Virus record (IMG/VR): IMGVR_UViG_3300042387_000948
Span: 143,030 to 207,029 of that record
DNA: 64,000 bases
Strand: one strand, 5' to 3'
DNA from: a virus
Positions 1-64,000 of this stretch are shown here, piece by piece. The position numbers and the translations under genes are program-made. Under the pieces are notes generated by a model, which did not search any database, had not been told where the DNA came from, and saw only the letters and a program-made list of their open reading frames with translations. How positions within the stretch are numbered: the stretch's first letter is position 1; every line of letters starts with the position of its first letter.

Positions 1-340
1 GTCCAACAAACCAACTCTCAATGTTAGAACCATATCCATCAAATACAAATAATCGGGTCAATTCTAACACACCATCTCTTGGGAGTAACTCCGATATCGA
101 TGCTCCCGCGTTTCTACCAACCGGGTCACCATAACATGCAACTCCAACTAATTGTTCGTTTACACCACTAAAGAAATTATGTTCATCTTCGGATATGTAA
201 AACAAACCAATAGCATAGGATACCTTCGTCCATATCCCACTATAATGGTTATTTACAATGATATCCTTTGCTATGTTTTTGTTTATCTCTCTAATTGAAA
301 ATTTAGAGATATCGCAATATTGTTTACCTTCTATTTTCAT
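1..340 (-). CDS. Mom-like / GNAT-fold protein, N-terminal part (partial)
   Basis: An open frame starts with ATG at 340 and runs off the left edge after 113 codons. It encodes MKIEGKQYCDISKFS... followed by a HYSG motif near residue 33, the stretch LVGVACYGDPVGR, and ELTRLFVFDGYGSNIESWF at the window edge. The layout (NHYSG, then a variable sheet, then LxGVxxYGxPxGR, then ELxRLxxxD) resembles phage proteins annotated as Mom-like DNA-modification or acetyltransferase-fold proteins. Family members carry a transferase core; the specific substrate cannot be read from this part. The start overlaps the stop of the upstream HTH gene in an ATGA arrangement, so the two are probably translationally coupled. 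The assignment rests on recalled family patterns and only part of the protein is visible. Confidence 0.5.
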   Translation of the reverse strand, partial: MKIEGKQYCDISKFSIREINKNIAKDIIVNNHYSGIWTKVSYAIGLFYISEDEHNFFSGVNEQLVGVACYGDPVGRNAGASISELLPRDGVLELTRLFVFDGYGSNIESWFVG

Positions 341-540
341 AAACTACCAGACCAAAATTCGTTTAGATGAGTCCAAGTTTTACGTTGGATAATTTTTAAC
401 ACATTTGATGGTGATACCTTATTGTTTCGGGCAATCACTTTAATATTCCTATGACCCATTTGCCATAGTCTTCTAATTTGTAACACCTGCTCATCCGTAA
501 GTTTGGCAGATGGGTGCGTTTGACCCCTTAATATTCCCAT
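337..540 (-). CDS. Small helix-turn-helix protein (HNH-endonuclease-tail type)
   Basis: This 67-residue protein begins MGILRGQTHPSAKLT. The segment from about residue 10 to 58 reads SAKLTDEQVLQIRRLW, a short turn, then VIARNNKVSPSNVLKIIQRKTWTHL. That is the compact helix-turn-helix repeat often found behind HNH homing endonucleases and as free small phage proteins. No HNH nuclease motif is present, so this is either a stand-alone DNA-binding protein or the remnant of a larger endonuclease. It lies between thioredoxin and the Mom-like gene, and its TGA stop overlaps the next ATG by four bases. DNA binding is inferred from the motif; the target is unknown. Confidence 0.6.
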   Translation of the reverse strand: MGILRGQTHPSAKLTDEQVLQIRRLWQMGHRNIKVIARNNKVSPSNVLKIIQRKTWTHLNEFWSGSL

Positions 541-580
541 GTAACAAATATAACACTTTTATTTGGATTTTCCTAATTTT

Positions 581-844
581 TTATCCTAAATTTTCATTTA
601 TGGCAGTTTCATATACCATTTTAGATTGAGCTCCCACAATTCTTTTTACTTCCTTACCATCTTTAACTAATAATACAGTTGGTACTGAACGGATTCCAAA
701 TTGAGATGCAACATCTGAACTATCATCAATATCGTATTCGTTGAAGGATACTCCACTAAATGAATTTTTTACCTCATTAAATGTTGGTGCCAATGTTTTG
801 CATGGGCCGCACCAACTTGCCGAAAATTTCTTAACTTCTAACAT
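581..844 (-). CDS. trx: Thioredoxin
   Basis: This 87-residue protein has the thioredoxin active site W11-C-G-P-C15 and the cis-proline motif SVPTV near residue 55. It is shorter than the usual cellular thioredoxin of about 105 residues because the first strand and helix are trimmed, as is common for phage thioredoxins and glutaredoxins. It is the third gene after nrdB and nrdA, 20 bases downstream of nrdA. The natural reading is that it re-reduces the C-terminal cysteine pair of the phage ribonucleotide reductase in the cytoplasm. No signal peptide is visible. Confidence 0.93.
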   Translation of the reverse strand: MLEVKKFSASWCGPCKTLAPTFNEVKNSFSGVSFNEYDIDDSSDVASQFGIRSVPTVLLVKDGKEVKRIVGAQSKMVYETAINENLG

Positions 845-864
845 ATTTTTATTTGTTTATTTGT

Positions 865-2646
865 TTATCCCTCACAACTTACACAGTCCGGGTCAGTTGC
901 TCTTGCTGCAATATCACCTCTTAATACTGATTCGGTTCTCATATAATATAGGGTTTTTACTCCCTGCTTCCAAGCTTCCATAGTTACTTGATTAATCCAT
1001 TTCGGGTCAGCGATTGATGGAAATGCTAAGTTTAGAGATACCGCCTGGTCAATGTATTGTTGTCTTATACCTGCCTGCTTTACCAAATCTAATTGGTTAA
1101 TCTCTTTGAATGTACGGAATACATCCTTAACTGAATTACATTTATTCTGATGCTCTTCCGTAGTCACTTCGTTACATTGTACTAACTTACTATCCAAGAA
1201 ACACCACTCATCTAAAAATGCTAAATCTTGCACCGAACCACCATCTTCTAATATTCTATCCCAAGTTTCTTTTGTATTTTTTCCAATCTTTTTCAAAACT
1301 CTTTCCAATTCAGGATTCTTACGGATAAACGTACCTTTAGAAGTTTGCTCCGTAAATACGTTAGCTGCCCAAGGTTCAATACCACTACTCACGTTACCAC
1401 TCAATTTAGAGTTTGATACCGTTGGTGCTACTGCTCTTAGGTGAGTATTTCTGAAACCTGTATCTCTACACCATAGGGGTTCTCCCAATTCAGCTGCCAT
1501 ATCTCTACTTGCTCTTTCCGATTCAATCTTAATTTGAGAGAATATTTTACGAGTTTCAAATTGTGCCTGCAATCCTTCAAATGGAACACCTTTTTGTTGT
1601 AGGTATGTATGCCATCCTAAAACTCCCAATCCCAATGCTCTTCCTTTTGCCGCTGAACGAACTGAATTCTCAAATCCAACCAATCCCTTAGCTCTTTGAA
1701 TAAACTCCTCTAAAACACCATCTAAAAACATCGTAGACGTGTACACTAAATCAGTATCTTTCCACTCATCGTATTTGGCTAAGTTTAGTGATGAAAGGCA
1801 ACATACAAATGAGTGAGATTCATCAGTATGTAGAACAATCTCCGAACAAATGTTAGTCATAAACACTTTTAATCCGTTCTTCTTATATGCTTCTGGATTT
1901 TGTTTGTTCACATTACCTTTAAACATAATATAAGGTTCTCCAGTTGCTTTTCTCTTTTGTAATAGTTTACCCCACTTTCTTCTTGCTTCGGATTCCCCCT
2001 CCTGCAACTTTCTCATAAACTTATCACCCACTACCGCACATTGGTGCATATTAAGTGATTGGCGGTTTACATCACCCTTTGGTTCTCTAATCTCCAACCA
2101 ATCTTCAAAATCTTTGTGTTCAATGTTCATATTCACCGAAGCGGCTCCTCTACGAACTGAACCCTGATTTGTTGCTAATATAGTTGAATCGTAAATCTTA
2201 CAAAATGGAACTACACCATCGGATGTTCCATTACCAGTAATCTTTGCACCTGCTGGTCTGATTTGATTAATACCAATACCTACACCACCACCATGCTTTG
2301 CCAATAACATCAACTCCAAATTCTTATATCCAATCTCATAGATACTATCACCAACATCGATTCCAAAACAAGAGATTGGTAATCCTCTATCAGTACCTGT
2401 ATTTGATAATACCGGTGTTGCTAAACATAACCATCCTTTCCAAATGTAATCAAAGAACTTTGTAGCAAGTTGTGGTTTACCCAATCTTCTAGCTACTGCC
2501 GTTGCAACTCTCCAATAGGCATCTTTTGGTTTTTCACCATCTAATAGATAACCTTTTGAGATTGTTTTAACGTATATTTCCGTATTTCCCCACGATGGGT
2601 AATCAACATCGATTTCCCAACCGAATTCTTCTCCGTAATGCTTCAT
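865..2646 (-). CDS. nrdA: Class I ribonucleotide reductase, large subunit
   Basis: This 593-residue protein reduces ribonucleoside diphosphates to deoxyribonucleotides for phage DNA synthesis. C93 (in PISCFG) and the cysteine pair C282/C283 fit the active-site disulphide region. N265-I-C267-S-E269 is the NxCxE catalytic triad carrying the thiyl radical. C588 and C591 in the tail (DCVSCEG) are the swinging thiols re-reduced by thioredoxin. The tyrosine pair in LYYMRTESV fits the radical-transfer path. The protein is much shorter than cellular NrdA (about 760 residues): the N-terminal ATP-cone is absent, so dATP feedback inhibition at that site is probably lost. It follows nrdB by 10 bases and precedes thioredoxin by 20, forming one operon. 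Confidence 0.97.
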   Translation of the reverse strand: MKHYGEEFGWEIDVDYPSWGNTEIYVKTISKGYLLDGEKPKDAYWRVATAVARRLGKPQLATKFFDYIWKGWLCLATPVLSNTGTDRGLPISCFGIDVGDSIYEIGYKNLELMLLAKHGGGVGIGINQIRPAGAKITGNGTSDGVVPFCKIYDSTILATNQGSVRRGAASVNMNIEHKDFEDWLEIREPKGDVNRQSLNMHQCAVVGDKFMRKLQEGESEARRKWGKLLQKRKATGEPYIMFKGNVNKQNPEAYKKNGLKVFMTNICSEIVLHTDESHSFVCCLSSLNLAKYDEWKDTDLVYTSTMFLDGVLEEFIQRAKGLVGFENSVRSAAKGRALGLGVLGWHTYLQQKGVPFEGLQAQFETRKIFSQIKIESERASRDMAAELGEPLWCRDTGFRNTHLRAVAPTVSNSKLSGNVSSGIEPWAANVFTEQTSKGTFIRKNPELERVLKKIGKNTKETWDRILEDGGSVQDLAFLDEWCFLDSKLVQCNEVTTEEHQNKCNSVKDVFRTFKEINQLDLVKQAGIRQQYIDQAVSLNLAFPSIADPKWINQVTMEAWKQGVKTLYYMRTESVLRGDIAARATDPDCVSCEG

Positions 2647-2656
2647 AAAATTTTAA

Positions 2657-3670
2657 TTAAAATATATCAGACCAATCTTCACCTTCGTTTGCTTTACTGT
2701 AATCAGTAGGTCTCATTGCAAAGAAGTCGGTATGGGTTACTCCACCAGTTAAGTGATAGAACCAATCTAATTGAGATGCTGATTCTTCGTTGTATTCAAA
2801 GTAATCATCACCACCGGGTATTGGGTTATATCCCAACTCTCCTAATTTCTCATTAACTCTTTTTGTAATAAATTCTTTTAGGTCATCCGCTTTTAGATTT
2901 TCTAAATCACCTTTTTCAAATATTCTATCAATGAATTTGTGCTCCAAATCTCTAATGATTAATGCTGCTTCATATATAGATGATTTTGCTTCTTCTAACA
3001 ATTCAGGAAACTCATCACACATATGTCTGAATAATTGACAACCCATCTTTGAATGTAGGGATTCATCTCTAACACTCCACTTCATTTGTTGTCCAATTCC
3101 TTTTAATAGGTTTCTCATTTGGAATGAATATAGAACTGCAAATGATGAGTATAGTGCTACACCTTCAGCAAATGCCGAAAAAATAGCAAGTGAACGAGCA
3201 ACCTCAACTCTAGCTTTGTGATTTGTTTGTAAATCAGTAGGAGTCCAATCTGCGGTTGTATTTGTTAATAATTCAAATCTCTCCTTCATAACATCATCGT
3301 GCATAAAACCTGCAAAATCATCCAATCCTAAAGTTTCATTCAAATACGAATATGCAACCGAATGTATTGTTTCTTGCGAACCAAACGCCATTGCCATTTG
3401 TTTAATTTCGTGTTTTGGAAACCATTTAGTTACCATCCCCGTCCAATAATCGGAAACCGCACATTCAGTTTGGGCAAAACCCAATAGAATATTTCCTACT
3501 AAATGTTTTTCTTCTTTTGTTAAATTTTCATTCCAGTCTTTAACATCTCCTTGCATTGGGATTTCGGTATGTAACCAAAATGCCTGCATTTGCTTCAACC
3601 ACCCTTCGGTGTAATAGTCTGGATATTCAAATGGTTTGTACGCTATTCTTTCTGTAAATAAATTGCTCAT
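2657..3670 (-). CDS. nrdB: Class I ribonucleotide reductase, radical-generating small subunit
   Basis: This 337-residue protein carries the metal ligand set E69, E100 and H103 (QETIH), E169 (AEGVALY), and E203 and H206 (RDESLHSK). The radical tyrosine is expected at Y107, four residues after H103 as in E. coli (H118/Y122). The first ligand aligns to glutamate in FAQTEC, where E. coli has aspartate 84. The protein assembles the metal cofactor and passes the radical to NrdA. It is the first gene of the nrdB-nrdA-trx unit and follows a 112-base gap after the helicase. That gap holds only weak promoter-like sequence. The normal-length acidic C-terminus (EDWSDIF) fits docking to NrdA. Confidence 0.97.
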   Translation of the reverse strand: MSNLFTERIAYKPFEYPDYYTEGWLKQMQAFWLHTEIPMQGDVKDWNENLTKEEKHLVGNILLGFAQTECAVSDYWTGMVTKWFPKHEIKQMAMAFGSQETIHSVAYSYLNETLGLDDFAGFMHDDVMKERFELLTNTTADWTPTDLQTNHKARVEVARSLAIFSAFAEGVALYSSFAVLYSFQMRNLLKGIGQQMKWSVRDESLHSKMGCQLFRHMCDEFPELLEEAKSSIYEAALIIRDLEHKFIDRIFEKGDLENLKADDLKEFITKRVNEKLGELGYNPIPGGDDYFEYNEESASQLDWFYHLTGGVTHTDFFAMRPTDYSKANEGEDWSDIF

Positions 3671-3782
3671 ATGTAATTATCTTTTTGTATGCTTTAGGTT
3701 TTAATAAATACAACCAATCTTAACTTCTCATACAAAAAATTGCATGTTTTTTTAACTTTTTATTTTTATATTTTTATATATC
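3671..3782. other. Intergenic gap before nrdB
   Basis: This AT-rich gap separates helicase and nrdB. On the minus strand it holds a TTTG at 3736-3733 and, after 20 bases, TGTATTTA at 3712-3705, a poor match to the host-type promoter. The same spot overlaps GTATTTATT (3711-3703), a variant of the late motif, 33 bases before the ATG. I see no gene or strong terminator here. Confidence 0.4.
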
Positions 3783-5180
3783 TTATCCTAGTCCAGATAC
3801 CGGCTTTACTGCCCCACCCAACGGCATAGTATCCATATATTTTTTGTGTAATAATTGCCTTTCTTCTTCAGCTCCACTATTACTTTCTTTCCGTGCTAAT
3901 ATCCCATCTGCTGAATTTGCATCAAATACTTCAATTATTCCTTTATTAGTATCCATTTTAGTTGGGAATGTGATACCATCCATACCAAAACGATTTTTCA
4001 TAACGTGAACCCTAGCAGTATTGTTTAGTTTATCCTTTGATTTTCTACTAACACTCATAATAAAATCTGCATTCATTACTTTAGCGTATGAATCTGCAAT
4101 CTTATCAGCTTCAATAACCTCTGAATCTATACCACTTCTATTTGTTTGTGATGCTGTCCAAATTGGAATACCTAACTCACCACCCATTCCTCTCAATTCA
4201 ATATACACACCACCTTGCTCCCCATATGTACTATCATTCTTATTTGAGTGTGATAGTAGTAAATCGGCATAATCTACAATGATTAAATCGGGTTTATTAC
4301 CAGCTGCTGTCATCTTTTCAATGTGAGCTTCAATCTTTTTGGATGATACACCCTTTGGTGGGAAATACTTAATCAATAACTTACCTGCTAATGATTTTAT
4401 TTTTCTATGTACTAAATCTCTATTATCAACCAAATCCGCAGATGGGATACTAGTAAAGATTGTATCGTATCTCTCACCTACATAGTTTTCGGATAGTTCC
4501 AATGAGTAGTGAACAACACTCTTACCTGCTTTAACTGCAGCCGCTCCGATTGCTGCAAGAACCCAAGTCTTACCAACCCCAGAAGGTGCCACTACAACCC
4601 CTAACTCACCCGGTCCTAAACCTCCGTTCATTAATTCGGTAATAACCTCCCACGGAGTAGCAATGGTATCTCTTTTCTCATCCTCAATACGAGCTATGTA
4701 ATCCAATAGATAATCATGTCCCAAATCGGTTTCAATACCAACTTTCATTGCCTTATCTACTAAATCCTTAATCCTATCGTAATTACCCGCTTTGAGTAAA
4801 TCTACCGATTGTATAATTACCTCTTTTAGATTCTGATTGATACAAAATGATGAGAACTCCTTCTTTACATAATCCGTATCATCTTGTCCAACTTGGGTAT
4901 AAACTACTTTAAGTTGCTCGATTATGGTTTTTTGTAAAGATGGATTATCTACTTTGGATATTTCTGATTTGAATACATCCAATGTAGGTTCTTTCTTAAA
5001 CTCATCAAAATAATCTTTAATTGTTTCAACTATCCATTTATTAGCTTCCGATTCAAAAAACTTCTTATGTATAATATCACTTAACGAATCCAAAAGTTTA
5101 GCATCCGTCAATAATACAGATATTACTTTTGATTGAAACGATTGACCGTATTTAGATAATGTATCTAATGCTTCTGCCAT
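3783..5180 (-). CDS. Replicative DNA helicase, DnaB/gp41 family
   Basis: This 465-residue protein has an N-terminal helical domain (about 1-150) and a RecA-fold helicase domain. The Walker A motif is APSGVGKT at 198-205, Walker B is LIIVDYADL at 299-307, and the later motif TASQTNR at 342-348 contacts DNA or nucleotide. The protein is expected to form a hexamer that unwinds DNA 5' to 3' at the phage fork. It lies seven bases after the exonuclease gene at the end of the ssb-recA-exonuclease-helicase cluster. Length and order fit the T4 gp41 type. The C-terminal 60 residues are poorly conserved and may be a flexible partner-binding tail. Confidence 0.93.
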   Translation of the reverse strand: MAEALDTLSKYGQSFQSKVISVLLTDAKLLDSLSDIIHKKFFESEANKWIVETIKDYFDEFKKEPTLDVFKSEISKVDNPSLQKTIIEQLKVVYTQVGQDDTDYVKKEFSSFCINQNLKEVIIQSVDLLKAGNYDRIKDLVDKAMKVGIETDLGHDYLLDYIARIEDEKRDTIATPWEVITELMNGGLGPGELGVVVAPSGVGKTWVLAAIGAAAVKAGKSVVHYSLELSENYVGERYDTIFTSIPSADLVDNRDLVHRKIKSLAGKLLIKYFPPKGVSSKKIEAHIEKMTAAGNKPDLIIVDYADLLLSHSNKNDSTYGEQGGVYIELRGMGGELGIPIWTASQTNRSGIDSEVIEADKIADSYAKVMNADFIMSVSRKSKDKLNNTARVHVMKNRFGMDGITFPTKMDTNKGIIEVFDANSADGILARKESNSGAEEERQLLHKKYMDTMPLGGAVKPVSGLG

Positions 5181-5186
5181 TTATTT

Positions 5187-6230
5187 TTATTTAACTATAA
5201 TGTTTGAAAATGTTGATTTTAACCAATCGTTAATATCACTCCAATTTTGTAGGATTTTGTATTTAGCGCCTACCTTAAAGAACTCCATCTTTTCAAACTT
5301 CTTATTTGGTTCTCTAAACCTATCTAAAATTTTCATCTTTTCGTTAGTGGAAATTATAGGTTCGGCTAATTGCATTAATTGTTGATTTCTTAAAATAACA
5401 TCTTTATTAGCTACAATATCAGAATATAATTTAGATTCTTTGATTTTAGTTTCCGCAATATCAAAAAACTCATCAAATTCTATCTTTCTATCTTCACTTA
5501 ACTCTGGGAATCTTTTTAGTACTGTCTTTAATCCACACCCCTTTACACCCGGAATATTATCCGAATTATCCCCATCCAACGTTCTGAATAGAAGTAGATT
5601 TTGTGGATATAAGCCATACTCTTCAAATACCGCTTTCCTATCATATTTTTTCTTTTTAGTTGGAGAATAGATTGTGACCTTATCATTTACCAATTGTAGG
5701 AAATCCTTATCAGTAGATACGATTACACACTCTTCATCCTCACCCAATAGTTGTGTAGTGATGTGTCCGATAACATCATCTGCTTCGATACCATCATACA
5801 CCATTGTTGTAACAGGCAAACTATCTAATATATCCACTAACCAAACGAATTGGCGTTTCATAGATACCTGCTCATCTTCTTGGGTCATCATTTCGGGGTA
5901 TTGTCTATTAACTCTGAAACGATTCTTACCTCTTTCAGATTTATACCCCTCATAAATCTTTTTTCTACCATTAGAACCACCCTTACCATCAAAAGTAAGG
6001 ATAACTCTTGTAGGGTTAAATTGGCGAATGCCAAACCCTATTGATTTCAATGAACCAATAACTCCACCCGTATGGTCACCATCCTCATTCATTGTAGGAT
6101 TGGTTGTCCAACTACGGATGAAGGTATTTAGTCCATCAATGATAAGAACTCTACTATTTCTCACTCTTTGAGAGTTTGAGTCGTGTTCCGTTTCTACTTC
6201 ATTGAGTAATTTTTTGTAAAGTTCTTTCAT
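5187..6230 (-). CDS. 5'-3' exonuclease / RNase H (FEN superfamily)
   Basis: This 347-residue protein has the FEN/5'-nuclease acidic residues in order: D32 in VLIIDGLN, D81 in ILTFDGKGG, E149/D151/D152 in GIEADDV, D174 and D176 in STDKDF, and D221/D224 in GDNSDNIPG. A helix-three-turn-helix DNA-binding segment (GVKGCGLKTVLKRFPEL) follows. These residues bind two metal ions and cut 5' flaps or RNA primers. T4 RNase H (rnh) is the functional model for clearing lagging-strand primers. It lies between recA and the helicase with gaps of 23 and 7 bases. An approximately 25-residue leader precedes the first catalytic strand. Confidence 0.92.
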   Translation of the reverse strand: MKELYKKLLNEVETEHDSNSQRVRNSRVLIIDGLNTFIRSWTTNPTMNEDGDHTGGVIGSLKSIGFGIRQFNPTRVILTFDGKGGSNGRKKIYEGYKSERGKNRFRVNRQYPEMMTQEDEQVSMKRQFVWLVDILDSLPVTTMVYDGIEADDVIGHITTQLLGEDEECVIVSTDKDFLQLVNDKVTIYSPTKKKKYDRKAVFEEYGLYPQNLLLFRTLDGDNSDNIPGVKGCGLKTVLKRFPELSEDRKIEFDEFFDIAETKIKESKLYSDIVANKDVILRNQQLMQLAEPIISTNEKMKILDRFREPNKKFEKMEFFKVGAKYKILQNWSDINDWLKSTFSNIIVK

Positions 6231-6253
6231 TTTGTTTGTAACATATTAGTTAA

Positions 6254-7375
6254 TTAATCTCCAATAACTTCCGAATCTACAAATAGTTCATCTGAATCGA
6301 TTGTACTACCCTTTTTGTATTGTAAGATGGTTGCCTCACAAATACGTTTGTAGATTTGGTCTTTAACTGATTGATTAGTTTCCAATAATTCAGGAAAATC
6401 CTTTGATTGGAACTTAATTTCCTCACCGGTATCAGTGTCCACATAAGTGTACCAAGCACCAGATTGTTTAAGTAAGCTATTGTCTTTCATACTACCCAAC
6501 CAAGCTCCGTAGTTATCAATACCTCTATCAAAGAAGATATCAAAATCCGCCGTTCGTAATGGTGGGCCCATACGATTCTTTACAACCTGACAACGAACTT
6601 TAATTCCCACAATTTGGTCATTTCCATTCTTGTCTTTTGCTTTAATTGTACCCATACCCTTCAATCGTAAACGAACCGAAGCATGAAAAGCGATTGCTTT
6701 ACCACCAGAAGTTGTCCACGGGTCAGAGAATGGCATAGCGTTCATCTTCTGTCTTAATTGATTTGTGAAAACCAAAGTGATTTTCTGTCTACCAATTAAG
6801 TTAGTGATTTTACGCATTGCTTTTGAGATAATGATTGCCTTATCGGTAGCGTATCCGTCTTTATCGTAATCAGCATCCATCTCCTTTTTAGTTGATGCTG
6901 CTGCTACTGAATCCACTACGATAGTTACATACTTATCCTTTGATGCAACTCTCACTTTTTCGATAATCGTTTCGGTGTACTCAAAACACTCTTCCACAGT
7001 TTCAGCTGCTACATAAAGCATTTTAGATACATCTACTCCAATTGCGTTTAAGAACTCCGCACTTACTGCATTTTCAGTATCAATTAATACTGCCAATCCA
7101 CCTAACTTTTGCGTTTCGGCAAGAAGGTGGGCGGATAAGAGCGATTTACCACTCTGCTCCAACCCAGTAACTTCGGTAATTCTACCAACAGGCAATCCAC
7201 CATAAGGGCGATTTGAGATAGCCACATCCAACAATGATGCTCCAGTTGATACCCAACCTTCTACATTTGTAGGTGCTTCATCCGAATCCAAAAAGAATGC
7301 CACTTTCTGGTCTTTAGATTGTTTGTTTAGAGTTTCAGCAAGTATATCTGCTAACTCAATTTCCTTTTTTGCCAT
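6254..7375 (-). CDS. uvsX: RecA/UvsX-family recombinase
   Basis: This 373-residue strand-exchange protein has Walker A GLEQSGKS at 71-78, the catalytic glutamate region DTENAVS at 99-105, Walker B VTIVVDS at 150-156, and FTNQLRQKM with a GGKAIAFHASVRLRL stretch that fits the DNA-binding loops. The fold order is that of bacterial RecA and T4 UvsX. The protein is expected to polymerise on ssDNA coated by the adjacent ssb product and drive recombination-dependent replication and repair. It starts 11 bases after ssb ends, so the two are co-transcribed. Bacterial RecA is a plausible origin, but the phage operon context favours a UvsX role. Confidence 0.93.
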   Translation of the reverse strand: MAKKEIELADILAETLNKQSKDQKVAFFLDSDEAPTNVEGWVSTGASLLDVAISNRPYGGLPVGRITEVTGLEQSGKSLLSAHLLAETQKLGGLAVLIDTENAVSAEFLNAIGVDVSKMLYVAAETVEECFEYTETIIEKVRVASKDKYVTIVVDSVAAASTKKEMDADYDKDGYATDKAIIISKAMRKITNLIGRQKITLVFTNQLRQKMNAMPFSDPWTTSGGKAIAFHASVRLRLKGMGTIKAKDKNGNDQIVGIKVRCQVVKNRMGPPLRTADFDIFFDRGIDNYGAWLGSMKDNSLLKQSGAWYTYVDTDTGEEIKFQSKDFPELLETNQSVKDQIYKRICEATILQYKKGSTIDSDELFVDSEVIGD

Positions 7376-7386
7376 AATAACTTATT

Positions 7387-8223
7387 TTAGTTGTTGAAAA
7401 GGTCATCAAATGCAGATGTTACATCATCTAATTTCTTAGTTGGTGCTGGTGCTTCCGTTACTGCCTCCACTTTCGGTGTTGGTGTTGGAATTACCGATTC
7501 CGCAGGTGATGCCGTTGAAGATAATGTTTGAGCCGATACTGATGTTTCTAATTCATCATCACCGGTTGCAGATGGGTTTAACCATCCCTCTAACACACTT
7601 TTCAACTCTGAATAAGTTAATTCTTGATAAAGGTCTGTGATTTCCATTTGGCTTGTAAGGAATTTCTTAGTTTCCTCCGCTGATTCTACCAATGGTGTTT
7701 CTTTTGGTTTTACTCTGATTGTTGTAACAGGGTATGATGTACCACTATCTTCAGCCGATACAATCTCAACAGTGATATCTCTACCAGTTGTTGGGTCAGT
7801 AATATCGCCGTAATCTGGGTCAGCCATATATCCTAAGATTTCTTGGTAAACAGTCTTACCAAATCCCCAAAAACGAACACCTTCTCCTTCTTCACCTCTT
7901 ACCAATACAGGTACGAATGTACGAAGTTTTGGCTCCATCTTTTTCGCTGCTTTCCAATCTTCCTTATCACCCATACGCTTTAATTTGTCAGCGAACTCAA
8001 CAATTGGGTCAGGTCTGCCAAATGACATTGGAGATAAATAAGATTTGTTGTTAATGTTGTAATGAAAATAAAGTTCGATAAAAGGATTTTCTTCGTTGAA
8101 CTTATATGGGACTAATCGGATTTGATGTTTGCCCGGTGCTGGTTTCCACAATTCTACTTTCTTCGATGTGGTTGATTGCAGTTTGTTCAGTCTGCCTCTG
8201 ATAGCATCTAAATTAATAGCCAT
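7387..8223 (-). CDS. gp32-like single-stranded DNA-binding protein
   Basis: This 278-residue protein begins with a basic N-terminal segment (MAINLDAIRGRLNKLQ) like the self-association tail of gp32. An OB-type core follows (WKPAPGKHQIRLVPYKF... FIELYFHYNI... RFWGFGKTVYQEIL), then a Ser/Thr/Pro/Ala-rich linker from about residue 215, and an acidic end (KKLDDVTSAFDDLFNN) typical of partner-binding tails. There are no cysteines, so the zinc module of T4 gp32 is missing. It is the first gene of the replication cluster, with two host-type promoters and one late-type motif upstream. That fits the large amounts of ssDNA-binding protein needed both early and late. Confidence 0.88.
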   Translation of the reverse strand: MAINLDAIRGRLNKLQSTTSKKVELWKPAPGKHQIRLVPYKFNEENPFIELYFHYNINNKSYLSPMSFGRPDPIVEFADKLKRMGDKEDWKAAKKMEPKLRTFVPVLVRGEEGEGVRFWGFGKTVYQEILGYMADPDYGDITDPTTGRDITVEIVSAEDSGTSYPVTTIRVKPKETPLVESAEETKKFLTSQMEITDLYQELTYSELKSVLEGWLNPSATGDDELETSVSAQTLSSTASPAESVIPTPTPKVEAVTEAPAPTKKLDDVTSAFDDLFNN

Positions 8224-8289
8224 TTTTTTGAGTTTTAAGAGTTTATGATTTATGGTTTTATTTTGGTGTCTGTCCTACACCGACGTCCT

Positions 8290-8341
8290 ATATAAATATA
8301 ACGTTCTTACAAAGATACGAAGAATATTTGATAATACCAAA
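8290..8341 (-). promoter_or_regulatory. Host-type promoter P1 of ssb, plus late-type motif
   Basis: On the minus strand TTTG (8341-8338) is followed after exactly 20 bases by TATCTTTG (8317-8310), matching the Bacteroidota -33/-7 pattern TTTG...TAnnTTTG. Just downstream, ATATTTATA (8299-8291) matches the candidate late motif. The start codon lies about 80 bases beyond the expected start site. Confidence 0.75.
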
Positions 8342-8389
8342 TGTTTTTTTAAACTTTTTTTTATGCAGATATTTTTCATATAATTGTAA

Positions 8390-8421
8390 CAAAGATACTA
8401 ATAATTTGTTACAAATCCAAA
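8390..8421 (-). promoter_or_regulatory. Host-type promoter P2 of ssb
   Basis: On the minus strand TTTG (8421-8418), 20 bases, then TATCTTTG (8397-8390). Spacer length and both boxes are the same as in P1, which lies 80 bases downstream. It sits directly after the terminator of the upstream gene. Confidence 0.75.
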
Positions 8422-8423
8422 CA

Positions 8424-8453
8424 AAAAAGGGAAAACTTTCGTTCTCCCTTTTG
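8424..8453 (-). terminator. Terminator after the 373-residue protein gene
   Basis: On the minus strand AAAGGGAGAAC and GTTTTCCCTTT form an 11-pair stem (one G-T pair) closed by a GAAA tetraloop and followed by Ts. It ends the unit whose last gene stops at 8455. Confidence 0.85.
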
Positions 8454-8454
8454 T

Positions 8455-9576
8455 TTATCGTATGATTGATTCTTTTACTAATTGTTGGAGTTGATTAACT
8501 GCCAACCTAGCTTCGTTTTGTGTTATAGTATCACCTTTCTTTTCTGCATTATATTCTTCAACTGCTTTTGCTATTATTTCATTGGGTATATCCATTTTTT
8601 CTATATTATCGGCTATTACTGAAAGAAATTGCTCCATTGCCTTTTCTTCATCACTATCAGTATCACCAGCAAATAATGCTGCCTTACCAACCCCAGCTAT
8701 AATAGTTTCTTCAACAACATGCGGAATGAATCCACTAACACACTTTGCGGCAAATGCACCAGCACCAGCTCCCAATCCACCTGTCACAACACCAAGTACA
8801 ACCCCTAATGCAAACTTTTTAGCAACACTTTTTACTGCTTTCTTTTGTGGTTCGGTCATATCAATACCATCTTTCCACATTGCAATTCCTGTTGCAGCAT
8901 CTTTAAATGTATGAACTTCGTGTTTAAACCCTTTTTTAAGAGCATGGTAAGCACCGACTGCTTTATCTTTTAATGCCTTACCCCAACTTCTTCTTTCTGG
9001 TGTATCACCTTTATGTACTTTTTCTTTAAAAAATGCTTTTTCTTCTTCCGCCCAATCTTTGATACCATCTTTAATTGCTCTAACATACACTTTTGGTTTT
9101 GTTACTGCGGTTTTTACATTTTTTCTTAAACCAGCTTCATCATCACTACCTGATGAATGAGCTGCTATTTTAGCTTGTGTTTCTTTTTCTGTATCCATTC
9201 TAGCTGCCATAGCAGGGTCTGCTGTAAATAATTGAGCTTTTACTTGTGGTGATGGTTCGTTTGAGGATGGTTTTTCAGATTGCGGTGTTTTTTCATCACC
9301 ACCTTTTTTAGTATTATTAATTGATGGTACTGATTTTCCATCTTTTTCACTACCCAATGATTTGTTTATTGCTTTTCTTTCTGGTGTCCCATCCTTTGGA
9401 AGTGTTTTTTCAGCAGCAATTCTACCTGCACTATCTTTGGGTAATCTTAACAAATTACCAACAATACCTTCGGTATCTTCACCTTTGGAGTTTTTGTATT
9501 TTATCTTTTTATTTAACGCAGGATTACTAAAATTTTTATCATCTGCCTCCGTTACTAACTTTGATAATCTAATCAT
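8455..9576 (-). CDS. Unknown protein with disordered middle and Gly/Ala-rich hydrophobic segment
   Basis: I do not recognise this 373-residue protein. It starts MIRLSKLVTEAD, an opening shared by many hypothetical virion proteins of T4-type phages. Residues about 60-150 are polar and disorder-prone (Lys, Ser, Pro, Glu). From about 200 a basic amphipathic stretch (VGAYHALKKGFKHEVHTF) precedes a Gly/Ala/Val-rich hydrophobic region (FALGVVLGVVTGGLGAGAGA) near residue 255-275, long enough to cross or insert into a membrane. The C-terminus is helical. It has its own late-type motif 23 bases upstream and a terminator after it, so it is a single-gene late unit next to the endolysin. A membrane-active or ejected virion protein is possible but only inferred. 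Confidence 0.7.
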   Translation of the reverse strand: MIRLSKLVTEADDKNFSNPALNKKIKYKNSKGEDTEGIVGNLLRLPKDSAGRIAAEKTLPKDGTPERKAINKSLGSEKDGKSVPSINNTKKGGDEKTPQSEKPSSNEPSPQVKAQLFTADPAMAARMDTEKETQAKIAAHSSGSDDEAGLRKNVKTAVTKPKVYVRAIKDGIKDWAEEEKAFFKEKVHKGDTPERRSWGKALKDKAVGAYHALKKGFKHEVHTFKDAATGIAMWKDGIDMTEPQKKAVKSVAKKFALGVVLGVVTGGLGAGAGAFAAKCVSGFIPHVVEETIIAGVGKAALFAGDTDSDEEKAMEQFLSVIADNIEKMDIPNEIIAKAVEEYNAEKKGDTITQNEARLAVNQLQQLVKESIIR

Positions 9577-9598
9577 TGAAAATATATTTATTATATAC

Positions 9599-9607
9599 TA
9601 TAAATAT
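9599..9607 (-). promoter_or_regulatory. Candidate late promoter motif
   Basis: Minus-strand ATATTTATA, followed by GTATATAA, lies 23 bases before the ATG at 9576 and just after the endolysin terminator. The same 9-mer with the same following TATA-rich sequence precedes other late genes. Confidence 0.6.
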
Positions 9608-9614
9608 TGTGAAA

Positions 9615-9646
9615 TAAAAAAGGAGGAATAAATCCTCCCTTTTTTT
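9615..9646 (-). terminator. Terminator after the endolysin gene
   Basis: On the minus strand GGGAGGA and TTCCTCC pair around a short loop, flanked by an A run and a T run. The stem starts in the last codons of the endolysin gene, which stops at 9645. Confidence 0.85.
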
Positions 9647-10517
9647 ATGCTAATAAGTGATAGTATTCTTTGAAGTGTTTGATTCTGTCTGCCAAACCAA
9701 TTGTACCTCCGTTTACTCTTTTAGTAATCTTTGTTACAACTGCATCCGAACTTCCTTCATCTGCCATCTTATGTAATCCATTTTTAGAAAAAAACCAAGC
9801 TGCTGATAATAATGCATATGGACCAGCTACTTTATCCTGATTAACTGTCATATCTTCACCAATTGATTTACCAAATGCAGTATAATTTTCTTTTCCAGTC
9901 AATTGGATATATCCTCTTCCTCTGAATTTGTATCCCTCTCCACTACTTTCAGGTCCGTTACCCATTCTACCACCATATACTCTATTTGCAATCTTTTCCG
10001 GCTTTCTTTCGTAAGCTGCTGCTAATGCTGAAGTTGGGAAGTACTTTTTGAATATACCCATCAAACCTTTTGCAGAATAGTTTAGGTTTTCTTGCGTTGC
10101 ACGGAATCCTCCACTTTCGTGTCCACATTGTGCTAAGAAGTGTGCTAATCTTAACGGTGTATTGATACCGAACTTTGCAGCAGTATCAGGAATCATTGCA
10201 ATTACATTATCAGGAATATGACCTTTTAATTTTGCCAAATTCAATCCAGCTACACTTACCACCGGTGTAGATGAAACAGGTTGTGGTGCAGGTACAGTAG
10301 CGGTTGGTTGTGCTACTGGTTTTGGAATTTGGGTAACTCCCATAATTTTGTTCCAAGTATTAGGTCCAACAATACCATCGGCAGTTAAACCATTCTTTGC
10401 TTGCCATGCTTTTACAGCATCTTCCGTTTTAGGACCGAAGTTACCAATTGGTTCTAAACCCAATTTGGCTTGTAACTTCTTAACATCTTCGTTATTATCG
10501 CCTCTTTTTAATAACAT
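9645..10517 (-). CDS. Endolysin: peptidoglycan-binding domain plus GH19 hydrolase
   Basis: This 290-residue protein has an N-terminal peptidoglycan-binding type 1 domain (1-60: LKRGDNNEDVKKLQAKLG, TADGIVGPNTW) and a Pro/Thr/Val linker (61-90). A GH19 chitinase-like lysozyme domain follows from about residue 100. The catalytic glutamate is expected at E134 in AQCGHESGGF, and the family signature YKFRGRGYIQLTGKENY lies at 196-212. It cleaves the glycan backbone of the host cell wall at lysis. No signal peptide is visible, so a holin or other release route is needed; no obvious holin is next to it. It follows the 141-residue gene by 14 bases and is closed by a strong terminator. Confidence 0.93.
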   Translation of the reverse strand: MLLKRGDNNEDVKKLQAKLGLEPIGNFGPKTEDAVKAWQAKNGLTADGIVGPNTWNKIMGVTQIPKPVAQPTATVPAPQPVSSTPVVSVAGLNLAKLKGHIPDNVIAMIPDTAAKFGINTPLRLAHFLAQCGHESGGFRATQENLNYSAKGLMGIFKKYFPTSALAAAYERKPEKIANRVYGGRMGNGPESSGEGYKFRGRGYIQLTGKENYTAFGKSIGEDMTVNQDKVAGPYALLSAAWFFSKNGLHKMADEGSSDAVVTKITKRVNGGTIGLADRIKHFKEYYHLLA

Positions 10518-10531
10518 TTCTTAAATATTGT

Positions 10532-10957
10532 TTAATTAGTGGTTGTAACTTCTTCTTTTTCCTCACCAAATGATATTACCTCAAAAACACGAGTTTGTAT
10601 CTTTTTAGTTCCGGTTGCGTTTGTTAATATGATTGAATTCTTAAACTTAGGCCAATCAATTACAAAATTGGAGTTCAATACCCCACCATTCTCCTCTTTA
10701 ACTAATTCGTTAAGAGCATTAATTGTGTATAAGGTATTAGATTCCTTTTTTCTATGTATTAATATAGTGTTTTCTAACGGAGTTGCCGGTTGAAAAGCTG
10801 TATCTATGTTGTATGTAATAAACAATTCCTCTAAATTGGATTTGTTTTGTAGAATATAAATATAGTTGTAAACTATATGATATATTTCTCTAATTTGTTG
10901 TAGAGTGTTTTGTAACTCTTCTTTTGTTGTAAACGTGCAAAGTAACTGTGTCTTCAT
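10532..10957 (-). CDS. Conserved-looking phage protein of unknown function
   Basis: This 141-residue soluble protein begins MKTQLLCTFTTKEELQNTLQQI. It has a mixed alpha/beta look with a tyrosine-rich segment (IYHIVYNYIYILQ), ILIHRKKESNTLYTINALNELV in the middle, and a C-terminal KIQTRVFEVISF. Similar short proteins occur in T4-type phages infecting aquatic bacteria, always without a function. It is the first gene of the endolysin unit and has a late-type motif 29 bases upstream. No membrane segment or catalytic motif is seen. Confidence 0.7.
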   Translation of the reverse strand: MKTQLLCTFTTKEELQNTLQQIREIYHIVYNYIYILQNKSNLEELFITYNIDTAFQPATPLENTILIHRKKESNTLYTINALNELVKEENGGVLNSNFVIDWPKFKNSIILTNATGTKKIQTRVFEVISFGEEKEEVTTTN

Positions 10958-10985
10958 CTATCCTTCTTTGTAATTCTTATTCATA

Positions 10986-10994
10986 AATAAATAT
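10986..10994 (-). promoter_or_regulatory. Candidate late promoter motif
   Basis: Minus-strand ATATTTATT lies 29 bases before the ATG at 10957, in the 66-base gap between the 743-residue gene and the 141-residue/endolysin unit. Confidence 0.5.
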
Positions 10995-11023
10995 TAAATT
11001 ACAAATGAAACATAGTTTTGGAG

Positions 11024-13255
11024 TTATTTTTTAGCTTTACTCTGCAAACAATCTCTGATATCTTTACCAAAATAACTTGCTACTTTTTGAGTAGTACCTG
11101 CGGTTCTCCACTGGTCATTAAATAATTCAACCTCCTTACCCTCATTCATTACACTTACCTTTTCACCACCAGGTGTTACTCTTGATTTTTTCAAAAGATG
11201 TTCTTTAAGTCCATTTTTACCTTCAGATGTACTTAAATCACCATTGTATCCACTTTGTTCAGCTATACAATTTCTAATCATAGATGGTTTTACGCCATTA
11301 AAACCCATTTGTATTAACATTGCATCATCATCCGCATCATCTAAATCTATGTAAGTTCCCAAATGCATTGCATCCATTACACCAGAAATATAAGCTTGGG
11401 TATGCTTCCCATTATCTGCATTTGGCTTTGTATCAGGATGATACCCATCAGGCTCATCATCTTTAAACAATTGATTAGTTACTTCGGTATGAACGGCGGT
11501 TACAATATCTTTTTCAGTTTGCTTTATAGCTTTAGTTTCATCATTTACACCAAATTCTCCTAATTTAATTGCTATTTTTCCAAATGGTTCATATGGTAAT
11601 CCTATTTGACCTAATGATTTAATAGGACCAACTTCGTTTCCATTATCATCTTTATAAAAAGTTCCCTCATCTTTTTCTACAATACGTGAATTTCCTTGCT
11701 CATCATATAATCTACTATTAGAATATTCGTTCATTAATTCTAATTTTTTGGAAGTGGGTAAATTTTTCCAATCTTTTACTTTAGATTGGATGTATTTTGA
11801 AAATCTATGTTTACCATCGGTGGCAATGCCATCCAATACATTCATATAGTTTTTCATTTTTGGAGATTCACACGCACTAACTACCAAATCATCAATTTTA
11901 ATTTTAGCTTGACTTTTTACAGTAGCTGCTGCAGCATTTGATACTTTTTGAATTCCCTCTTCAATTGTATTAGAAACCCCAACTGATACATCATCCCCAA
12001 ATTTAATTTGCATTAATCTTAATCTTTGTGCTGGAGTTGTGTTGTTTTGTGGGTCTTTAACTTCTGAATCTTTTTTATTTGAAATACTAACTATTGCGGT
12101 TCTTCCATTTTTATCCTTTCCTATTGCAAATGTATCGTGATAACTTTTAAATTTTTTAAATAATTTTAATTGATGTGCATAATATTGCTTATCATCACCT
12201 TCGGATTTTACAACCATATCTTCTAAGTGAGCTTGAACTGCATCATTTAATTCTGTCGTTGATTGTACAACTTTATGTGGTTGTGAAGTATCTAATTTAG
12301 ATTCATTTAATCTGTTAATGGTTGATAACCCACCGGCATATGCAGCTCGCATCCATTCCATATACGCTTTTTCATTATTATCAAAACCTGTTTTTCCTGG
12401 TTTACTAAATACACTATCCGAATCCGATTGTGCTTTTTGTAAATTAACTTCCGCAAATACTTCTCTTTCGGCTAATATTGTTAAAAATTCATCACTATCT
12501 GATTTTAATCCCAATGATATAGCAAATTTTTTCTCTTCAACATTTAATTTTTTTCCTATTAATTCTTTTGTTTTTGTTTGTATTTTTTCTGAATTTTCTT
12601 TTTTAAATTCATCTAAATTATTAATTGAATTGCAGTATTTAGATTCACCCTCACTAGCCACAGGACCACCAGCCCCAGCTATACCTTTTTCTCTATTTAA
12701 TTCAACCTCATTTTGGTATTTAGTTATTGTATCAAAATTACCTTCATTTAAGTCATTAACAATTTCTTGTTGAGTAGGTCCATTAGGTGCATCTTTATAA
12801 TTTTTATTTTTGGTATCAAATCCACTTCTATCAACATTTGTAGCTTCTTCTTTTGATTTGGGTTGCTCTTTTGATTGAGGTTCTGCTTTTGGTTTTGGTG
12901 TTTGCTCCTCACCACCTCTTTGTGATTGGTAATCACCACCAAACAAATCCGAACCTGCTACTTTTTTAGGTTTATCTTCATCATCGGCTTTCATTGTGTG
13001 AGTTCCATCTTTTACAGCCGCATCTCTTGCTTCCTTTGATTTAAATACGGAAGTTTTACCTGTATCTTTTTTGGTTGCGGTAAATGTATCATCCGCTTCC
13101 ATTAAATTTTTTAATAGTTCGTGTTTTATTTCACCCAACCCCATTTCGGTTAATACTAAAGATAGTTCGGTTAAATGTTTTGAGTTCTTTGGATTTGGCA
13201 TACCATTATCCACTCTATAAGCCCACTCTTCTAATATATTGTTAATTAAAGACAT
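11024..13255 (-). CDS. Large unknown protein, probably virion- or genome-associated
   Basis: I do not recognise this 743-residue protein. The first 50 residues form a helical segment (MSLINNILEEWAYRVDNGMP). A segment TFTATKKDTGKTSVFKSKE follows, like a short beta module, then a Lys/Glu/Gln/Pro-rich disordered linker (about 90-170). The remainder is a mostly helical folded body with motifs such as MEWMRAAYAGGLSTINRLNES, AQRLRLMQIKFGDD and KVASYFGKDIRDCL. There is no membrane segment. It follows the PAP2-type gene by seven bases and precedes the lysis unit. An enzymatic or packaged role is possible, but nothing in the sequence decides it. Confidence 0.65.
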   Translation of the reverse strand: MSLINNILEEWAYRVDNGMPNPKNSKHLTELSLVLTEMGLGEIKHELLKNLMEADDTFTATKKDTGKTSVFKSKEARDAAVKDGTHTMKADDEDKPKKVAGSDLFGGDYQSQRGGEEQTPKPKAEPQSKEQPKSKEEATNVDRSGFDTKNKNYKDAPNGPTQQEIVNDLNEGNFDTITKYQNEVELNREKGIAGAGGPVASEGESKYCNSINNLDEFKKENSEKIQTKTKELIGKKLNVEEKKFAISLGLKSDSDEFLTILAEREVFAEVNLQKAQSDSDSVFSKPGKTGFDNNEKAYMEWMRAAYAGGLSTINRLNESKLDTSQPHKVVQSTTELNDAVQAHLEDMVVKSEGDDKQYYAHQLKLFKKFKSYHDTFAIGKDKNGRTAIVSISNKKDSEVKDPQNNTTPAQRLRLMQIKFGDDVSVGVSNTIEEGIQKVSNAAAATVKSQAKIKIDDLVVSACESPKMKNYMNVLDGIATDGKHRFSKYIQSKVKDWKNLPTSKKLELMNEYSNSRLYDEQGNSRIVEKDEGTFYKDDNGNEVGPIKSLGQIGLPYEPFGKIAIKLGEFGVNDETKAIKQTEKDIVTAVHTEVTNQLFKDDEPDGYHPDTKPNADNGKHTQAYISGVMDAMHLGTYIDLDDADDDAMLIQMGFNGVKPSMIRNCIAEQSGYNGDLSTSEGKNGLKEHLLKKSRVTPGGEKVSVMNEGKEVELFNDQWRTAGTTQKVASYFGKDIRDCLQSKAKK

Positions 13256-13262
13256 TATTTTT

Positions 13263-13907
13263 CTATTTTATTAGGTTATGCTTAACCAATTGTTTGAATA
13301 AGTATTCTGATATCTTCCTATCCGATGGAAAATGTACACCACTTAATTCTCTTACTCTTTTTATTTTGTGATAAAATTTATCTATTTCTTCTGCCGCTTC
13401 GGGTTTTATTTTTCCAAAGTGATATAATGTTACTAAAAAATCTAATGAATGTCCTGATGGGTATGATGCCGAATTTGCATCGGTTGTTACTATTGCATAC
13501 AATTCCAATCCCAATTCTCTTGCCAATTGATATGGTCTTGGGCGGTTGAATTTATCTTTAAGATAAAACAATACCGGGTCTATATCAAAACACCAATTCT
13601 TTACCTGTTCGGTAGTGACATTTAATCCCAATTTTCTACCAGCTAATGCTAAAAAATCGTGATGATTATGCTCTAATAATTTACAAAATTTAAAGTCATC
13701 AGCATCAGCTTTTTTTGTAATTTCAACCAAATATTCTAATTCCTTTTTGGTTTCATCTGATGAATTGGTTGGAAATGGATGATTTTCTAATATATCCTTT
13801 ACTATACCCTTATTAATACAATCCTGTAAGATACCAGCTCTATCAGCTTTTACCTTATCATCTTGCTCTTTGGGTGGATTACCAAATTTTATATCATCCA
13901 AATTCAT
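13263..13907 (-). CDS. PAP2 / vanadium-haloperoxidase-type phosphatase (soluble)
   Basis: This 214-residue protein carries all three PAP2 signature motifs: K117 followed by NRPRP (121-125), PSGHS at 150-154, and R186-x5-H192-x3-D196. In the family the first two motifs bind phosphate. The histidine in motif 3 attacks it, and the PSGH histidine donates a proton. There are no membrane helices, so this is not a lipid phosphatase of the integral type. It is closer to soluble non-specific acid phosphatases, although no signal peptide is visible. It follows the exported nuclease gene by 82 bases. A role in nucleotide or phosphate scavenging, or in processing modified nucleotides, is inferred only. 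Confidence 0.85.
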   Translation of the reverse strand: MNLDDIKFGNPPKEQDDKVKADRAGILQDCINKGIVKDILENHPFPTNSSDETKKELEYLVEITKKADADDFKFCKLLEHNHHDFLALAGRKLGLNVTTEQVKNWCFDIDPVLFYLKDKFNRPRPYQLARELGLELYAIVTTDANSASYPSGHSLDFLVTLYHFGKIKPEAAEEIDKFYHKIKRVRELSGVHFPSDRKISEYLFKQLVKHNLIK

Positions 13908-13989
13908 ATATATAAGTATTAATTGAAAAGAAACTCATTTCTAATCAAACATTTTGTTGTTGGTATGCTGCGGTTTAAATAACCTATAT

Positions 13990-14619
13990 TTATTTAAATT
14001 TAAATCCGGTCAATTTTTCTATTTGTGTAATCGGTACTTCGTTATTTTGGAATCCATCGGCCGGTGATAAATCATTGTTGAATAGATATGCGTGCCATTT
14101 TCCTGCTACCTGAACTACTTTCCAGCATTGTGTAGGAACTGATACTAACCCTATTTTCTTTGCTTCACCAACTGAACCACTCCATACTCTTACTTTTGAA
14201 CTAATCATTGCCCAATTTCGGGTTGCAGTTTCTAATGATTTCCAATCCCCTGCATTTAATCTATGAGTTTGTGCTACCATATTACTAAAATAGAAACATT
14301 CATCCTGCACCGCTTGAGTTTGACAAAGGTTGTCCGCCGCCGGCATTACATGTCCTCTATCGTATCCACTTTTTAGGTAATAAAATGCAATATTAGTTTC
14401 ATCTACCAATTGTGGGTCAGGTTTAAAGTTATCTTTTCTTTTTAGGGGTGTTGGACAACCTACCATTGCTTTTGTTGTTTCCCATTCCACTAATACTGGG
14501 TATCTTTTTGATTTACTGAAGTGTGTTGTGTAGTTTGTGTGTTTGATTACTACGATGTCTTGTGCTCTTACAACAATTAATGTAAAAAAGAACAATAGAG
14601 ATAAACCTAATTTTTTCAT
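13990..14619 (-). CDS. Exported DNA/RNA non-specific endonuclease (NUC family)
   Basis: This 209-residue protein begins with a clear Sec signal peptide: MKKLG, a hydrophobic core LSLLFFFTLIVV, and a likely cut after RA at residue 19. The mature part has the DRGH motif at 87-90 (H90 is the general base) and LNAGDWKSLE, whose N122 fits the magnesium ligand of Serratia-type nucleases. The protein should degrade DNA and RNA outside the cytoplasm, in the periplasm or after release. It is preceded by a late-type motif 27 bases upstream and follows the polymerase-like gene. Such secreted nucleases are common in Bacteroidota, so capture from a host is plausible. Confidence 0.92.
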   Translation of the reverse strand: MKKLGLSLLFFFTLIVVRAQDIVVIKHTNYTTHFSKSKRYPVLVEWETTKAMVGCPTPLKRKDNFKPDPQLVDETNIAFYYLKSGYDRGHVMPAADNLCQTQAVQDECFYFSNMVAQTHRLNAGDWKSLETATRNWAMISSKVRVWSGSVGEAKKIGLVSVPTQCWKVVQVAGKWHAYLFNNDLSPADGFQNNEVPITQIEKLTGFKFK

Positions 14620-14645
14620 ATGTTATAGTATTGTTTTGTATATAC

Positions 14646-14654
14646 TATAAATAT
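14646..14654 (-). promoter_or_regulatory. Candidate late promoter motif
   Basis: Minus-strand ATATTTATA followed by GTATATA, 27 bases before the nuclease ATG at 14619. The 16-base block is the same as that before the 9576 gene. Confidence 0.6.
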
Positions 14655-14660
14655 GGTTTT

Positions 14661-15947
14661 CTACACTTTTCCATAATCCAAACCCCAACTTGCTTTGATT
14701 GGAAACCCACCCTCTTCAATGATTTCTTTCAAATCCTTAATCTTATTCTTATCCACATTCGTAGGAACATCAAATAGAAACGAGTCATAAGTATATAAAC
14801 TAAATCCGATTCCACTATTTCTAATGTAATCTAATATCTTTTTCATCTTATCAATGTTCATTTCAGTCTCTAAGGCTTGTAGAAGATAGTTAAACACCTT
14901 TTGTGGATTTGAACCCTCTATCCAACTTAGGGGTATTCTACGATATTTGGTTTGTAGGTATCCGTTTTGTTGTGTTTCAATCCATAATCCATCTATGTAA
15001 TCAGCTACTGCGTTTAGATATGGAATTTGACGGAATGTATCATCGATTCCCCCATATAGTAATTGGAATGTAATACCCTTACCCTCATTTACATCACATC
15101 CATATTGTTCGGCTAACCACTCATGCACATTACCATCCGGCATATCAAACTTAATCAACTTACCAATAAGACGGGGGTGGTATGCATTATAATCCATTTG
15201 TAGGAATATCCCATCGGAAACGAAACACTCCCTACTACCATCCGATTTATTGAGAGCGGCATAGTTCACACCACCATGTCGATTTGAAGGTCTACCCGTT
15301 ACCGTAAATGGATTGTATTCCGTAAACACTTTACTATCATCTGTCAAATGTCTAATAGCTTGATTCCATCTATCAGTAAATTTTTTCCTATCGACCCGAA
15401 TCCCATATCCCTCCATTTCTGAAAGTGTGGGTATGAATGTTTGGTTATACCATCGATATGTGTTAGAATCTGAATTATTGGAATAGTATTTAATGAATTG
15501 TGGTTCTATTACTTCCACAATCTTCATTAAAGGAATGGATTGAATTAAGTCATCTCTATACCCTTTATGAGTTAGCGTTGATAATAAAGGATTTAAAGGT
15601 GCCTCATAATCAATAACCTCACCTGTCCTTACAAAGTATTCCGAATCTACATCATATAGATTTACCGAAACATAAAGAGAGTGTAATATTTTTTTCTTTT
15701 GGAATACCCACTTCTTACCATTGGTATTTAGTATCGATTTAACGTCCGATACTTTGATTGTAAGAGCATCTGCGTGTTGAATTGGTAAAACATACAACTC
15801 ATCCAAACATCGTACCAGTATGAGAGAAAGATTAGTATGAAGAGGATGCTTTGAGTTATCAACCCATAGTGGATACCATATAGATACTTCGGTTTCCAGC
15901 TTATCTTTCAACCAATTTACTTCCTCTATGGATTCTATAACTTTCAT
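14661..15947 (-). CDS. Short family A DNA polymerase-like protein
   Basis: This 428-residue protein resembles the palm and fingers of PolA. TVTGRPSNRHGGVNYAALNK (216-234) matches the TGRxSS...NLQNIP region, and QMDYNAYHPRLIG (250-262, D252) is motif A. K290-GITFQLLYGG (290-300) is the O-helix motif B, and YTYDSFLF (385-392, D388) takes the place of motif C. Catalytic aspartates are therefore present, but the thumb and the 3'-5' exonuclease are reduced; the N-terminal 150 residues look like a degenerate exonuclease fold. I chose the ATG at 15947 rather than 15974 because a host-type promoter lies inside the longer reading. The ATG is then four bases after the -7 box. It may be the replicative polymerase or a repair/primer-extension enzyme. 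Confidence 0.75.
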   Translation of the reverse strand: MKVIESIEEVNWLKDKLETEVSIWYPLWVDNSKHPLHTNLSLILVRCLDELYVLPIQHADALTIKVSDVKSILNTNGKKWVFQKKKILHSLYVSVNLYDVDSEYFVRTGEVIDYEAPLNPLLSTLTHKGYRDDLIQSIPLMKIVEVIEPQFIKYYSNNSDSNTYRWYNQTFIPTLSEMEGYGIRVDRKKFTDRWNQAIRHLTDDSKVFTEYNPFTVTGRPSNRHGGVNYAALNKSDGSRECFVSDGIFLQMDYNAYHPRLIGKLIKFDMPDGNVHEWLAEQYGCDVNEGKGITFQLLYGGIDDTFRQIPYLNAVADYIDGLWIETQQNGYLQTKYRRIPLSWIEGSNPQKVFNYLLQALETEMNIDKMKKILDYIRNSGIGFSLYTYDSFLFDVPTNVDKNKIKDLKEIIEEGGFPIKASWGLDYGKV

Positions 15948-15951
15948 TTTA

Positions 15952-15983
15952 CAAAGATACAAAAAAAATCCCACAATTCCAAA
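15952..15983 (-). promoter_or_regulatory. Host-type promoter of the polymerase-like gene
   Basis: Minus-strand TTTG (15983-15980), 20 bases, then TATCTTTG (15959-15952). The ATG at 15947 follows after only TAAA, so the transcript should start at or next to the start codon. The -33 box and spacer lie within the tmRNA terminator hairpin. Confidence 0.75.
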
Positions 15984-15995
15984 TGGAAAAGTGGG
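15961..15995 (-). terminator. Terminator after the tmRNA gene
   Basis: On the minus strand CCCAC...GTGGG, with an inner TTCC...GGAA, forms a hairpin followed by a run of eight Ts. It begins three bases after the tmRNA CCA end. Confidence 0.88.
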
Positions 15996-15997
15996 AG

Positions 15998-16377
15998 TGG
16001 TGGAGATGGCGGGATTCGAACCCGCGTCCAGATAAGTTTCTAATGTAAATCGTTCACAAGTTTAGGATAGTGTTTTATCTTACTAACACTCCAAAAGAAT
16101 TGGGGCCGAATGGTTAATTCAGCAGATTCCACCAATCCATTTTAAGTTTGGATAAACTTAAATGTTCACTTCTTTTTAAATCCCATGAGTGATACGGGAG
16201 CGATTAGGCAGCTACTGCGTAATCGAAAGACTCCATCCATGCCATAGCATCTCCGAAAGTCATTGTAGATAATTCTACGTCTGCACTTATTGTTTGATAG
16301 GTCTTCAAAGGTTTCCATCTAACCTTACTTGCATCAATACAACCAGTCTTCATACCTGTCAAAAGCCGGTCATCCCC
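15998..16377 (-). ncRNA. ssrA: Phage-encoded transfer-messenger RNA (tmRNA)
   Basis: This 380-nt RNA has a complete alanine-type acceptor stem: 5' GGGGATG pairs with 3' CATCTCC, followed by ACCA. It includes the G3-U70 pair that alanyl-tRNA synthetase reads. The T arm (GCGGG, loop TTCGAAT, CCCGC) is perfect and CCA is encoded. The tag frame ends at the TAA at 16206-16204. By analogy with Bacteroides (resume codon GGA after a C) it should resume at GGA, 16254-16252, giving the 16-residue tag GDAMAWMESFDYAVAA. The usual Bacteroidota tag has about nine residues and ends YALAA. tmRNA rescues stalled ribosomes with SmpB and marks products for proteolysis. A host-type promoter lies upstream and a terminator follows. 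Confidence 0.95.
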
Positions 16378-16396
16378 ATATTTTAAAGAACTCTTA

Positions 16397-16428
16397 CAAA
16401 TATACGATAAATATTTGTAATTTCCAAA
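16397..16428 (-). promoter_or_regulatory. Host-type promoter of the tmRNA gene
   Basis: Minus-strand TTTG (16428-16425), 20 bases, then TATATTTG (16404-16397). The predicted RNA start is about 15 bases before the mature tmRNA end at 16377. The spacer also contains ATATTTATC (16414-16406), a match to the late-type motif. Confidence 0.75.
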
Positions 16429-16782
16429 TTAATACTTATAAAATTGTAAATAGTTTAAAAGATATATTAATATTCCCTTCATTTTGTGTGAGGCTAGTTT
16501 AACTGATTTAAAATTTGATTCTTTTATTTGTTCAATAGTTCCATTTAATCTCCAATCTAATGTAATAGTTGTGTAGAAGGAATTATTGTTTAAATTAGAA
16601 TATGTATTTAAATTAATTTCATATATGACAGAATTTGTATCATTTGTTTTTTGAGCAAAATATCTAGTTATGTACCCTCTCTTATAATCAGTTTCCGAAA
16701 TTATAGGAATGTGTGTATTAATTTTTTTTAAATTATAATCATCTGGTAATTGTACTATTTTTTTATATCTAGTTATATCCAT
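16429..16782 (-). CDS. Unknown small protein at the end of the tail operon
   Basis: This 117-residue protein begins MDITRYKKIVQLPDDYNLKKI and has a central beta-rich part (NSVIYEINLNTYSNLNNNSFYTTITLDWRLNG), ending in a basic amphipathic helix (KGILIYLLNYLQFYKY). I do not recognise the family. It starts 15 bases after the hub gene, so it is probably the last gene of the tail/baseplate unit. A small baseplate component or assembly factor is likely from position alone. Confidence 0.65.
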   Translation of the reverse strand: MDITRYKKIVQLPDDYNLKKINTHIPIISETDYKRGYITRYFAQKTNDTNSVIYEINLNTYSNLNNNSFYTTITLDWRLNGTIEQIKESNFKSVKLASHKMKGILIYLLNYLQFYKY

Positions 16783-16796
16783 TTTATTTAGGTTTT

Positions 16797-19076
16797 TTAT
16801 GCTGAAGGTAACTGTCTAAAACCACCACTTATTTCAGTTTTCCAAGTCATATCCGTAATTGTATGTTTTACAGATAATACTTGAAAAAACCCACCAGTTT
16901 CATATTGTTCAGGTATTCCTTTAATTCTAAATTTATCTCCCCGCTTTATTCCACTAATACCATGTATTGTAAATGTGAAATTTATTGGAAATAGTATTGA
17001 TACACTTGTTTTATTTAATTTTTCATCCGAACCAACTTTTATTGATTCAAATAAAGCTAAATCATCCAATGATGCTATGTATGATTGGTCTGAAATATTA
17101 TCCGAAACCGTATCTTTTGTTATCATAACTTTGGGAAATATACCAACTTTACTTAAAAATAATTGTAAGTTTTTTTCTTTTAATTTTTCCTCATCTTCAT
17201 CACCTGCAACCGTTGATGGTGTTTTTTTTGGAAATGGTGATGCTTCAGCTCTTTTTATTTCAGTTAGTATTTTATCTTTTAAATTTTTTGCAAAAAGCTT
17301 ACCAGTAACAGGTGGTTGTGATGAATTTACATTATTTGATAATCGTTGACCTATAATTTGATTCATTTTAGCTCCTGATATATTTAAATCCAAAGATGCA
17401 TCCATAAATATTGATTTATTACCATATACATCAAATGCAATTGGTAATTCGGGAACTGCATTATTTTTTAAATTTAAATCTACTACAACTAATTCTGTTA
17501 CTTCTGGATTTTTGGGGTCTGTTGTCTCTATTATTTGATAATCCCAAATTCCACCGGCCGCAGATGCCATTCCATTTAAGATTTGATATAAAGCATCTTT
17601 AACATAAAAATTTTTTGTTTCTAATATACCTTTTACAAAATCAAAATTAACATACAAATCATCTAAAAATCCCCAATGTTCACCAGGAACATTAAGTGAT
17701 TCAATTGTAGAATCTTTATATGATAGAATACCTTTATATGTTTGATTATCAGTTATAGCACCTTTTGATGGGAAATGTATATCCAATGCCTTTCCACCAC
17801 TTGTCCCAATAACACTATTATTTAAAATTTCTTTATATTTTTTTTGTGGCGTTTTGGATTTTATAGCTGCCAATAAATCAAATTTTGGTGTTTTTGGATT
17901 TGGAATGAATAATTTTGATTTATTACAACTAAATATTTTAGGAAATGCACTTACAACAGTTCGTTCGGTATTCACTTGCATTTTTACTTTCTTTCCTCCA
18001 ATAACATAGTGGTCTATACCTATTGCATTTATTATTTTCATTAATGTACCAAATCTAATAAATTTATCAGGTCCAATTATTTCAGTACCAGATGGAAAAC
18101 TTACAGATTCACTACCAACTGTTGCCGAATTTTCAAATATTCCCCATGCCCAACCATCCGTTTGATTGTTCATTTCTTCTCTAACCGATTCATCAAAATT
18201 TATAAAATTGACTACATGTGCAACTTCCTTCGTATCTTTTATTAAACCATATACAGCATCCGTTCTTCTATTTGATGGTAGTTGATTATACATCATCATA
18301 AAACGTTTTAAACCTAAATCTGTTTGAGCTGATATTTCAGCAGGGTCAAACTCATTTGCTGCTTCTTCTAACTCTTCTGGTGTTTGGTCTGGTTTTGTAT
18401 TATCTGCGGCTAAAAAGTATGCAGGTAATTCCGTAAATCCAGTACATTCTACACTTATTTCCCAAAATTGTCCACTTATAGCTATACTACCGCCTGTTAT
18501 AAATCCCAAATAATTATCATATAAACCACCAGTTTCCTCTCTTCGTTGATTTACATTTTTAAAAGATTGATTTTTTGCAACATAAGGAACACTTATTGCC
18601 TCAAACCCATTCATTGCTCTTCTTTCATTCCACCCCCATTCTAAAAATATAGTAAATCCAGGCTCTAAAAAAAATTTACATAATTCATTTAATTGACCCG
18701 GTGTGTATGCAGTTATTGTAAATTTTGCTTTTCTAGAAAGATTACCAGCTCCCTCATCTATTTCTATTGAGGTTACATTTGGCTTTGGTCTAAATGCTAA
18801 ATCATTATAATCTATATAAGGTCTACCATCCCATGTTACTCCAATAGTTCCACTTGATGATTGATTACCATATATAGTACCAATAGACCTATCTCCAGCA
18901 GCTTCAAATATTGTAAAATTAGGATTTGAATATAGTATTAATCCAGAATCAACACCAGAAGCAATTCTAACCCAAGCGTTTAAACCACTAATAGTTTCAA
19001 TTGGGTTTGCAATTCTTCTATCCAATTCCGCTCTAGCGTATGGAGCAACATTTGAAAAATTAGGAAATCCTGACAT
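16797..19076 (-). CDS. Baseplate hub protein (gp27/gpD-like)
   Basis: This 759-residue protein has the features of phage hub subunits. The N-terminal strand-rich domain contains KFTITAYTPGQLNELCKFFLEPGFTIFLEWGW. The middle domain has FEISVECTGFTELPAYF-type strands and insertions. The end is KRGDKFRIKGIPEQ...GGFFQVLSVKHTITDMTWKTEISGGFR, the late-protein-D style barrel found where the tube meets the spike. It should cap the tail tube in the baseplate centre. It lies seven bases after the gp53-like gene and four genes after the tape measure group begins, the usual order. The residue 600-660 loop is Lys/Glu-rich and probably exposed. Confidence 0.8.
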   Translation of the reverse strand: MSGFPNFSNVAPYARAELDRRIANPIETISGLNAWVRIASGVDSGLILYSNPNFTIFEAAGDRSIGTIYGNQSSSGTIGVTWDGRPYIDYNDLAFRPKPNVTSIEIDEGAGNLSRKAKFTITAYTPGQLNELCKFFLEPGFTIFLEWGWNERRAMNGFEAISVPYVAKNQSFKNVNQRREETGGLYDNYLGFITGGSIAISGQFWEISVECTGFTELPAYFLAADNTKPDQTPEELEEAANEFDPAEISAQTDLGLKRFMMMYNQLPSNRRTDAVYGLIKDTKEVAHVVNFINFDESVREEMNNQTDGWAWGIFENSATVGSESVSFPSGTEIIGPDKFIRFGTLMKIINAIGIDHYVIGGKKVKMQVNTERTVVSAFPKIFSCNKSKLFIPNPKTPKFDLLAAIKSKTPQKKYKEILNNSVIGTSGGKALDIHFPSKGAITDNQTYKGILSYKDSTIESLNVPGEHWGFLDDLYVNFDFVKGILETKNFYVKDALYQILNGMASAAGGIWDYQIIETTDPKNPEVTELVVVDLNLKNNAVPELPIAFDVYGNKSIFMDASLDLNISGAKMNQIIGQRLSNNVNSSQPPVTGKLFAKNLKDKILTEIKRAEASPFPKKTPSTVAGDEDEEKLKEKNLQLFLSKVGIFPKVMITKDTVSDNISDQSYIASLDDLALFESIKVGSDEKLNKTSVSILFPINFTFTIHGISGIKRGDKFRIKGIPEQYETGGFFQVLSVKHTITDMTWKTEISGGFRQLPSA

Positions 19077-19082
19077 AACTTT

Positions 19083-19379
19083 TTAATTTATTTTAGTTTG
19101 ATTTGATACTATTTCTATATAATTTAATGGTATCCTTAATATTGTACCATCTTCAAATCCAAATACCGCATTATGTATGTTATTAGCCGATGCTATTATC
19201 CAACCTAATGTAGAATCTCTATAATAATCGTATGCTAATGTATCCAACCTATCACCGGTTTCAGTAGCAACATACAAATCATCATCTCTCAATGGTATGT
19301 TTGGATATATTTTTGGTTTATATACAGTTCTCCCATCAACAGTCTTTTTAGTTTCGTTATTTGAATATCTACTTATCAT
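19083..19379 (-). CDS. Baseplate wedge protein gp53-like (LysM-like fold)
   Basis: This 98-residue protein contains YPNIPLRDDDLYVATETGDRLDTLAYDYYRDSTLGWIIASANNI and ends with a GTILRIPLNYIEIV strand. The TxxGDRLDxLAxxYYxDxxLWW/GWxIxxANNI pattern is the LysM-like module of T4 gp53 and small tail proteins of other myophages. It binds other wedge or hub proteins rather than peptidoglycan in this setting. It starts 14 bases after the 880-residue gene and ends six bases before the hub gene. Confidence 0.85.
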   Translation of the reverse strand: MISRYSNNETKKTVDGRTVYKPKIYPNIPLRDDDLYVATETGDRLDTLAYDYYRDSTLGWIIASANNIHNAVFGFEDGTILRIPLNYIEIVSNQTKIN

Positions 19380-19392
19380 TTTAATTATTTAT

Positions 19393-22035
19393 TTAGAGAC
19401 CCGCTCCACCAAGTAATGAACCACGTCCTTTATTTAAAAATTTATTAAATGGATTATCTTTATCTATTTTTTGTTGTATTTCTGTTTGACGTTTATTAAA
19501 ATTTTCGTTACTTAATATCGCTGATGGTGTTTTGCTTGTTACGGATGCTGCCTTTTTTTGTGGATTTACCTCTTGGAGTTTTTTAGCAATATCATTTTGA
19601 GGAAGTGTACTATTCCATCCATAAAAATTATTTACAGTATTATTTCTACTTTCTATAAATTTAAGACTTATATTTACACTAACTACCATTGGAAGTTTAT
19701 ATCCGTTTAATGGTTTTGTTACTTCGGCAGTATTACCATCAGTTTCAATATTTACTTTACCACCATTACCACCATATGATTTATTATCACCAATTTCCCA
19801 ACCAGCAGTATCATCTACCGTATACGATAGACTATCTATAATACATTCTTTATCTTTATATAAATTACCAATTGTTACTTTTGTAAATGGTGAAATTATA
19901 TAAGTTTCATTATGATATCCAGCAGGATATGCTAATGATGTTAAGAAGTTTATTCGTTCCCACATTGCTACGTGCTCTTGTGAATTTGTAGAATATAATG
20001 TAAGTGTAAAACTAACACTTCGTTCTATACCCGAATATGTATAATAATTAAAAGGAGAACCTAAAAATTTAGCAGAATCCCAACTAGGTGATACATTTTC
20101 ACTAATACCAGTAATTGTAGCTGTAAAATTAACTGATTTTTTGTTTGGTACGGATGTAAACTTCACAGTTATAAAATCCAAATCCCCAAATACATCATTT
20201 CCAGTATCAGTATAATGATTTTTTGTATTTAAAAAATTTACAGCATTTCCTAATGATTTTTTAGATTCAATACTACGAGCAAATTCTTCTGAACTATACT
20301 TTAACTTATCGGTTTTTTGTGGTATTCCATTATTACCAATTCCGGTTATATTTAATTCATTACCAGTAGATTTTGTTTCAGCTACAGTTTGAATTTTAGT
20401 TAATAAAGTAGATAAATCATTTCTACTTTTTTCATCATCATTTGTTTCATCAACCGTATTTGAATAAGCAGTTGCAGATAATCTAGGGTCATATTTTAAT
20501 AAATCGTTTCCTTTTGATTCTTGAACTTTTCTACCTAATTCTTGCTGTCCTTCTTTTCTAGCAGTTAATAAATCTTCTGCTTTTGCGGGTGGGGGTATTA
20601 TTATACCGTTTGGTAATGATAACCCATTTTCACCAGCCAACGCTTTAAATAAACTTTTTTCTTGTTGAGTTTTTTTATTTAAACCAGCAAATTGAGAACC
20701 TATTGATGTTGTACTTTGTTTATCCTTTGTAGTTGCATTTATTAATGCAAGACTTGCAGGGTCTACACCTCCAATTTGTTGTAATCTTGTAGATAAATCG
20801 TTTCGTTGTTCAATTACCAGTGATTCTTCATCAACTGTATTTGAGTATTTTGTTATTGTATTATCAGCATTGTATTTTAATATACCTTCACCAGTTCCTA
20901 CTTTTAATAATTCCTTACCTATTACTTGCTGTCCTTCCTTTCTACCCGTAATTAAATTATTTGCATTTGCTTTTGGAATTGTAAATACGTTTGATTGATT
21001 TGCTCCCTTAACTGGTATATTAAATACGTTTGAAGTTCCCGATTTACTAGGTAAACTAAATACGTTTGATACACCGCCTCCGCCTATACTAAATGGATTT
21101 GATACACCACCACCACCTATACTAAATGGATTTGATACACCACCACCTACAATTGAACTAAATAAATTATTTGGTTTATTTTCTTTTGATAATCGTAAAT
21201 ATTCACCACTTAAATTAGCAGGTCCATCTTTTTTTATTGTTGATAATTCATTTTTTATTGTTGATAAATCATTTCTTAATTTTAAATCTGTACCTGTATA
21301 ATCTACGGTATCTTTATATGGCATTGCGCTTGAATACAAACGTGATGTAGGGTCATTTTTTGCCAATAATTGTTGTCCACTTTTTCTTGCACCAAATAGA
21401 TAAGTTTGAACTTTATCTTTTGCTAATTGAATACCAGAACCCAACACTGCGTTTCCAATTTGTCTAGGAGTTCCTGTTACGTTTTGTGCTAAAAACTTAC
21501 CAACCAATGTCCCACCTGCATCTTTTTTAATTTTAGCAAGTGTTTGCATTGTATTTGGTTCAAGTCCATTTTTAAAATCATTTTTTAATATTACTCTAGA
21601 TGGAATTATCTCTTCTGGAAATGCTACACCTATTTTTGATGCTAATTCTAATCCTTTTCCTTTTACTTTGTTTAATAAGTTTCCAATTATACCATTATTA
21701 CCCGCATTTCCATTTACACCAGCTTTCATATCATCCAACATATTGGTGGATAATCTATTTAAGCGGATAATATCCGTACCATATATGATTGGCTGTGATA
21801 AAAAACGTAATTGTCTTAATCCTAATAATTCTTCTTCGATGACAGTTTCTCTCGTTCTATCACTTATTCTACTTCTACGCAATTTATTTACTAACGGAAA
21901 TGAAGTTGCGTTTAGAGCACCATTTGGAGTTGATATTGATATATCTTTACTATTACGGGTTTCGTATTTTTGTTCAGCAGTTTGTGTGTTGCTTAATTTT
22001 TTAGTTTGAAAAAGTTCTAATATAGTTTTTCCCAT
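19393..22035 (-). CDS. Baseplate/tail-tube-initiator-type protein with internal repeats
   Basis: This 880-residue protein has a long flexible N-terminal half and a structured C-terminal domain. Three related blocks, at about 215-260, 363-416 and 491-543, share the pattern GRKxGQQ...YxxTVD...RNDLST. Between them, residues 298-353 carry a VSNPF/VSNVF repeat on a Gly-rich spacer. The C-terminal part (about 595-800) begins DLDFITVKFTSV and contains TITGISENVSPSWDSAKF and YSGIERSVSFTLTLYS, resembling the tube-like domains of baseplate proteins at the tube start (T4 gp48/gp54 position). The ATG overlaps the tape measure stop by one base (TAATG). The role is inferred from order and the tube-like domain. 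Confidence 0.65.
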   Translation of the reverse strand: MGKTILELFQTKKLSNTQTAEQKYETRNSKDISISTPNGALNATSFPLVNKLRRSRISDRTRETVIEEELLGLRQLRFLSQPIIYGTDIIRLNRLSTNMLDDMKAGVNGNAGNNGIIGNLLNKVKGKGLELASKIGVAFPEEIIPSRVILKNDFKNGLEPNTMQTLAKIKKDAGGTLVGKFLAQNVTGTPRQIGNAVLGSGIQLAKDKVQTYLFGARKSGQQLLAKNDPTSRLYSSAMPYKDTVDYTGTDLKLRNDLSTIKNELSTIKKDGPANLSGEYLRLSKENKPNNLFSSIVGGGVSNPFSIGGGGVSNPFSIGGGGVSNVFSLPSKSGTSNVFNIPVKGANQSNVFTIPKANANNLITGRKEGQQVIGKELLKVGTGEGILKYNADNTITKYSNTVDEESLVIEQRNDLSTRLQQIGGVDPASLALINATTKDKQSTTSIGSQFAGLNKKTQQEKSLFKALAGENGLSLPNGIIIPPPAKAEDLLTARKEGQQELGRKVQESKGNDLLKYDPRLSATAYSNTVDETNDDEKSRNDLSTLLTKIQTVAETKSTGNELNITGIGNNGIPQKTDKLKYSSEEFARSIESKKSLGNAVNFLNTKNHYTDTGNDVFGDLDFITVKFTSVPNKKSVNFTATITGISENVSPSWDSAKFLGSPFNYYTYSGIERSVSFTLTLYSTNSQEHVAMWERINFLTSLAYPAGYHNETYIISPFTKVTIGNLYKDKECIIDSLSYTVDDTAGWEIGDNKSYGGNGGKVNIETDGNTAEVTKPLNGYKLPMVVSVNISLKFIESRNNTVNNFYGWNSTLPQNDIAKKLQEVNPQKKAASVTSKTPSAILSNENFNKRQTEIQQKIDKDNPFNKFLNKGRGSLLGGAGL

Positions 22036-24887
22036 TATTTAAGTGCGTATGAATTTGAAGTTACAGTAGATACTACTTTTGAAACGCCAGATGTTACTTT
22101 TTTACCATCCATATGTACTGATATTTTACCAGAATTTAAATCTGTTCGTAATGCTTTTATTTCGTTTATTAATTCATCCATTTTAGCATTTTTATCTTCA
22201 GCTTCTTTACCACCACCTTCTCCACCACCACTTAGTGCCTCTATAACAGAACCACCACCTATTTCTAAAAATGTACCAACTGCTAACATTGCAGGTATTG
22301 CTAATAATCCAGCTACTGCAAACGATGCCATTGCAGCAGATAATGCAATAAATCCACCTGCCATAGAAAATAAAGCGGCTGCTGCATCCATAGATAACAA
22401 TGGTAATATTTTAACCATTAAATCACCTATACTACCCACCACCGATGCAATTCCCTTTCCAATTGATTCTACTACACTACCAATTGATTTACCAATGGAT
22501 TCAATTAATGGTGCTAACAAACTCAATGCATATGTTAATGGTATTAATGATGCACCAAATAATGCCAATAATCCAATTCCAATTAATGCAGCCGGTGCAC
22601 TAACACCAAATGCGGACAATCCTCCAGCTAATGCAACTAATCCAATTGCTGCGGCTTCTCCACCCAATGCAATTGCAGCTAAACCTAATGAACCTACTGT
22701 CATAATTGCAAATGCCAAACCAGCTACTACTAATACACCAGCACCAGCTAATACTTTACCATCACCAAATGCGGATAATCCTTTAGCTAATGATTTTAAT
22801 CCAGTACCAACCGTACTTATATCAATTTTTGATAAAACAAATAATGTTGGTAAACCTACCGACATTAATGCAAAACCAATTCCAGTTGGTATTAAATTAA
22901 AAGCACCAAATAATACTTTTGGATTTCCCATTGCTTTTAATCCTGAAGCTAAATCTTTAAGTTTATCACCCATTGATTTATCTTTATTCATAGATTCGGT
23001 TGCTTGTTCTACACCTTCAGGTGATGTTACGGAATCTATTTTATTATCTACTAAATCTTCTACTTTACCACTTGCTTTATCTTGTATAGTTTCTTTTGCT
23101 TTATCCGCTAAACTACCTCCAGCTACATCTGCTATTGATTGAGTTGCCGTTGATACCGCTCCACCACCCATAAATTTTTGCAGTACATTAGATGCCATAT
23201 TTTTTATAAATTCAGCTGATGTTTTTACCCAACCACCCATAGTACTACCAATTGATTTTGCGTACTCACCCAATTTTGTAAATTTAACACCCATTTGACC
23301 TAATGCACCTCCAAATTGAACTCCTGTCATTATTCCACCACCTAACAATTGTATAAATGAACCCAATCCTGTATTCATACCAGCTTGTATAGTTTCATTT
23401 ATCATACTAAATTGTGAATTCATTTGTCCAGTTAATGTAGTTGCATTCTCCTGATTAGCAGCCATTTTACCAAGTTCAGCTACGGATATACCTAATAAAT
23501 CTGCAGTTGCTTTCTTTTGGAAATAATCCATTTTATTAAAAGCATCCACACCACCTAATGCATTTAAAGTTTCTTGTGTAGCTTCTTCAATTTTACCTTC
23601 AAATGCTAATGCTCTAGCTCTATCTAAATTGATATTCTTACCCATTAAAGCACCCAATTCCAATTCTTTAGTTATTGATGTTTCAAAATCTAAAAGGTTA
23701 TCAGCAATACCGGTCATAGTTTTTAAACTAACACCCATTTTGGCTGCTGCTGCTGCTGCTTTTATTATATTCTCACCGCCATCTTTACCAAATAAAGCAA
23801 ATTCTTCAGCAGAACCGGCTAAATCTGCCATTAAAGCTGCAGGTATTATTCCATTTTGTTTTGCAAACTCTTGTGTTGATTTTGTTAAATTTAGGGCAGC
23901 TTCTTCACTATTTCCGTTTAATCTACTAAAAGAACCCAATAATCCGGCTGCTTCAGTTCCACTAATACCCATATTTTTGGATATTAATGATGTTGATGCT
24001 TGTAATTCCCCACTAACATTATTCATACCTCCGAATTCGGAAGCTAATGCTTTAGCGTTTTCAACTGCATTATCATCAAAGAAAGCCAAACCAGTTGTTG
24101 CAAATTCTGTTAATCCTCCCAATTGAGAACGAACTTCACCTAATTTATTAACAAATGTACCAACTCCCATAACCATCAAACCAATTGCTACTTGTGGTTT
24201 TTTTAATGCAGTTGTTATTTGGTTAGCAACTGCATTAAACCTAGCTTGCATTCTATTTGCCTCTTCGGTAAGTTCTTTATAAGCATCTAACTCATCTTCA
24301 GTAAGACCTATCGTTGCCTGCATTGCTTTATTTACTTTACTTTGTGCCGCACCAAAATCCTGAACTGCTCTTGCTATATCTTTATTATTACTAAAAACAG
24401 AATCGCTAGATTTTATTAAATCTACATACATTTTTTTTGCAATATCTAAATTTTCAGTAGCCGCTTTCATTGCATCGGAATCACCACTAGCAGATGCATG
24501 CATTAACTCATTTTGGGCTTGTGTTAGCATATCAGCACCTGCCATAAAATCTTTTACAAAATTAGCAGCATCAACATCACCAACATCAATACTTATACTA
24601 CCTATTTTATTAACTTGCTTAGCCATAAGAGTAAGTTCTTTACCCATATCGGATGTAACATTACCAGCTAATGACATTTGAGTTGTTAAGTCTTTAAAAT
24701 TAGAAATCGATTCTCTAATTCCTTTTGTTCTACCAATAAAATCATTTATTTTTTTAATTTTTTTATCTAAAGCACTTATTTGAGCAGAATCTTGCGCAGC
24801 AGTTGCTTCTGCAAGTTTTTCTTGCAAATTGGCTAAATTTTGTATAGCTTTAGCTTCGGCATCAATTAATTTTGATTTATCTGCCAT
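22035..24887 (-). CDS. Tail tape measure protein
   Basis: This 950-residue protein starts with a long coiled-coil region (LIDAEAKAIQNLANLQEKLAEATAAQ...), continues with helical Ala/Gly-rich segments, and has several hydrophobic stretches between about 660 and 870 (VLFGAFNLIPTGIGFALMSVGLPTLFVL; VLVVAGLAFAIMTVGSLGLAAIALG). This architecture is typical of tape measure proteins, which set tail length and may take part in DNA passage. At about 0.15 nm per residue, the length predicts a tail near 140 nm. It lies directly before baseplate genes and four bases after a small gene, in one transcript starting at 25103-25111. Confidence 0.88.
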   Translation of the reverse strand: MADKSKLIDAEAKAIQNLANLQEKLAEATAAQDSAQISALDKKIKKINDFIGRTKGIRESISNFKDLTTQMSLAGNVTSDMGKELTLMAKQVNKIGSISIDVGDVDAANFVKDFMAGADMLTQAQNELMHASASGDSDAMKAATENLDIAKKMYVDLIKSSDSVFSNNKDIARAVQDFGAAQSKVNKAMQATIGLTEDELDAYKELTEEANRMQARFNAVANQITTALKKPQVAIGLMVMGVGTFVNKLGEVRSQLGGLTEFATTGLAFFDDNAVENAKALASEFGGMNNVSGELQASTSLISKNMGISGTEAAGLLGSFSRLNGNSEEAALNLTKSTQEFAKQNGIIPAALMADLAGSAEEFALFGKDGGENIIKAAAAAAKMGVSLKTMTGIADNLLDFETSITKELELGALMGKNINLDRARALAFEGKIEEATQETLNALGGVDAFNKMDYFQKKATADLLGISVAELGKMAANQENATTLTGQMNSQFSMINETIQAGMNTGLGSFIQLLGGGIMTGVQFGGALGQMGVKFTKLGEYAKSIGSTMGGWVKTSAEFIKNMASNVLQKFMGGGAVSTATQSIADVAGGSLADKAKETIQDKASGKVEDLVDNKIDSVTSPEGVEQATESMNKDKSMGDKLKDLASGLKAMGNPKVLFGAFNLIPTGIGFALMSVGLPTLFVLSKIDISTVGTGLKSLAKGLSAFGDGKVLAGAGVLVVAGLAFAIMTVGSLGLAAIALGGEAAAIGLVALAGGLSAFGVSAPAALIGIGLLALFGASLIPLTYALSLLAPLIESIGKSIGSVVESIGKGIASVVGSIGDLMVKILPLLSMDAAAALFSMAGGFIALSAAMASFAVAGLLAIPAMLAVGTFLEIGGGSVIEALSGGGEGGGKEAEDKNAKMDELINEIKALRTDLNSGKISVHMDGKKVTSGVSKVVSTVTSNSYALK

Positions 24888-24890
24888 TTA

Positions 24891-25082
24891 TTATTTTGCG
24901 TATTTATCTAAATATTTTACTAAATCATCCAAATCATTTGTTATATTTGCTAATTTTTTAGATACTTCTGGATGCTTTTCTGCCGATTTATTTATAAAAG
25001 TTTGGTCCAATCCTTTTTTATAAGAATCAAAAAAAGCATCTACAAATTTATTGAGAATTCCTTCGTTTAATTTTTTTGCCAT
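24891..25082 (-). CDS. Small helical protein before the tape measure
   Basis: This 63-residue, highly charged, mostly helical protein starts MAKKLNEGILNKFVDAFFDSYKKGLDQTF and ends DLDDLVKYLDKYAK. I do not recognise a family. It is the first gene of the tape-measure unit, four bases before the tape measure start, with a late-type motif 21 bases upstream. An assembly chaperone or small tail component is possible from position. Confidence 0.7.
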   Translation of the reverse strand: MAKKLNEGILNKFVDAFFDSYKKGLDQTFINKSAEKHPEVSKKLANITNDLDDLVKYLDKYAK

Positions 25083-25102
25083 TTGTACAGTTGGTTATAT
25101 AT

Positions 25103-25111
25103 AATAAATAT
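25103..25111 (-). promoter_or_regulatory. Candidate late promoter motif
   Basis: Minus-strand ATATTTATT followed by ATATATAA, about 21 bases before the ATG at 25082 and directly after a terminator. It would drive the tape measure/baseplate unit. Confidence 0.6.
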
Positions 25112-25119
25112 TGAATAAA

Positions 25120-25150
25120 AAAAAAGTGAGGATTATCTCATCCTCACTTT
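25120..25150 (-). terminator. Terminator after the tail-chaperone ORF
   Basis: On the minus strand AAGTGAGGAT and ATCCTCACTT form a ten-pair stem around GAGATA, followed by a T run. The stop codon of the 76-residue ORF (25135-25133) lies at the loop. Confidence 0.88.
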
Positions 25151-25363
25151 TCCTGCTTTTGATTTACTTTGTGCAGCTTTCATTTCATCTGCTTCTTTCT
25201 TTTTGATATCAACTAATTTTTTAAAATAAAATTTTCTAAGATGTATTGGCATCGTATAAACTTCTGTCCAATTGAATCCATTACCAAAATGAACCATTTC
25301 CCAAATTTGATTATGAAGTGTTGTTTTATAATCAATTGGCAGGGTAAAAAAAGCTAACCCCAA
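25133..25363 (-). CDS. Second tail-assembly chaperone ORF, probably reached by frameshift
   Basis: This 76-codon frame overlaps the 3' end of the gp26-like gene by 32 bases in a different frame. It has no ATG: the only start is a TTG at 25363, and an in-frame TAG lies three codons upstream of it. The product contains TLHNQIWEMVHFGNGFNWTEVYTMPIHLRKFYFKKLVDIKKKEADEM, similar to short T4-type baseplate-assembly proteins at this position. Both frames run through a seven-T slippery run at 25352-25346. A +1 (or -2) shift there would fuse it to the gp26-like protein, as in the G/GT chaperones of many tailed phages. Independent initiation at TTG is the alternative. Confidence 0.7.
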   Translation of the reverse strand: MGLAFFTLPIDYKTTLHNQIWEMVHFGNGFNWTEVYTMPIHLRKFYFKKLVDIKKKEADEMKAAQSKSKAGKVRMR

Positions 25364-26123
25364 ATGGGATATCTAACGCCTCCGTTTCGCCTGTTATATC
25401 TGATGTAAATTCGAATTTTAAGTCTAAATCTGGACTAATTTCTCTAACATATTTTCTAAATGCTTTTGTATCTAATGCTAAAAATCCATTTTGAATCCAT
25501 TTGTTAATAAATCCACCATCCTTATTACCATCTACTGATAAAATCATATATCTAAACCGAGTAGTTACATCAAAAGATGTTGTGTTTTTTGTTTTATTTA
25601 CTCTTTCCAATGCTTGATTATCTTTATTAATATCCTGCTCATCACCATGCGTTAATAACTTAAATTCAATTACCTTTTTACTTTGTGGTAATGTAAATTT
25701 GTACACATTTTCGGCGTTTAATACAGATTCATCAACATCTTTTGTTTGTACTTTTGATAAATCAATTGTAACTTCTTGCTTTTCGGATGTAAATGGGTCA
25801 GTAATTTCAACCGTATAATCAGCCCCATATCCTAAAATACGAGTAGCCAATAGAATTGCGTTTTTATCACCAATGAAAATATCATTTATATTTACACCAG
25901 GTTCAACAACAACCGATTCAAATAACTTATCTAACACAATACCTTTTTTAATTAAATTTTGAGATGCTAAGATATCTTCTTCTCTTGCTGTCATATATTT
26001 TATTTCAACCGTTCCTTTACTCAAAGGGTTATCTTTTGAATATACCAATCCTCTTGATGGTAATTCTATAATTTCGGTTGGAAATTCAAATTTACTTGTA
26101 GTTGCATTTGCACTTTCTGCCAT
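25332..26123 (-). CDS. gp26-like baseplate/tail-assembly protein
   Basis: This 263-residue protein has the T4_baseplate (gp26) pattern. FEFPTEIIELPSRGLVYSKDNPLSKGTVEIKYMTAREEDIL lies at the start, followed by GIVLDKLFESVVV, GDKNAILLATRILGYGADYTVEI and a C-terminal FRYMILSVDGN...LDTKAFRKYVREISPDLDLKFEF. The two halves have the look of a tail-chaperone/hub-assembly protein. It is transcribed from its own late-type motif at 26151 and lies between the tube gene and the tape measure unit, the position of gpG in lambda-type maps. Its end carries the seven-T run discussed for the next ORF. Confidence 0.82.
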   Translation of the reverse strand: MAESANATTSKFEFPTEIIELPSRGLVYSKDNPLSKGTVEIKYMTAREEDILASQNLIKKGIVLDKLFESVVVEPGVNINDIFIGDKNAILLATRILGYGADYTVEITDPFTSEKQEVTIDLSKVQTKDVDESVLNAENVYKFTLPQSKKVIEFKLLTHGDEQDINKDNQALERVNKTKNTTSFDVTTRFRYMILSVDGNKDGGFINKWIQNGFLALDTKAFRKYVREISPDLDLKFEFTSDITGETEALDIPFGVSFFYPAN

Positions 26124-26150
26124 AACTTTAATAATTTAGTTTTATATATA

Positions 26151-26159
26151 TATAAATAC
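26151..26159 (-). promoter_or_regulatory. Candidate late promoter motif
   Basis: Minus-strand GTATTTATA followed by TATATATAA, 28 bases before the ATG of the gp26-like gene and after the tube gene terminator. Confidence 0.55.
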
Positions 26160-26182
26160 ATCAAAATAAAAAAATTAGAAAT

Positions 26183-26216
26183 AAAAAAGGGATAACCTTT
26201 CGGAAATCCCTTTTTA
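26183..26216 (-). terminator. Terminator after the tail tube gene
   Basis: On the minus strand AAAAAGGGAT and ATCCCTTTTTT pair around TTCCGAAAGGTT and run into Ts. It separates the tube gene from the gp26-like gene. Confidence 0.85.
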
Positions 26217-26234
26217 ATATTGTAGTAGATATTA

Positions 26235-26726
26235 TTAATATTCCAAAATAGCGTAATCGTAAGCTATTTCTAATGTAATATCGGCAGGGTCAGTAGCGTT
26301 TGACCAATCCAAGTCTCCAAAATTTGCATTTACTATAAATGCTCCTTTAAGAGTCCATTGTTCAATTACATCACCAACAGGTCCTAACATTTTACAAGTT
26401 ATATCTTTTTTGTAAAAATCAGCATAACCTCTTCTACCAGTGATTGATTCGTGTCCTAAACGTACCCACTCCATTACAGCTTGAGCCGCAGATGGAACAA
26501 TAGGGTCAATAAGTGTAAATGTTACGTTAGACCACTCACCCTTTCCTTGCAACTTTCTTTTTATATTAATATGGTCTAATGTTACCGTTTCAAATGCAAT
26601 AGTCGGTCTTTGCGCCACTTTAATAGTATATGCTTGAAGCCCGTCTACATCAATTGTAAAACGATGCTTCATTTTAGGTTCGAAGTTCGTATAGAACATC
26701 TTGTCAAACTCTAGTATCTCTGCCAT
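26235..26726 (-). CDS. Tail tube protein (gp19 family)
   Basis: This 163-residue protein matches the T4 gp19 tube family: FYTNFEPKMKHRFTIDVDGLQAYTIKVAQRPTI near the start, TLDHINIKRKLQGKGEWSNVTFTLIDPI in the middle, and ADITLEIAYDYAILEY at the end. The length equals that of T4 gp19. It polymerises into the inner tail tube around the tape measure. It is a single-gene unit with a late-type motif 27 bases upstream and a strong terminator behind it. That suits a protein made in large amounts. Confidence 0.93.
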   Translation of the reverse strand: MAEILEFDKMFYTNFEPKMKHRFTIDVDGLQAYTIKVAQRPTIAFETVTLDHINIKRKLQGKGEWSNVTFTLIDPIVPSAAQAVMEWVRLGHESITGRRGYADFYKKDITCKMLGPVGDVIEQWTLKGAFIVNANFGDLDWSNATDPADITLEIAYDYAILEY

Positions 26727-26752
26727 TTTTTTTTAATTTCTATTTTGTTATT

Positions 26753-26761
26753 AATAAATAT
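26753..26761 (-). promoter_or_regulatory. Candidate late promoter motif
   Basis: Minus-strand ATATTTATT followed by AATAA, 27 bases before the tube gene ATG. Confidence 0.55.
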
Positions 26762-26783
26762 TGGTTTTTCGTTTTTTTCTTAA

Positions 26784-29102
26784 TTAAGCGTTAAACGATG
26801 CTCCAGTTGGTAAGATGTTGAAATCAATTACGATGAATTCAGCTGTCTTAGCCGGTTGTAAAAATATTTGTCCTGCTAATACATTTCTATCTATTACATC
26901 AGGAGTATTGTTAGTTTCATCCATCACTACTTTGAATGCGTATAAACCTTGTCTTTGTTGAATTGCTTCGAAATAAGGGTTTACAGTGTTTAAGAATCTA
27001 TTTCTAGTCGTTGTAGTGTTTTGTTCAAACAATAGGTAACGAGACGTAGATGCGATGAATTTCTTAACAGTGATTAATAATCTTCTTACGTTGATTCTAT
27101 CCAATGCTGATGCTTTATCTTGCAATGTCTTCTGTCCGAATGCTACAATACCTTGTCCAGGGAATGAAGCGATTGGATTAACTTTGTTTTCGTATAAAGT
27201 ATCTCTTTCAGAATGTGTTAATCTATTCAATACACTAATTGCTCCAGTGATACCACCTCTATTTAAACCAGCAGGTGCGAACCATTCTGCTGCCAATCTA
27301 TCATTAGCTGCAAACACTCCAGGTAATAATACTGAAGGTGGAACACTCATTATTTTATTATTATTATTGTCAATTGTCTTAACCCAAGGGTAGTAAGTTG
27401 CTACATAGTTTGAATCTACTGAATTAGATTGTAAAGTAGTATCTGCTATATCGGAATCAGCTTCACTAAAGTCAGCTATGTAGAATGTATCTTGTCTATC
27501 TTCAACCATATCAATAACCTTAGTAGTTACCGATGGGTGTAGAGAACGAATGATACCAGGAGTTACAACTAAGTTAATATCATACTCATCCGGATTAGAT
27601 ACAGCGTTTATTGCTTTGAAATATGCAGTTGTACCAGATGATGCTCCATTTGAACAATCAAATCCTTGCGTATTTTGTTGAGTGATATCAGTTCCAAGTG
27701 CTTTAGCTACCGTTGGGTTCATACCATCGTATCCACCTTGCAATGCTAATACAAACTGTCTTTTAACCATATCTGCCGAATTTGAGCCCGTCATTTGATA
27801 ATTTAATTGAGAATCAAACGCAAATGTTACGTTAGAACCAGTTTGTGCATTTGCAGGAAGTGGTTTTAAATATTGTTTGTTATCAATTGCCACACCAACA
27901 GTTTCAAAATCAAATCCAGAATAATATAATGGAGATGATGATGTATTTCCAGTTGAGCTTGTTTGTAATGTTATAGCAGGTACTAATAACGATTCTGCAG
28001 CATTTGTTGCTGTAATTGGGTTTGTATATGCCCCATGTCCAAAAGGTGCTGCTGATATAGGGAATGAACCCTGAGCTGCTACTTCAACTCTAATATATTT
28101 TGAACGATTTTGGTAATCACCATTTTCAGTAATTTTACCATCTTGATTTAATGTAATAAATCTATCACCAATTCTTCTTGCAATATAATTTGTAGAAGCA
28201 GGGTCTAAGTTTACATTATTAAATGTTTCAAAAACTACTTTTCTTTTATCAGTATCAGAGTATGAACGAACAGTTACAGTAAATGTTGAATAATCCGTTG
28301 CTCCATCTTCGCCAGCTGCCTTAACATTAGAGATACCAATTTTAAATTTAGTATTATAAACATTACCATGTCCTAATGTGTGGAAACTGAATAGAGGATA
28401 TCTAACACCACTAATATCTTGAGATACTACAAATGGTGTTGATGCTACACTTGCCTCATATGCATAATCTTGAGTTGGTAATACAACTCTAGTTATTACA
28501 ATGTTATTTCCAGCAGAACCTGTGTAGAATGATGCCAAATTCTCAAAATAAGAATGTACATATGCTGCTTTACTTCCAAATGGTGATTCACCAAATACAT
28601 CAGCTAAATCGTTTGTTGCGGTTGGTAATATTGATGCGGATACGTTTGTACCAGCAACCAATGCATTGATTACAAAAGAACCATCTAATGCATCATTACT
28701 AACTATACTTGCTCCAGTAAATCCAACACCCTCATCACCAGCTGCAGTTGAGTGTAATACACCAATTAGTTTAGTTCCTACTGATTGTGCCGATGAACCA
28801 GAAGCAAATATTGCTAAAGGTGCTACTTGAGAATATCCAGCAGTACCAGCTACCCTTACAATAGTTGCTGAACCAGCTTCTCTAAGGTAGTTTTGTACTG
28901 CATATTCAGTATAATATGTCCCATCAGGTGTACCGAAGATATCTTCAAATTCTGATTGAGTTCTTACAATCGTTGGTACGAATGCCGGTCCTTGCTTAAA
29001 AGGTCCTATAAATGCTGCTCCGATTTCACCGATTCCTTGCGCTAAGAAGGATAAATCGTTTTCTCTTGTGAATACACCGGGTGATACAATTCTTTCTGCC
29101 AT
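26784..29102 (-). CDS. Tail sheath protein (gp18 family)
   Basis: This 772-residue protein begins with the sheath signature MAERIVSPGVFTRENDLSFL, then IGEIGAAFIGPFKQGPAFVPTIVRTQSEFEDIFGTPDGTYYTEYAVQNYL. It ends with the conserved polymerisation domain (INVRRLLITVKKFIASTSRYLLFEQNTTTTRNRFL... VMDETNNTPDVIDRNVLAGQIFLQPAKTAEFIVIDF). It contracts to drive the tube through the host envelope. The central insertion (about 110-480) is longer than in T4 (659 residues total) and probably forms exposed outer domains. A late-type motif lies 59 bases upstream. Confidence 0.95.
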   Translation of the reverse strand: MAERIVSPGVFTRENDLSFLAQGIGEIGAAFIGPFKQGPAFVPTIVRTQSEFEDIFGTPDGTYYTEYAVQNYLREAGSATIVRVAGTAGYSQVAPLAIFASGSSAQSVGTKLIGVLHSTAAGDEGVGFTGASIVSNDALDGSFVINALVAGTNVSASILPTATNDLADVFGESPFGSKAAYVHSYFENLASFYTGSAGNNIVITRVVLPTQDYAYEASVASTPFVVSQDISGVRYPLFSFHTLGHGNVYNTKFKIGISNVKAAGEDGATDYSTFTVTVRSYSDTDKRKVVFETFNNVNLDPASTNYIARRIGDRFITLNQDGKITENGDYQNRSKYIRVEVAAQGSFPISAAPFGHGAYTNPITATNAAESLLVPAITLQTSSTGNTSSSPLYYSGFDFETVGVAIDNKQYLKPLPANAQTGSNVTFAFDSQLNYQMTGSNSADMVKRQFVLALQGGYDGMNPTVAKALGTDITQQNTQGFDCSNGASSGTTAYFKAINAVSNPDEYDINLVVTPGIIRSLHPSVTTKVIDMVEDRQDTFYIADFSEADSDIADTTLQSNSVDSNYVATYYPWVKTIDNNNNKIMSVPPSVLLPGVFAANDRLAAEWFAPAGLNRGGITGAISVLNRLTHSERDTLYENKVNPIASFPGQGIVAFGQKTLQDKASALDRINVRRLLITVKKFIASTSRYLLFEQNTTTTRNRFLNTVNPYFEAIQQRQGLYAFKVVMDETNNTPDVIDRNVLAGQIFLQPAKTAEFIVIDFNILPTGASFNA

Positions 29103-29160
29103 TTTTTTATCTCTAAAATTCTATGTTTGTTATTTTGTAAAAAGTATTCCAATTTACACA

Positions 29161-29169
29161 TATAAATAT
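29161..29169 (-). promoter_or_regulatory. Candidate late promoter motif before the sheath gene
   Basis: Minus-strand ATATTTATA followed by TGTGTAA in the 153-base gap between the small virion genes and the sheath gene. It is 59 bases from the ATG, further than usual; the rest of the gap shows nothing recognisable. Confidence 0.5.
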
Positions 29170-29255
29170 AAACAAAATACCCAAAACATAAATTTTATAT
29201 TAAAAATATATTTTGGGATGTTTTACTATTGTTTTATTGTTTTAAATGATACCTA

Positions 29256-29687
29256 TTATGGATTAGATATACTTACAAACTCCCATCTATCACAAAATAT
29301 TTCGGAAGATATACTTGCTCTCCCTGGCCAACCACCATTGCTAGGACTCTGAAACCAAAGGTCGGCTTGTCTAAATGATGTACTCCAACCCCTATCTATA
29401 TTTGCACCACTTGTCCAACTTCCAGCATTGAAACCATAAGTGTTTCCACCAGTATCAACCCATAACGCATTCCATATTGTCAATGCTGAATTAAAATCAG
29501 AAGAACCATTTGTTTGAACAAATGACATATAAGTTTTAACAATAATGTGTAGATGCGGATTTCCTCCAGAAATATTAAATCGAAGGTAAGGACCAACATT
29601 ATTTTTACCGCGTGAATATACTCTCATATAAGAGTTATTATTCGATTGATTCATAATTAATCCCTGATTCCCTGTTATTCTTGCCAT
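29256..29687 (-). CDS. Small beta-rich probable virion protein A
   Basis: This 143-residue beta-rich protein has Asn/Ser/Gly-rich turns. The segment SRGKNNVGPYLRFNISGGNPHLHIIVKTY resembles CGKSNGGSYQTVGSLRLEVSGGNPEFYFS in the 30157 gene, so the two are paralogues. There is no signal peptide or membrane segment. It is the last of five small genes between the large fibre and the sheath. A decoration or receptor-contact protein is inferred from position and composition; the family is not recognised. Confidence 0.65.
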   Translation of the reverse strand: MARITGNQGLIMNQSNNNSYMRVYSRGKNNVGPYLRFNISGGNPHLHIIVKTYMSFVQTNGSSDFNSALTIWNALWVDTGGNTYGFNAGSWTSGANIDRGWSTSFRQADLWFQSPSNGGWPGRASISSEIFCDRWEFVSISNP

Positions 29688-29693
29688 AATTAT

Positions 29694-30155
29694 TTAATCA
29701 CTAAAAACGTTTACTACTAAATTTGAAAATGACATAGTACATATATTTATCCAAACCGAACCAATTACTCCCGTAGCCATACCACTATTTGCCCCTATAA
29801 ATATAGATGCACCACCTTTTCCTACATATGGGAATAATATCCCATTACCTCCCCAACTATGCCAATCTAATCCAGAACGCATTTCAACTTCACCATATGT
29901 TTGCATAGAAAATCTTGCAGATGCGTAAAGAATAGGTAATTCTGTTTTTGAACCTTCCGTTCTTATTGCTGCCCATCTTAATTGTACTGATACTTCTTCT
30001 CTTGTGCCTGTTCCACCACTTTGATACATTTGTATCATATTAATATTAGACTGATACGGTGCCCAAGTTCTAGTTGAGGTATATACTCTAGACCCCCATT
30101 GGTTGTTGTTACTACTATCTATTCTTATACCTTCGAGTGAACGTAAAACTGCCAT
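29694..30155 (-). CDS. Small beta-rich probable virion protein B
   Basis: This 153-residue protein begins MAVLRSLEGIRIDSSNNNQWGSRVY. It is strand-rich with aromatic and glycine turns (LDWHSWGGNGILFPYVGKGGASIF). It has the same length as the 30157 product and a similar arrangement, with a weak match around VSVQLRWAAIRTEG versus ADIRWIAFAHGWRV. The family is not recognised. It starts one base before the 30157 stop region and sits six bases from the next gene, so the three are co-translated. Confidence 0.62.
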   Translation of the reverse strand: MAVLRSLEGIRIDSSNNNQWGSRVYTSTRTWAPYQSNINMIQMYQSGGTGTREEVSVQLRWAAIRTEGSKTELPILYASARFSMQTYGEVEMRSGLDWHSWGGNGILFPYVGKGGASIFIGANSGMATGVIGSVWINICTMSFSNLVVNVFSD

Positions 30156-30156
30156 A

Positions 30157-30618
30157 TTATACGCAATATAATGTTATTAAATCTATCCTTTCACTATATA
30201 CCATCACACGATGTATAGTAGTTGATACTCCAGCTGCACTTGACGCTCTCCACGTTATTGTTCTATTTCCTACATCCCAATAAGACCAATCTGTACTACC
30301 AGCATTAAATTCTAGTTGATATGCAACAAAATTTGCAGCACCATTACCTGTTGGGTTATCAATATTACCATTTGATTGAACTCTCCATCCATGCGCAAAA
30401 GCTATCCATCGTATATCAGCCCCATTATTATGGGTAACAGTTTCCTCTTGTAGTGTTGAAAAATAAAATTCAGGATTTCCACCGGATACTTCTAATCTTA
30501 AACTACCAACAGTTTGATATGAACCTCCATTACTTTTTCCACAAACACATTCTTTCCATCCGCGTGTTGCAGATTGGGTACGTGTAATACCGTGTAATTG
30601 TCTGTTTAATAATCTCAT
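30157..30618 (-). CDS. Small beta-rich probable virion protein C
   Basis: This 153-residue protein begins MRLLNRQLHGITRTQSATRGWKECVCGK. The SGGNP-centred strand pair is shared with protein A. Cysteines at the N-terminus (ECVCGK) are unusual among these neighbours. The family is not recognised. Position between two fibre-related small genes and the sheath suggests a virion surface component. Confidence 0.62.
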   Translation of the reverse strand: MRLLNRQLHGITRTQSATRGWKECVCGKSNGGSYQTVGSLRLEVSGGNPEFYFSTLQEETVTHNNGADIRWIAFAHGWRVQSNGNIDNPTGNGAANFVAYQLEFNAGSTDWSYWDVGNRTITWRASSAAGVSTTIHRVMVYSERIDLITLYCV

Positions 30619-30621
30619 AGT

Positions 30622-30978
30622 TTATGGTATAATTGGGTCTTGCGTTTCCATTAAGGTAGGCAAACCATTCCATGCTACATATTCTCTATTAGTAAATTGT
30701 TCATTAATAGCTCTTCTTAAACTAGCCTTTACATTAGCCATAGGTTCGCAGTTTTCTACCCAACTTATAATTTCTTCTTCGGTTAGTTCATCGTAGGGTT
30801 TAAAGTTTTCAACATTTGGTGTATCAACCGGCACATCTGCTAATGCCCAATCAAACTTTGGTAATCCTGCAATTTCCGCACTAACAATAAAATCAGCACT
30901 TACTACAATATCCTCCAATCCATCAAATGATTTTACTTTCTTGATTCCAACAAGTGTGTATGAATAATTTATTTGCAT
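30622..30978 (-). CDS. Small phage protein, paralogue 2 of a pair (DUF7936-like)
   Basis: This 118-residue protein begins MQINYSYTLVGIKKVKSFDGLEDIVVSADFIVSAE and has a middle stretch YDELTEEEIISWVENCEPMANVKASLRRAINEQF. The strand pattern followed by (Y)xxLTExxxxxWV matches the next gene upstream (30985-31383). Such proteins occur beside tail fibre genes of many phages and are grouped, as far as I recall, in a DUF7936-type family with no known function. It lies six bases after its paralogue. Confidence 0.65.
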   Translation of the reverse strand: MQINYSYTLVGIKKVKSFDGLEDIVVSADFIVSAEIAGLPKFDWALADVPVDTPNVENFKPYDELTEEEIISWVENCEPMANVKASLRRAINEQFTNREYVAWNGLPTLMETQDPIIP

Positions 30979-30984
30979 ATTTTA

Positions 30985-31383
30985 TTAATTAGTTGGTGTT
31001 AGTGGTTGTGGTGTTACACTAGAACCGCTTGTTGGTGACCATGGTAAATTAACATCACTAACTTCCGCAATAGACAATTTACTTCTATTGATTTGTTTAT
31101 CCATTTGTCCTTGAATATGGTCCCAATAATTTGTTACAGCCGAACTACTTACCGTATGTTTAATCCACCCTAATACTTGAGTTTCAGTTAAATTAGCATA
31201 TTCAATGAAACTACCCGTATCAATTGTTTTTAAATCAAATGGAGTTGCTCCACTAAATTCACCAGTATTTCCATCCATATCGGTACAAATCACTTTCCAT
31301 CTAGTTCCAATAACAGCATCATTGATACTATCGGAAGTTGCTTTTTTAATACCTGTTACAGACCATTCGTAGGTATATCCCAT
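30985..31383 (-). CDS. Small phage protein, paralogue 1 of a pair (DUF7936-like)
   Basis: This 132-residue protein begins MGYTYEWSVTGIKKATSDSINDAVIGTRWKVICTDMDGNTGEFSG, with YANLTETQVLGWIKHTVSS in the middle and a Pro/Ser/Thr tail. It shares the xYxxxVxGIKKxxS start and the LTExxxxxWI helix with its downstream paralogue. The function is unknown. It opens the cluster of five small genes, with a late-type motif 24 bases upstream. Confidence 0.65.
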   Translation of the reverse strand: MGYTYEWSVTGIKKATSDSINDAVIGTRWKVICTDMDGNTGEFSGATPFDLKTIDTGSFIEYANLTETQVLGWIKHTVSSSAVTNYWDHIQGQMDKQINRSKLSIAEVSDVNLPWSPTSGSSVTPQPLTPTN

Positions 31384-31406
31384 AATTTTATTCGTTTATT
31401 ATATAT

Positions 31407-31415
31407 TATAAATAT
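31407..31415 (-). promoter_or_regulatory. Candidate late promoter motif
   Basis: Minus-strand ATATTTATA followed by ATATATAATAA, 24 bases before the ATG at 31383. Confidence 0.6.
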
Positions 31416-31442
31416 AGTTATTTTTTATTTTTATTGTAAACA

Positions 31443-34400
31443 TTACTTACCCAATAATGCCTTTAATTCATTTATTTGTTGTTGTTGTTCTTTTATTGCC
31501 TCAATTAGTAATGCCGTTATTCTTCCATAAGATACCGAATCTGCTTCTCCAGATTTTGTAAAGTTAATAATTTCAGGAACAATATCTGCAACTTCTTCCG
31601 CAATTACACCAATTTCAGTATCATCCGAACCTTTTCTATTGTAAGTTACACCTCTTAATAATAATACTTTATCCAATGATTTATTTAAACTAACTACATT
31701 TTCTTTATATCTAATAGATGATGTTTCTGTCAATGATATACAATTCAGTACATTTAAGTTTGTTGTACCATCCGGGTCACAATAATACCCACTATTATTT
31801 GAATCATAAATTATAGTTGACCAGAATACACCTGAACTTTCGTTCAAGCCATACATTGCTATTTTATACCAAGCACGTTTTGTATTCCAATAAGATGTAT
31901 GCCATAAACCTTGAATAGGTCCACCAACTATTTGGATACCATATCCGTTATTATACCCAGCTACATAGTGATGGGCCTGAACACCTACATAGTGAGATGT
32001 ATCACCAGGAGAGTTTGGAATACCACCCCAAGTATCAATAAATCCAGACCCCCAACCAAATGCAGAAATAAAATCGGTTGTACCCCAACCCATTGTACCT
32101 ACCCAATAGTTAGAATCTCCAGTATAATCGTTTCTTCTAAAGTTACCTTTGGCTGTCAAACCAATTCTCATTTTAGAGTAATCATCAGTTCCTTGCCATC
32201 TAGTAGTACCATTTCCATCAAAATAGAATCCGGTATCACTTCTGTCATAAAATATAGCTGAGCGAATATCTCCCGTATTAATGTATGAACCATCGTTTAC
32301 GGTTAATGGTACGTTAAAGTAAAAATTAGGTCTATCAGTGTACATGTGTGCATGTCCACTATTCGCAGGTCCAAACCAAATATATCCATCATTTGTTCTA
32401 AATCTAACTCCCCATGTACTTTCCCCATCAAATCTACCAGTATTAGTTGATGTACCAAATCTTAGTTGATTAAATATAGATGTAGATAACGGGTCTGCGT
32501 AATATCCAGTATTATCTCTATCATAAAATATTGGTGCTCTCATCGAATCTCTAGCAAACATATTACCAGAAGTATCTATACCACCAACCGTTTGACCTGC
32601 AGCTTCCGAATAAAAATGGAAAGATTCAGTTCCCACTAATTGCGATGTTACTCTTTTACCAACATACCAACCACTACCACTACCACCATTATAACGAACC
32701 ATAGCTTCGTATCCATTTCCTGGATTGATATAAAGGTATTTGTTTGATGCACCGGTAATAGTTAAATCCCAAAGAACAGATGTTGAACGAGGGTCTGTAT
32801 AATAACCGGTATCGTTACTATCGTAGAATATTGGTGCTCTTAATGAGTTACCACCCGTTGCGTAATTGTTAAATAATACAGTATTGTTTGGATACAACTC
32901 CATATTAGTAACTCTAGTACCAGATGTGTTAGTATTGTAGAAATATATATCCCCAGATGAAGCGAATCTCATATAACCTTGTCCAAACGAAGTATTTAGT
33001 CTACCAAATCCAGAAGGAGAACCACCATCGTTTGTTACGTTATATCCAAATCCAGCTCCTTCCCAACTTACATTAGGTTCAGAACACCACATTTGCAGTT
33101 GTACAATACCAGTACCATTTCCATTATTTGCAGCAGGTAATCTATTAATTATTTGAGAAGTAGCATGTGCTCCACTATTTCTTATACCACCAAATAATTC
33201 GGTAAATGTTGCAGGGTCTACATAATAAGCAGTATTTGCCGAATCATAAAACGCAGTTGCATATAATCCAGTAGCGTTCCAATATCCTAATTCAGCTCTA
33301 TTATAACGATAGAAATGTAATGCTCCTCCAGCTGCACCAGCTTCAGTTTTTCTGCCACCAATACCAGCATATTCTCTAATTGTTCCACCACTATCTTTTA
33401 GTTGGAAATGTAAATTAGAACCTACTGATGTTGCTGAGTTATTGTGATTTGTTCTTGTTAAATGTAATGTACCATATGTACCATCATCACTAAATGAAGT
33501 TCCACCTTTTCTCATATCAAACGCAACAGGTGTCGAATTTGATGTGTGCTCTAATATTACTTCATTTGCATTACTAAAGTTTATTGCATTACCAGCGTTT
33601 GTTAAATTTAATGTAGCAAATGTTGGAGAATCGGTTGTTTGAATATTTTGATTCATTAAATGAACTTCAGTTGCACCAGGACCTGTGTTAATATTACCAG
33701 CTATTGTTAGTGTAGTACCATCAAATGTAAGATTACTTTCAACTGTTGCGTTTGGTGCAGTTCCGTTTAATGTAATTACACCATTATCGGTTGTACCGGT
33801 TAAAGCAAGTACTCCAGACGTACCAGATGTACCAGCGCCAGATGTTCCAGACGTACCAGATGTACCAGCACCAGATGTACCACTACTTCCAGATGAACCA
33901 GATGCGCCGGATGAACCAGATGCGCCGGATGCACCAGAAGTACCACTACTTCCACTACTTCCAGAAGAACCAGATGCGCCGGATGCACCACTACTACCAC
34001 TTGTACCACGTGTACCAGACGTACCTGATGTGCCTGAAGTACCACTTGTACCAGAAGTTCCGGATGAACCAGAAGTTCCGGATGAACCAGAAGTACCACC
34101 AGAACCAGAAGTACCAGCTGCGGCTAACCAAGCTGAACCATTATATCGATATATGTTTGTATCTGAAGTATTGTAATATATTTGTCCAGCTTTTGTACCA
34201 ACAGGATTTGTTGCGAATGCTGGAATTCTCAATGAACCACTTATATCCACCGAACCAGTAAATTCTTGTGTATCATTTGTTGCATCACCAAATTTATTTG
34301 AACCAGATGAGTAAATTAAAGATGATGAAATAAATTGTACTAATATTTGTTGTGCTCGGATTGTACCACCAACAGTTAAGTTACCACTAAGGGTTTCGTT

Positions 34401-37400
34401 TCCAGTAATAGTAGAATTACCCACTAAAGTTTGAGTTCCAATAACATTTAAGTTTTGAACTCTAGTACTACCACTTACATCTAATGCAAATGTTGTTGAT
34501 GGGTTTTGATTTATACCTAAACTACCAGTAATTATTGTATGTGCGGTTGATATTACAGTATTTCTACCACCAATAATATCAACTTTCTTTAAATTAGTAT
34601 TATTTAATAAAGATGTTGGTTGGGTTGCTTGTGCAGTTAGTGTTGTAACTGAACTACCTCTTGTCAAATATACATTAAAAGTTCCGGCAGCACTAGTACA
34701 AGCCTGCACAAACACCCATATTTCAGGATTAGTTGCACTTGCAGTATCACCTACTATAAAACTATTTATAGTTGTATTATTTAATCTACTATATGGATGT
34801 ACAATTATATCAGTTCCCTGATTATATGCCCCCACTATAAAAGTCACTTCACCACCATATCCATTATTATCCCAACTACTTTCAATATAAGTTGATAATG
34901 TTTGTTGACCATAAGTTGTGTATGAATTATGTATTCTTATATAAGCAGCGGGGTCTCCGGGATTTCTAACTAATGTTAATTTTGTATTATAAACATTACC
35001 ACCTCTAATGTACTCACCAGTTATACCTCTGATTATTGTTACATCATTTCGTAATCTAGTAGAACCACTAACATCTAATGTAAATCCACCATTTACAGTT
35101 GAACCAACGGTTAAGTTACCACTAATGGTTTCGTTTCCAGTTACCGCAAGAGTTGTACCATTAAATGTTAAGTTTGCCTCAACACTTGCGTTTGGAGCAG
35201 TTCCGTTTAATGTAATTACACCATTATCAGTTGTACCTGTCAATGAAAGTAAACCAGAAGAACCAGAAGAACCAGATGTACCGCTTGTACCGCTTGTTCC
35301 AGATGAACCACTACTTCCAGAAGAACCACTACTACCGCTTGTTCCGGAAGTACCTCGTGTCCCAGATGTTCCGGATGTTCCAGAAGTACCGCTTGTTCCA
35401 GAAGTTCCAGAAGTACCGCTTGTTCCACTAGCACCAGTTGCTCCAGAAGAACCACTACTTCCAGAAGAACCACTACTTCCAGATGAACCACTACTACCGC
35501 TTGTTCCAGAAGTACCTCGTGTCCCAGATGTTCCAGAAGTTCCAGATGTACCGCTTGTACCACCAGTACCAGCAGTTCCCATTGTACCACTTGAACCAGA
35601 TGTTCCAGAAGTACCAGATGTTCCACTTGTGCCGGAAGTACCACTACTACCGCTTGTTCCAGAAGTACCACTTGTACCCCCACTACCAGATGTTCCGGCT
35701 GCTGCTAACCAAGTTGTACCATTGTATCGATATATGTTTGTATCAGCTGTGTTATAATATATTTGTCCAGCTTTTGTTCCCGTTGGGTTTGATGGATATG
35801 CTGGAATTCTTAATGAACCACTAATATCTACCGAACCAGTGAATTCTTGTGTATCATTTGTTGCATCACCAAATTTGTTACTCCCACTTGCGTATATTAA
35901 TGATGATGAAATATATTGTACTAATATTTGTTGTGCTCTGATTGTACCACCAACCGTTAAGTTGCCACTAAGGGTTTCATTTCCAGTTACCGTTAAAGTA
36001 GTACCATCGAATCTAAGATTAGCCTCCGCAGTTACGTTTGGAGATGCACCATTAAGAGTAATTACACCATTATCGGTTGTACCACTTATAGATAATGCTC
36101 CAGAAGTACCAGATGTTCCGCTTGTACCGCTAGTACCAGATGTACCACTTGTACCCGAAGAACCTCCACTACCAGCAGTTCCGTTTGTTCCACTTGAACC
36201 CGATGAACCACTACTTCCGCTTGAACCACTACTACCAGATGTTCCGCTTGAACCAGATGTTCCAGATGAACCTCCACTTCCTGCAGTTCCGTTTGTTCCA
36301 GAAGAACCAGAAGAACCAGATGAACCAGATGTTCCGCTTGTTCCACTTGTTCCGCGTGTACCAGATGTACCACTTGTTCCAGATGTTCCAGAAGAACCCC
36401 CACTACCAGCAGTTCCACTACCACCACCAGCTCCAGTTACACCACTACTACCACTCGTTCCAGATGTTCCAGATGTTCCACTTGAACCAGTAGTTCCAGA
36501 AGAACCACTACTACCTGATGAACCCGAAGTACCTACAGTTCCAGAAGAACCAGAAGTACCTGATGTACCCGAAGTACCAGCAGTTCCCGAAGAACCACTA
36601 CTACCAGATGAACCACTACTACCAGATGAACCACCAGCTCCAGTTATACCACTTGTACCGGAAGTACCAGATGTTCCACTTGTACCAGATGTTCCAGAAG
36701 TTGCGGATGTACCACTCGTTCCAGAAGAGCCAGTTGTACCAGATGAACCAGTTGTTCCACCACTACCAGATGTACCAGATGAACCAGTAGTACCACTACT
36801 ACCACTTGAACCAGAAGTTCCAGAAGTACCTCCACTACCAGATGTACCAGAAGAACCAGATGAACCAGATGAACCAGATGAACCAGATGTACCACCACTA
36901 CCAGCAGTTCCTCTTGTACCACTACTACCGCTTGTTCCAGAAGTACCAGAAGTACCAGAAGTTCCGCTTGTTCCAGAAGAACCCCCACTACCAGATGTAC
37001 CACCACTACCAGACGAACCATCCGTACCAGATGAACCAGATGAACCAGATGAACCACCACTACCGCTTGTACCACCACTACCGCTTGTACCAGATGAACC
37101 ACCACTACCGCTTGTTCCAGATGTTCCAGAAGTACCAGAAGTACCAGATGATGCAGCTGCAGTTCTTCTACCAACCACACCAGTAGTTGTATTAAGTACT
37201 AAGAATTCTTGCGTTGTATTATCGGTAGTTACATTGGTATTATCAAATCTAACACTACCAGAAACTGCTAAACTACCACTTATACCTAACGAACCTGTTA
37301 TTTCTTGTTTATCGTTACTTGCATCACCAAATTTGTTTGAACCAGATGAAAAAATAATTGATGATGATATATAAGTTACTTTTAATTCAGTTGCGTTTAT

Positions 37401-38171
37401 TGTACCACCAACACTTAAATTTCCAGTTATTGTTTCATTACCAGTGATGGTTTGATTTCCAATCACACTTGAATTACCCACTAAAGTTTGAGAACCAGTT
37501 ATTCTTAGTGCACCAGATATAAAAGTTGAACCACTTATATCAAATTGAGTTGTTGGTGTTTTTCTTATACCAACATTTCCACCACCATTTGCTAAAATTA
37601 CATTAGATGTTGATGCCCTATTAAGATATAAATCTACATTTGTTGAATCTATTCTACCATTAGATGGTGTAATTGCAATTGTTCTACCATTAGTAGTTGC
37701 GGTTATTGAAATTGAAGTATCGGGTGCGTTTACATTAATACCACCACTAACTATGTTTAAATTTCCACCATTTATGTTTTCACTACCACTAATATTTAAT
37801 GAACCACTTATCGTTGTATTTGTATTTACAACTAATCCTAAATTTGGTGAAATTACTGCTTGTGCTGAACCTGATTTAATTCTATCCAAATCACCAATTG
37901 AAGATGCATTGATATTCGTTAAACCACTACCATTTCCTGTAAATAATGATGCCGATACTGAACCACTAAATTGTGAATTTGCATTTATTTGTAATGTTGC
38001 TCCGTTTGGAGTCCCAATTTGATAAGTTTGTACGGCCGAACCACTTAGTTTACCAACAACACTTACCGATTCTGAAGTAGCAGTTAAAATAGATGAACCA
38101 CTTACAAAAAGTGATACACTATTTACACTATTTTGATTTAACCCATTGGGACTTTTACCGTTGAACTCCAT
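31443..38171 (-). CDS. Giant tail fibre with collagen-like stalks and C-terminal S74 chaperone
   Basis: This 2242-residue fibre has an N-terminal part of short beta repeats ([19 protein letters not shown]). Three Gly-Thr/Ser-Ser collagen-like stretches follow (about 340-690, 825-975, 1350-1455), separated by copies of a cassette containing [21 protein letters not shown] and [23 protein letters not shown]. A head-like region then carries five IFYDxxDTGYYxDP repeats. The end (from about 2151) is the S74 intramolecular chaperone: S2151-S-I-R2154-Y-K2156, [15 protein letters not shown], then a helix ([20 protein letters not shown]). In this family the chaperone trimerises the fibre and cuts itself off before the Ser. 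The protein should be a host-recognition fibre. Confidence 0.9.
33808..34120 (-). repeat. Collagen-like Gly-Thr/Ser-Ser coding repeat (third stalk)
   Basis: About 105 codons of near-uninterrupted Gly-X-Y triplets, mostly GTS, GSS and GAS, within the 2242-residue fibre. Proline is absent. Confidence 0.9.
34125..34411 (-). repeat. Fibre cassette, copy 2
   Basis: About 287 bases nearly identical to 35699-35985. It encodes the WLAAAG end, the IYRYNG motif, the [21 protein letters not shown] block and the start of the next scaffold module. Confidence 0.85.
35250..35698 (-). repeat. Collagen-like Gly-Thr/Ser-Ser coding repeat (second stalk)
   Basis: About 150 codons of Gly-X-Y triplets in the 2242-residue fibre, dominated by GTS and GSS. 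Confidence 0.9.
35699..35985 (-). repeat. Fibre cassette, copy 1
   Basis: Direct repeat of 34125-34411, with mostly synonymous differences visible by eye. It encodes the same IYRYNG/YISSS/NKFGDA module. Confidence 0.85.
36092..37150 (-). repeat. Collagen-like Gly-Thr/Ser-Ser coding repeat (first stalk)
   Basis: About 350 codons of Gly-X-Y triplets, with GSG, GSS and GTS the most frequent, in the 2242-residue fibre. The DNA is a degenerate nine-base repeat, so both strands are open in several frames. Confidence 0.9.
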
Positions 38172-38190
38172 TCAATTATGTTTTTTTATT

Positions 38191-38523
38191 TTATGTCAAT
38201 TCTAATATTGAAACAATCACATCTGCTGAATTAGCTAATGAGGATGTTACCGAAAGTAAATCATTTGCTTCCATTACCACTTTTTGTTCTCCACCAACTA
38301 ATACCGTTGAACCACCCTGTACAATTAAAGCATCTTTTACTAAAAATACTGCTTTATTTGCCGAAGTATCTCTCAACATTACACTAACCGATATGTTTTG
38401 TGAAGCTACATTAGCCACATTTACACCAATTACCGTTGTTGTAGTTGCAGATGGTACAGTGTACACCCCAACTCCCGTTGAACCAATTGAACCAGTTATA
38501 CTATTTTTAAATATATTTGCCAT
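38191..38523 (-). CDS. Small fibre-region virion protein
   Basis: This 110-residue beta-rich protein begins MANIFKNSITGSIGSTGVGVYTVPSATTTTVIGVNVANV and continues with ISVSVMLRDTS...FLVKDALIVQGGSTVLV and SLANSADVIVSILEL. This compact sandwich look is common among small structural or decoration proteins next to phage fibres. The family name is not known to me. It lies 19 bases before the fibre gene and seven bases after the 38530 gene. Confidence 0.65.
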   Translation of the reverse strand: MANIFKNSITGSIGSTGVGVYTVPSATTTTVIGVNVANVASQNISVSVMLRDTSANKAVFLVKDALIVQGGSTVLVGGEQKVVMEANDLLSVTSSLANSADVIVSILELT

Positions 38524-38529
38524 CTTTTT

Positions 38530-38859
38530 TTATCCTAATGCAATAGCAAAAGCTAATGCGGTATCTAATACGTTTACACCATCTACTTGAAATTGTCCTC
38601 CATCAATTACATTTATACTACCTTGAACTTGCTCCGAACCACTTATAAACACAGAACCAGTAATTCTTTGTCTATCCGTTGATAATGTACCAACAGTTAT
38701 TGTTCTTGTAACTGTTAAGTTTTCAAAAGTAGCAGTATTTACTTCAATTTGACCTTTAAATGAACCAGTAAAAGACCCAGTGAATGAACCACTTAAATTT
38801 GCATAGGCATTTGCCGATTGAATTATCGAACCCGAAAATATGGGACTTTGTATTTTCAT
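38530..38859 (-). CDS. Short fibre-like protein with GSFTGSF repeats
   Basis: This 109-residue protein starts [41 protein letters not shown] and ends VDGVNVLDTALAFAIALG. The SGSFTGSF pattern and the TFENLTVTRTITVGTL...ITGSVFISGSEQVQGS strands are the same building blocks as the scaffold modules of the two giant fibres. It is either a small stand-alone fibre element or a remnant of a larger one. A late-type motif lies 24 bases upstream. Confidence 0.65.
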   Translation of the reverse strand: MKIQSPIFSGSIIQSANAYANLSGSFTGSFTGSFKGQIEVNTATFENLTVTRTITVGTLSTDRQRITGSVFISGSEQVQGSINVIDGGQFQVDGVNVLDTALAFAIALG

Positions 38860-38882
38860 TTAATAGTTTGTAATGTTATAGA

Positions 38883-38891
38883 TATAAATAT
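38883..38891 (-). promoter_or_regulatory. Candidate late promoter motif
   Basis: Minus-strand ATATTTATA followed by TCTATAA, 24 bases before the ATG at 38859; it would drive the two small genes and the 2242-residue fibre. Confidence 0.6.
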
Positions 38892-38905
38892 AAGTTATCT
38901 ATCTT

Positions 38906-39349
38906 TTATGGTTTCTCCGGCCAAACTATACTGAAAGGGTCTGATTGATTTGTAATATCTCTCAAATCTTGTCTATATGATTGGTAGGAAGTTTTAATAC
39001 TTTCAGAAACATCCGATAATTGTGTCCAATCACACTCTGATAATAACTGATTTCTTAATTCTCTAATTTCACTCCATTTTATTGCTAATCTTAATTCTTT
39101 TTCAGAATTAGAAGCATCTATTTGTACCCAATTTTGATAATATATACCATCCGTTAAAGTTGGAGTACCTTCGGATATGTTTTTAGTATAATCGTTTGGT
39201 TTTTGGGTTTGAGTTACTTCAAATACACCAAAATCACTTAATATTTCAGTTGGTATGTTTAACGGAAATGTATAAGTTTTATTATCCACTCTAAATTGTT
39301 TTAAAGAGTATGGGTATGTTATTTCATTATCTATTATTCTTAAATACAT
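38906..39349 (-). CDS. Phage tail/fibre assembly chaperone (Tail_APC type)
   Basis: I place the start at ATG 39349 (MYLRIIDNEITYPYSLKQFR), just after the upstream stop, giving 147 residues; a longer reading from 39379 would overlap that gene. The C-terminal part LRNQLLSECDWTQLSDV... YQSYRQDLRDITNQSDPFSIVWPEKP fits the tail assembly chaperone pattern (RxxLLxxxDWTxLxD, YRQxLRDI, WPxxP). Such proteins help assemble the fibre encoded next to them, here either the 3322- or the 2242-residue fibre. There is no signal peptide. Confidence 0.82.
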   Translation of the reverse strand: MYLRIIDNEITYPYSLKQFRVDNKTYTFPLNIPTEILSDFGVFEVTQTQKPNDYTKNISEGTPTLTDGIYYQNWVQIDASNSEKELRLAIKWSEIRELRNQLLSECDWTQLSDVSESIKTSYQSYRQDLRDITNQSDPFSIVWPEKP

Positions 39350-39350
39350 A

Positions 39351-40253
39351 TTATTTGAAAGTTGATGGTATTGATGCAAAGTTAGTTAATCCAGTACAAT
39401 TTCTAAATGCACCAGTTCCAAAAGGTGTTGGCGTTCTTAACCAAATTGTAGGAGCAGTTCCACTAATACTATTTGTTGTAGATGTCATATAATACACATT
39501 TTGAAAAGTTGAAACCGCTGTATTAAAGGTAAATTGAATTACACCAGATGTTATTGCTGCACATTGTCTAAATGTTTGTGAAAAGTTTACTACATCAGGA
39601 CATAAATCAAATAAAGTCAAAGGTACGGTTGTTAATGATACACATCCGTAAAATGTAGATGTAAAATCAGTTGCTAAAGGTACATTATTAAACAATCCAG
39701 AAGGAACTGAAGTTATTTGGGTAAATGAAAATGCACTACTAAATATTTGTGCATTAGGTGAAAAATTAAACATATCAGATGGAATTGATGTTAATCCAGT
39801 TCTTGACATAAATCCCGTCCAATCAATCATTTCATCTAAACCATCATATCCACCAACTGCAGATAAAGATGCGGAGGATGGAATTGATGTTAAAAGATTA
39901 CATCCTTGAAAGTTTAATCTTCTTAATCCATTTATACCAAATTGTACAATGGAAGTGTATAAACCACGATTAGATACACTATTATTCACAGTAAATGCGG
40001 GCATAAACCCACTTATACTTATTGTATATGAACCTATGGATACATAATTATGTGTTAATGCTATATCCGATGATGATGTTATTACATCACTACTACCATC
40101 TCCCCAATCGACAACAAAATTTGGAGTCAATCCCTCATAATCAAAAATAGGTAATCTAAATGCTCTGTTGGCAGTTGTAGTTGTTATTGTAACCTTAAAT
40201 GGAAACAATTCACTACCTTCACCCGATGATGTTAATCTTCTAAATATTCCCAT
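39351..40253 (-). CDS. Fibre-associated PKD plus BspA-like leucine-rich repeat protein
   Basis: This 300-residue protein has a PKD-like domain in the first third (FVVDWGDGSSDVITSSSD...HNYVSIGSYTISISGF, about 46-90; the WGDG motif is diagnostic). From about 100 onward it has BspA-type leucine-rich repeats, such as LTSIPSDMFNFSPNAQIFSSAF, ITSVPSGLFNNVPLATDFTSTFYGCVSLTTVP and FRNCTGLTNF. Both domain types are common in surface adhesins of Bacteroidota and their phages. It follows the 3322-residue fibre by six bases and precedes the assembly chaperone. I infer a receptor-contact role at the fibre tip. There is no signal peptide, consistent with a virion protein. Confidence 0.8.
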   Translation of the reverse strand: MGIFRRLTSSGEGSELFPFKVTITTTTANRAFRLPIFDYEGLTPNFVVDWGDGSSDVITSSSDIALTHNYVSIGSYTISISGFMPAFTVNNSVSNRGLYTSIVQFGINGLRRLNFQGCNLLTSIPSSASLSAVGGYDGLDEMIDWTGFMSRTGLTSIPSDMFNFSPNAQIFSSAFSFTQITSVPSGLFNNVPLATDFTSTFYGCVSLTTVPLTLFDLCPDVVNFSQTFRQCAAITSGVIQFTFNTAVSTFQNVYYMTSTTNSISGTAPTIWLRTPTPFGTGAFRNCTGLTNFASIPSTFK

Positions 40254-40258
40254 AACTT

Positions 40259-43200
40259 TTAATTCATGTTTAATCCGGTCACAAATCCATAATAAGATGA
40301 GCCCCCATCAAATGTGTAAAATACTAATATATCCTCACCAGATGAAGTTAAAATTGGAGGTGTACCACCTACCCAATTTACACCACTCCAAGCTAATGAA
40401 TGTGCTCCTGCGTTTACTGCTAATAATGTAAATCCAAATGCTTTTCCAGCAGGTGCATTTGAGAATGATATTGAACCATTTCCAGTAAAAGTTCTCTTAA
40501 AGTTGTTAGCAGTTGATAAATCAATTGATGCACCACTACCACTTCCTAAATCAGAGAAAGTTTCTCTGAAAGTTGTTGATGTTGTAAATCCAGTTGTAGA
40601 TAAACTAGTTGATAGATTTACACCATTTGTTGCAATTATGTTTAAAGATGTGGGTGAAGTCAAATTAGGAGTTCCACCGGTATAAATGTTAAATGCTGAT
40701 GCGGATACGGGTCCAGTTGCTTGAATTGTACCAGTTACAGTTAATGTACTACCATCAAAAGTTAAATTACTTTCAACCCGTCCATTTGGTGCAGTACCAT
40801 CTAATGTGATAACACCATTATCAGTAGTTCCTGTCAATGCTAAGAAACCACTTAAACCAGACGAACCAGATGTTCCAGCTCCAGATGTACCCGATGTTCC
40901 AGAAGTTCCAGATGAACCAAAATTTGTTCCATCTAATCCAGATGAACCAGAAGTTCCAGATGTACCATTTGTACCTTCACCAGATGTTCCAGACGTTCCA
41001 GACGTTCCTGATGTACCACTACTACCAAATAAAGTTCCATCTAAACCAGATGTACCAGACGTTCCCGATGTACCATCTGTTCCAGTTGAACCAGATGTAC
41101 CAGACGTTCCTGATGTACCACTTGTACCAGACGAACCAAAGAATGTTCCATCTAAACCAGAAGTCCCAGAAGTTCCAGAAGTTCCAGATGTGCCATCTGT
41201 CCCAGATGTACCCGAAGTACCACTTGTTCCAGATGTTCCAGACGAACCAAAATATGTACCATCTAAACCAGATGTGCCAGAAGTTCCAGATGTGCCAGAA
41301 GTTCCATCAGTAGCATCAATTCCAGATGTTCCAGATGTACCACTTGTTCCAGAAGTTCCAAAGAAAGTTCCGTCTTGTCCACTTGTACCAGATGTACCCG
41401 ATGTACCAGAAGTTCCATTGGTAGCATCTAAACCAGATGTTCCAGATGTACCAGATGTACCATTTGTTCCAAAAAAAGTTCCATCTTGTCCACTTGTACC
41501 AGATGTACCACTCGTTCCGCTTGTACCATCGGTCCCAACACCAGATGAACCAGAAGTTCCGCTTGTACCAGATGAACCAAAGAATGTACCATCTACACCA
41601 CTTGTACCAGATGTACCACTTTCGCCACTTGTACCAGATGAACCGCTTTCTCCACTTGTACCAGATGAACCGCTTTCTCCACTTGTACCAGATGAGCCAA
41701 AGAATGTTCCATTTAAACCAGAAGTACCGCTTGTACCAGATATACCATCAGTACCACTAACACCAGATGAACCAGAAGTACCGCTTTCTCCACTTGTACC
41801 AGATGAACCAAAGAATGTTCCATCTAAACCAGAAGTACCGCTTGTACCCGATGTACCAGAAGTTCCATCAGTCCCAGAAATACCGTTTGTACCACTTTCT
41901 CCACTTGTCCCACTTGTTCCAGATGAGCCAAACAATGTTCCATCTAAACCAGAAGTACCAGAAGTCCCAGAAGTTCCAGATGTACCATCGGTCCCAGATG
42001 TACCAGAAGTTCCATCAGTACCAGAAGTTCCATCAGTACCGCTAGTACCAGATGTACCACTTTCACCACTTGTTCCGCTTGTTCCAGATGTACCACTTGT
42101 GCCTGAAGTACCAGATGTACCACTTGTGCCTGAAGTACCAGATGAACCAAATAAAGTTCCATCTAATCCACTTGTTCCAGATGTACCAGATGTTCCATCG
42201 GTACCCGAAGTACCAGAAGTTCCATCAATACCGCTTGTACCAGATGTACCTGATATACCTGAAGTACCGCTTGTACCCGAAGTACCAGATGTTCCATCAG
42301 TTCCAGAAGTTCCGCTTGTTCCAGAACTACCATCACTACCACTTGTACCAGATGTTCCGCTTGTACCAGATGAACCTTCAGCCGATGTACCACTACTACC
42401 ACTTGTACCAGATGTTCCATCACTACCACTTGTACCATTTGTACCACTTGTCCCACTTGTACCATCACTTCCAGAAGTTCCGCTTGTTCCGCTTGTTCCA
42501 GAAGTACCACTTGTACCTGATGTACCATCAGTTCCGCTTGTACCCGATGTACCATCAGTTCCGCTTGTACCCGATGTACCATCGATTCCCGAAGTTCCAG
42601 AAGTTCCGCTTGTACCAGATGAACCGCTTGTACCAGATGTACCATCAGTTCCGCTTGTACCAGATGTACCATCCGTACCGCTTGTACCAGATGTACCGCT
42701 TGTACCAGATGTACCATCAGTCCCAACACCAGAAGTTCCAGATGAACCGGAAGTACCATCAGTTCCAGAAGTTCCACTTGTCCCATCTGTTCCAGAAGTA
42801 CCGCTTGTACCAGATGTACCATCCGAACCAGTTGTACCACTACTTCCGCTTGTACCAGATGTACCATCAGTTCCGCTTGTACCAGAAGTACCGCTTGTAC
42901 CAGATGTACCGCTTGTACCAGATGTACCATCCGAACCAGTTGTACCACTACTACCAGAAGTACCGCTTGTTCCATCGGTTCCTGAAGTACCAGAAGTACC
43001 GCTTGTACCGCTTGTACCAGATGTACCGCTTGTACCAGATGTACCGCTTGTACCAGAAGTACCGCTTGTACCAGAAGTACCATTTAACCCAGAAGTTCCC
43101 GATGTACCACTTGTTCCGCTTGTTCCACTTATACCACTTGTTCCAGAAGTACCAGAAGTTCCAGAAGTACCATTTGTACCAGAAGTACCAGAAGTACCAG

Positions 43201-46200
43201 AAGTACCAGATAAACCACCGGAACCAGATGTGCCCGATGTACCAGATGTGCCAGAAGTTCCATCAGAACCATCAGCTCCATCACTACCAGATGTTCCACT
43301 TGTACCAGAAGTACCCCCACTACCTGCACTACCATCTATTCCATCCGAACCTTTTGCTCCAGATGTTCCGCTTGTTCCTGATGAACCAGACGTACCAGAT
43401 GTTCCCGATGTACCATTTAATCCGTTTACACCAGAAGTACCCGAAGTACCAGAAGAACCAGATGTTCCACCACTACCAGCAGTACCAGCAGTTCCATTTG
43501 TACCACTTGTACCGCTTGTTCCACTTGTACCACGTGTGCCACTACTTCCACTTGTTCCAGATGTTGCGGATGTACCTGATGTTCCACTAGTACCAGATGT
43601 TCCGCTTGTACCAGCAGTTCCAGATGTTCCAGATGTTCCCCCACTTCCAGATGTACCAGAAGTTCCAGAAGTTCCAGATGTTCCAGATGTTCCATCCGAA
43701 CCAGTTGTACCACTACTACCGCTTGTTCCAGAAGTACCGTCCGAACCAGTTGTACCACTACTACCGCTTGTTCCAGAAGTTCCAGAAGTTCCGCTTGTAC
43801 CAGATGAACCACTTGAACCGCTACTACCAGATGAACCTGATGAACCACTTGTTCCAGATGTTCCAGATGTTCCAGATGTTCCCGAAGTACCATCAATTCC
43901 ACTTGTTCCCGAAGTACCGCTTGTACCAGATGTTCCGCTTGTTCCAGAAGTACCATCCGTACCATTTGTACCAGAAGTACCAGAAGTACCAGAAGTACCA
44001 GAAGTACCGGCTGCCTGCTGAACATCTCTTGTTTCTAATTTTTTAGTAGTAGGGTCCCAAGTTACAACCAATTGAGAGGCTGATGATGTATAAAATTGTT
44101 GTATATATACACTACCAGTAATATCTAAACTACCAGTTATTACCAAACTACCACTAAATCTTTGATTACCTGAATTTAGTAAGAATGATGATGTATCTAT
44201 ACTTTGTGCATTTAATGCAAATTGTGCAATACTTGCAAATGATGAACTAAATACTGTCATCGATGCAGTTTGTGCATTTGTAATAAATCCTTCCGCAGAT
44301 AATACCCCACCTAATACATGAGATGCGGTTAGTGCGTAAGATGCGGAAACTGCTAATGAAGCAGTACCAACCAACATTGATGCGGTTTGTGCATTTTGTA
44401 CAAAGTTAGCAGTATCAACATTTGATGCGTTTTGTGCAAATAATGCGTAAGAAGCAGTTCTAGCAAACGATGCACTTAATACTGTCATCGATGCGGTTTG
44501 TGAATTTAACACAAATTCACCAGCATTTACCGATGCTGATATTAATGCTTCTAAAGATGCCGTATTTAATCCTATTACACTGCCAGCTATGGTTGCAAAA
44601 TTAGCGTTTACCGCATGTGATGAGGAAAGTACCGTTCCAATTACTCTATCCGCCTGAATTGTACCATTTATTAACGAACCACCACTACCAATTACGATAT
44701 GTCCACTTGTCAATCCACTAAATGTTACTTGAACAGTGTTATTATCGATTGCTAAAATAGATGCAGGAAGAATCATTTCATCTTGCGAACCAGTTCCATA
44801 CACCTGTACCATTGGGTATCTAATATCCAAATTATGTACAATCGTTACCGAACTTGCGTTACTAAATGGTACAGTCTCCGTTAATGAAGTTTCGGGTTGA
44901 GGAATATAGTATCCCCTATTCTCATCATATCTTAAAGTATTGTATTCCGCAGATGCTTCGATACCAGCTCCATTAAATGTATATGTACCATTAAATGAAC
45001 CACTAAAGAATGGAGAATATGCAAAACTTGCGGTTAATTCAGGCGTTGTTATAAAATCAGAATAAGTTCTACCATAGATACTTGCCGATGTATTAACAAC
45101 AAAACCATTATCAGGTGAAATCGATGCCGTAAATGAGCCCGATTTCATTATAAATGTTTCAAATGATAGATTTGCAATGTTGATATTATTCAAACCACTA
45201 CCATCTCCAACAAATCTACTACCACTTTGAACAATAATTGAACCACTTTGAACAATAATTGAACCAGTTACATGCAACGAACCACTTTCAATTGAAGTAT
45301 CGGTATTTATTTCCAATCCTCTGTTTGGAGATATGACAGCTTCAACAGAACCCGATTGAATTCTATCTAATTGAAGGTCTTGTAATGATTCAGCAGGAAT
45401 GTTAAATAACCCACCACCATCTCCAGCAAAAAATGATGCAGTTACCGTTACGTTTACATTTAATTTTTGTGGGTCTAATATAGCTAAAGCAGAGCCGGAA
45501 ACTAGTCTATCCAATTCTAGATTTGTCAATGCTTCAGCTGGAATGTTAAATAGTCCACCACCATCTCCTCTATAAAATGATGCCGATATCGAACCACTTA
45601 ATAATGTACTACCACTAACAACTAAACTAGAACTAAAGTTTGCATTTCTTTGAATTGTTAAAGGTACATTTGATATCAGTCCATTATTTGGTGATATTGA
45701 TGCGGTTGCACTACCACTAGCAATACGAGGTGCATCTCCGGAAATTTCAGCAATTACACCGGTCAATTGAGAACCATCTCCAAAATAAGTTGTTGCTCTT
45801 ACTGAACCACTTACTACAACACTTCCACTAAATGTAGAACCACTTGCTACTGAAGTTACTAAAAATCCAGTATTAGGTGAAACCGAAGCAGTTACCGAAC
45901 CACTTTGAATTCTTGGTGATGCCGCTGCTACTACATTTTGTAATTGAGAACCATCTCCAATAAATGTAAATGCAGCTACCGAACCACTTACAACAGTACT
46001 TCCACTAAGAATTATACCATAACCACTAACTTCCGAACCACTATAATCATTTGATATTACTTTGAATCCATATGCAGGGTCTACTGAAGCAGTTACCGAA
46101 CCTGATGCTATTAATGTTGCTACCAATGCATCAGGTGTTAAAGCTGAACGAGGGATATCAAATAAACCAGCACCACTACCACTAAATACCGATGCAGTTA

Positions 46201-49200
46201 CTACACCAACAACTTTAGTATCACCAACTAATTTTATTTCCGATGGGATATAGATGGCATCTACTACATTAATAGTACCAGCCATTGCAACATTATTCTC
46301 ATTATTGTAATAAAGAGTATCAGGTGCACTACTTGAAACTAAGAACGATATAGTTCCGTTATCTTCACCATTATTAGTTACCCAACTATCATATCCGTTT
46401 TGATTACCAATTGCACTAGCACTATTAATCCAAAATGAATATCCTACCGCATCTACGTTAAAAATATAAGAATTACCTCTTACTAATGTTAAATTTACAT
46501 TTGAACCACTAGCTGCTCCACTAAACCAATATGCAGAACTTCCATCGTTTACTACATCAAATGTATTTGGTAATTCATCCAATGGAGTAGGTCTAGCCGA
46601 TGATGAAACTACAAAACTACCACTAATGGTAGTAAATGTGTTTACAACCAATCCTTTATTTGGTGAAATCGATGCCGTAGCTGAACCACTTGTTATTTTA
46701 TTAGAAATTAGTGCATCAATAGTTAAAGCAGAACGAGGAATATCTGATAATCCGGCCCCACTACCACTAAAAAATCCACTACCGCTTGGTATTGTTATCG
46801 AACCACTTACCGAAATACTACCACTAAAAATTGAACCACTTACTATTGAAGTTACTAATAAACCAGTATTGGGTGCTACTGAAGCAGTTACACTACCACT
46901 AGCAATACGGAATACTTCACTTGCTAATGCTGATTGAGGTATATCAAATAATCCTCTACCACTACCACTAAACATTGATGCGGAAACAGGAAATTCGAAT
47001 GTTGAAAATGTATTAACTACAAATCCATCAACAGGTGAAATAGATGCAGTTGCCGTACCACTAAATATCTTTGTTGAATCAATTGCTAAGTTGGCAAGAG
47101 TAATATTAGAAAGATATCTACCATCTCCAATAAAATATGAAGAACTAGGTACATATAAATTACCACTTACAATAGTATCCCCTATAAATTTAATAGTAGG
47201 GTCAATTTGATATTTTTCTTTTATAATAATTGTACCTGCCATTGAACTATGGAATTGACAATTATAATATAAAATATTAGGAGAACCAGTTGGTGGTGTA
47301 AATGTTATTGTGGCATTTGAAGCTCCATTATTTACTACACCAATATCATATGTATCTAAAGTTCCAGTTGTTTTAGTGGTCTTTATCCAAAAAGGGTGAC
47401 CTGTTGCTGCAATATTAAATGTATATGGTACATTTTGATATAAAACTAAAGTAGGATTTGAACCACTAGCCGCTCCACTAAATACATATTCTCCACTACC
47501 AGCATTTACCACATTAAATGTAGTATCTAATGAAGATGTTGATAATTCCCAACCAGATGATGATACTATTAAACTACCACTAATTGTTGTAATTGCGTTT
47601 ATACCAAATCCAGTCAATGGGTCAGCTGATGCAGTTACACTACCACTTGCTACTCTATATGCTTCGGTTGCTAATGCAGATTGTGGAATATCAAATAATC
47701 CTTTACCACTTCCACTAAAAATGGATGCAGATACAGTATTTGTAAAGAATGCAGGTACATTTACATTAAATCCTTCCGATGGTGAGATTGATGCCGTAGC
47801 ACTTCCACTAAATATCTTTGTTGAATCAATTGCTAAGTTAGCAAGTGTTATGTTTGAAAGGAATCTACCATCTCCAATGAAAAATGAACTACTATTAATA
47901 GTTACACTACCACTTACATCAACGCTTCCACTTATTTTAGTTCCGTTTTCAACCGATTCTACAACAAATCCTCTATCAGGTATTGCGGATGCGGTTACTG
48001 AACCAGATGCTATTCTAAATACTTCTTGTGATAATGCCGATAATGGTAAATCAAATAAACCAGCACCACTACCAGTAAACATAGATGCCGATACCGTATA
48101 TTCAAAATTAGCAGGTACATTTACTATAAATCCGTCAACAGGAGATATAGATGCGGTTGCTGAACCACTTGCTATTTTATTAATTTCAAATGCTAAAGCT
48201 GATTGTGGTATTTCAAACAATCCTTTACCACTACCACTAAAGAATGAACCAGTTGTTATTTGAATACCACCACTTACAAATAAACTTCCACTAAATGTTG
48301 AACCACTTACTACCGAAGTTACTACAAAACCAGTATTTGGTGCTACCGAAGCAGTTACCGAACCTGATTTAATTTCAGTTGATACTAAAGCATCTACCGA
48401 TAATGCCGAACGAGGTATGTCTTTTAAACCAGCACCACTACCACTAAAGAATGAACCAGTTTCAACCTGTATATTACCACTAACAATTAAACTTCCACTA
48501 AATGTACTACCACTTGCTACTGAAGTTACTACAAATCCTTTATTTGGACTAACGGAAGCAATCACACTACCACTTTCTATTAAAGTTGCGGTTAATGCCG
48601 GTATATTAAACAATTGAGAACCATCTCCAATAAAAAATGATGATGATACACTACCACTAACAACCACATTCCCAATAAATGTAGAACCACTTTCTAAAGA
48701 TGTTACAACAAATCCACCATCAGGTGACACCGATGCTGTCACAGAACCAGATTTAATTTCAGTTGTTAGTAAAGCATCAAATGTTAATGCTGAACGAGGT
48801 ATATCGGTTAAACCAGCACCACTACCACTAAAAAATCCACTACCGGTGGGTATTACTATATTTCCACTAACAATTAAGCTTCCGCTAAATGTAGAACCAC
48901 TATCTATTGAAGTTACTAAAAATCCGGTATCAGGTGAAACCGAAGCAGTTACTGAACCTGATTTTATTTCGGTTGATATTAATGCATCCTGTGTTAATGC
49001 TGAACGAGGTATATCAAACAATCTAGCTCCACTACCACTAAATGATGAACCAGAACTTAATTCAATTCCACCACTTACAAATAATGAACCAGTAAATTGA
49101 GAACCACTTTCTAATGATTGAACCACAAATCCCGTATCAGGACTTACCGATGCAGTTACACTACCACTTGCAATTCTACTAGCATCACCAGATAGATTTG

Positions 49201-50227
49201 AAATAGGAATATCAAATAATCCTCTACCACTACCACTAAACATTGATGCTGATACTGAATATTCAAAGAATGCGGGTACATTTACCAACAATCCAGTACT
49301 ATCTTGAATTGATGCAGTTGCCGAACCACTAGCAATTCTATTCGAAGTTAATGCATCCGGTGTTAAAGCAGAACGAGGTATGTCAAATAAACCAGCACCA
49401 CTACCAGTAAACATTGATGCAGATACCGAATATTCAAAATTAGCAAATGTGTTTACTACCAAACCAGTATTTGGTGCAATTGAAGCAGTTGTAGAACCAC
49501 TTGCTATTAAAGTTGCGGTTAATGCTGGTATATTTGTTAGTCCACTACCATCTCCAAAAAATGAACCACTAAATGAACCAGTAAATGAACCAGTTGCAAT
49601 TACACTTCCTATAAATGAACCACTAAATGAACCAGTTGCACTATTTACCGTTAAAATATCTCTAATTCCAACCGAACCTGTTAGTTGTTGGTTATCAAAC
49701 CCACTATCTCCAAATATGTTAGAACCTGATGAATAAATTATTGATGATGATATATACGTTACTATAAGAGATTCCGCATATATTGATTTTGATACATATA
49801 AATTACCTTCAATTGATGTATTACCTTGAATTATTGCATTAGTATTTACAACTAATGAAGTACCATCAAATGATGCAGTTTGCGAACCACTTGCAATAAA
49901 TGGTGCAACTACGGATGGTACGTTTACTAAACCACTACCATCTCCTACAAAATTTCCTAAAAATGAACCACTAAATGAACCAGAAAGGTCAGCAATACCT
50001 TTAAATGAAGATGTTATTTCATTTAATACAATTTTTTGTGCAAATCCTCTATTACCCTCACTATCCGTAATTAAAATAGCCGGATTGGATTCTAAAGATG
50101 CCGAAAATGAAGGAACACCAAAGTTTGGTTCAACTTGGGATAAATCTACAAATTCGTATCTATCTGATGTTACATTTTTAGGTCCTTTTAATCGAACTCT
50201 ACCACTTAATAGGTTGCTTATTGCCAT
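40259..50227 (-). CDS. Giant fibre (3322 residues) with cupredoxin-like domains and long collagen-like stalk
   Basis: The N-terminus ([26 protein letters not shown]) leads into about twenty imperfect units of some 75 residues, with the pattern [18 protein letters not shown]...[13 protein letters not shown]...FxGDGSGL/[16 protein letters not shown]. Two cupredoxin-like inserts interrupt this region, at about 893-1006 and 1210-1324; only the first keeps H944, C990, H993 and M996. Residues about 2073-3126 are Gly-Thr-Ser collagen-like triplets with periodic GxDGTxFG breaks. The last 190 residues ([14 protein letters not shown]..., [30 protein letters not shown]...) form a beta-rich tip. No S74 chaperone is present. 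Two late-type motifs precede it. It is probably a long adhesion fibre. Confidence 0.85.
40846..44010 (-). repeat. Long collagen-like Gly-Thr-Ser coding repeat
   Basis: About 1050 codons of Gly-X-Y, chiefly GTS. Eleven GxDGTxFG-type interruptions are confined to the C-terminal part of the stalk (plus-strand 40.9-42.2 kb). The DNA is a degenerate nine-base repeat that leaves the opposite strand open. Confidence 0.92.
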
Positions 50228-50246
50228 TAGTACTTTCTAGCTTTGA

Positions 50247-50273
50247 TATAAATATTCAATTACATATAAATAT
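50247..50273 (-). promoter_or_regulatory. Two candidate late promoter motifs before the giant fibre
   Basis: Minus-strand ATATTTATA occurs twice, at 50273-50265 and 50255-50247, 18 bases apart. The second is 20 bases before the ATG at 50227. Confidence 0.6.
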
Positions 50274-50291
50274 AATTGAAAAATATAATCG

Positions 50292-51164
50292 TTATTCGTT
50301 TGCACTCTCTAATAAAGAAAGAATTACACTTAATTGAGTTGAGCCAGAAACTATAAAACCATATGTTTCTTCCAATACCAACTTACCAGAAACTACCGGT
50401 GATAGTGAATCAGCAGGAGGTATTAAAACATTAGTAACTAATTGTATTGGGGGTTGTGCAACTAATGTAGGATTTTCAATTGTATTTATAACAACATCGG
50501 TAAACCTTTCTAATAAATAAGATGAACCACTAAGTTCTAAATCAGTTGGTGTAATTGATGTGTTAAACGATTGAGTAACTGTATTTTGATATATTGTATC
50601 AACTAATGTTGAACCAGTTATTGATTGATTTTTAATAACTTGTTGAGCCAATATATTTGCATATTCTATTGTAAGTAAAGATGCGCTATATTCGGTAGAA
50701 TCAATTACACTAACACCATTTTTTGTAAAGAATGATTTTGCGTATTTATCTGTTCTAATTGTTGTATTATTTTTTATATCATATGCAAATGCATCAACTT
50801 GGTCCAAAGCATATCCTTCAAATAAAGATGATACAAATGTAAATGGAGTTTCGGATAAACCATTTTGATTTTGAATATATGCAGCTGTTTCTTTTCTTAT
50901 AAATTGTCTGTTAAGTGTTAATAAAGCAGATGCTGATACATAACTTCCAGTTGCTTCAATTCCAGCAAAATTTGGTGCAGGTAATTCTTTATTTGATGTT
51001 ACAAAAATAGTTACAGGTTGATTTGAAACACTATTGTTTGTAATTTGACAAGATAGTACAATTGATGAAACTCCAGCGGGAGTTGCATATATTTCATCTT
51101 GCTCACCAGTCAGAGTTGCTACTACGGACTGGAATCTATTTAAGGGTACAAAAACTTCTGCCAT
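50292..51164 (-). CDS. Unknown virion protein related to the 3067-residue repeat protein
   Basis: This 290-residue protein has a beta-sandwich-like start (MAEVFVPLNRFQSVVATLTGEQDEIYATPAGVSSIVLSCQITNNS). A segment LLTLNRQFIRKETAAYIQNQNG resembles the LLxxNKxFIQxETIAYxSSSW unit repeated in its upstream neighbour. The later part is Ser/Thr/Gln-rich (NQSITGSTLVDTIYQNTVTQSFNTSITPT). It lies 25 bases after the 3067-residue gene. It is probably a partner or adaptor of that protein; no family is recognised. Confidence 0.65.
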   Translation of the reverse strand: MAEVFVPLNRFQSVVATLTGEQDEIYATPAGVSSIVLSCQITNNSVSNQPVTIFVTSNKELPAPNFAGIEATGSYVSASALLTLNRQFIRKETAAYIQNQNGLSETPFTFVSSLFEGYALDQVDAFAYDIKNNTTIRTDKYAKSFFTKNGVSVIDSTEYSASLLTIEYANILAQQVIKNQSITGSTLVDTIYQNTVTQSFNTSITPTDLELSGSSYLLERFTDVVINTIENPTLVAQPPIQLVTNVLIPPADSLSPVVSGKLVLEETYGFIVSGSTQLSVILSLLESANE

Positions 51165-51189
51165 TTCTTTTTATTTTTATTTCTTTTTT

Positions 51190-54100
51190 TTAAATTTGTA
51201 GTGCCAATGAGAACGGAGTTACTAATGAGAACAATGATTTACTAAATGTTCTACCAACCAAAGTTCCAGTAGCTTGATTGATACTTAAACCAGTACCAAT
51301 TCTAAAGTCACCATCCTGATTTCCAGAGGTAAAGAATATTCTACCACCACCTAATTCAGTAATTTCAAATATTGGATTTGGAACACCACTACCACCCTGA
51401 TTTGGGGGAAGTGCTTTAAATGTAACACCACTACCATTGTAAGAGTAGTCAATACCAGTTGCCACAATTAGTGAACCAAATGATTCCAAAGGTGCACCTG
51501 CTGCTATAAACTCTGCTCTAGTTCTTAAATATCTATTTGTTTCCAAAGTTTCCAATAATTGGTCTCTAGTCACAGCTATTGCACTTCCATATTGACCATC
51601 ATAGTATGATGATGCTGCTCTGATTCCTCTTTCGTTTCCACCATATAATAAATCAGTTACAGCCGCATCTACAATAAATCCAGTATCACGCGAACAACTT
51701 GCCTCATTATATACTAAATATGGAAAAGCTCCATTTGTGTATCCAATTGCTCTTTGTTTTAATTCTTCTTTACCACCTTTTAATCTTTCAGCTGCTTGTC
51801 TTCTTAATGTAGTTGGTGCTAAGTAAGTTAATAGCGTATTTGCTACTATTTTTTCAGAAAGTCCTCTTGCGAAGTTTATACCATCTACCGTTTGTTTTTT
51901 CTGTCCGTTATTATCACCATAACTTTCCAAAATTGCTACTGATGGGAATTTATAGTAGTAAGAACCTGCCTCAATACTTCTTTCATTACCACCATAAACT
52001 AAATCCGTTCTAATTGCATCTATAATAAATCCTAAATCTCTAGAACAACTCACTTCATTGTATTTTAAACCACTCCAAGATGCAGATAAGAACGTTATAG
52101 TTTCTTTTTGTATTAATTGTTTGTTATCTGTCAATAATTTTGCGGTTGTCAATAATGATGCCGATGGTACTAAATATGTTGGGTTAGTTATTACCTTTTT
52201 AGATACCCTTCCGGCATATCTGATACCAGTAAGTGTTGGGTCTGATTGATTTTGTGTAGATGGAACTCCCTTATTAGTTGCATTCGATGGATATAAGTAA
52301 TAATACTGCCCAGCTATCACACTTCTTTCAGTTCCACCATATAATACATCCGTTGCTGCCGCATCTATTAAGTATCCAACATCTCTTTTACAAGTTGCTT
52401 CGTTATAATATACACTACTCCAAGAAGAAGATACATATGCGATAGTTTCTTCTGCTATAAATGCTTTATTCTTTCTTAATAAATCAAATGATGCAGATGC
52501 CTCTAATGAAGCTGTTACAAATGTAGTACCACTTACAATTTTTTGTGCTATTCTACTTGCGTAATTTATACCATCAATTGTTTGTCCTAATTGTCCTACA
52601 CCATCACCATCTCCCAATAAGATTGCTTTTGATGGATATTTGTAATAGAAATCACCAGCTACTACACTTCTTTCGTTTCCTCCGTATAATAAATCAGTAG
52701 TTGCTGCATCTAATATGTATCCTAAATCTCTAGCACATTTTATCTTATCATATTCAAAATTACTCCAACTTGCAGTTAAGTAAGCCATACTTTCACTTAC
52801 AATAAATGTTCTATTGTTTCTTAATAATGCTACGGATGATGAAACAACCAATGAAGCAGTATTGAATGAAAGATTTTGAACTAATTTAGTTGCTAAACCT
52901 TTTGCGTAATCAATTGCGGTTACAGTTGGGTCTAATTGAGAACCAGTTACTTTTGATGGAGCCTCCCAATATGCAATTCCAGCTAAAGAACTACTATGAT
53001 TTCCACCATAAAGAATATCACCAGCTACTGCCTCAACAATATATCTAATATCTCTAGAACAAGTTGTTGAATTGTACTCAAATCCACTCCAAGAAGATGA
53101 TAAGAATGATATACTCTCACTTTGGATAAATCCTATGTTTTGAGTTAATAAATCGTATGCAGCAATCTTTGATAAATCGTTTGATGGAGTTAAACCAGTA
53201 GATTGAGATACAGGTGTAGGTATCAACCAATTGTTTATAGAAGCAGATACTAATCTAGCTGCGTATTTGATTCCATCTATTGTTTCAGTTAATTGAGTAT
53301 CAGTAGCCTCCGATGGATATAAGTAATAGAACTCACCAGCTTTAGAACTTCTCTCATTTCCACCATATAATAAATCAGTTGAAACTGCATCTAAGATATA
53401 TCCAACATCTCTCTTACAAGTTTCTTCATTGTAATAGAAATCAGGGTATTTAGCGTTTATATATGCAACACTTTCACTTTGGATAAACTTCTTATTACTT
53501 CTGATTGAATCATATGCAATTGATGAAGTTACATAGAATTGTGCATTCTTAATTACATTCAATGCCAATCCTTTTGCATATCTAACACCAGTTAAAGTTG
53601 GTTCTAATTGAGAATCGGTAGCTTGAGATGGGAAATCATAATAATATTTTCCAGCTATAATACTTCTTTCATTTCCACCATATAATAAATCAGTTCTTAC
53701 CGCATCTACTATGTATCCAATATCTCTAGCACACTTAATTTCATCATATCCAAACTCACTCCAAGAAGAACTTACATAAGCTATACTTTCACTTTGAATA
53801 AATCCTTTATTTTTAGTTAGTGCTACATAAGATGCCGAAATAGTTGCTGATGCTGATATGTGAGTTAATACAATATTTTGTACAACCTTCTCAGCCACAC
53901 CACTTGCGTATTTGATTGCGGTAATTGTTTGGTCTAATTGTGAACCGGTAGCCTGTGATGGGAAATCAAAATAGAACTTACCATTAAACAACGATGCCGA
54001 ATTACCACCATATAAAAGGTCAAATGCAGAACCACTAAGGATTCCTGTCAAATCTCTCTCACACTTACTTTGAGTATATGCAAATCCACTCCAAGATGAA

Positions 54101-57100
54101 CTCATATAAGCAATAGTTTCATCAACTATGAATTTAGAGTTACTTACTAATAGATTATATGCCGAATTTATTTTTGTATTTGTATTTGCTATTGGGAATG
54201 TTGATGGTCTAAATCCAATTGAGCTTGTACCATTGTTCAATAACACATCAATTACTAAAGATAAGGATGCTGATATTAATTTACCTTGCAATCTTGCTCC
54301 ACCACTTCCACTTATAATTTGTGGTGTGTTGGTTATCTTAATACTTGCCGATGTATTTGATACAATTGTTGGAAGTAACGATGTTCCATTTTCTACAATA
54401 TCCAAAACAATTCCAAAACCAGATGATACTTTATTTATTTCAAATTGCCCAGCAGTTTGTGTATTTGCAGTTGGTAGTAATCCCGTCTTTGTAATTGAAC
54501 CACTGGCATTTGTTACCAATGTAGGAATTGAACCAGTACCATTTGCAATTATATTAACTACAGTTCCAAATGAAGAACTTACAACATTTGTTTCGGTTGG
54601 ATATGTTCCAATTCCAATTATTTGAGAATCTGAACTAATATTCCATAAGTTTGGATTATTTAGATTAAATCCATATAACGATGGAAAATTAGAAACTAAT
54701 GAATCAGGTAAAGATGATGAACCATTCTCAATAATATCAGTAATCAAATTAAATGAAGCAGTAATTAAACCAATTTCACTACCACTAGCTGAATTAGATG
54801 CTGTGATTGGAAAAATGTTATTTACTTTTATTCTACTTTCAACATTTGATACAATTGATGGTTTTACTTCAACACCACCCTCAATAATTTTAGTTACAAT
54901 ACTAAATGATGAAGAAACATTTGTTACTTCAGTAGAACTTCCACTATTGGCAGATGTTAATTGAATTACATCAGATACTTTTATGTTACCATCCGTATTT
55001 TTACCAAAATTAATTGTATCTAATGTAATATTTGATACTAATTTGTTCACTAAACTATTTGCATAATCTATTGAATCTATTGTTTGTCCTTTTTGCTCTA
55101 CCGAAGTTGCTTTTGATGGGAATTTGTAATAATATACACCAGATTCCACACTACGTTCGTTTCCACCATAAACAATATCAGTTGCTACACTATCTACAAT
55201 AAATCCAACATCTCTACTACAAGAAGCTTGGTTATATACCAAATTAGGATAAAATGCGTTAGTGTATTGAATAGTTTCTGTTTGGATAAACTCTCTATTT
55301 GCTTGTACTAAATTTCTTACATTTAATTTTTCGTTTGAAGCAGTTACAAATGTATTACCTAATACAATTTTTTGAGCCAAACCACTACCATACTTAATAC
55401 CAGTAATTGTTGGGTCTAATTGATTTGTTACAGAAGGAACACCACCAACAGTTGCTGCCGATGGATATAAGTAATAGAATCTACCGGCAGTTATTGTTCT
55501 TTCGTTACCACCATATACCAAATCGGTTCTTACTGCATCAATAATATATTTTACATCTCTCTTACATTTAATCTCATCATATTGAACACCTCTCCAAGAA
55601 GAACTTACATAAGCAACCACTTCTTCAGAAATTAAATTTTTATTTAACGATAATAAATTACTAGCATTTGTTTTGTTTTGTGAAGCAGTTACAAAAGTAG
55701 TACCAACAACAACTTTTTGTGTTATTCTACTTGCGTAATCGATACCATCAATTGTTTGTATTAATTGAGAACCAGTTGCTTGGGATGGGTATAAATAATA
55801 AAATGCACCAGCCGTTACACTTCTCTCATTTCCACCATATACTAAATCCGTTCTTACTGCATCAATTACGTGTCCAATATCTCTCTTACACTTAACATCA
55901 TTATAATCAAAATTACCCCACGAAGATGATAAGTAAGCAATAGTTTCACTTTGAATAAATTCTCTATTGTTTTTTAATTGTAATGATGCATTTTGTACTT
56001 CGGTATTTGCAAAAGAATAAACTATATTTTGTAAAGTTTTTTGTGCTAATTTACTAGCATACTTTATACCATCTACAGTTTGATTTAATTGAGAACCAGT
56101 TGCTGCTGATGGATATTCTAAATAGTATTTTCCATTTACTAATGATGCTGAATATGAATTATATAATAAATCTTCCGCTGCTCCATTTACAATTAAACCA
56201 ATATCTCTACTACAACTTACATCATTAAATACAAACCCATTCCAAGAAGAAGATAGATAAGCAATAGTTTCTGCCTGAATAAATGGAATGTTTTGTTTTA
56301 ATAAATTATATGCATAATATACAACTATATTATTAGATGCGGATACATATGATGATGTTGGTAATAATAATGATGATGTTACTCCACTATTTCCACTTAA
56401 AATATCAACTACCAATGATATTGATGCTGATATTAAAGTTGCTTCAGCAGATGTACCACTAAATGATGATGAAATGTATTGTGGTGTATTCGTTACTTTA
56501 ATACTTTGTGATGTATTTAGGGTAATTGTAGGAACTACACCTAACCCATTTTTAATAATATTTTTAATTGTTTCAACCGATGAACTAATTGCAGTTGCTT
56601 GTGTTTGAGTTGCATTACTACCAGTCCATTGAGTTACATTTGTAACTTTAATACTTTGTGATGTATTTGATTGAAATGTAGGTATTGAACCTGTTCCATT
56701 TTGTACAATGTTTATAATTGTACCAATAGAAGAACTAATTAAATTAGCTTCTGCTTGAGTTGCGGATGAGGCGGTTGTTAAAGTTAAACCACTTACAATA
56801 ATCAAATCAGATTGAGATGAAGTTATAGCAGGTGATGTTGAACTTCCACTTTGAATAATTGAAGTAATTATATCAAATTTAGTATTAATTGAAGATGTTA
56901 AATTAGCAGAAGATGTTGTTGATGTTATTTGAACACCATTTGTAATATTTAATGGATTTGTATTACTCCAATTTTGTCCATTATTTTGTGCTAAAATTGA
57001 AGGTATTACCGAAATACCTCTTTTTACAATTGATTCTATTATAGTAAACGAACTACTAACATAATTTTGTTGAGTCACACTTCCACTAAAAGATGATGTT

Positions 57101-60100
57101 TGATTTGTTAAAGATGATAATCTAAAATTCTTCTCATCATTAAAAACAATACGTGGGGTATCTAATATTTGATTTTGAACAATAGTATCTCCAATAATTT
57201 TTGCATATCTAATACCAGCAATAGTTGATGTTCTTTGAGTTGTAGTTGCTAAAGATGGATAATCGTAATAATATCTACCAGCAGTTACACCTCTTTCAAT
57301 TCCACCATATAATAAATCGGTTGCTATATTATCAACAATATACCCAACATCTCTTTTACAAGTTGCTTGATTATATTTTAAGTTTGGAAATGAAACATTA
57401 ATAAATTGAATTGTTTCGTTTTGAATTAATTCTTTATTGTTTATTAAATTGTTGTATGCAGATAATGTTGTTGCATCGGGAGCTGTAAATGGTTTTTGTT
57501 TTAATAAATTATTAATCAATCCACCAGCATATCTAATACCATCCGCAGTTTGTCCTAATTGTCCAACACCATCACCATCACCTCGTACGATTGCCAATGA
57601 TGGAAATTGATAATAGTACTCACCAGCAATTATACTTCTTTCATTTCCACCATATTTTGCATCAGTTGCTACTGCATCTAAAATGTACCCAACATCACGT
57701 CTACATTTTTCCTCATTATAATAAAAATTAGACCAAGATGATGATAAATAAGTTATTACTTCATTTTGTACAAATGTTTTGTTATCTCTAATAGTATCCC
57801 AAACATCATCTGCTTCCGTTGATGGTTCTGTATAAACTTTACCTCTAATTAAATTTAGTGACACTCCGGCTGCATGTTTCATAGCAGTTAATGTTGGTCC
57901 TAATTGTGTAGTTATTGCTTCGGATGGAAATTGATAATAAAATAAACCATTTCTAATACTTTCTTCGTTACCTCCAAAAAGTAGGTCTTTTGCTACACCA
58001 TCTACAATATATCCAACATCTCTTTTACAGGTTTCTTCCAAATATGAAAACCCACTCCAAGACGATGATACGAATTGTATTACCTCATCTTTGATAAATT
58101 CTTTGTTATTTACTAATATTTCATATGCTGTTACAACATCAATGTTTGTTTTAGCTATTGAACTACTTTGTATTGTAGCTGGATATGTTAATGTATTCTT
58201 AATTAAGTCAAATGGTGTTGTGGATGAATTTATTATATCAATCGTACCCCCCATTGAACTTCTATTCTGCGATACATAATATAATCTATTTGGTGCGTTA
58301 TAAGGTACTGTAAATGTTATTGTACCTCTACTATCACCATTATTTACCATACCAATATTATAATCATATTTTTCAGTAATACCTTCTAATTGTTCTGTTC
58401 TAATCCAAAAAGGATATTCAATTCCACCAAAATCTTCTATCGCATCTACGTTAAATTTGTAGGTTTCTCCTCTAAATAAAGTTAATGTAGGATTATTGCC
58501 AATTCCTTCAAAATTAAATGAAGAACTATTATTATTTGTTATTACAAAAGATTTTTGGTGATTAGCCGGTATTGGTAAAATATTACTACCAGTACCATTT
58601 GCTAAAATATTATAAACAATGCTAAAACTTGCACTTACGGAATTTATTGTTGCTAAAGATGATGTTACACCAAGCATGGTTTGGTCGGTAGTTCCCCCCT
58701 TTATACTACCACTTGCATTTGCTACATAAGTTGGTTTAACAGAAACACCCTTTGTAATAATATTAAGTACTGTACCAAATGATGAACTTACACTTGACGT
58801 AAGTGGAGATTCATTTGCTATTGGTTGAATCGTATCGTTACCAATTTTTCTACTAGCACTAGTGTTAGATTTAAAGTTAAATGAACCAGTACCATTTGCT
58901 AATATACTTAACAAAGCTGCATATGATGCACTTGTAGTATTTAAATCATGTTGAGTAGCTGATATTGATGATGTTATTTGTTGTGCTCCTAAAATATTAT
59001 ATGGAGAATCAAATCCATATCCTTTTATAGAACTTTTTGCTAATAAAGTTGGGAAATTAGATACACCTTTATCAACAATTTCACTTATTAATTTATAATC
59101 CGAAGATATTTCATCTGCGGCAGCAGTTGATAATGTTGTTGTTGCCGGTACTCTACTTTGTGTGTATAATACAGGTGAAGTTAAACGAATACCCTCATCA
59201 GTATTTAATTTTGTTATGGTTGGTAATCCGTTTTCCAATCCTTTGTTAAGAACATCAACAACACAACTCCAAGTTCCTCTTACACTATCTCTAGCTGCAA
59301 TGTTACCACCACTGCCAGAAATAAAACGAGAACCAGATGCATACATACCATACAAACCAAATGAAATATTTGAGTTGTTTAGTGTAGCATGTCCACCATT
59401 GTTTACTCTAATAGAATAGTATGAAAAGTTATTAAAGAAAGATACCAACTGAATAAAACCTCTACCATTAACCAAACACCCAACTCCGTTTGGAGAAATT
59501 TGAGTGTAGGCATCTAATACCATTGAAGCCAATGGTGAATCTGGGTCTACCACATCACCATTAACATAAAGACCACCACCACCCGGTGGAATATCCTCAT
59601 AGAGTTCCGTAAATGAGTTCTCCTGATTCGAAATCTGCGAGCAGTTCTGAATGTATGGGGAAGTTGTTATGAACGCTCCTGGTTGAAATGCCACAGCAAA
59701 TCCTCTTTCAGGATTTATTTGGTCTGGGAATAATCTCAAACCACCCATAGTTACCTCTGCAATATAACATCCAGAGTTTACATGAAATAGGTCTTCTGTT
59801 GGACTTTTAGCGTTAATTTTAGTAATACGCAAACCAGCACCCCAAATACTTGTGTTTTTTGGAAGTATTACAGGATTATCTTCCAAATATGTTCCTGCTT
59901 GTACTTTAATTACATATCCATTAAATACAGAACCAGTATCAAAACCATATCTACCATCATAACCAGGTGTTGCTAATGATGCTGCTTTTTTAATTGTACG
60001 AAGTGGGTATTGAATACTTCTACCATCATTTGAATCATCTCCATCGGTTGAAGATACATAAAGTGTAGGTAAATTTGCACCAAAATCTCTAGAACGAATC

Positions 60101-60393
60101 CCATCGTACAATATAGTATCTTCTGCTAATAATGCGTTAGATGCAGTTGCAGATAATAACGTTAAGTTAGCAAGATTTAATTCACCATCAATAATTAAAG
60201 AACCTGTAAGAAAAACCGAACCAGTAATTTCACCCCTATCAGTTAATTCATTTCCTAAAAAGAAATCATTATCAACCTGTAAAGAACTACTAAATAGGGC
60301 ACTTCCAGTAACAATTAAATCTCCACCAATTCGTAATGAACCGGATAGGTCTTGTTGTTCTTCAATTTGTTTACGAGGTATTAATCTTGCCAT
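51190..60393 (-). CDS. Giant virion protein (3067 residues): beta-helix plus 15 conserved repeat units
   Basis: The start (MARLIPRKQIEEQQDLSGSLRIGGDL) leads to a right-handed beta-helix domain of the pectate-lyase-like kind (about 105-370: YVSSTDGDDSNDGRSIQYPLRTIKKA... VIKVQAGTYLEDNPVILPKN). Beyond it are 15 copies of a unit with consensus NKxFIQxETIAYxSSSWSxFxYNExxCxRDVGYIVDAVxTDLLYGGNERSxxAGxYYYxYPSxAT. These alternate with Ser/Thr-rich linkers containing NIIxNGTGSxPT. A degenerate cupredoxin-like domain sits at about 611-718 and lacks the copper Cys and His. The ATG overlaps the upstream stop (TAATG). It is probably a long adsorption or whisker structure. Confidence 0.82.
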   Translation of the reverse strand: MARLIPRKQIEEQQDLSGSLRIGGDLIVTGSALFSSSLQVDNDFFLGNELTDRGEITGSVFLTGSLIIDGELNLANLTLLSATASNALLAEDTILYDGIRSRDFGANLPTLYVSSTDGDDSNDGRSIQYPLRTIKKAASLATPGYDGRYGFDTGSVFNGYVIKVQAGTYLEDNPVILPKNTSIWGAGLRITKINAKSPTEDLFHVNSGCYIAEVTMGGLRLFPDQINPERGFAVAFQPGAFITTSPYIQNCSQISNQENSFTELYEDIPPGGGGLYVNGDVVDPDSPLASMVLDAYTQISPNGVGCLVNGRGFIQLVSFFNNFSYYSIRVNNGGHATLNNSNISFGLYGMYASGSRFISGSGGNIAARDSVRGTWSCVVDVLNKGLENGLPTITKLNTDEGIRLTSPVLYTQSRVPATTTLSTAAADEISSDYKLISEIVDKGVSNFPTLLAKSSIKGYGFDSPYNILGAQQITSSISATQHDLNTTSASYAALLSILANGTGSFNFKSNTSASRKIGNDTIQPIANESPLTSSVSSSFGTVLNIITKGVSVKPTYVANASGSIKGGTTDQTMLGVTSSLATINSVSASFSIVYNILANGTGSNILPIPANHQKSFVITNNNSSSFNFEGIGNNPTLTLFRGETYKFNVDAIEDFGGIEYPFWIRTEQLEGITEKYDYNIGMVNNGDSRGTITFTVPYNAPNRLYYVSQNRSSMGGTIDIINSSTTPFDLIKNTLTYPATIQSSSIAKTNIDVVTAYEILVNNKEFIKDEVIQFVSSSWSGFSYLEETCKRDVGYIVDGVAKDLLFGGNEESIRNGLFYYQFPSEAITTQLGPTLTAMKHAAGVSLNLIRGKVYTEPSTEADDVWDTIRDNKTFVQNEVITYLSSSWSNFYYNEEKCRRDVGYILDAVATDAKYGGNERSIIAGEYYYQFPSLAIVRGDGDGVGQLGQTADGIRYAGGLINNLLKQKPFTAPDATTLSAYNNLINNKELIQNETIQFINVSFPNLKYNQATCKRDVGYIVDNIATDLLYGGIERGVTAGRYYYDYPSLATTTQRTSTIAGIRYAKIIGDTIVQNQILDTPRIVFNDEKNFRLSSLTNQTSSFSGSVTQQNYVSSSFTIIESIVKRGISVIPSILAQNNGQNWSNTNPLNITNGVQITSTTSSANLTSSINTKFDIITSIIQSGSSTSPAITSSQSDLIIVSGLTLTTASSATQAEANLISSSIGTIINIVQNGTGSIPTFQSNTSQSIKVTNVTQWTGSNATQTQATAISSSVETIKNIIKNGLGVVPTITLNTSQSIKVTNTPQYISSSFSGTSAEATLISASISLVVDILSGNSGVTSSLLLPTSSYVSASNNIVVYYAYNLLKQNIPFIQAETIAYLSSSWNGFVFNDVSCSRDIGLIVNGAAEDLLYNSYSASLVNGKYYLEYPSAATGSQLNQTVDGIKYASKLAQKTLQNIVYSFANTEVQNASLQLKNNREFIQSETIAYLSSSWGNFDYNDVKCKRDIGHVIDAVRTDLVYGGNERSVTAGAFYYLYPSQATGSQLIQTIDGIDYASRITQKVVVGTTFVTASQNKTNASNLLSLNKNLISEEVVAYVSSSWRGVQYDEIKCKRDVKYIIDAVRTDLVYGGNERTITAGRFYYLYPSAATVGGVPSVTNQLDPTITGIKYGSGLAQKIVLGNTFVTASNEKLNVRNLVQANREFIQTETIQYTNAFYPNLVYNQASCSRDVGFIVDSVATDIVYGGNERSVESGVYYYKFPSKATSVEQKGQTIDSIDYANSLVNKLVSNITLDTINFGKNTDGNIKVSDVIQLTSANSGSSTEVTNVSSSFSIVTKIIEGGVEVKPSIVSNVESRIKVNNIFPITASNSASGSEIGLITASFNLITDIIENGSSSLPDSLVSNFPSLYGFNLNNPNLWNISSDSQIIGIGTYPTETNVVSSSFGTVVNIIANGTGSIPTLVTNASGSITKTGLLPTANTQTAGQFEINKVSSGFGIVLDIVENGTSLLPTIVSNTSASIKITNTPQIISGSGGARLQGKLISASLSLVIDVLLNNGTSSIGFRPSTFPIANTNTKINSAYNLLVSNSKFIVDETIAYMSSSWSGFAYTQSKCERDLTGILSGSAFDLLYGGNSASLFNGKFYFDFPSQATGSQLDQTITAIKYASGVAEKVVQNIVLTHISASATISASYVALTKNKGFIQSESIAYVSSSWSEFGYDEIKCARDIGYIVDAVRTDLLYGGNERSIIAGKYYYDFPSQATDSQLEPTLTGVRYAKGLALNVIKNAQFYVTSSIAYDSIRSNKKFIQSESVAYINAKYPDFYYNEETCKRDVGYILDAVSTDLLYGGNERSSKAGEFYYLYPSEATDTQLTETIDGIKYAARLVSASINNWLIPTPVSQSTGLTPSNDLSKIAAYDLLTQNIGFIQSESISFLSSSWSGFEYNSTTCSRDIRYIVEAVAGDILYGGNHSSSLAGIAYWEAPSKVTGSQLDPTVTAIDYAKGLATKLVQNLSFNTASLVVSSSVALLRNNRTFIVSESMAYLTASWSNFEYDKIKCARDLGYILDAATTDLLYGGNERSVVAGDFYYKYPSKAILLGDGDGVGQLGQTIDGINYASRIAQKIVSGTTFVTASLEASASFDLLRKNKAFIAEETIAYVSSSWSSVYYNEATCKRDVGYLIDAAATDVLYGGTERSVIAGQYYYLYPSNATNKGVPSTQNQSDPTLTGIRYAGRVSKKVITNPTYLVPSASLLTTAKLLTDNKQLIQKETITFLSASWSGLKYNEVSCSRDLGFIIDAIRTDLVYGGNERSIEAGSYYYKFPSVAILESYGDNNGQKKQTVDGINFARGLSEKIVANTLLTYLAPTTLRRQAAERLKGGKEELKQRAIGYTNGAFPYLVYNEASCSRDTGFIVDAAVTDLLYGGNERGIRAASSYYDGQYGSAIAVTRDQLLETLETNRYLRTRAEFIAAGAPLESFGSLIVATGIDYSYNGSGVTFKALPPNQGGSGVPNPIFEITELGGGRIFFTSGNQDGDFRIGTGLSINQATGTLVGRTFSKSLFSLVTPFSLALQI

Positions 60394-60776
60394 TATACTA
60401 TTTCTGCTATTTTTCCTTTAACTTCAAAATCTATTGCTCTAACATCAGCTGGTACTCTTGTTATATCAGCTATAAATGTTATTATTATATCATTATTATT
60501 TGCAATTATATTATATCTATCTTGTGGTTGTTTTACTCCATATAAATACACATCAACATAATCTTTTACATTATCAACTTCCAAAATATCAAAAATAAAT
60601 CTTTTACTTCTCAAACTTAGTGTAAAATAAATGCCATCCGTTAATACTATATCGGTTGGAAAATAACTATATGTAAATGTGTCTGTATTAACTTTTAATA
60701 CAAAATCTTTAAATCCTAACCTATCTCTCCTTTTAAGAGTTGTTCCTAAATCAATATTTGGTACTTTTCTGCTCAT
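60393..60776 (-). CDS. Small tail-completion-region protein, gp15 C-domain-like (second copy)
   Basis: This 127-residue protein begins MSRKVPNIDLGTTLKRRDRLGFKDF. Its C-terminal half, VDVYLYGVKQPQDRYNIIANNNDIIITFI...VKGKIAEIV, matches the end of the gp15-like protein (FRIYINGDFISPSAYTYSYNG...IIFTFT...VAITGKF) and of the 118-residue neighbour. It is therefore a free-standing copy of that beta domain. It overlaps its neighbours by four bases (ATGA) and one base (TAATG). A structural role in the neck/tail is inferred. Confidence 0.65.
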   Translation of the reverse strand: MSRKVPNIDLGTTLKRRDRLGFKDFVLKVNTDTFTYSYFPTDIVLTDGIYFTLSLRSKRFIFDILEVDNVKDYVDVYLYGVKQPQDRYNIIANNNDIIITFIADITRVPADVRAIDFEVKGKIAEIV

Positions 60777-61129
60777 TTGAATTTTTCTACGTCTCCGTTT
60801 ATTTTAACTTCATCAGTTTCATCGATAGTATATGGGTCACCAAACCTATCTAATTCTGGAAATTGAGTTCTTATAAATTTTATATAAAAATCGTTTCCAA
60901 TCATTCCAAAAATATAATCAGTATCTCTTATAAATAATCCATTTATAAAAACATCAAATCTTGCGGATGGCTTTCTTAAATTTTCTAATTTTGAAAATAA
61001 AGTTTTTACTCTAACGCCATCTACTTTAAAAATCCAATAAAAGGGATGTTCTAAATCATAAGCAAATAATTCAAACTCATTTGGAGCATTGACTTCTTTC
61101 ATTATGTTTTTTAATTGTGTTATGTTCAT
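60773..61129 (-). CDS. Small tail-completion-region protein, gp15 C-domain-like (first copy)
   Basis: This 118-residue protein has a helical start (MNITQLKNIMKEVNAPNEFELFAYDLEHPFYWIF) and a beta module FDVFINGLFIRDTDYIFGMIGNDFYIKFI...DEVKINGDVEKF. That module is shared with the gp15-like protein and the 127-residue neighbour. It overlaps the gp15-like gene by four bases (ATGA). The function is unknown; the shared module suggests it docks at the same site on the tail end. Confidence 0.65.
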   Translation of the reverse strand: MNITQLKNIMKEVNAPNEFELFAYDLEHPFYWIFKVDGVRVKTLFSKLENLRKPSARFDVFINGLFIRDTDYIFGMIGNDFYIKFIRTQFPELDRFGDPYTIDETDEVKINGDVEKFK

Positions 61130-62190
61130 AGTTCTTGGAATTTACCAGTTATAGCAACTTCGTCTTGAGAATCTAATGTAAATGATAATGCAGTAAACGT
61201 AAATATTATTTCTTTAGTTGCCCCATTATATGAATATGTATAAGCAGATGGGGAAATAAAATCACCATTTATATAAATTCTAAACCAATTTACAATATCA
61301 AACACACCAATTAATTCGGATGGAAGTATTGGTTTTCTAACATTAGTCAATTTAACGGTAGTACCATTTACAAATTCTGCCATTTGTGAACCTCTAACTG
61401 CTACAAAATCAATTACCTGTGCATATTCATTATAAAGAGATGGTTGACTTCCTAATATACCACCGGTTAAATCTGTCTCAATCCCAAATACCACTTTTTT
61501 AGCAGTAAATGATTTTTTAACAGTTGGTTTATTGGAATGTTCGGCAGGTAATAGATATGCATTTACTACCATAGTAAATACAGTACGAATTATTCTTTCA
61601 GTACCATCCCCAACTTCTTGTTGATTATCAAATGAATCTATTCGGGTTCTAAATTTATATCCATCTTTACTTCCCCAATATCTATCAGTTGCATATTGAA
61701 ATTGTTCTACTATTTGATTCATATGTTCCGTAAATGATGTCCAAATCATTACTTCATATGTCACAGTAACATAAGATGGCATTGCAACATCATATTGTTC
61801 ATACGATGGATTTGCATTATTTTGTAAACTAAATCTTTCGTATCTATTTCTTTTTGAATATTTTTGTATAGATGGCATCGATACACCATCTTTAAAATTA
61901 GTAATAGATGAATCTCTTTCAATTGAGTTTCTTTTAAACATTACTAATGGTATTTGTATTCTACCTCTAACATCTCTTAAATACCCGTCCTTTCTAGCAT
62001 TATTCCATCTTTCCGAATTACCATATATTAATGGAACTTTTATAGGAGAACCATTTTCTTCCAATTCAGGTATAATTGTATTAACCATATAATCGGCAAT
62101 AGTAGTATCAATATCAATTAAGTTTACACTTCTTTGAACTTCTTTTTCTATTGGAATTTGATTTGCTCTATTTGTTTCTCGTATGTCCAT
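61126..62190 (-). CDS. Tail sheath stabiliser/completion protein (gp15-like)
   Basis: This 354-residue protein matches T4 gp15 in its core: IKVPLIYGNSERW near residue 50, RIQIPLVMFKRNS, VTYEVMIWTSFTEHMNQIVEQFQYATDRYW, and RTVFTMVVNAYLLPAE. In T4, gp15 caps the tail and joins it to the neck. It is longer than T4 gp15 (272 residues) because of an added C-terminal beta domain that also occurs in the two following genes. It sits directly after the gp14-like gene with a TAATG overlap, in the same gp13-14-15 order as T4. Confidence 0.82.
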   Translation of the reverse strand: MDIRETNRANQIPIEKEVQRSVNLIDIDTTIADYMVNTIIPELEENGSPIKVPLIYGNSERWNNARKDGYLRDVRGRIQIPLVMFKRNSIERDSSITNFKDGVSMPSIQKYSKRNRYERFSLQNNANPSYEQYDVAMPSYVTVTYEVMIWTSFTEHMNQIVEQFQYATDRYWGSKDGYKFRTRIDSFDNQQEVGDGTERIIRTVFTMVVNAYLLPAEHSNKPTVKKSFTAKKVVFGIETDLTGGILGSQPSLYNEYAQVIDFVAVRGSQMAEFVNGTTVKLTNVRKPILPSELIGVFDIVNWFRIYINGDFISPSAYTYSYNGATKEIIFTFTALSFTLDSQDEVAITGKFQEL

Positions 62191-62651
62191 TATACTACCC
62201 TCATTTCGGTTTGAATTGAACTTTTTCTACTCATAAATGTTGAACAAATAATTGAGAAATGTTCCTGGTCACCAGTTCTACCACCTATCAATTGGTCTTC
62301 TCTCACATTATCAATTTCAAAGTAAGCATCATTATGAAAAATAATATCTCCAATTTCAGGATAAAATCCAGTATCTTTCAATGTAAATCTATTAAAACGA
62401 AAATCTACAGTTTGCCCCTGGTCAGAACCAAATCCTTCATAAGTTGCAGTTGTATCCTGTCTTTCAATCATAGCGTTACATTCAACACCCGAATAATAGG
62501 TTTTGGAAAGTGATTCTCCATAAAGATTTGTTTTTGAATTTTCTATGACAAGTTTATATAGTACAACAGCCGTAGTTACAACTGCATCTACTAATTCTCT
62601 TGATATTCCCTCGAAAAAATTTATATCACGTTGAAGTGTAAAGCGAGCCAT
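62190..62651 (-). CDS. Neck protein (gp14 position)
   Basis: This 153-residue protein contains RDINFFEGISRELVDAVVTTAVVLYKLV, SKTNLYGESLSKTYYSGVECNAMIERQD, GQTVDFRFNRFTLKDTGFYPEIGDIIFHNDAYFEIDNV and a final SIICSTFMSRKSS. It lies between gp13- and gp15-like genes, so gp14 is the natural call, although it is shorter than T4 gp14 (256 residues) and I rely mainly on order. It would form part of the head-tail connector. It starts three bases after the gp13 stop. Confidence 0.7.
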   Translation of the reverse strand: MARFTLQRDINFFEGISRELVDAVVTTAVVLYKLVIENSKTNLYGESLSKTYYSGVECNAMIERQDTTATYEGFGSDQGQTVDFRFNRFTLKDTGFYPEIGDIIFHNDAYFEIDNVREDQLIGGRTGDQEHFSIICSTFMSRKSSIQTEMRVV

Positions 62652-62654
62652 ATT

Positions 62655-63809
62655 TTATCCGATATAAATTGCTAATGGTACTTTTCTCAACATTTCTTGA
62701 TGTTGATTTGCCTCATTATTTCTATTTTCAAATTGAACTTTTCTGCTCAACTCTTCTAAATTTTCTCTTAATTGAGTCATTAGAGCTTCTTTCTCCGTTT
62801 GGGCTTCTGCTCTCAATGCCGCACCATCCAATGATACTTCGGAACCGGGTATGGGTATAGTAGAATACTTTTCTCTAACTGCTCCCAACAATTCTTTAAC
62901 TAATGAAAGAGTATATTTTCTAATCCATTGTTTACCTACATCATTGATATCAGAATATTGAATAAAATCATATCCTACATTTGAATAATCTGCAACTACA
63001 TCCGATTGTACACCAACTGAATTTTCTATAAAATCTTTTCTCACATAATAGTCTATCCAAAGTTCTTTTATAGTTGATGCTGCTGGTCTTGGGAATATTG
63101 TCAATTTATTATCCACAATATTGAATGTATGTGCGGATTTTCTTATCAGGTCATTGAATTCTATTTGTTGAATACGAAGTAAATCCTCAAATATTGGCAT
63201 TAACACAAATTGTGCAGCCGGAGAGAATGAACCAAAACCAAATTCATCAATTAAGTTCAATGTACCTTGTCCACTTACTGAATAAGGGTCAAAGAAACGA
63301 GAGATTGCTGGTGTTACTTCAAAATATACTTTTGCTATATCAATTGGTTCTCCATTTTCATCAGGAACTGCAATCAATTGATGTAAATCGTAGACTTGCT
63401 GTGAACCAGTCAACATTATTTTTACCTTTTTGTATTCTGTCTTACCACCTGCCCCAACTAATGTACCATAGGCATCAGAAATAGTTACTAATTGTCCTAA
63501 ATTACTACCATTTACTAATTTTTGAGAATAGTTTGTTCCAGCCGCCTTACCTTTTAAGGTCTCCAGATTATTTCGTATATTAAATTGATTAACTTGTGCT
63601 CCATATTCAGATGTTGCCTCTTCAAAACATGCGTAGAAGTTTTCATCTACCAATTCCACATTTTGGATTGGATAACCTAATCTTCTAGCACACCATAAAG
63701 CAACCTTTGGAGCATCCGATTGAAATGTATAATCATTATCATATATTTCAAAAGGTGTTTGACCGGGAAAGAATGATGATGAACCGGGATATATTAATTC
63801 TTGTGCCAT
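62655..63809 (-). CDS. Neck protein (gp13-like)
   Basis: This 384-residue protein matches T4 gp13 at both ends. CARRLGYPIQNVELVDENFYACFEEATSEYG lies at about 40-70. Near the C-terminus is WIRKYTLSLVKELLGAVREKYSTIPIPGSEVSLDGAALRAEAQTEKEALMTQL. T4 gp13 has RRLGAPxxNVELT and the same KELNG...LPGGVTIDG...EAxxEKExL series. It joins the portal vertex to the tail. It leads the neck operon, with a late-type motif 28 bases upstream of its ATG. Confidence 0.88.
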   Translation of the reverse strand: MAQELIYPGSSSFFPGQTPFEIYDNDYTFQSDAPKVALWCARRLGYPIQNVELVDENFYACFEEATSEYGAQVNQFNIRNNLETLKGKAAGTNYSQKLVNGSNLGQLVTISDAYGTLVGAGGKTEYKKVKIMLTGSQQVYDLHQLIAVPDENGEPIDIAKVYFEVTPAISRFFDPYSVSGQGTLNLIDEFGFGSFSPAAQFVLMPIFEDLLRIQQIEFNDLIRKSAHTFNIVDNKLTIFPRPAASTIKELWIDYYVRKDFIENSVGVQSDVVADYSNVGYDFIQYSDINDVGKQWIRKYTLSLVKELLGAVREKYSTIPIPGSEVSLDGAALRAEAQTEKEALMTQLRENLEELSRKVQFENRNNEANQHQEMLRKVPLAIYIG

Positions 63810-63836
63810 TTATATGTCTTCGTAATTGATGTTACA

Positions 63837-63845
63837 TATAAATAT
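63837..63845 (-). promoter_or_regulatory. Candidate late promoter motif
   Basis: Minus-strand ATATTTATA followed by TGTAA, 28 bases before the gp13-like ATG at 63809. Confidence 0.6.
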
Positions 63846-63877
63846 AAAGAATAAAAAGAATAGTATTTGGAATGGGA

Positions 63878-64000
63878 TTATAATCCATAACGAGTTTTAG
63901 TTGCGTTATAATTTTGTAGTACTTCCGTAGCACTTAATCCTTTTGTATAGAAATAAGCTGCTCCTATTTTACCATTCAAATAAGGAGAACTAACACCAGC
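63878..64000 (-). CDS. C-terminal end of a LamG/concanavalin-like virion protein (partial)
   Basis: Forty codons are visible before the stop at 63880-63878; the gene continues past the right edge. The end reads ...YLNGKIGAAYFYTKGLSATEVLQNYNATKTRYGL. The pattern NGKIG-x-xYxYxxGLSAxEVxQNYNAxKxRYG is typical of the last strands of LamG/concanavalin-like jelly-roll domains in phage structural proteins of Bacteroidota. Such domains usually bind sugars. Only this piece can be judged. Confidence 0.7.
   Translation of the reverse strand, partial: AGVSSPYLNGKIGAAYFYTKGLSATEVLQNYNATKTRYGL

Follow-up and report, generated by a model that had tools for sequence, protein, structure and literature searches.

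A phage tmRNA gene with a long peptide tag conserved among related viruses

The DNA analysed here (the window) is a 64,000-nucleotide stretch that makes up the final 64 kb of a 207-kb IMG/VR virus record. The virus has T4-like myovirus genes, encoding a tail sheath, a UvsX-like recombinase, a DnaB-like helicase, ribonucleotide reductase, a single-strand binding protein and an endolysin. Three giant open reading frames lie on the minus strand of the window, at 40259-50227 (3322 aa), 51190-60393 (3067 aa) and 31443-38171 (2242 aa). The only RNA gene found in the window by ARAGORN was a tmRNA gene on the minus strand. No tRNA genes were predicted there; 25 are clustered elsewhere in the same record (G000:C1:70704-76445, equivalent to L535:10704-16445), and cover nearly all amino acids. 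The tmRNA gene is flanked upstream by a gene for a 117-aa protein without a family match, and downstream by a DNA-polymerase-like gene. The 437-aa product of the latter matches the C-terminal part of the much longer phrog_17, so the polymerase may be split between genes. The features of the locus are as follows.

14661..15974, minus strand: DNA-polymerase-like gene, 437 aa (PHROG 17, E=4e-13), downstream of the tmRNA
15960..15997, minus strand: intrinsic terminator, CCCAC..GTGGG followed by T8 (fold z = -5.3), with equivalents in relatives
15998..16377, minus strand: one-piece tmRNA (ssrA) gene, 380 nt, CCA encoded (ARAGORN, Rfam RF00023, compensatory changes)
16204..16284, minus strand: tag reading frame, from GCA (16284-16282) to TAA (16206-16204), predicted to encode ADVELSTMTFGDAMAWMESFDYAVAA, 26 aa
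16252..16254, minus strand: GGA, codon 11 of the tag (Gly), gene nt 124, taken as the resume codon in a preliminary description
16284..16293, minus strand: AATAAGT and the GCA resume codon; A at -4 is window position 16288 (gene nt 90)
16296..16326, minus strand: likely pseudoknot 1, AAGGUU/AACCUU and GAUGG/CCUAUC (sequence reading by eye and Rfam alignment)
16397..16428, minus strand: Bacteroidota-type promoter, TTTG-N20-TATATTTG, 51-20 nt upstream of the tmRNA

The Rfam tmRNA model RF00023 (gathering score 47) matched the same interval as ARAGORN, 15998-16377, with 99.6 bits and E=1e-37, over its full length (model positions 1-374). The preliminary description, made from the letters of the window, had placed a tmRNA at exactly this position without giving its strand. 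It had also named the G3-U70 pair in the acceptor stem, a perfect T arm and an encoded CCA, and all three were seen in the Rfam alignment and the sequence. Comparison of 42 distinct tmRNAs from the phage group described below showed that G3-U70 is invariant (42/42). Acceptor pairs 5 and 6 and T-stem pairs 1-3 vary by compensatory change only: acceptor pair 5 is A-U, G-C or U-A, pair 6 is U-A or C-G, and T-stem pair 2 is found as four pair types. All acceptor and T-stem pairs are standard in all 42 members, and not one position is unpaired. Pseudoknot 1 could be drawn by eye and probably ends 11 nt before the resume codon; the remaining pseudoknot regions aligned to the Rfam model with low posterior probability. 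The interval 15998-16377 is a real tmRNA gene.

A promoter and a terminator had also been proposed for this gene, and both were recovered. The upstream motif TTTG-N20-TATATTTG resembles TTTG-N20-TAnnTTTG, which we take to be the Bacteroidota promoter consensus. It is kept in close relatives, and roughly half of the distinct family members have it too. Simple scans for sigma-70 promoters and for terminators around the tmRNA were uninformative; the terminator at 15960..15997 was missed by the simple scanner because its stem has an internal loop. The phage tmRNA is most likely a working, self-contained transcription unit, whose charging and activity would be expected from these sequence features.

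Both ARAGORN and the Rfam alignment take GCA (gene nt 94, window position 16284) as the resume codon; it is preceded by T at -5 and A at -4. Experiments in E. coli showed that A86 of its tmRNA, four nucleotides ahead of the resume codon, chiefly sets the frame (PMC2481249). Bacteroidota tmRNAs taken from genomes had A at -4 in 75/75 and T at -5 in 72/75. Their resume codon lay at gene nt 94-99; these 75 had been picked by a short-tag pattern and serve here solely to locate the resume codon. All listed phage relatives likewise have A at -4. Since GCA has A at -4 and a host-like position in the gene, and since the two tools agree, we read the tag as ADVELSTMTFGDAMAWMESFDYAVAA, 26 residues long. 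Stretches of peptide predicted from this frame include STMTFGDAMAWMESFDYAVAA and ADVELSTMTF.

The preliminary description had instead started the tag at GGA, aligned to a "Bacteroides resume codon", and so obtained 16 residues, GDAMAWMESFDYAVAA. GGA does resemble the GGC at which GENNYALAA-type tags of Bacteroidota begin, but in those tmRNAs GGC is found at gene nt 94-99, and the phage codon at that place is GCA. At window position 16254 (gene nt 124), GGA is preceded by C at -5 and T at -4, and is 30 nt too far downstream. The codon aligned with it is GAA or GAT (Glu or Asp) in 27 of 28 distinct tag sequences, and the codons upstream of it evolve as coding sequence (see below). A tag starting at GGA is thus scarcely credible, and the boundaries drawn for an "insert AMAWMESFD" are wrong, as the frame begins further upstream, at GCA. 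The ending YAVAA holds in the frame read from GCA. A covariance-model scan had been suggested as a check on the tag; RF00023 matched, and the resume codon that it placed elsewhere lengthens the tag rather than removing it. A small independent open reading frame starting at an internal ATG (codon 8 of the tag) was considered and rejected, because relatives have TGG or TTC in place of this codon.

To collect relatives without any use of the tag, we fetched loci through the neighbouring polymerase-like protein, which gave 75 viral loci at 59-100% identity. Five of these begin inside the gene and have no upstream DNA; in the other 70, with the neighbouring gene and upstream DNA, a tmRNA was found at the same place in 69. 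ARAGORN predicted 62 of them, nhmmer added five more at full length, and two are partial at contig ends. The exception, L308, is the only relative with upstream DNA in which no tmRNA was found; its tmRNA site holds an open reading frame (L308:4300-5010) that resembles ParB on inspection by eye.

Among the listed loci read with the A(-4) rule, the tags are 23-26 residues long wherever the frame is complete, with T-A at -5/-4. The frame chosen by ARAGORN was wrong in about a dozen of the 62 relatives, for which the A(-4) rule again gives 23-26 residues. In L276-L280, L291, L309, L310, L312, L332 and L333 the program reported a false short tag at gene nt 202-211, far downstream of the long tag, which sits where it does in the other relatives. 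A survey of tag lengths based on ARAGORN only would therefore overlook such cases. In one alignment the row for L309 had wrong coordinates and was left out. Two of the five tmRNAs found by nhmmer only were read, and both tags have 24 residues, DEMSTMTFDSMMEFIGASEYAYAA. Nine close copies (the window and L004-L011) have an identical tag, and other parts of their tmRNAs vary. Another scan, which looked for tmRNA 3' ends in viral contigs, added the members L143, L152, L200, L239 and L241, and a scan for the tag motif found at least 120 contigs. In all, versions of the long tag are present in well over a hundred related viral contigs. The preliminary description was therefore right that the tag is unusually long and phage-specific, as one of a family with 23-26 residues, and the case for this is stronger than it claimed; its resume codon and its length of 16 are wrong.

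The consensus of the family is (A)D-V-E-L-S-T-(M/W/F)-T-F-(E/D)-D-(A/L/V)-M-(A/S)-F-V-G-A-D-Y-A-V-A-A. Most relatives' tags start at GAC, and that of the window at GCA. Among the 84 distinct tag DNAs listed, 60 end in VAA, 19 in LAA, three in IAA and two in YAA when sorted on the residue third from the end; a single one of these tags ends in SA. Differences in tag length within the family alignment are whole codons only. Ser and Met residues in the extension are invariant, and invariant or near-invariant residues are found at the C terminus as well.

Selection on the tag was measured in the set that had been fetched without the tag, which contains 28 distinct tag DNAs and 22 peptides. The pN/pS of the tag frame was 0.41 and that of the other frames 1.67 and 1.78; among 300 column shuffles, no value was as low as 0.41. 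The segment upstream of GGA alone gave 0.42, compared with 2.2 and 1.95 in the other frames, with 3/300 shuffles as low. A larger set, of 84 distinct tag DNAs and 49 peptides among the matches listed, was in part selected by motif, and gave pN/pS values of 0.29 for the whole tag and 0.44 for the segment upstream of GGA (0/200 shuffles as low). As the larger set was partly found by its motif, only sets not fetched in this way bear cleanly on selection. The tag DNA evolves as protein-coding sequence. Together, the coding-type pN/pS, the changes of length by whole codons and the GAA or GAT at the GGA site indicate that the coding unit is the whole 26-residue frame. Versions of the long tag occur across related viral contigs, and selection therefore preserves it.

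A phylum-wide search found tmRNA above the cut-off in 278/297 Bacteroidota genomes. Tags were extracted from 48 of these tmRNAs, namely the 30 best-scoring together with hand-chosen lower-ranked ones, a sample that is not strictly random and was not selected on the tag. All had 8-10 residues (GENNYALAA, DNNYSYRLAA and the like), compared with 26 in the phage. In other respects the Bacteroidota ssrA RNAs (RF00023) are like that of the phage: they are one-piece, with G3-U70, T-A at -5/-4 and the resume codon at gene nt 94-99, and their tags also end in Y/L-A-x-A-A. The last residues differ in that host tags end in LAA, MAA or similar, whereas those of the phage family end in VAA more often than in LAA.

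The host of the phage is likely to be a member of the Bacteroidota, on the strength of the promoter type, the tmRNA 3' end and a distant cultured relative. The 3' end is closest to tmRNAs of Bacteroidota, from which nearly all of those compared were drawn. The polymerase-like gene was seen in few cultured phages, one of which is Flavobacterium phage immuto. Microcystis phage Mel-JY01 is a match too, with higher sheath identity, so that we infer this host rather than assign it.

SmpB was not found in the virus record (G000) or in four related phage records, and neither ClpP nor Lon was found in the phage records tested. All three proteins were present in the bacterial control, one sampled Bacteroidota genome. 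ClpP-like proteins were seen in two phage relatives, PP395634.1 (L337, L410) and LR756508.1 (L411); PP395634.1 has no tmRNA above the cut-off. The preliminary description had suggested that a phage-specific tag could change the choice of host protease or divert the rescue system of the host. For phages without SmpB, ClpP and Lon, any such effect would have to rely on machinery of the host or on a phage protein that has escaped recognition.

We consider that the best explanation, with a probability of about 0.62, is a working phage tmRNA in which the extension of the tag acts as a second recognition element for a host protease (Lon-like) or an adaptor. Ribosomes that stall on truncated mRNAs during infection would be rescued by the phage tmRNA with the help of host SmpB and host alanyl-tRNA synthetase. 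Translation would resume at GCA (16284), and the 26-residue tag would be added to the stalled chain after the charged alanine. The C-terminal -YAVAA would probably still be read by host ClpXP. The N-terminal extension, D-V-E-L-S-T-(M/W/F)-T-F-(E/D)-D-x-M-(A/S)-F-V-G-A-D, is both hydrophobic and acidic, and would most likely be recognised in addition by a host protease such as Lon, or by an adaptor, so that tagged chains would be handled differently or faster than those with the host's tag of 8-10 residues. Lon recognises hydrophobic stretches. For this reason, and because the only extended tags that have been studied, those of mycoplasmas, are tied to Lon, Lon is our first choice, and a phage adaptor would be the main alternative.

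On a broader reading, a widespread group of T4-like phages, which probably infect Bacteroidota, has re-engineered trans-translation: the short tag of the host gives way to one of 23-26 residues, conserved at the protein level, by which stalled chains in infected cells would go to another protease, adaptor or fate. We advance this tentatively, at somewhat less than an even chance. If it is true, viruses rewrite the label on stalled proteins and do not only supply more rescue RNA, and the concrete question that it raises is what reads ELSTxTFEDxMxF. That unrelated phages evolved other long tags independently forms part of the same reading and is put forward just as cautiously. Several unrelated long tags were found among 96 viral tmRNAs predicted by ARAGORN from 119 loci, which makes tag length across all phage tmRNAs worth a look. 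Those with A at -4 are 27 aa (L226), 28 aa (L259), 24 aa (L179 and L191) and 21 aa (L245 and L157); L540 likewise has a tag of 27 aa. L226 has one identical copy among the viral contigs, where no relatives of the L259 tag were found. This diversity suggests more than one origin of long tags in phages. In LR756508, a distant relative of 484 kb, a frame resuming at GGC after TATAACT (L339:1501-1947, equivalent to LR756508.1:92434-92880) would give a 36-residue tag, GVNNADYESAGFTAEDFAQMDGESLYHGSERKPAAV; ARAGORN picks another frame. The same record has a second match to the tmRNA model, at 414804-414915.

The extension might instead be a private address, bound through ELSTxTFEDxMxF by an adaptor or modifier of the phage, so that tagged chains would be stabilised, sequestered or re-routed and not degraded faster. 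The tag is conserved at the protein level within the phage group and is absent from the Bacteroidota tmRNAs sampled, and its invariant or near-invariant residues are found both in the extension and at the C terminus, in keeping with such an address. Against it, the degron-like -YAVAA end is kept, and no adjoining gene stands out, the 117-aa upstream gene being without a family match. We know of no phage adaptor for a tmRNA tag, and think this explanation unlikely. The extension itself gave no Pfam match. A resemblance of the motif starting MTFGDAM to DUF2829-type phage proteins was dropped, as there was no Pfam match even at E=5. The idea that the tag copies a phage protein was rejected, since no match was found elsewhere among the open reading frames of the genome; no phage protein ends like the tag.

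It could also be that the extension is neutral, if long tags are tolerated, only the -AA end matters, and the phage needs ribosome rescue and not the tag. In favour of this, long tags of unrelated sequence occur in several other phage tmRNAs, and the tmRNA of E. coli remains functional when its tag template is replaced (PMC2481249). Neutrality sits poorly with a pN/pS of about 0.4 across the tag, the invariant Ser and Met and the in-frame changes of length, and we regard it as rather improbable. A decayed or non-functional tmRNA, left by integration or acquired with host DNA, has next to nothing in its favour: mobile elements are known to integrate at tmRNA genes (PMC11590407), but here the tRNA-like domain is intact with compensatory changes, promoter-like and terminator elements are conserved, and the tag is under selection in the phage group.

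To our knowledge, almost all bacteria use short trans-translation tags. Phage-borne tmRNAs as such are familiar from mycobacteriophages Bxz1 and Wildcat, Bacillus phage G and methylophage Melnitz; two papers report tmRNA in ten phages (PMC4131195) and in 402 of 18,146 phage genomes (PMC9004378). The open-licence PMC papers on those phage tmRNAs, in the parts available, do not describe a family of long conserved tags, and a search of the open-licence PMC literature found no account of phage tmRNAs with long tags. As the literature searched comprised open-licence papers only, this absence is weak evidence of novelty. Searches of 50,697 phage records with the tmRNA of the window (blastn) and with the consensus tag (tblastn) gave 0 matches.

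The one well-studied exception with long tags is that of the mycoplasmas, whose tmRNA tags have about 26-27 residues. These extended tags were reportedly described by Gur and Sauer in 2008 and by Ge and Karzai in 2009. The phage tag resembles them in its length of more than 20 residues and in its additional hydrophobic positions ahead of the C terminus, but it ends in YAVAA and not in AFA. Mycoplasma tags end in AFA and serve hosts without ClpXP (PMC3985003), and their connection with Lon is a precedent for a switch of protease (cited in PMC3985003 and PMC11986505). The mycoplasma exception reflects a protease switch, whereas the hosts of these phages appear to have standard proteases. The phage tag keeps its -AA end, and the sampled bacterial genome has both ClpP and Lon.
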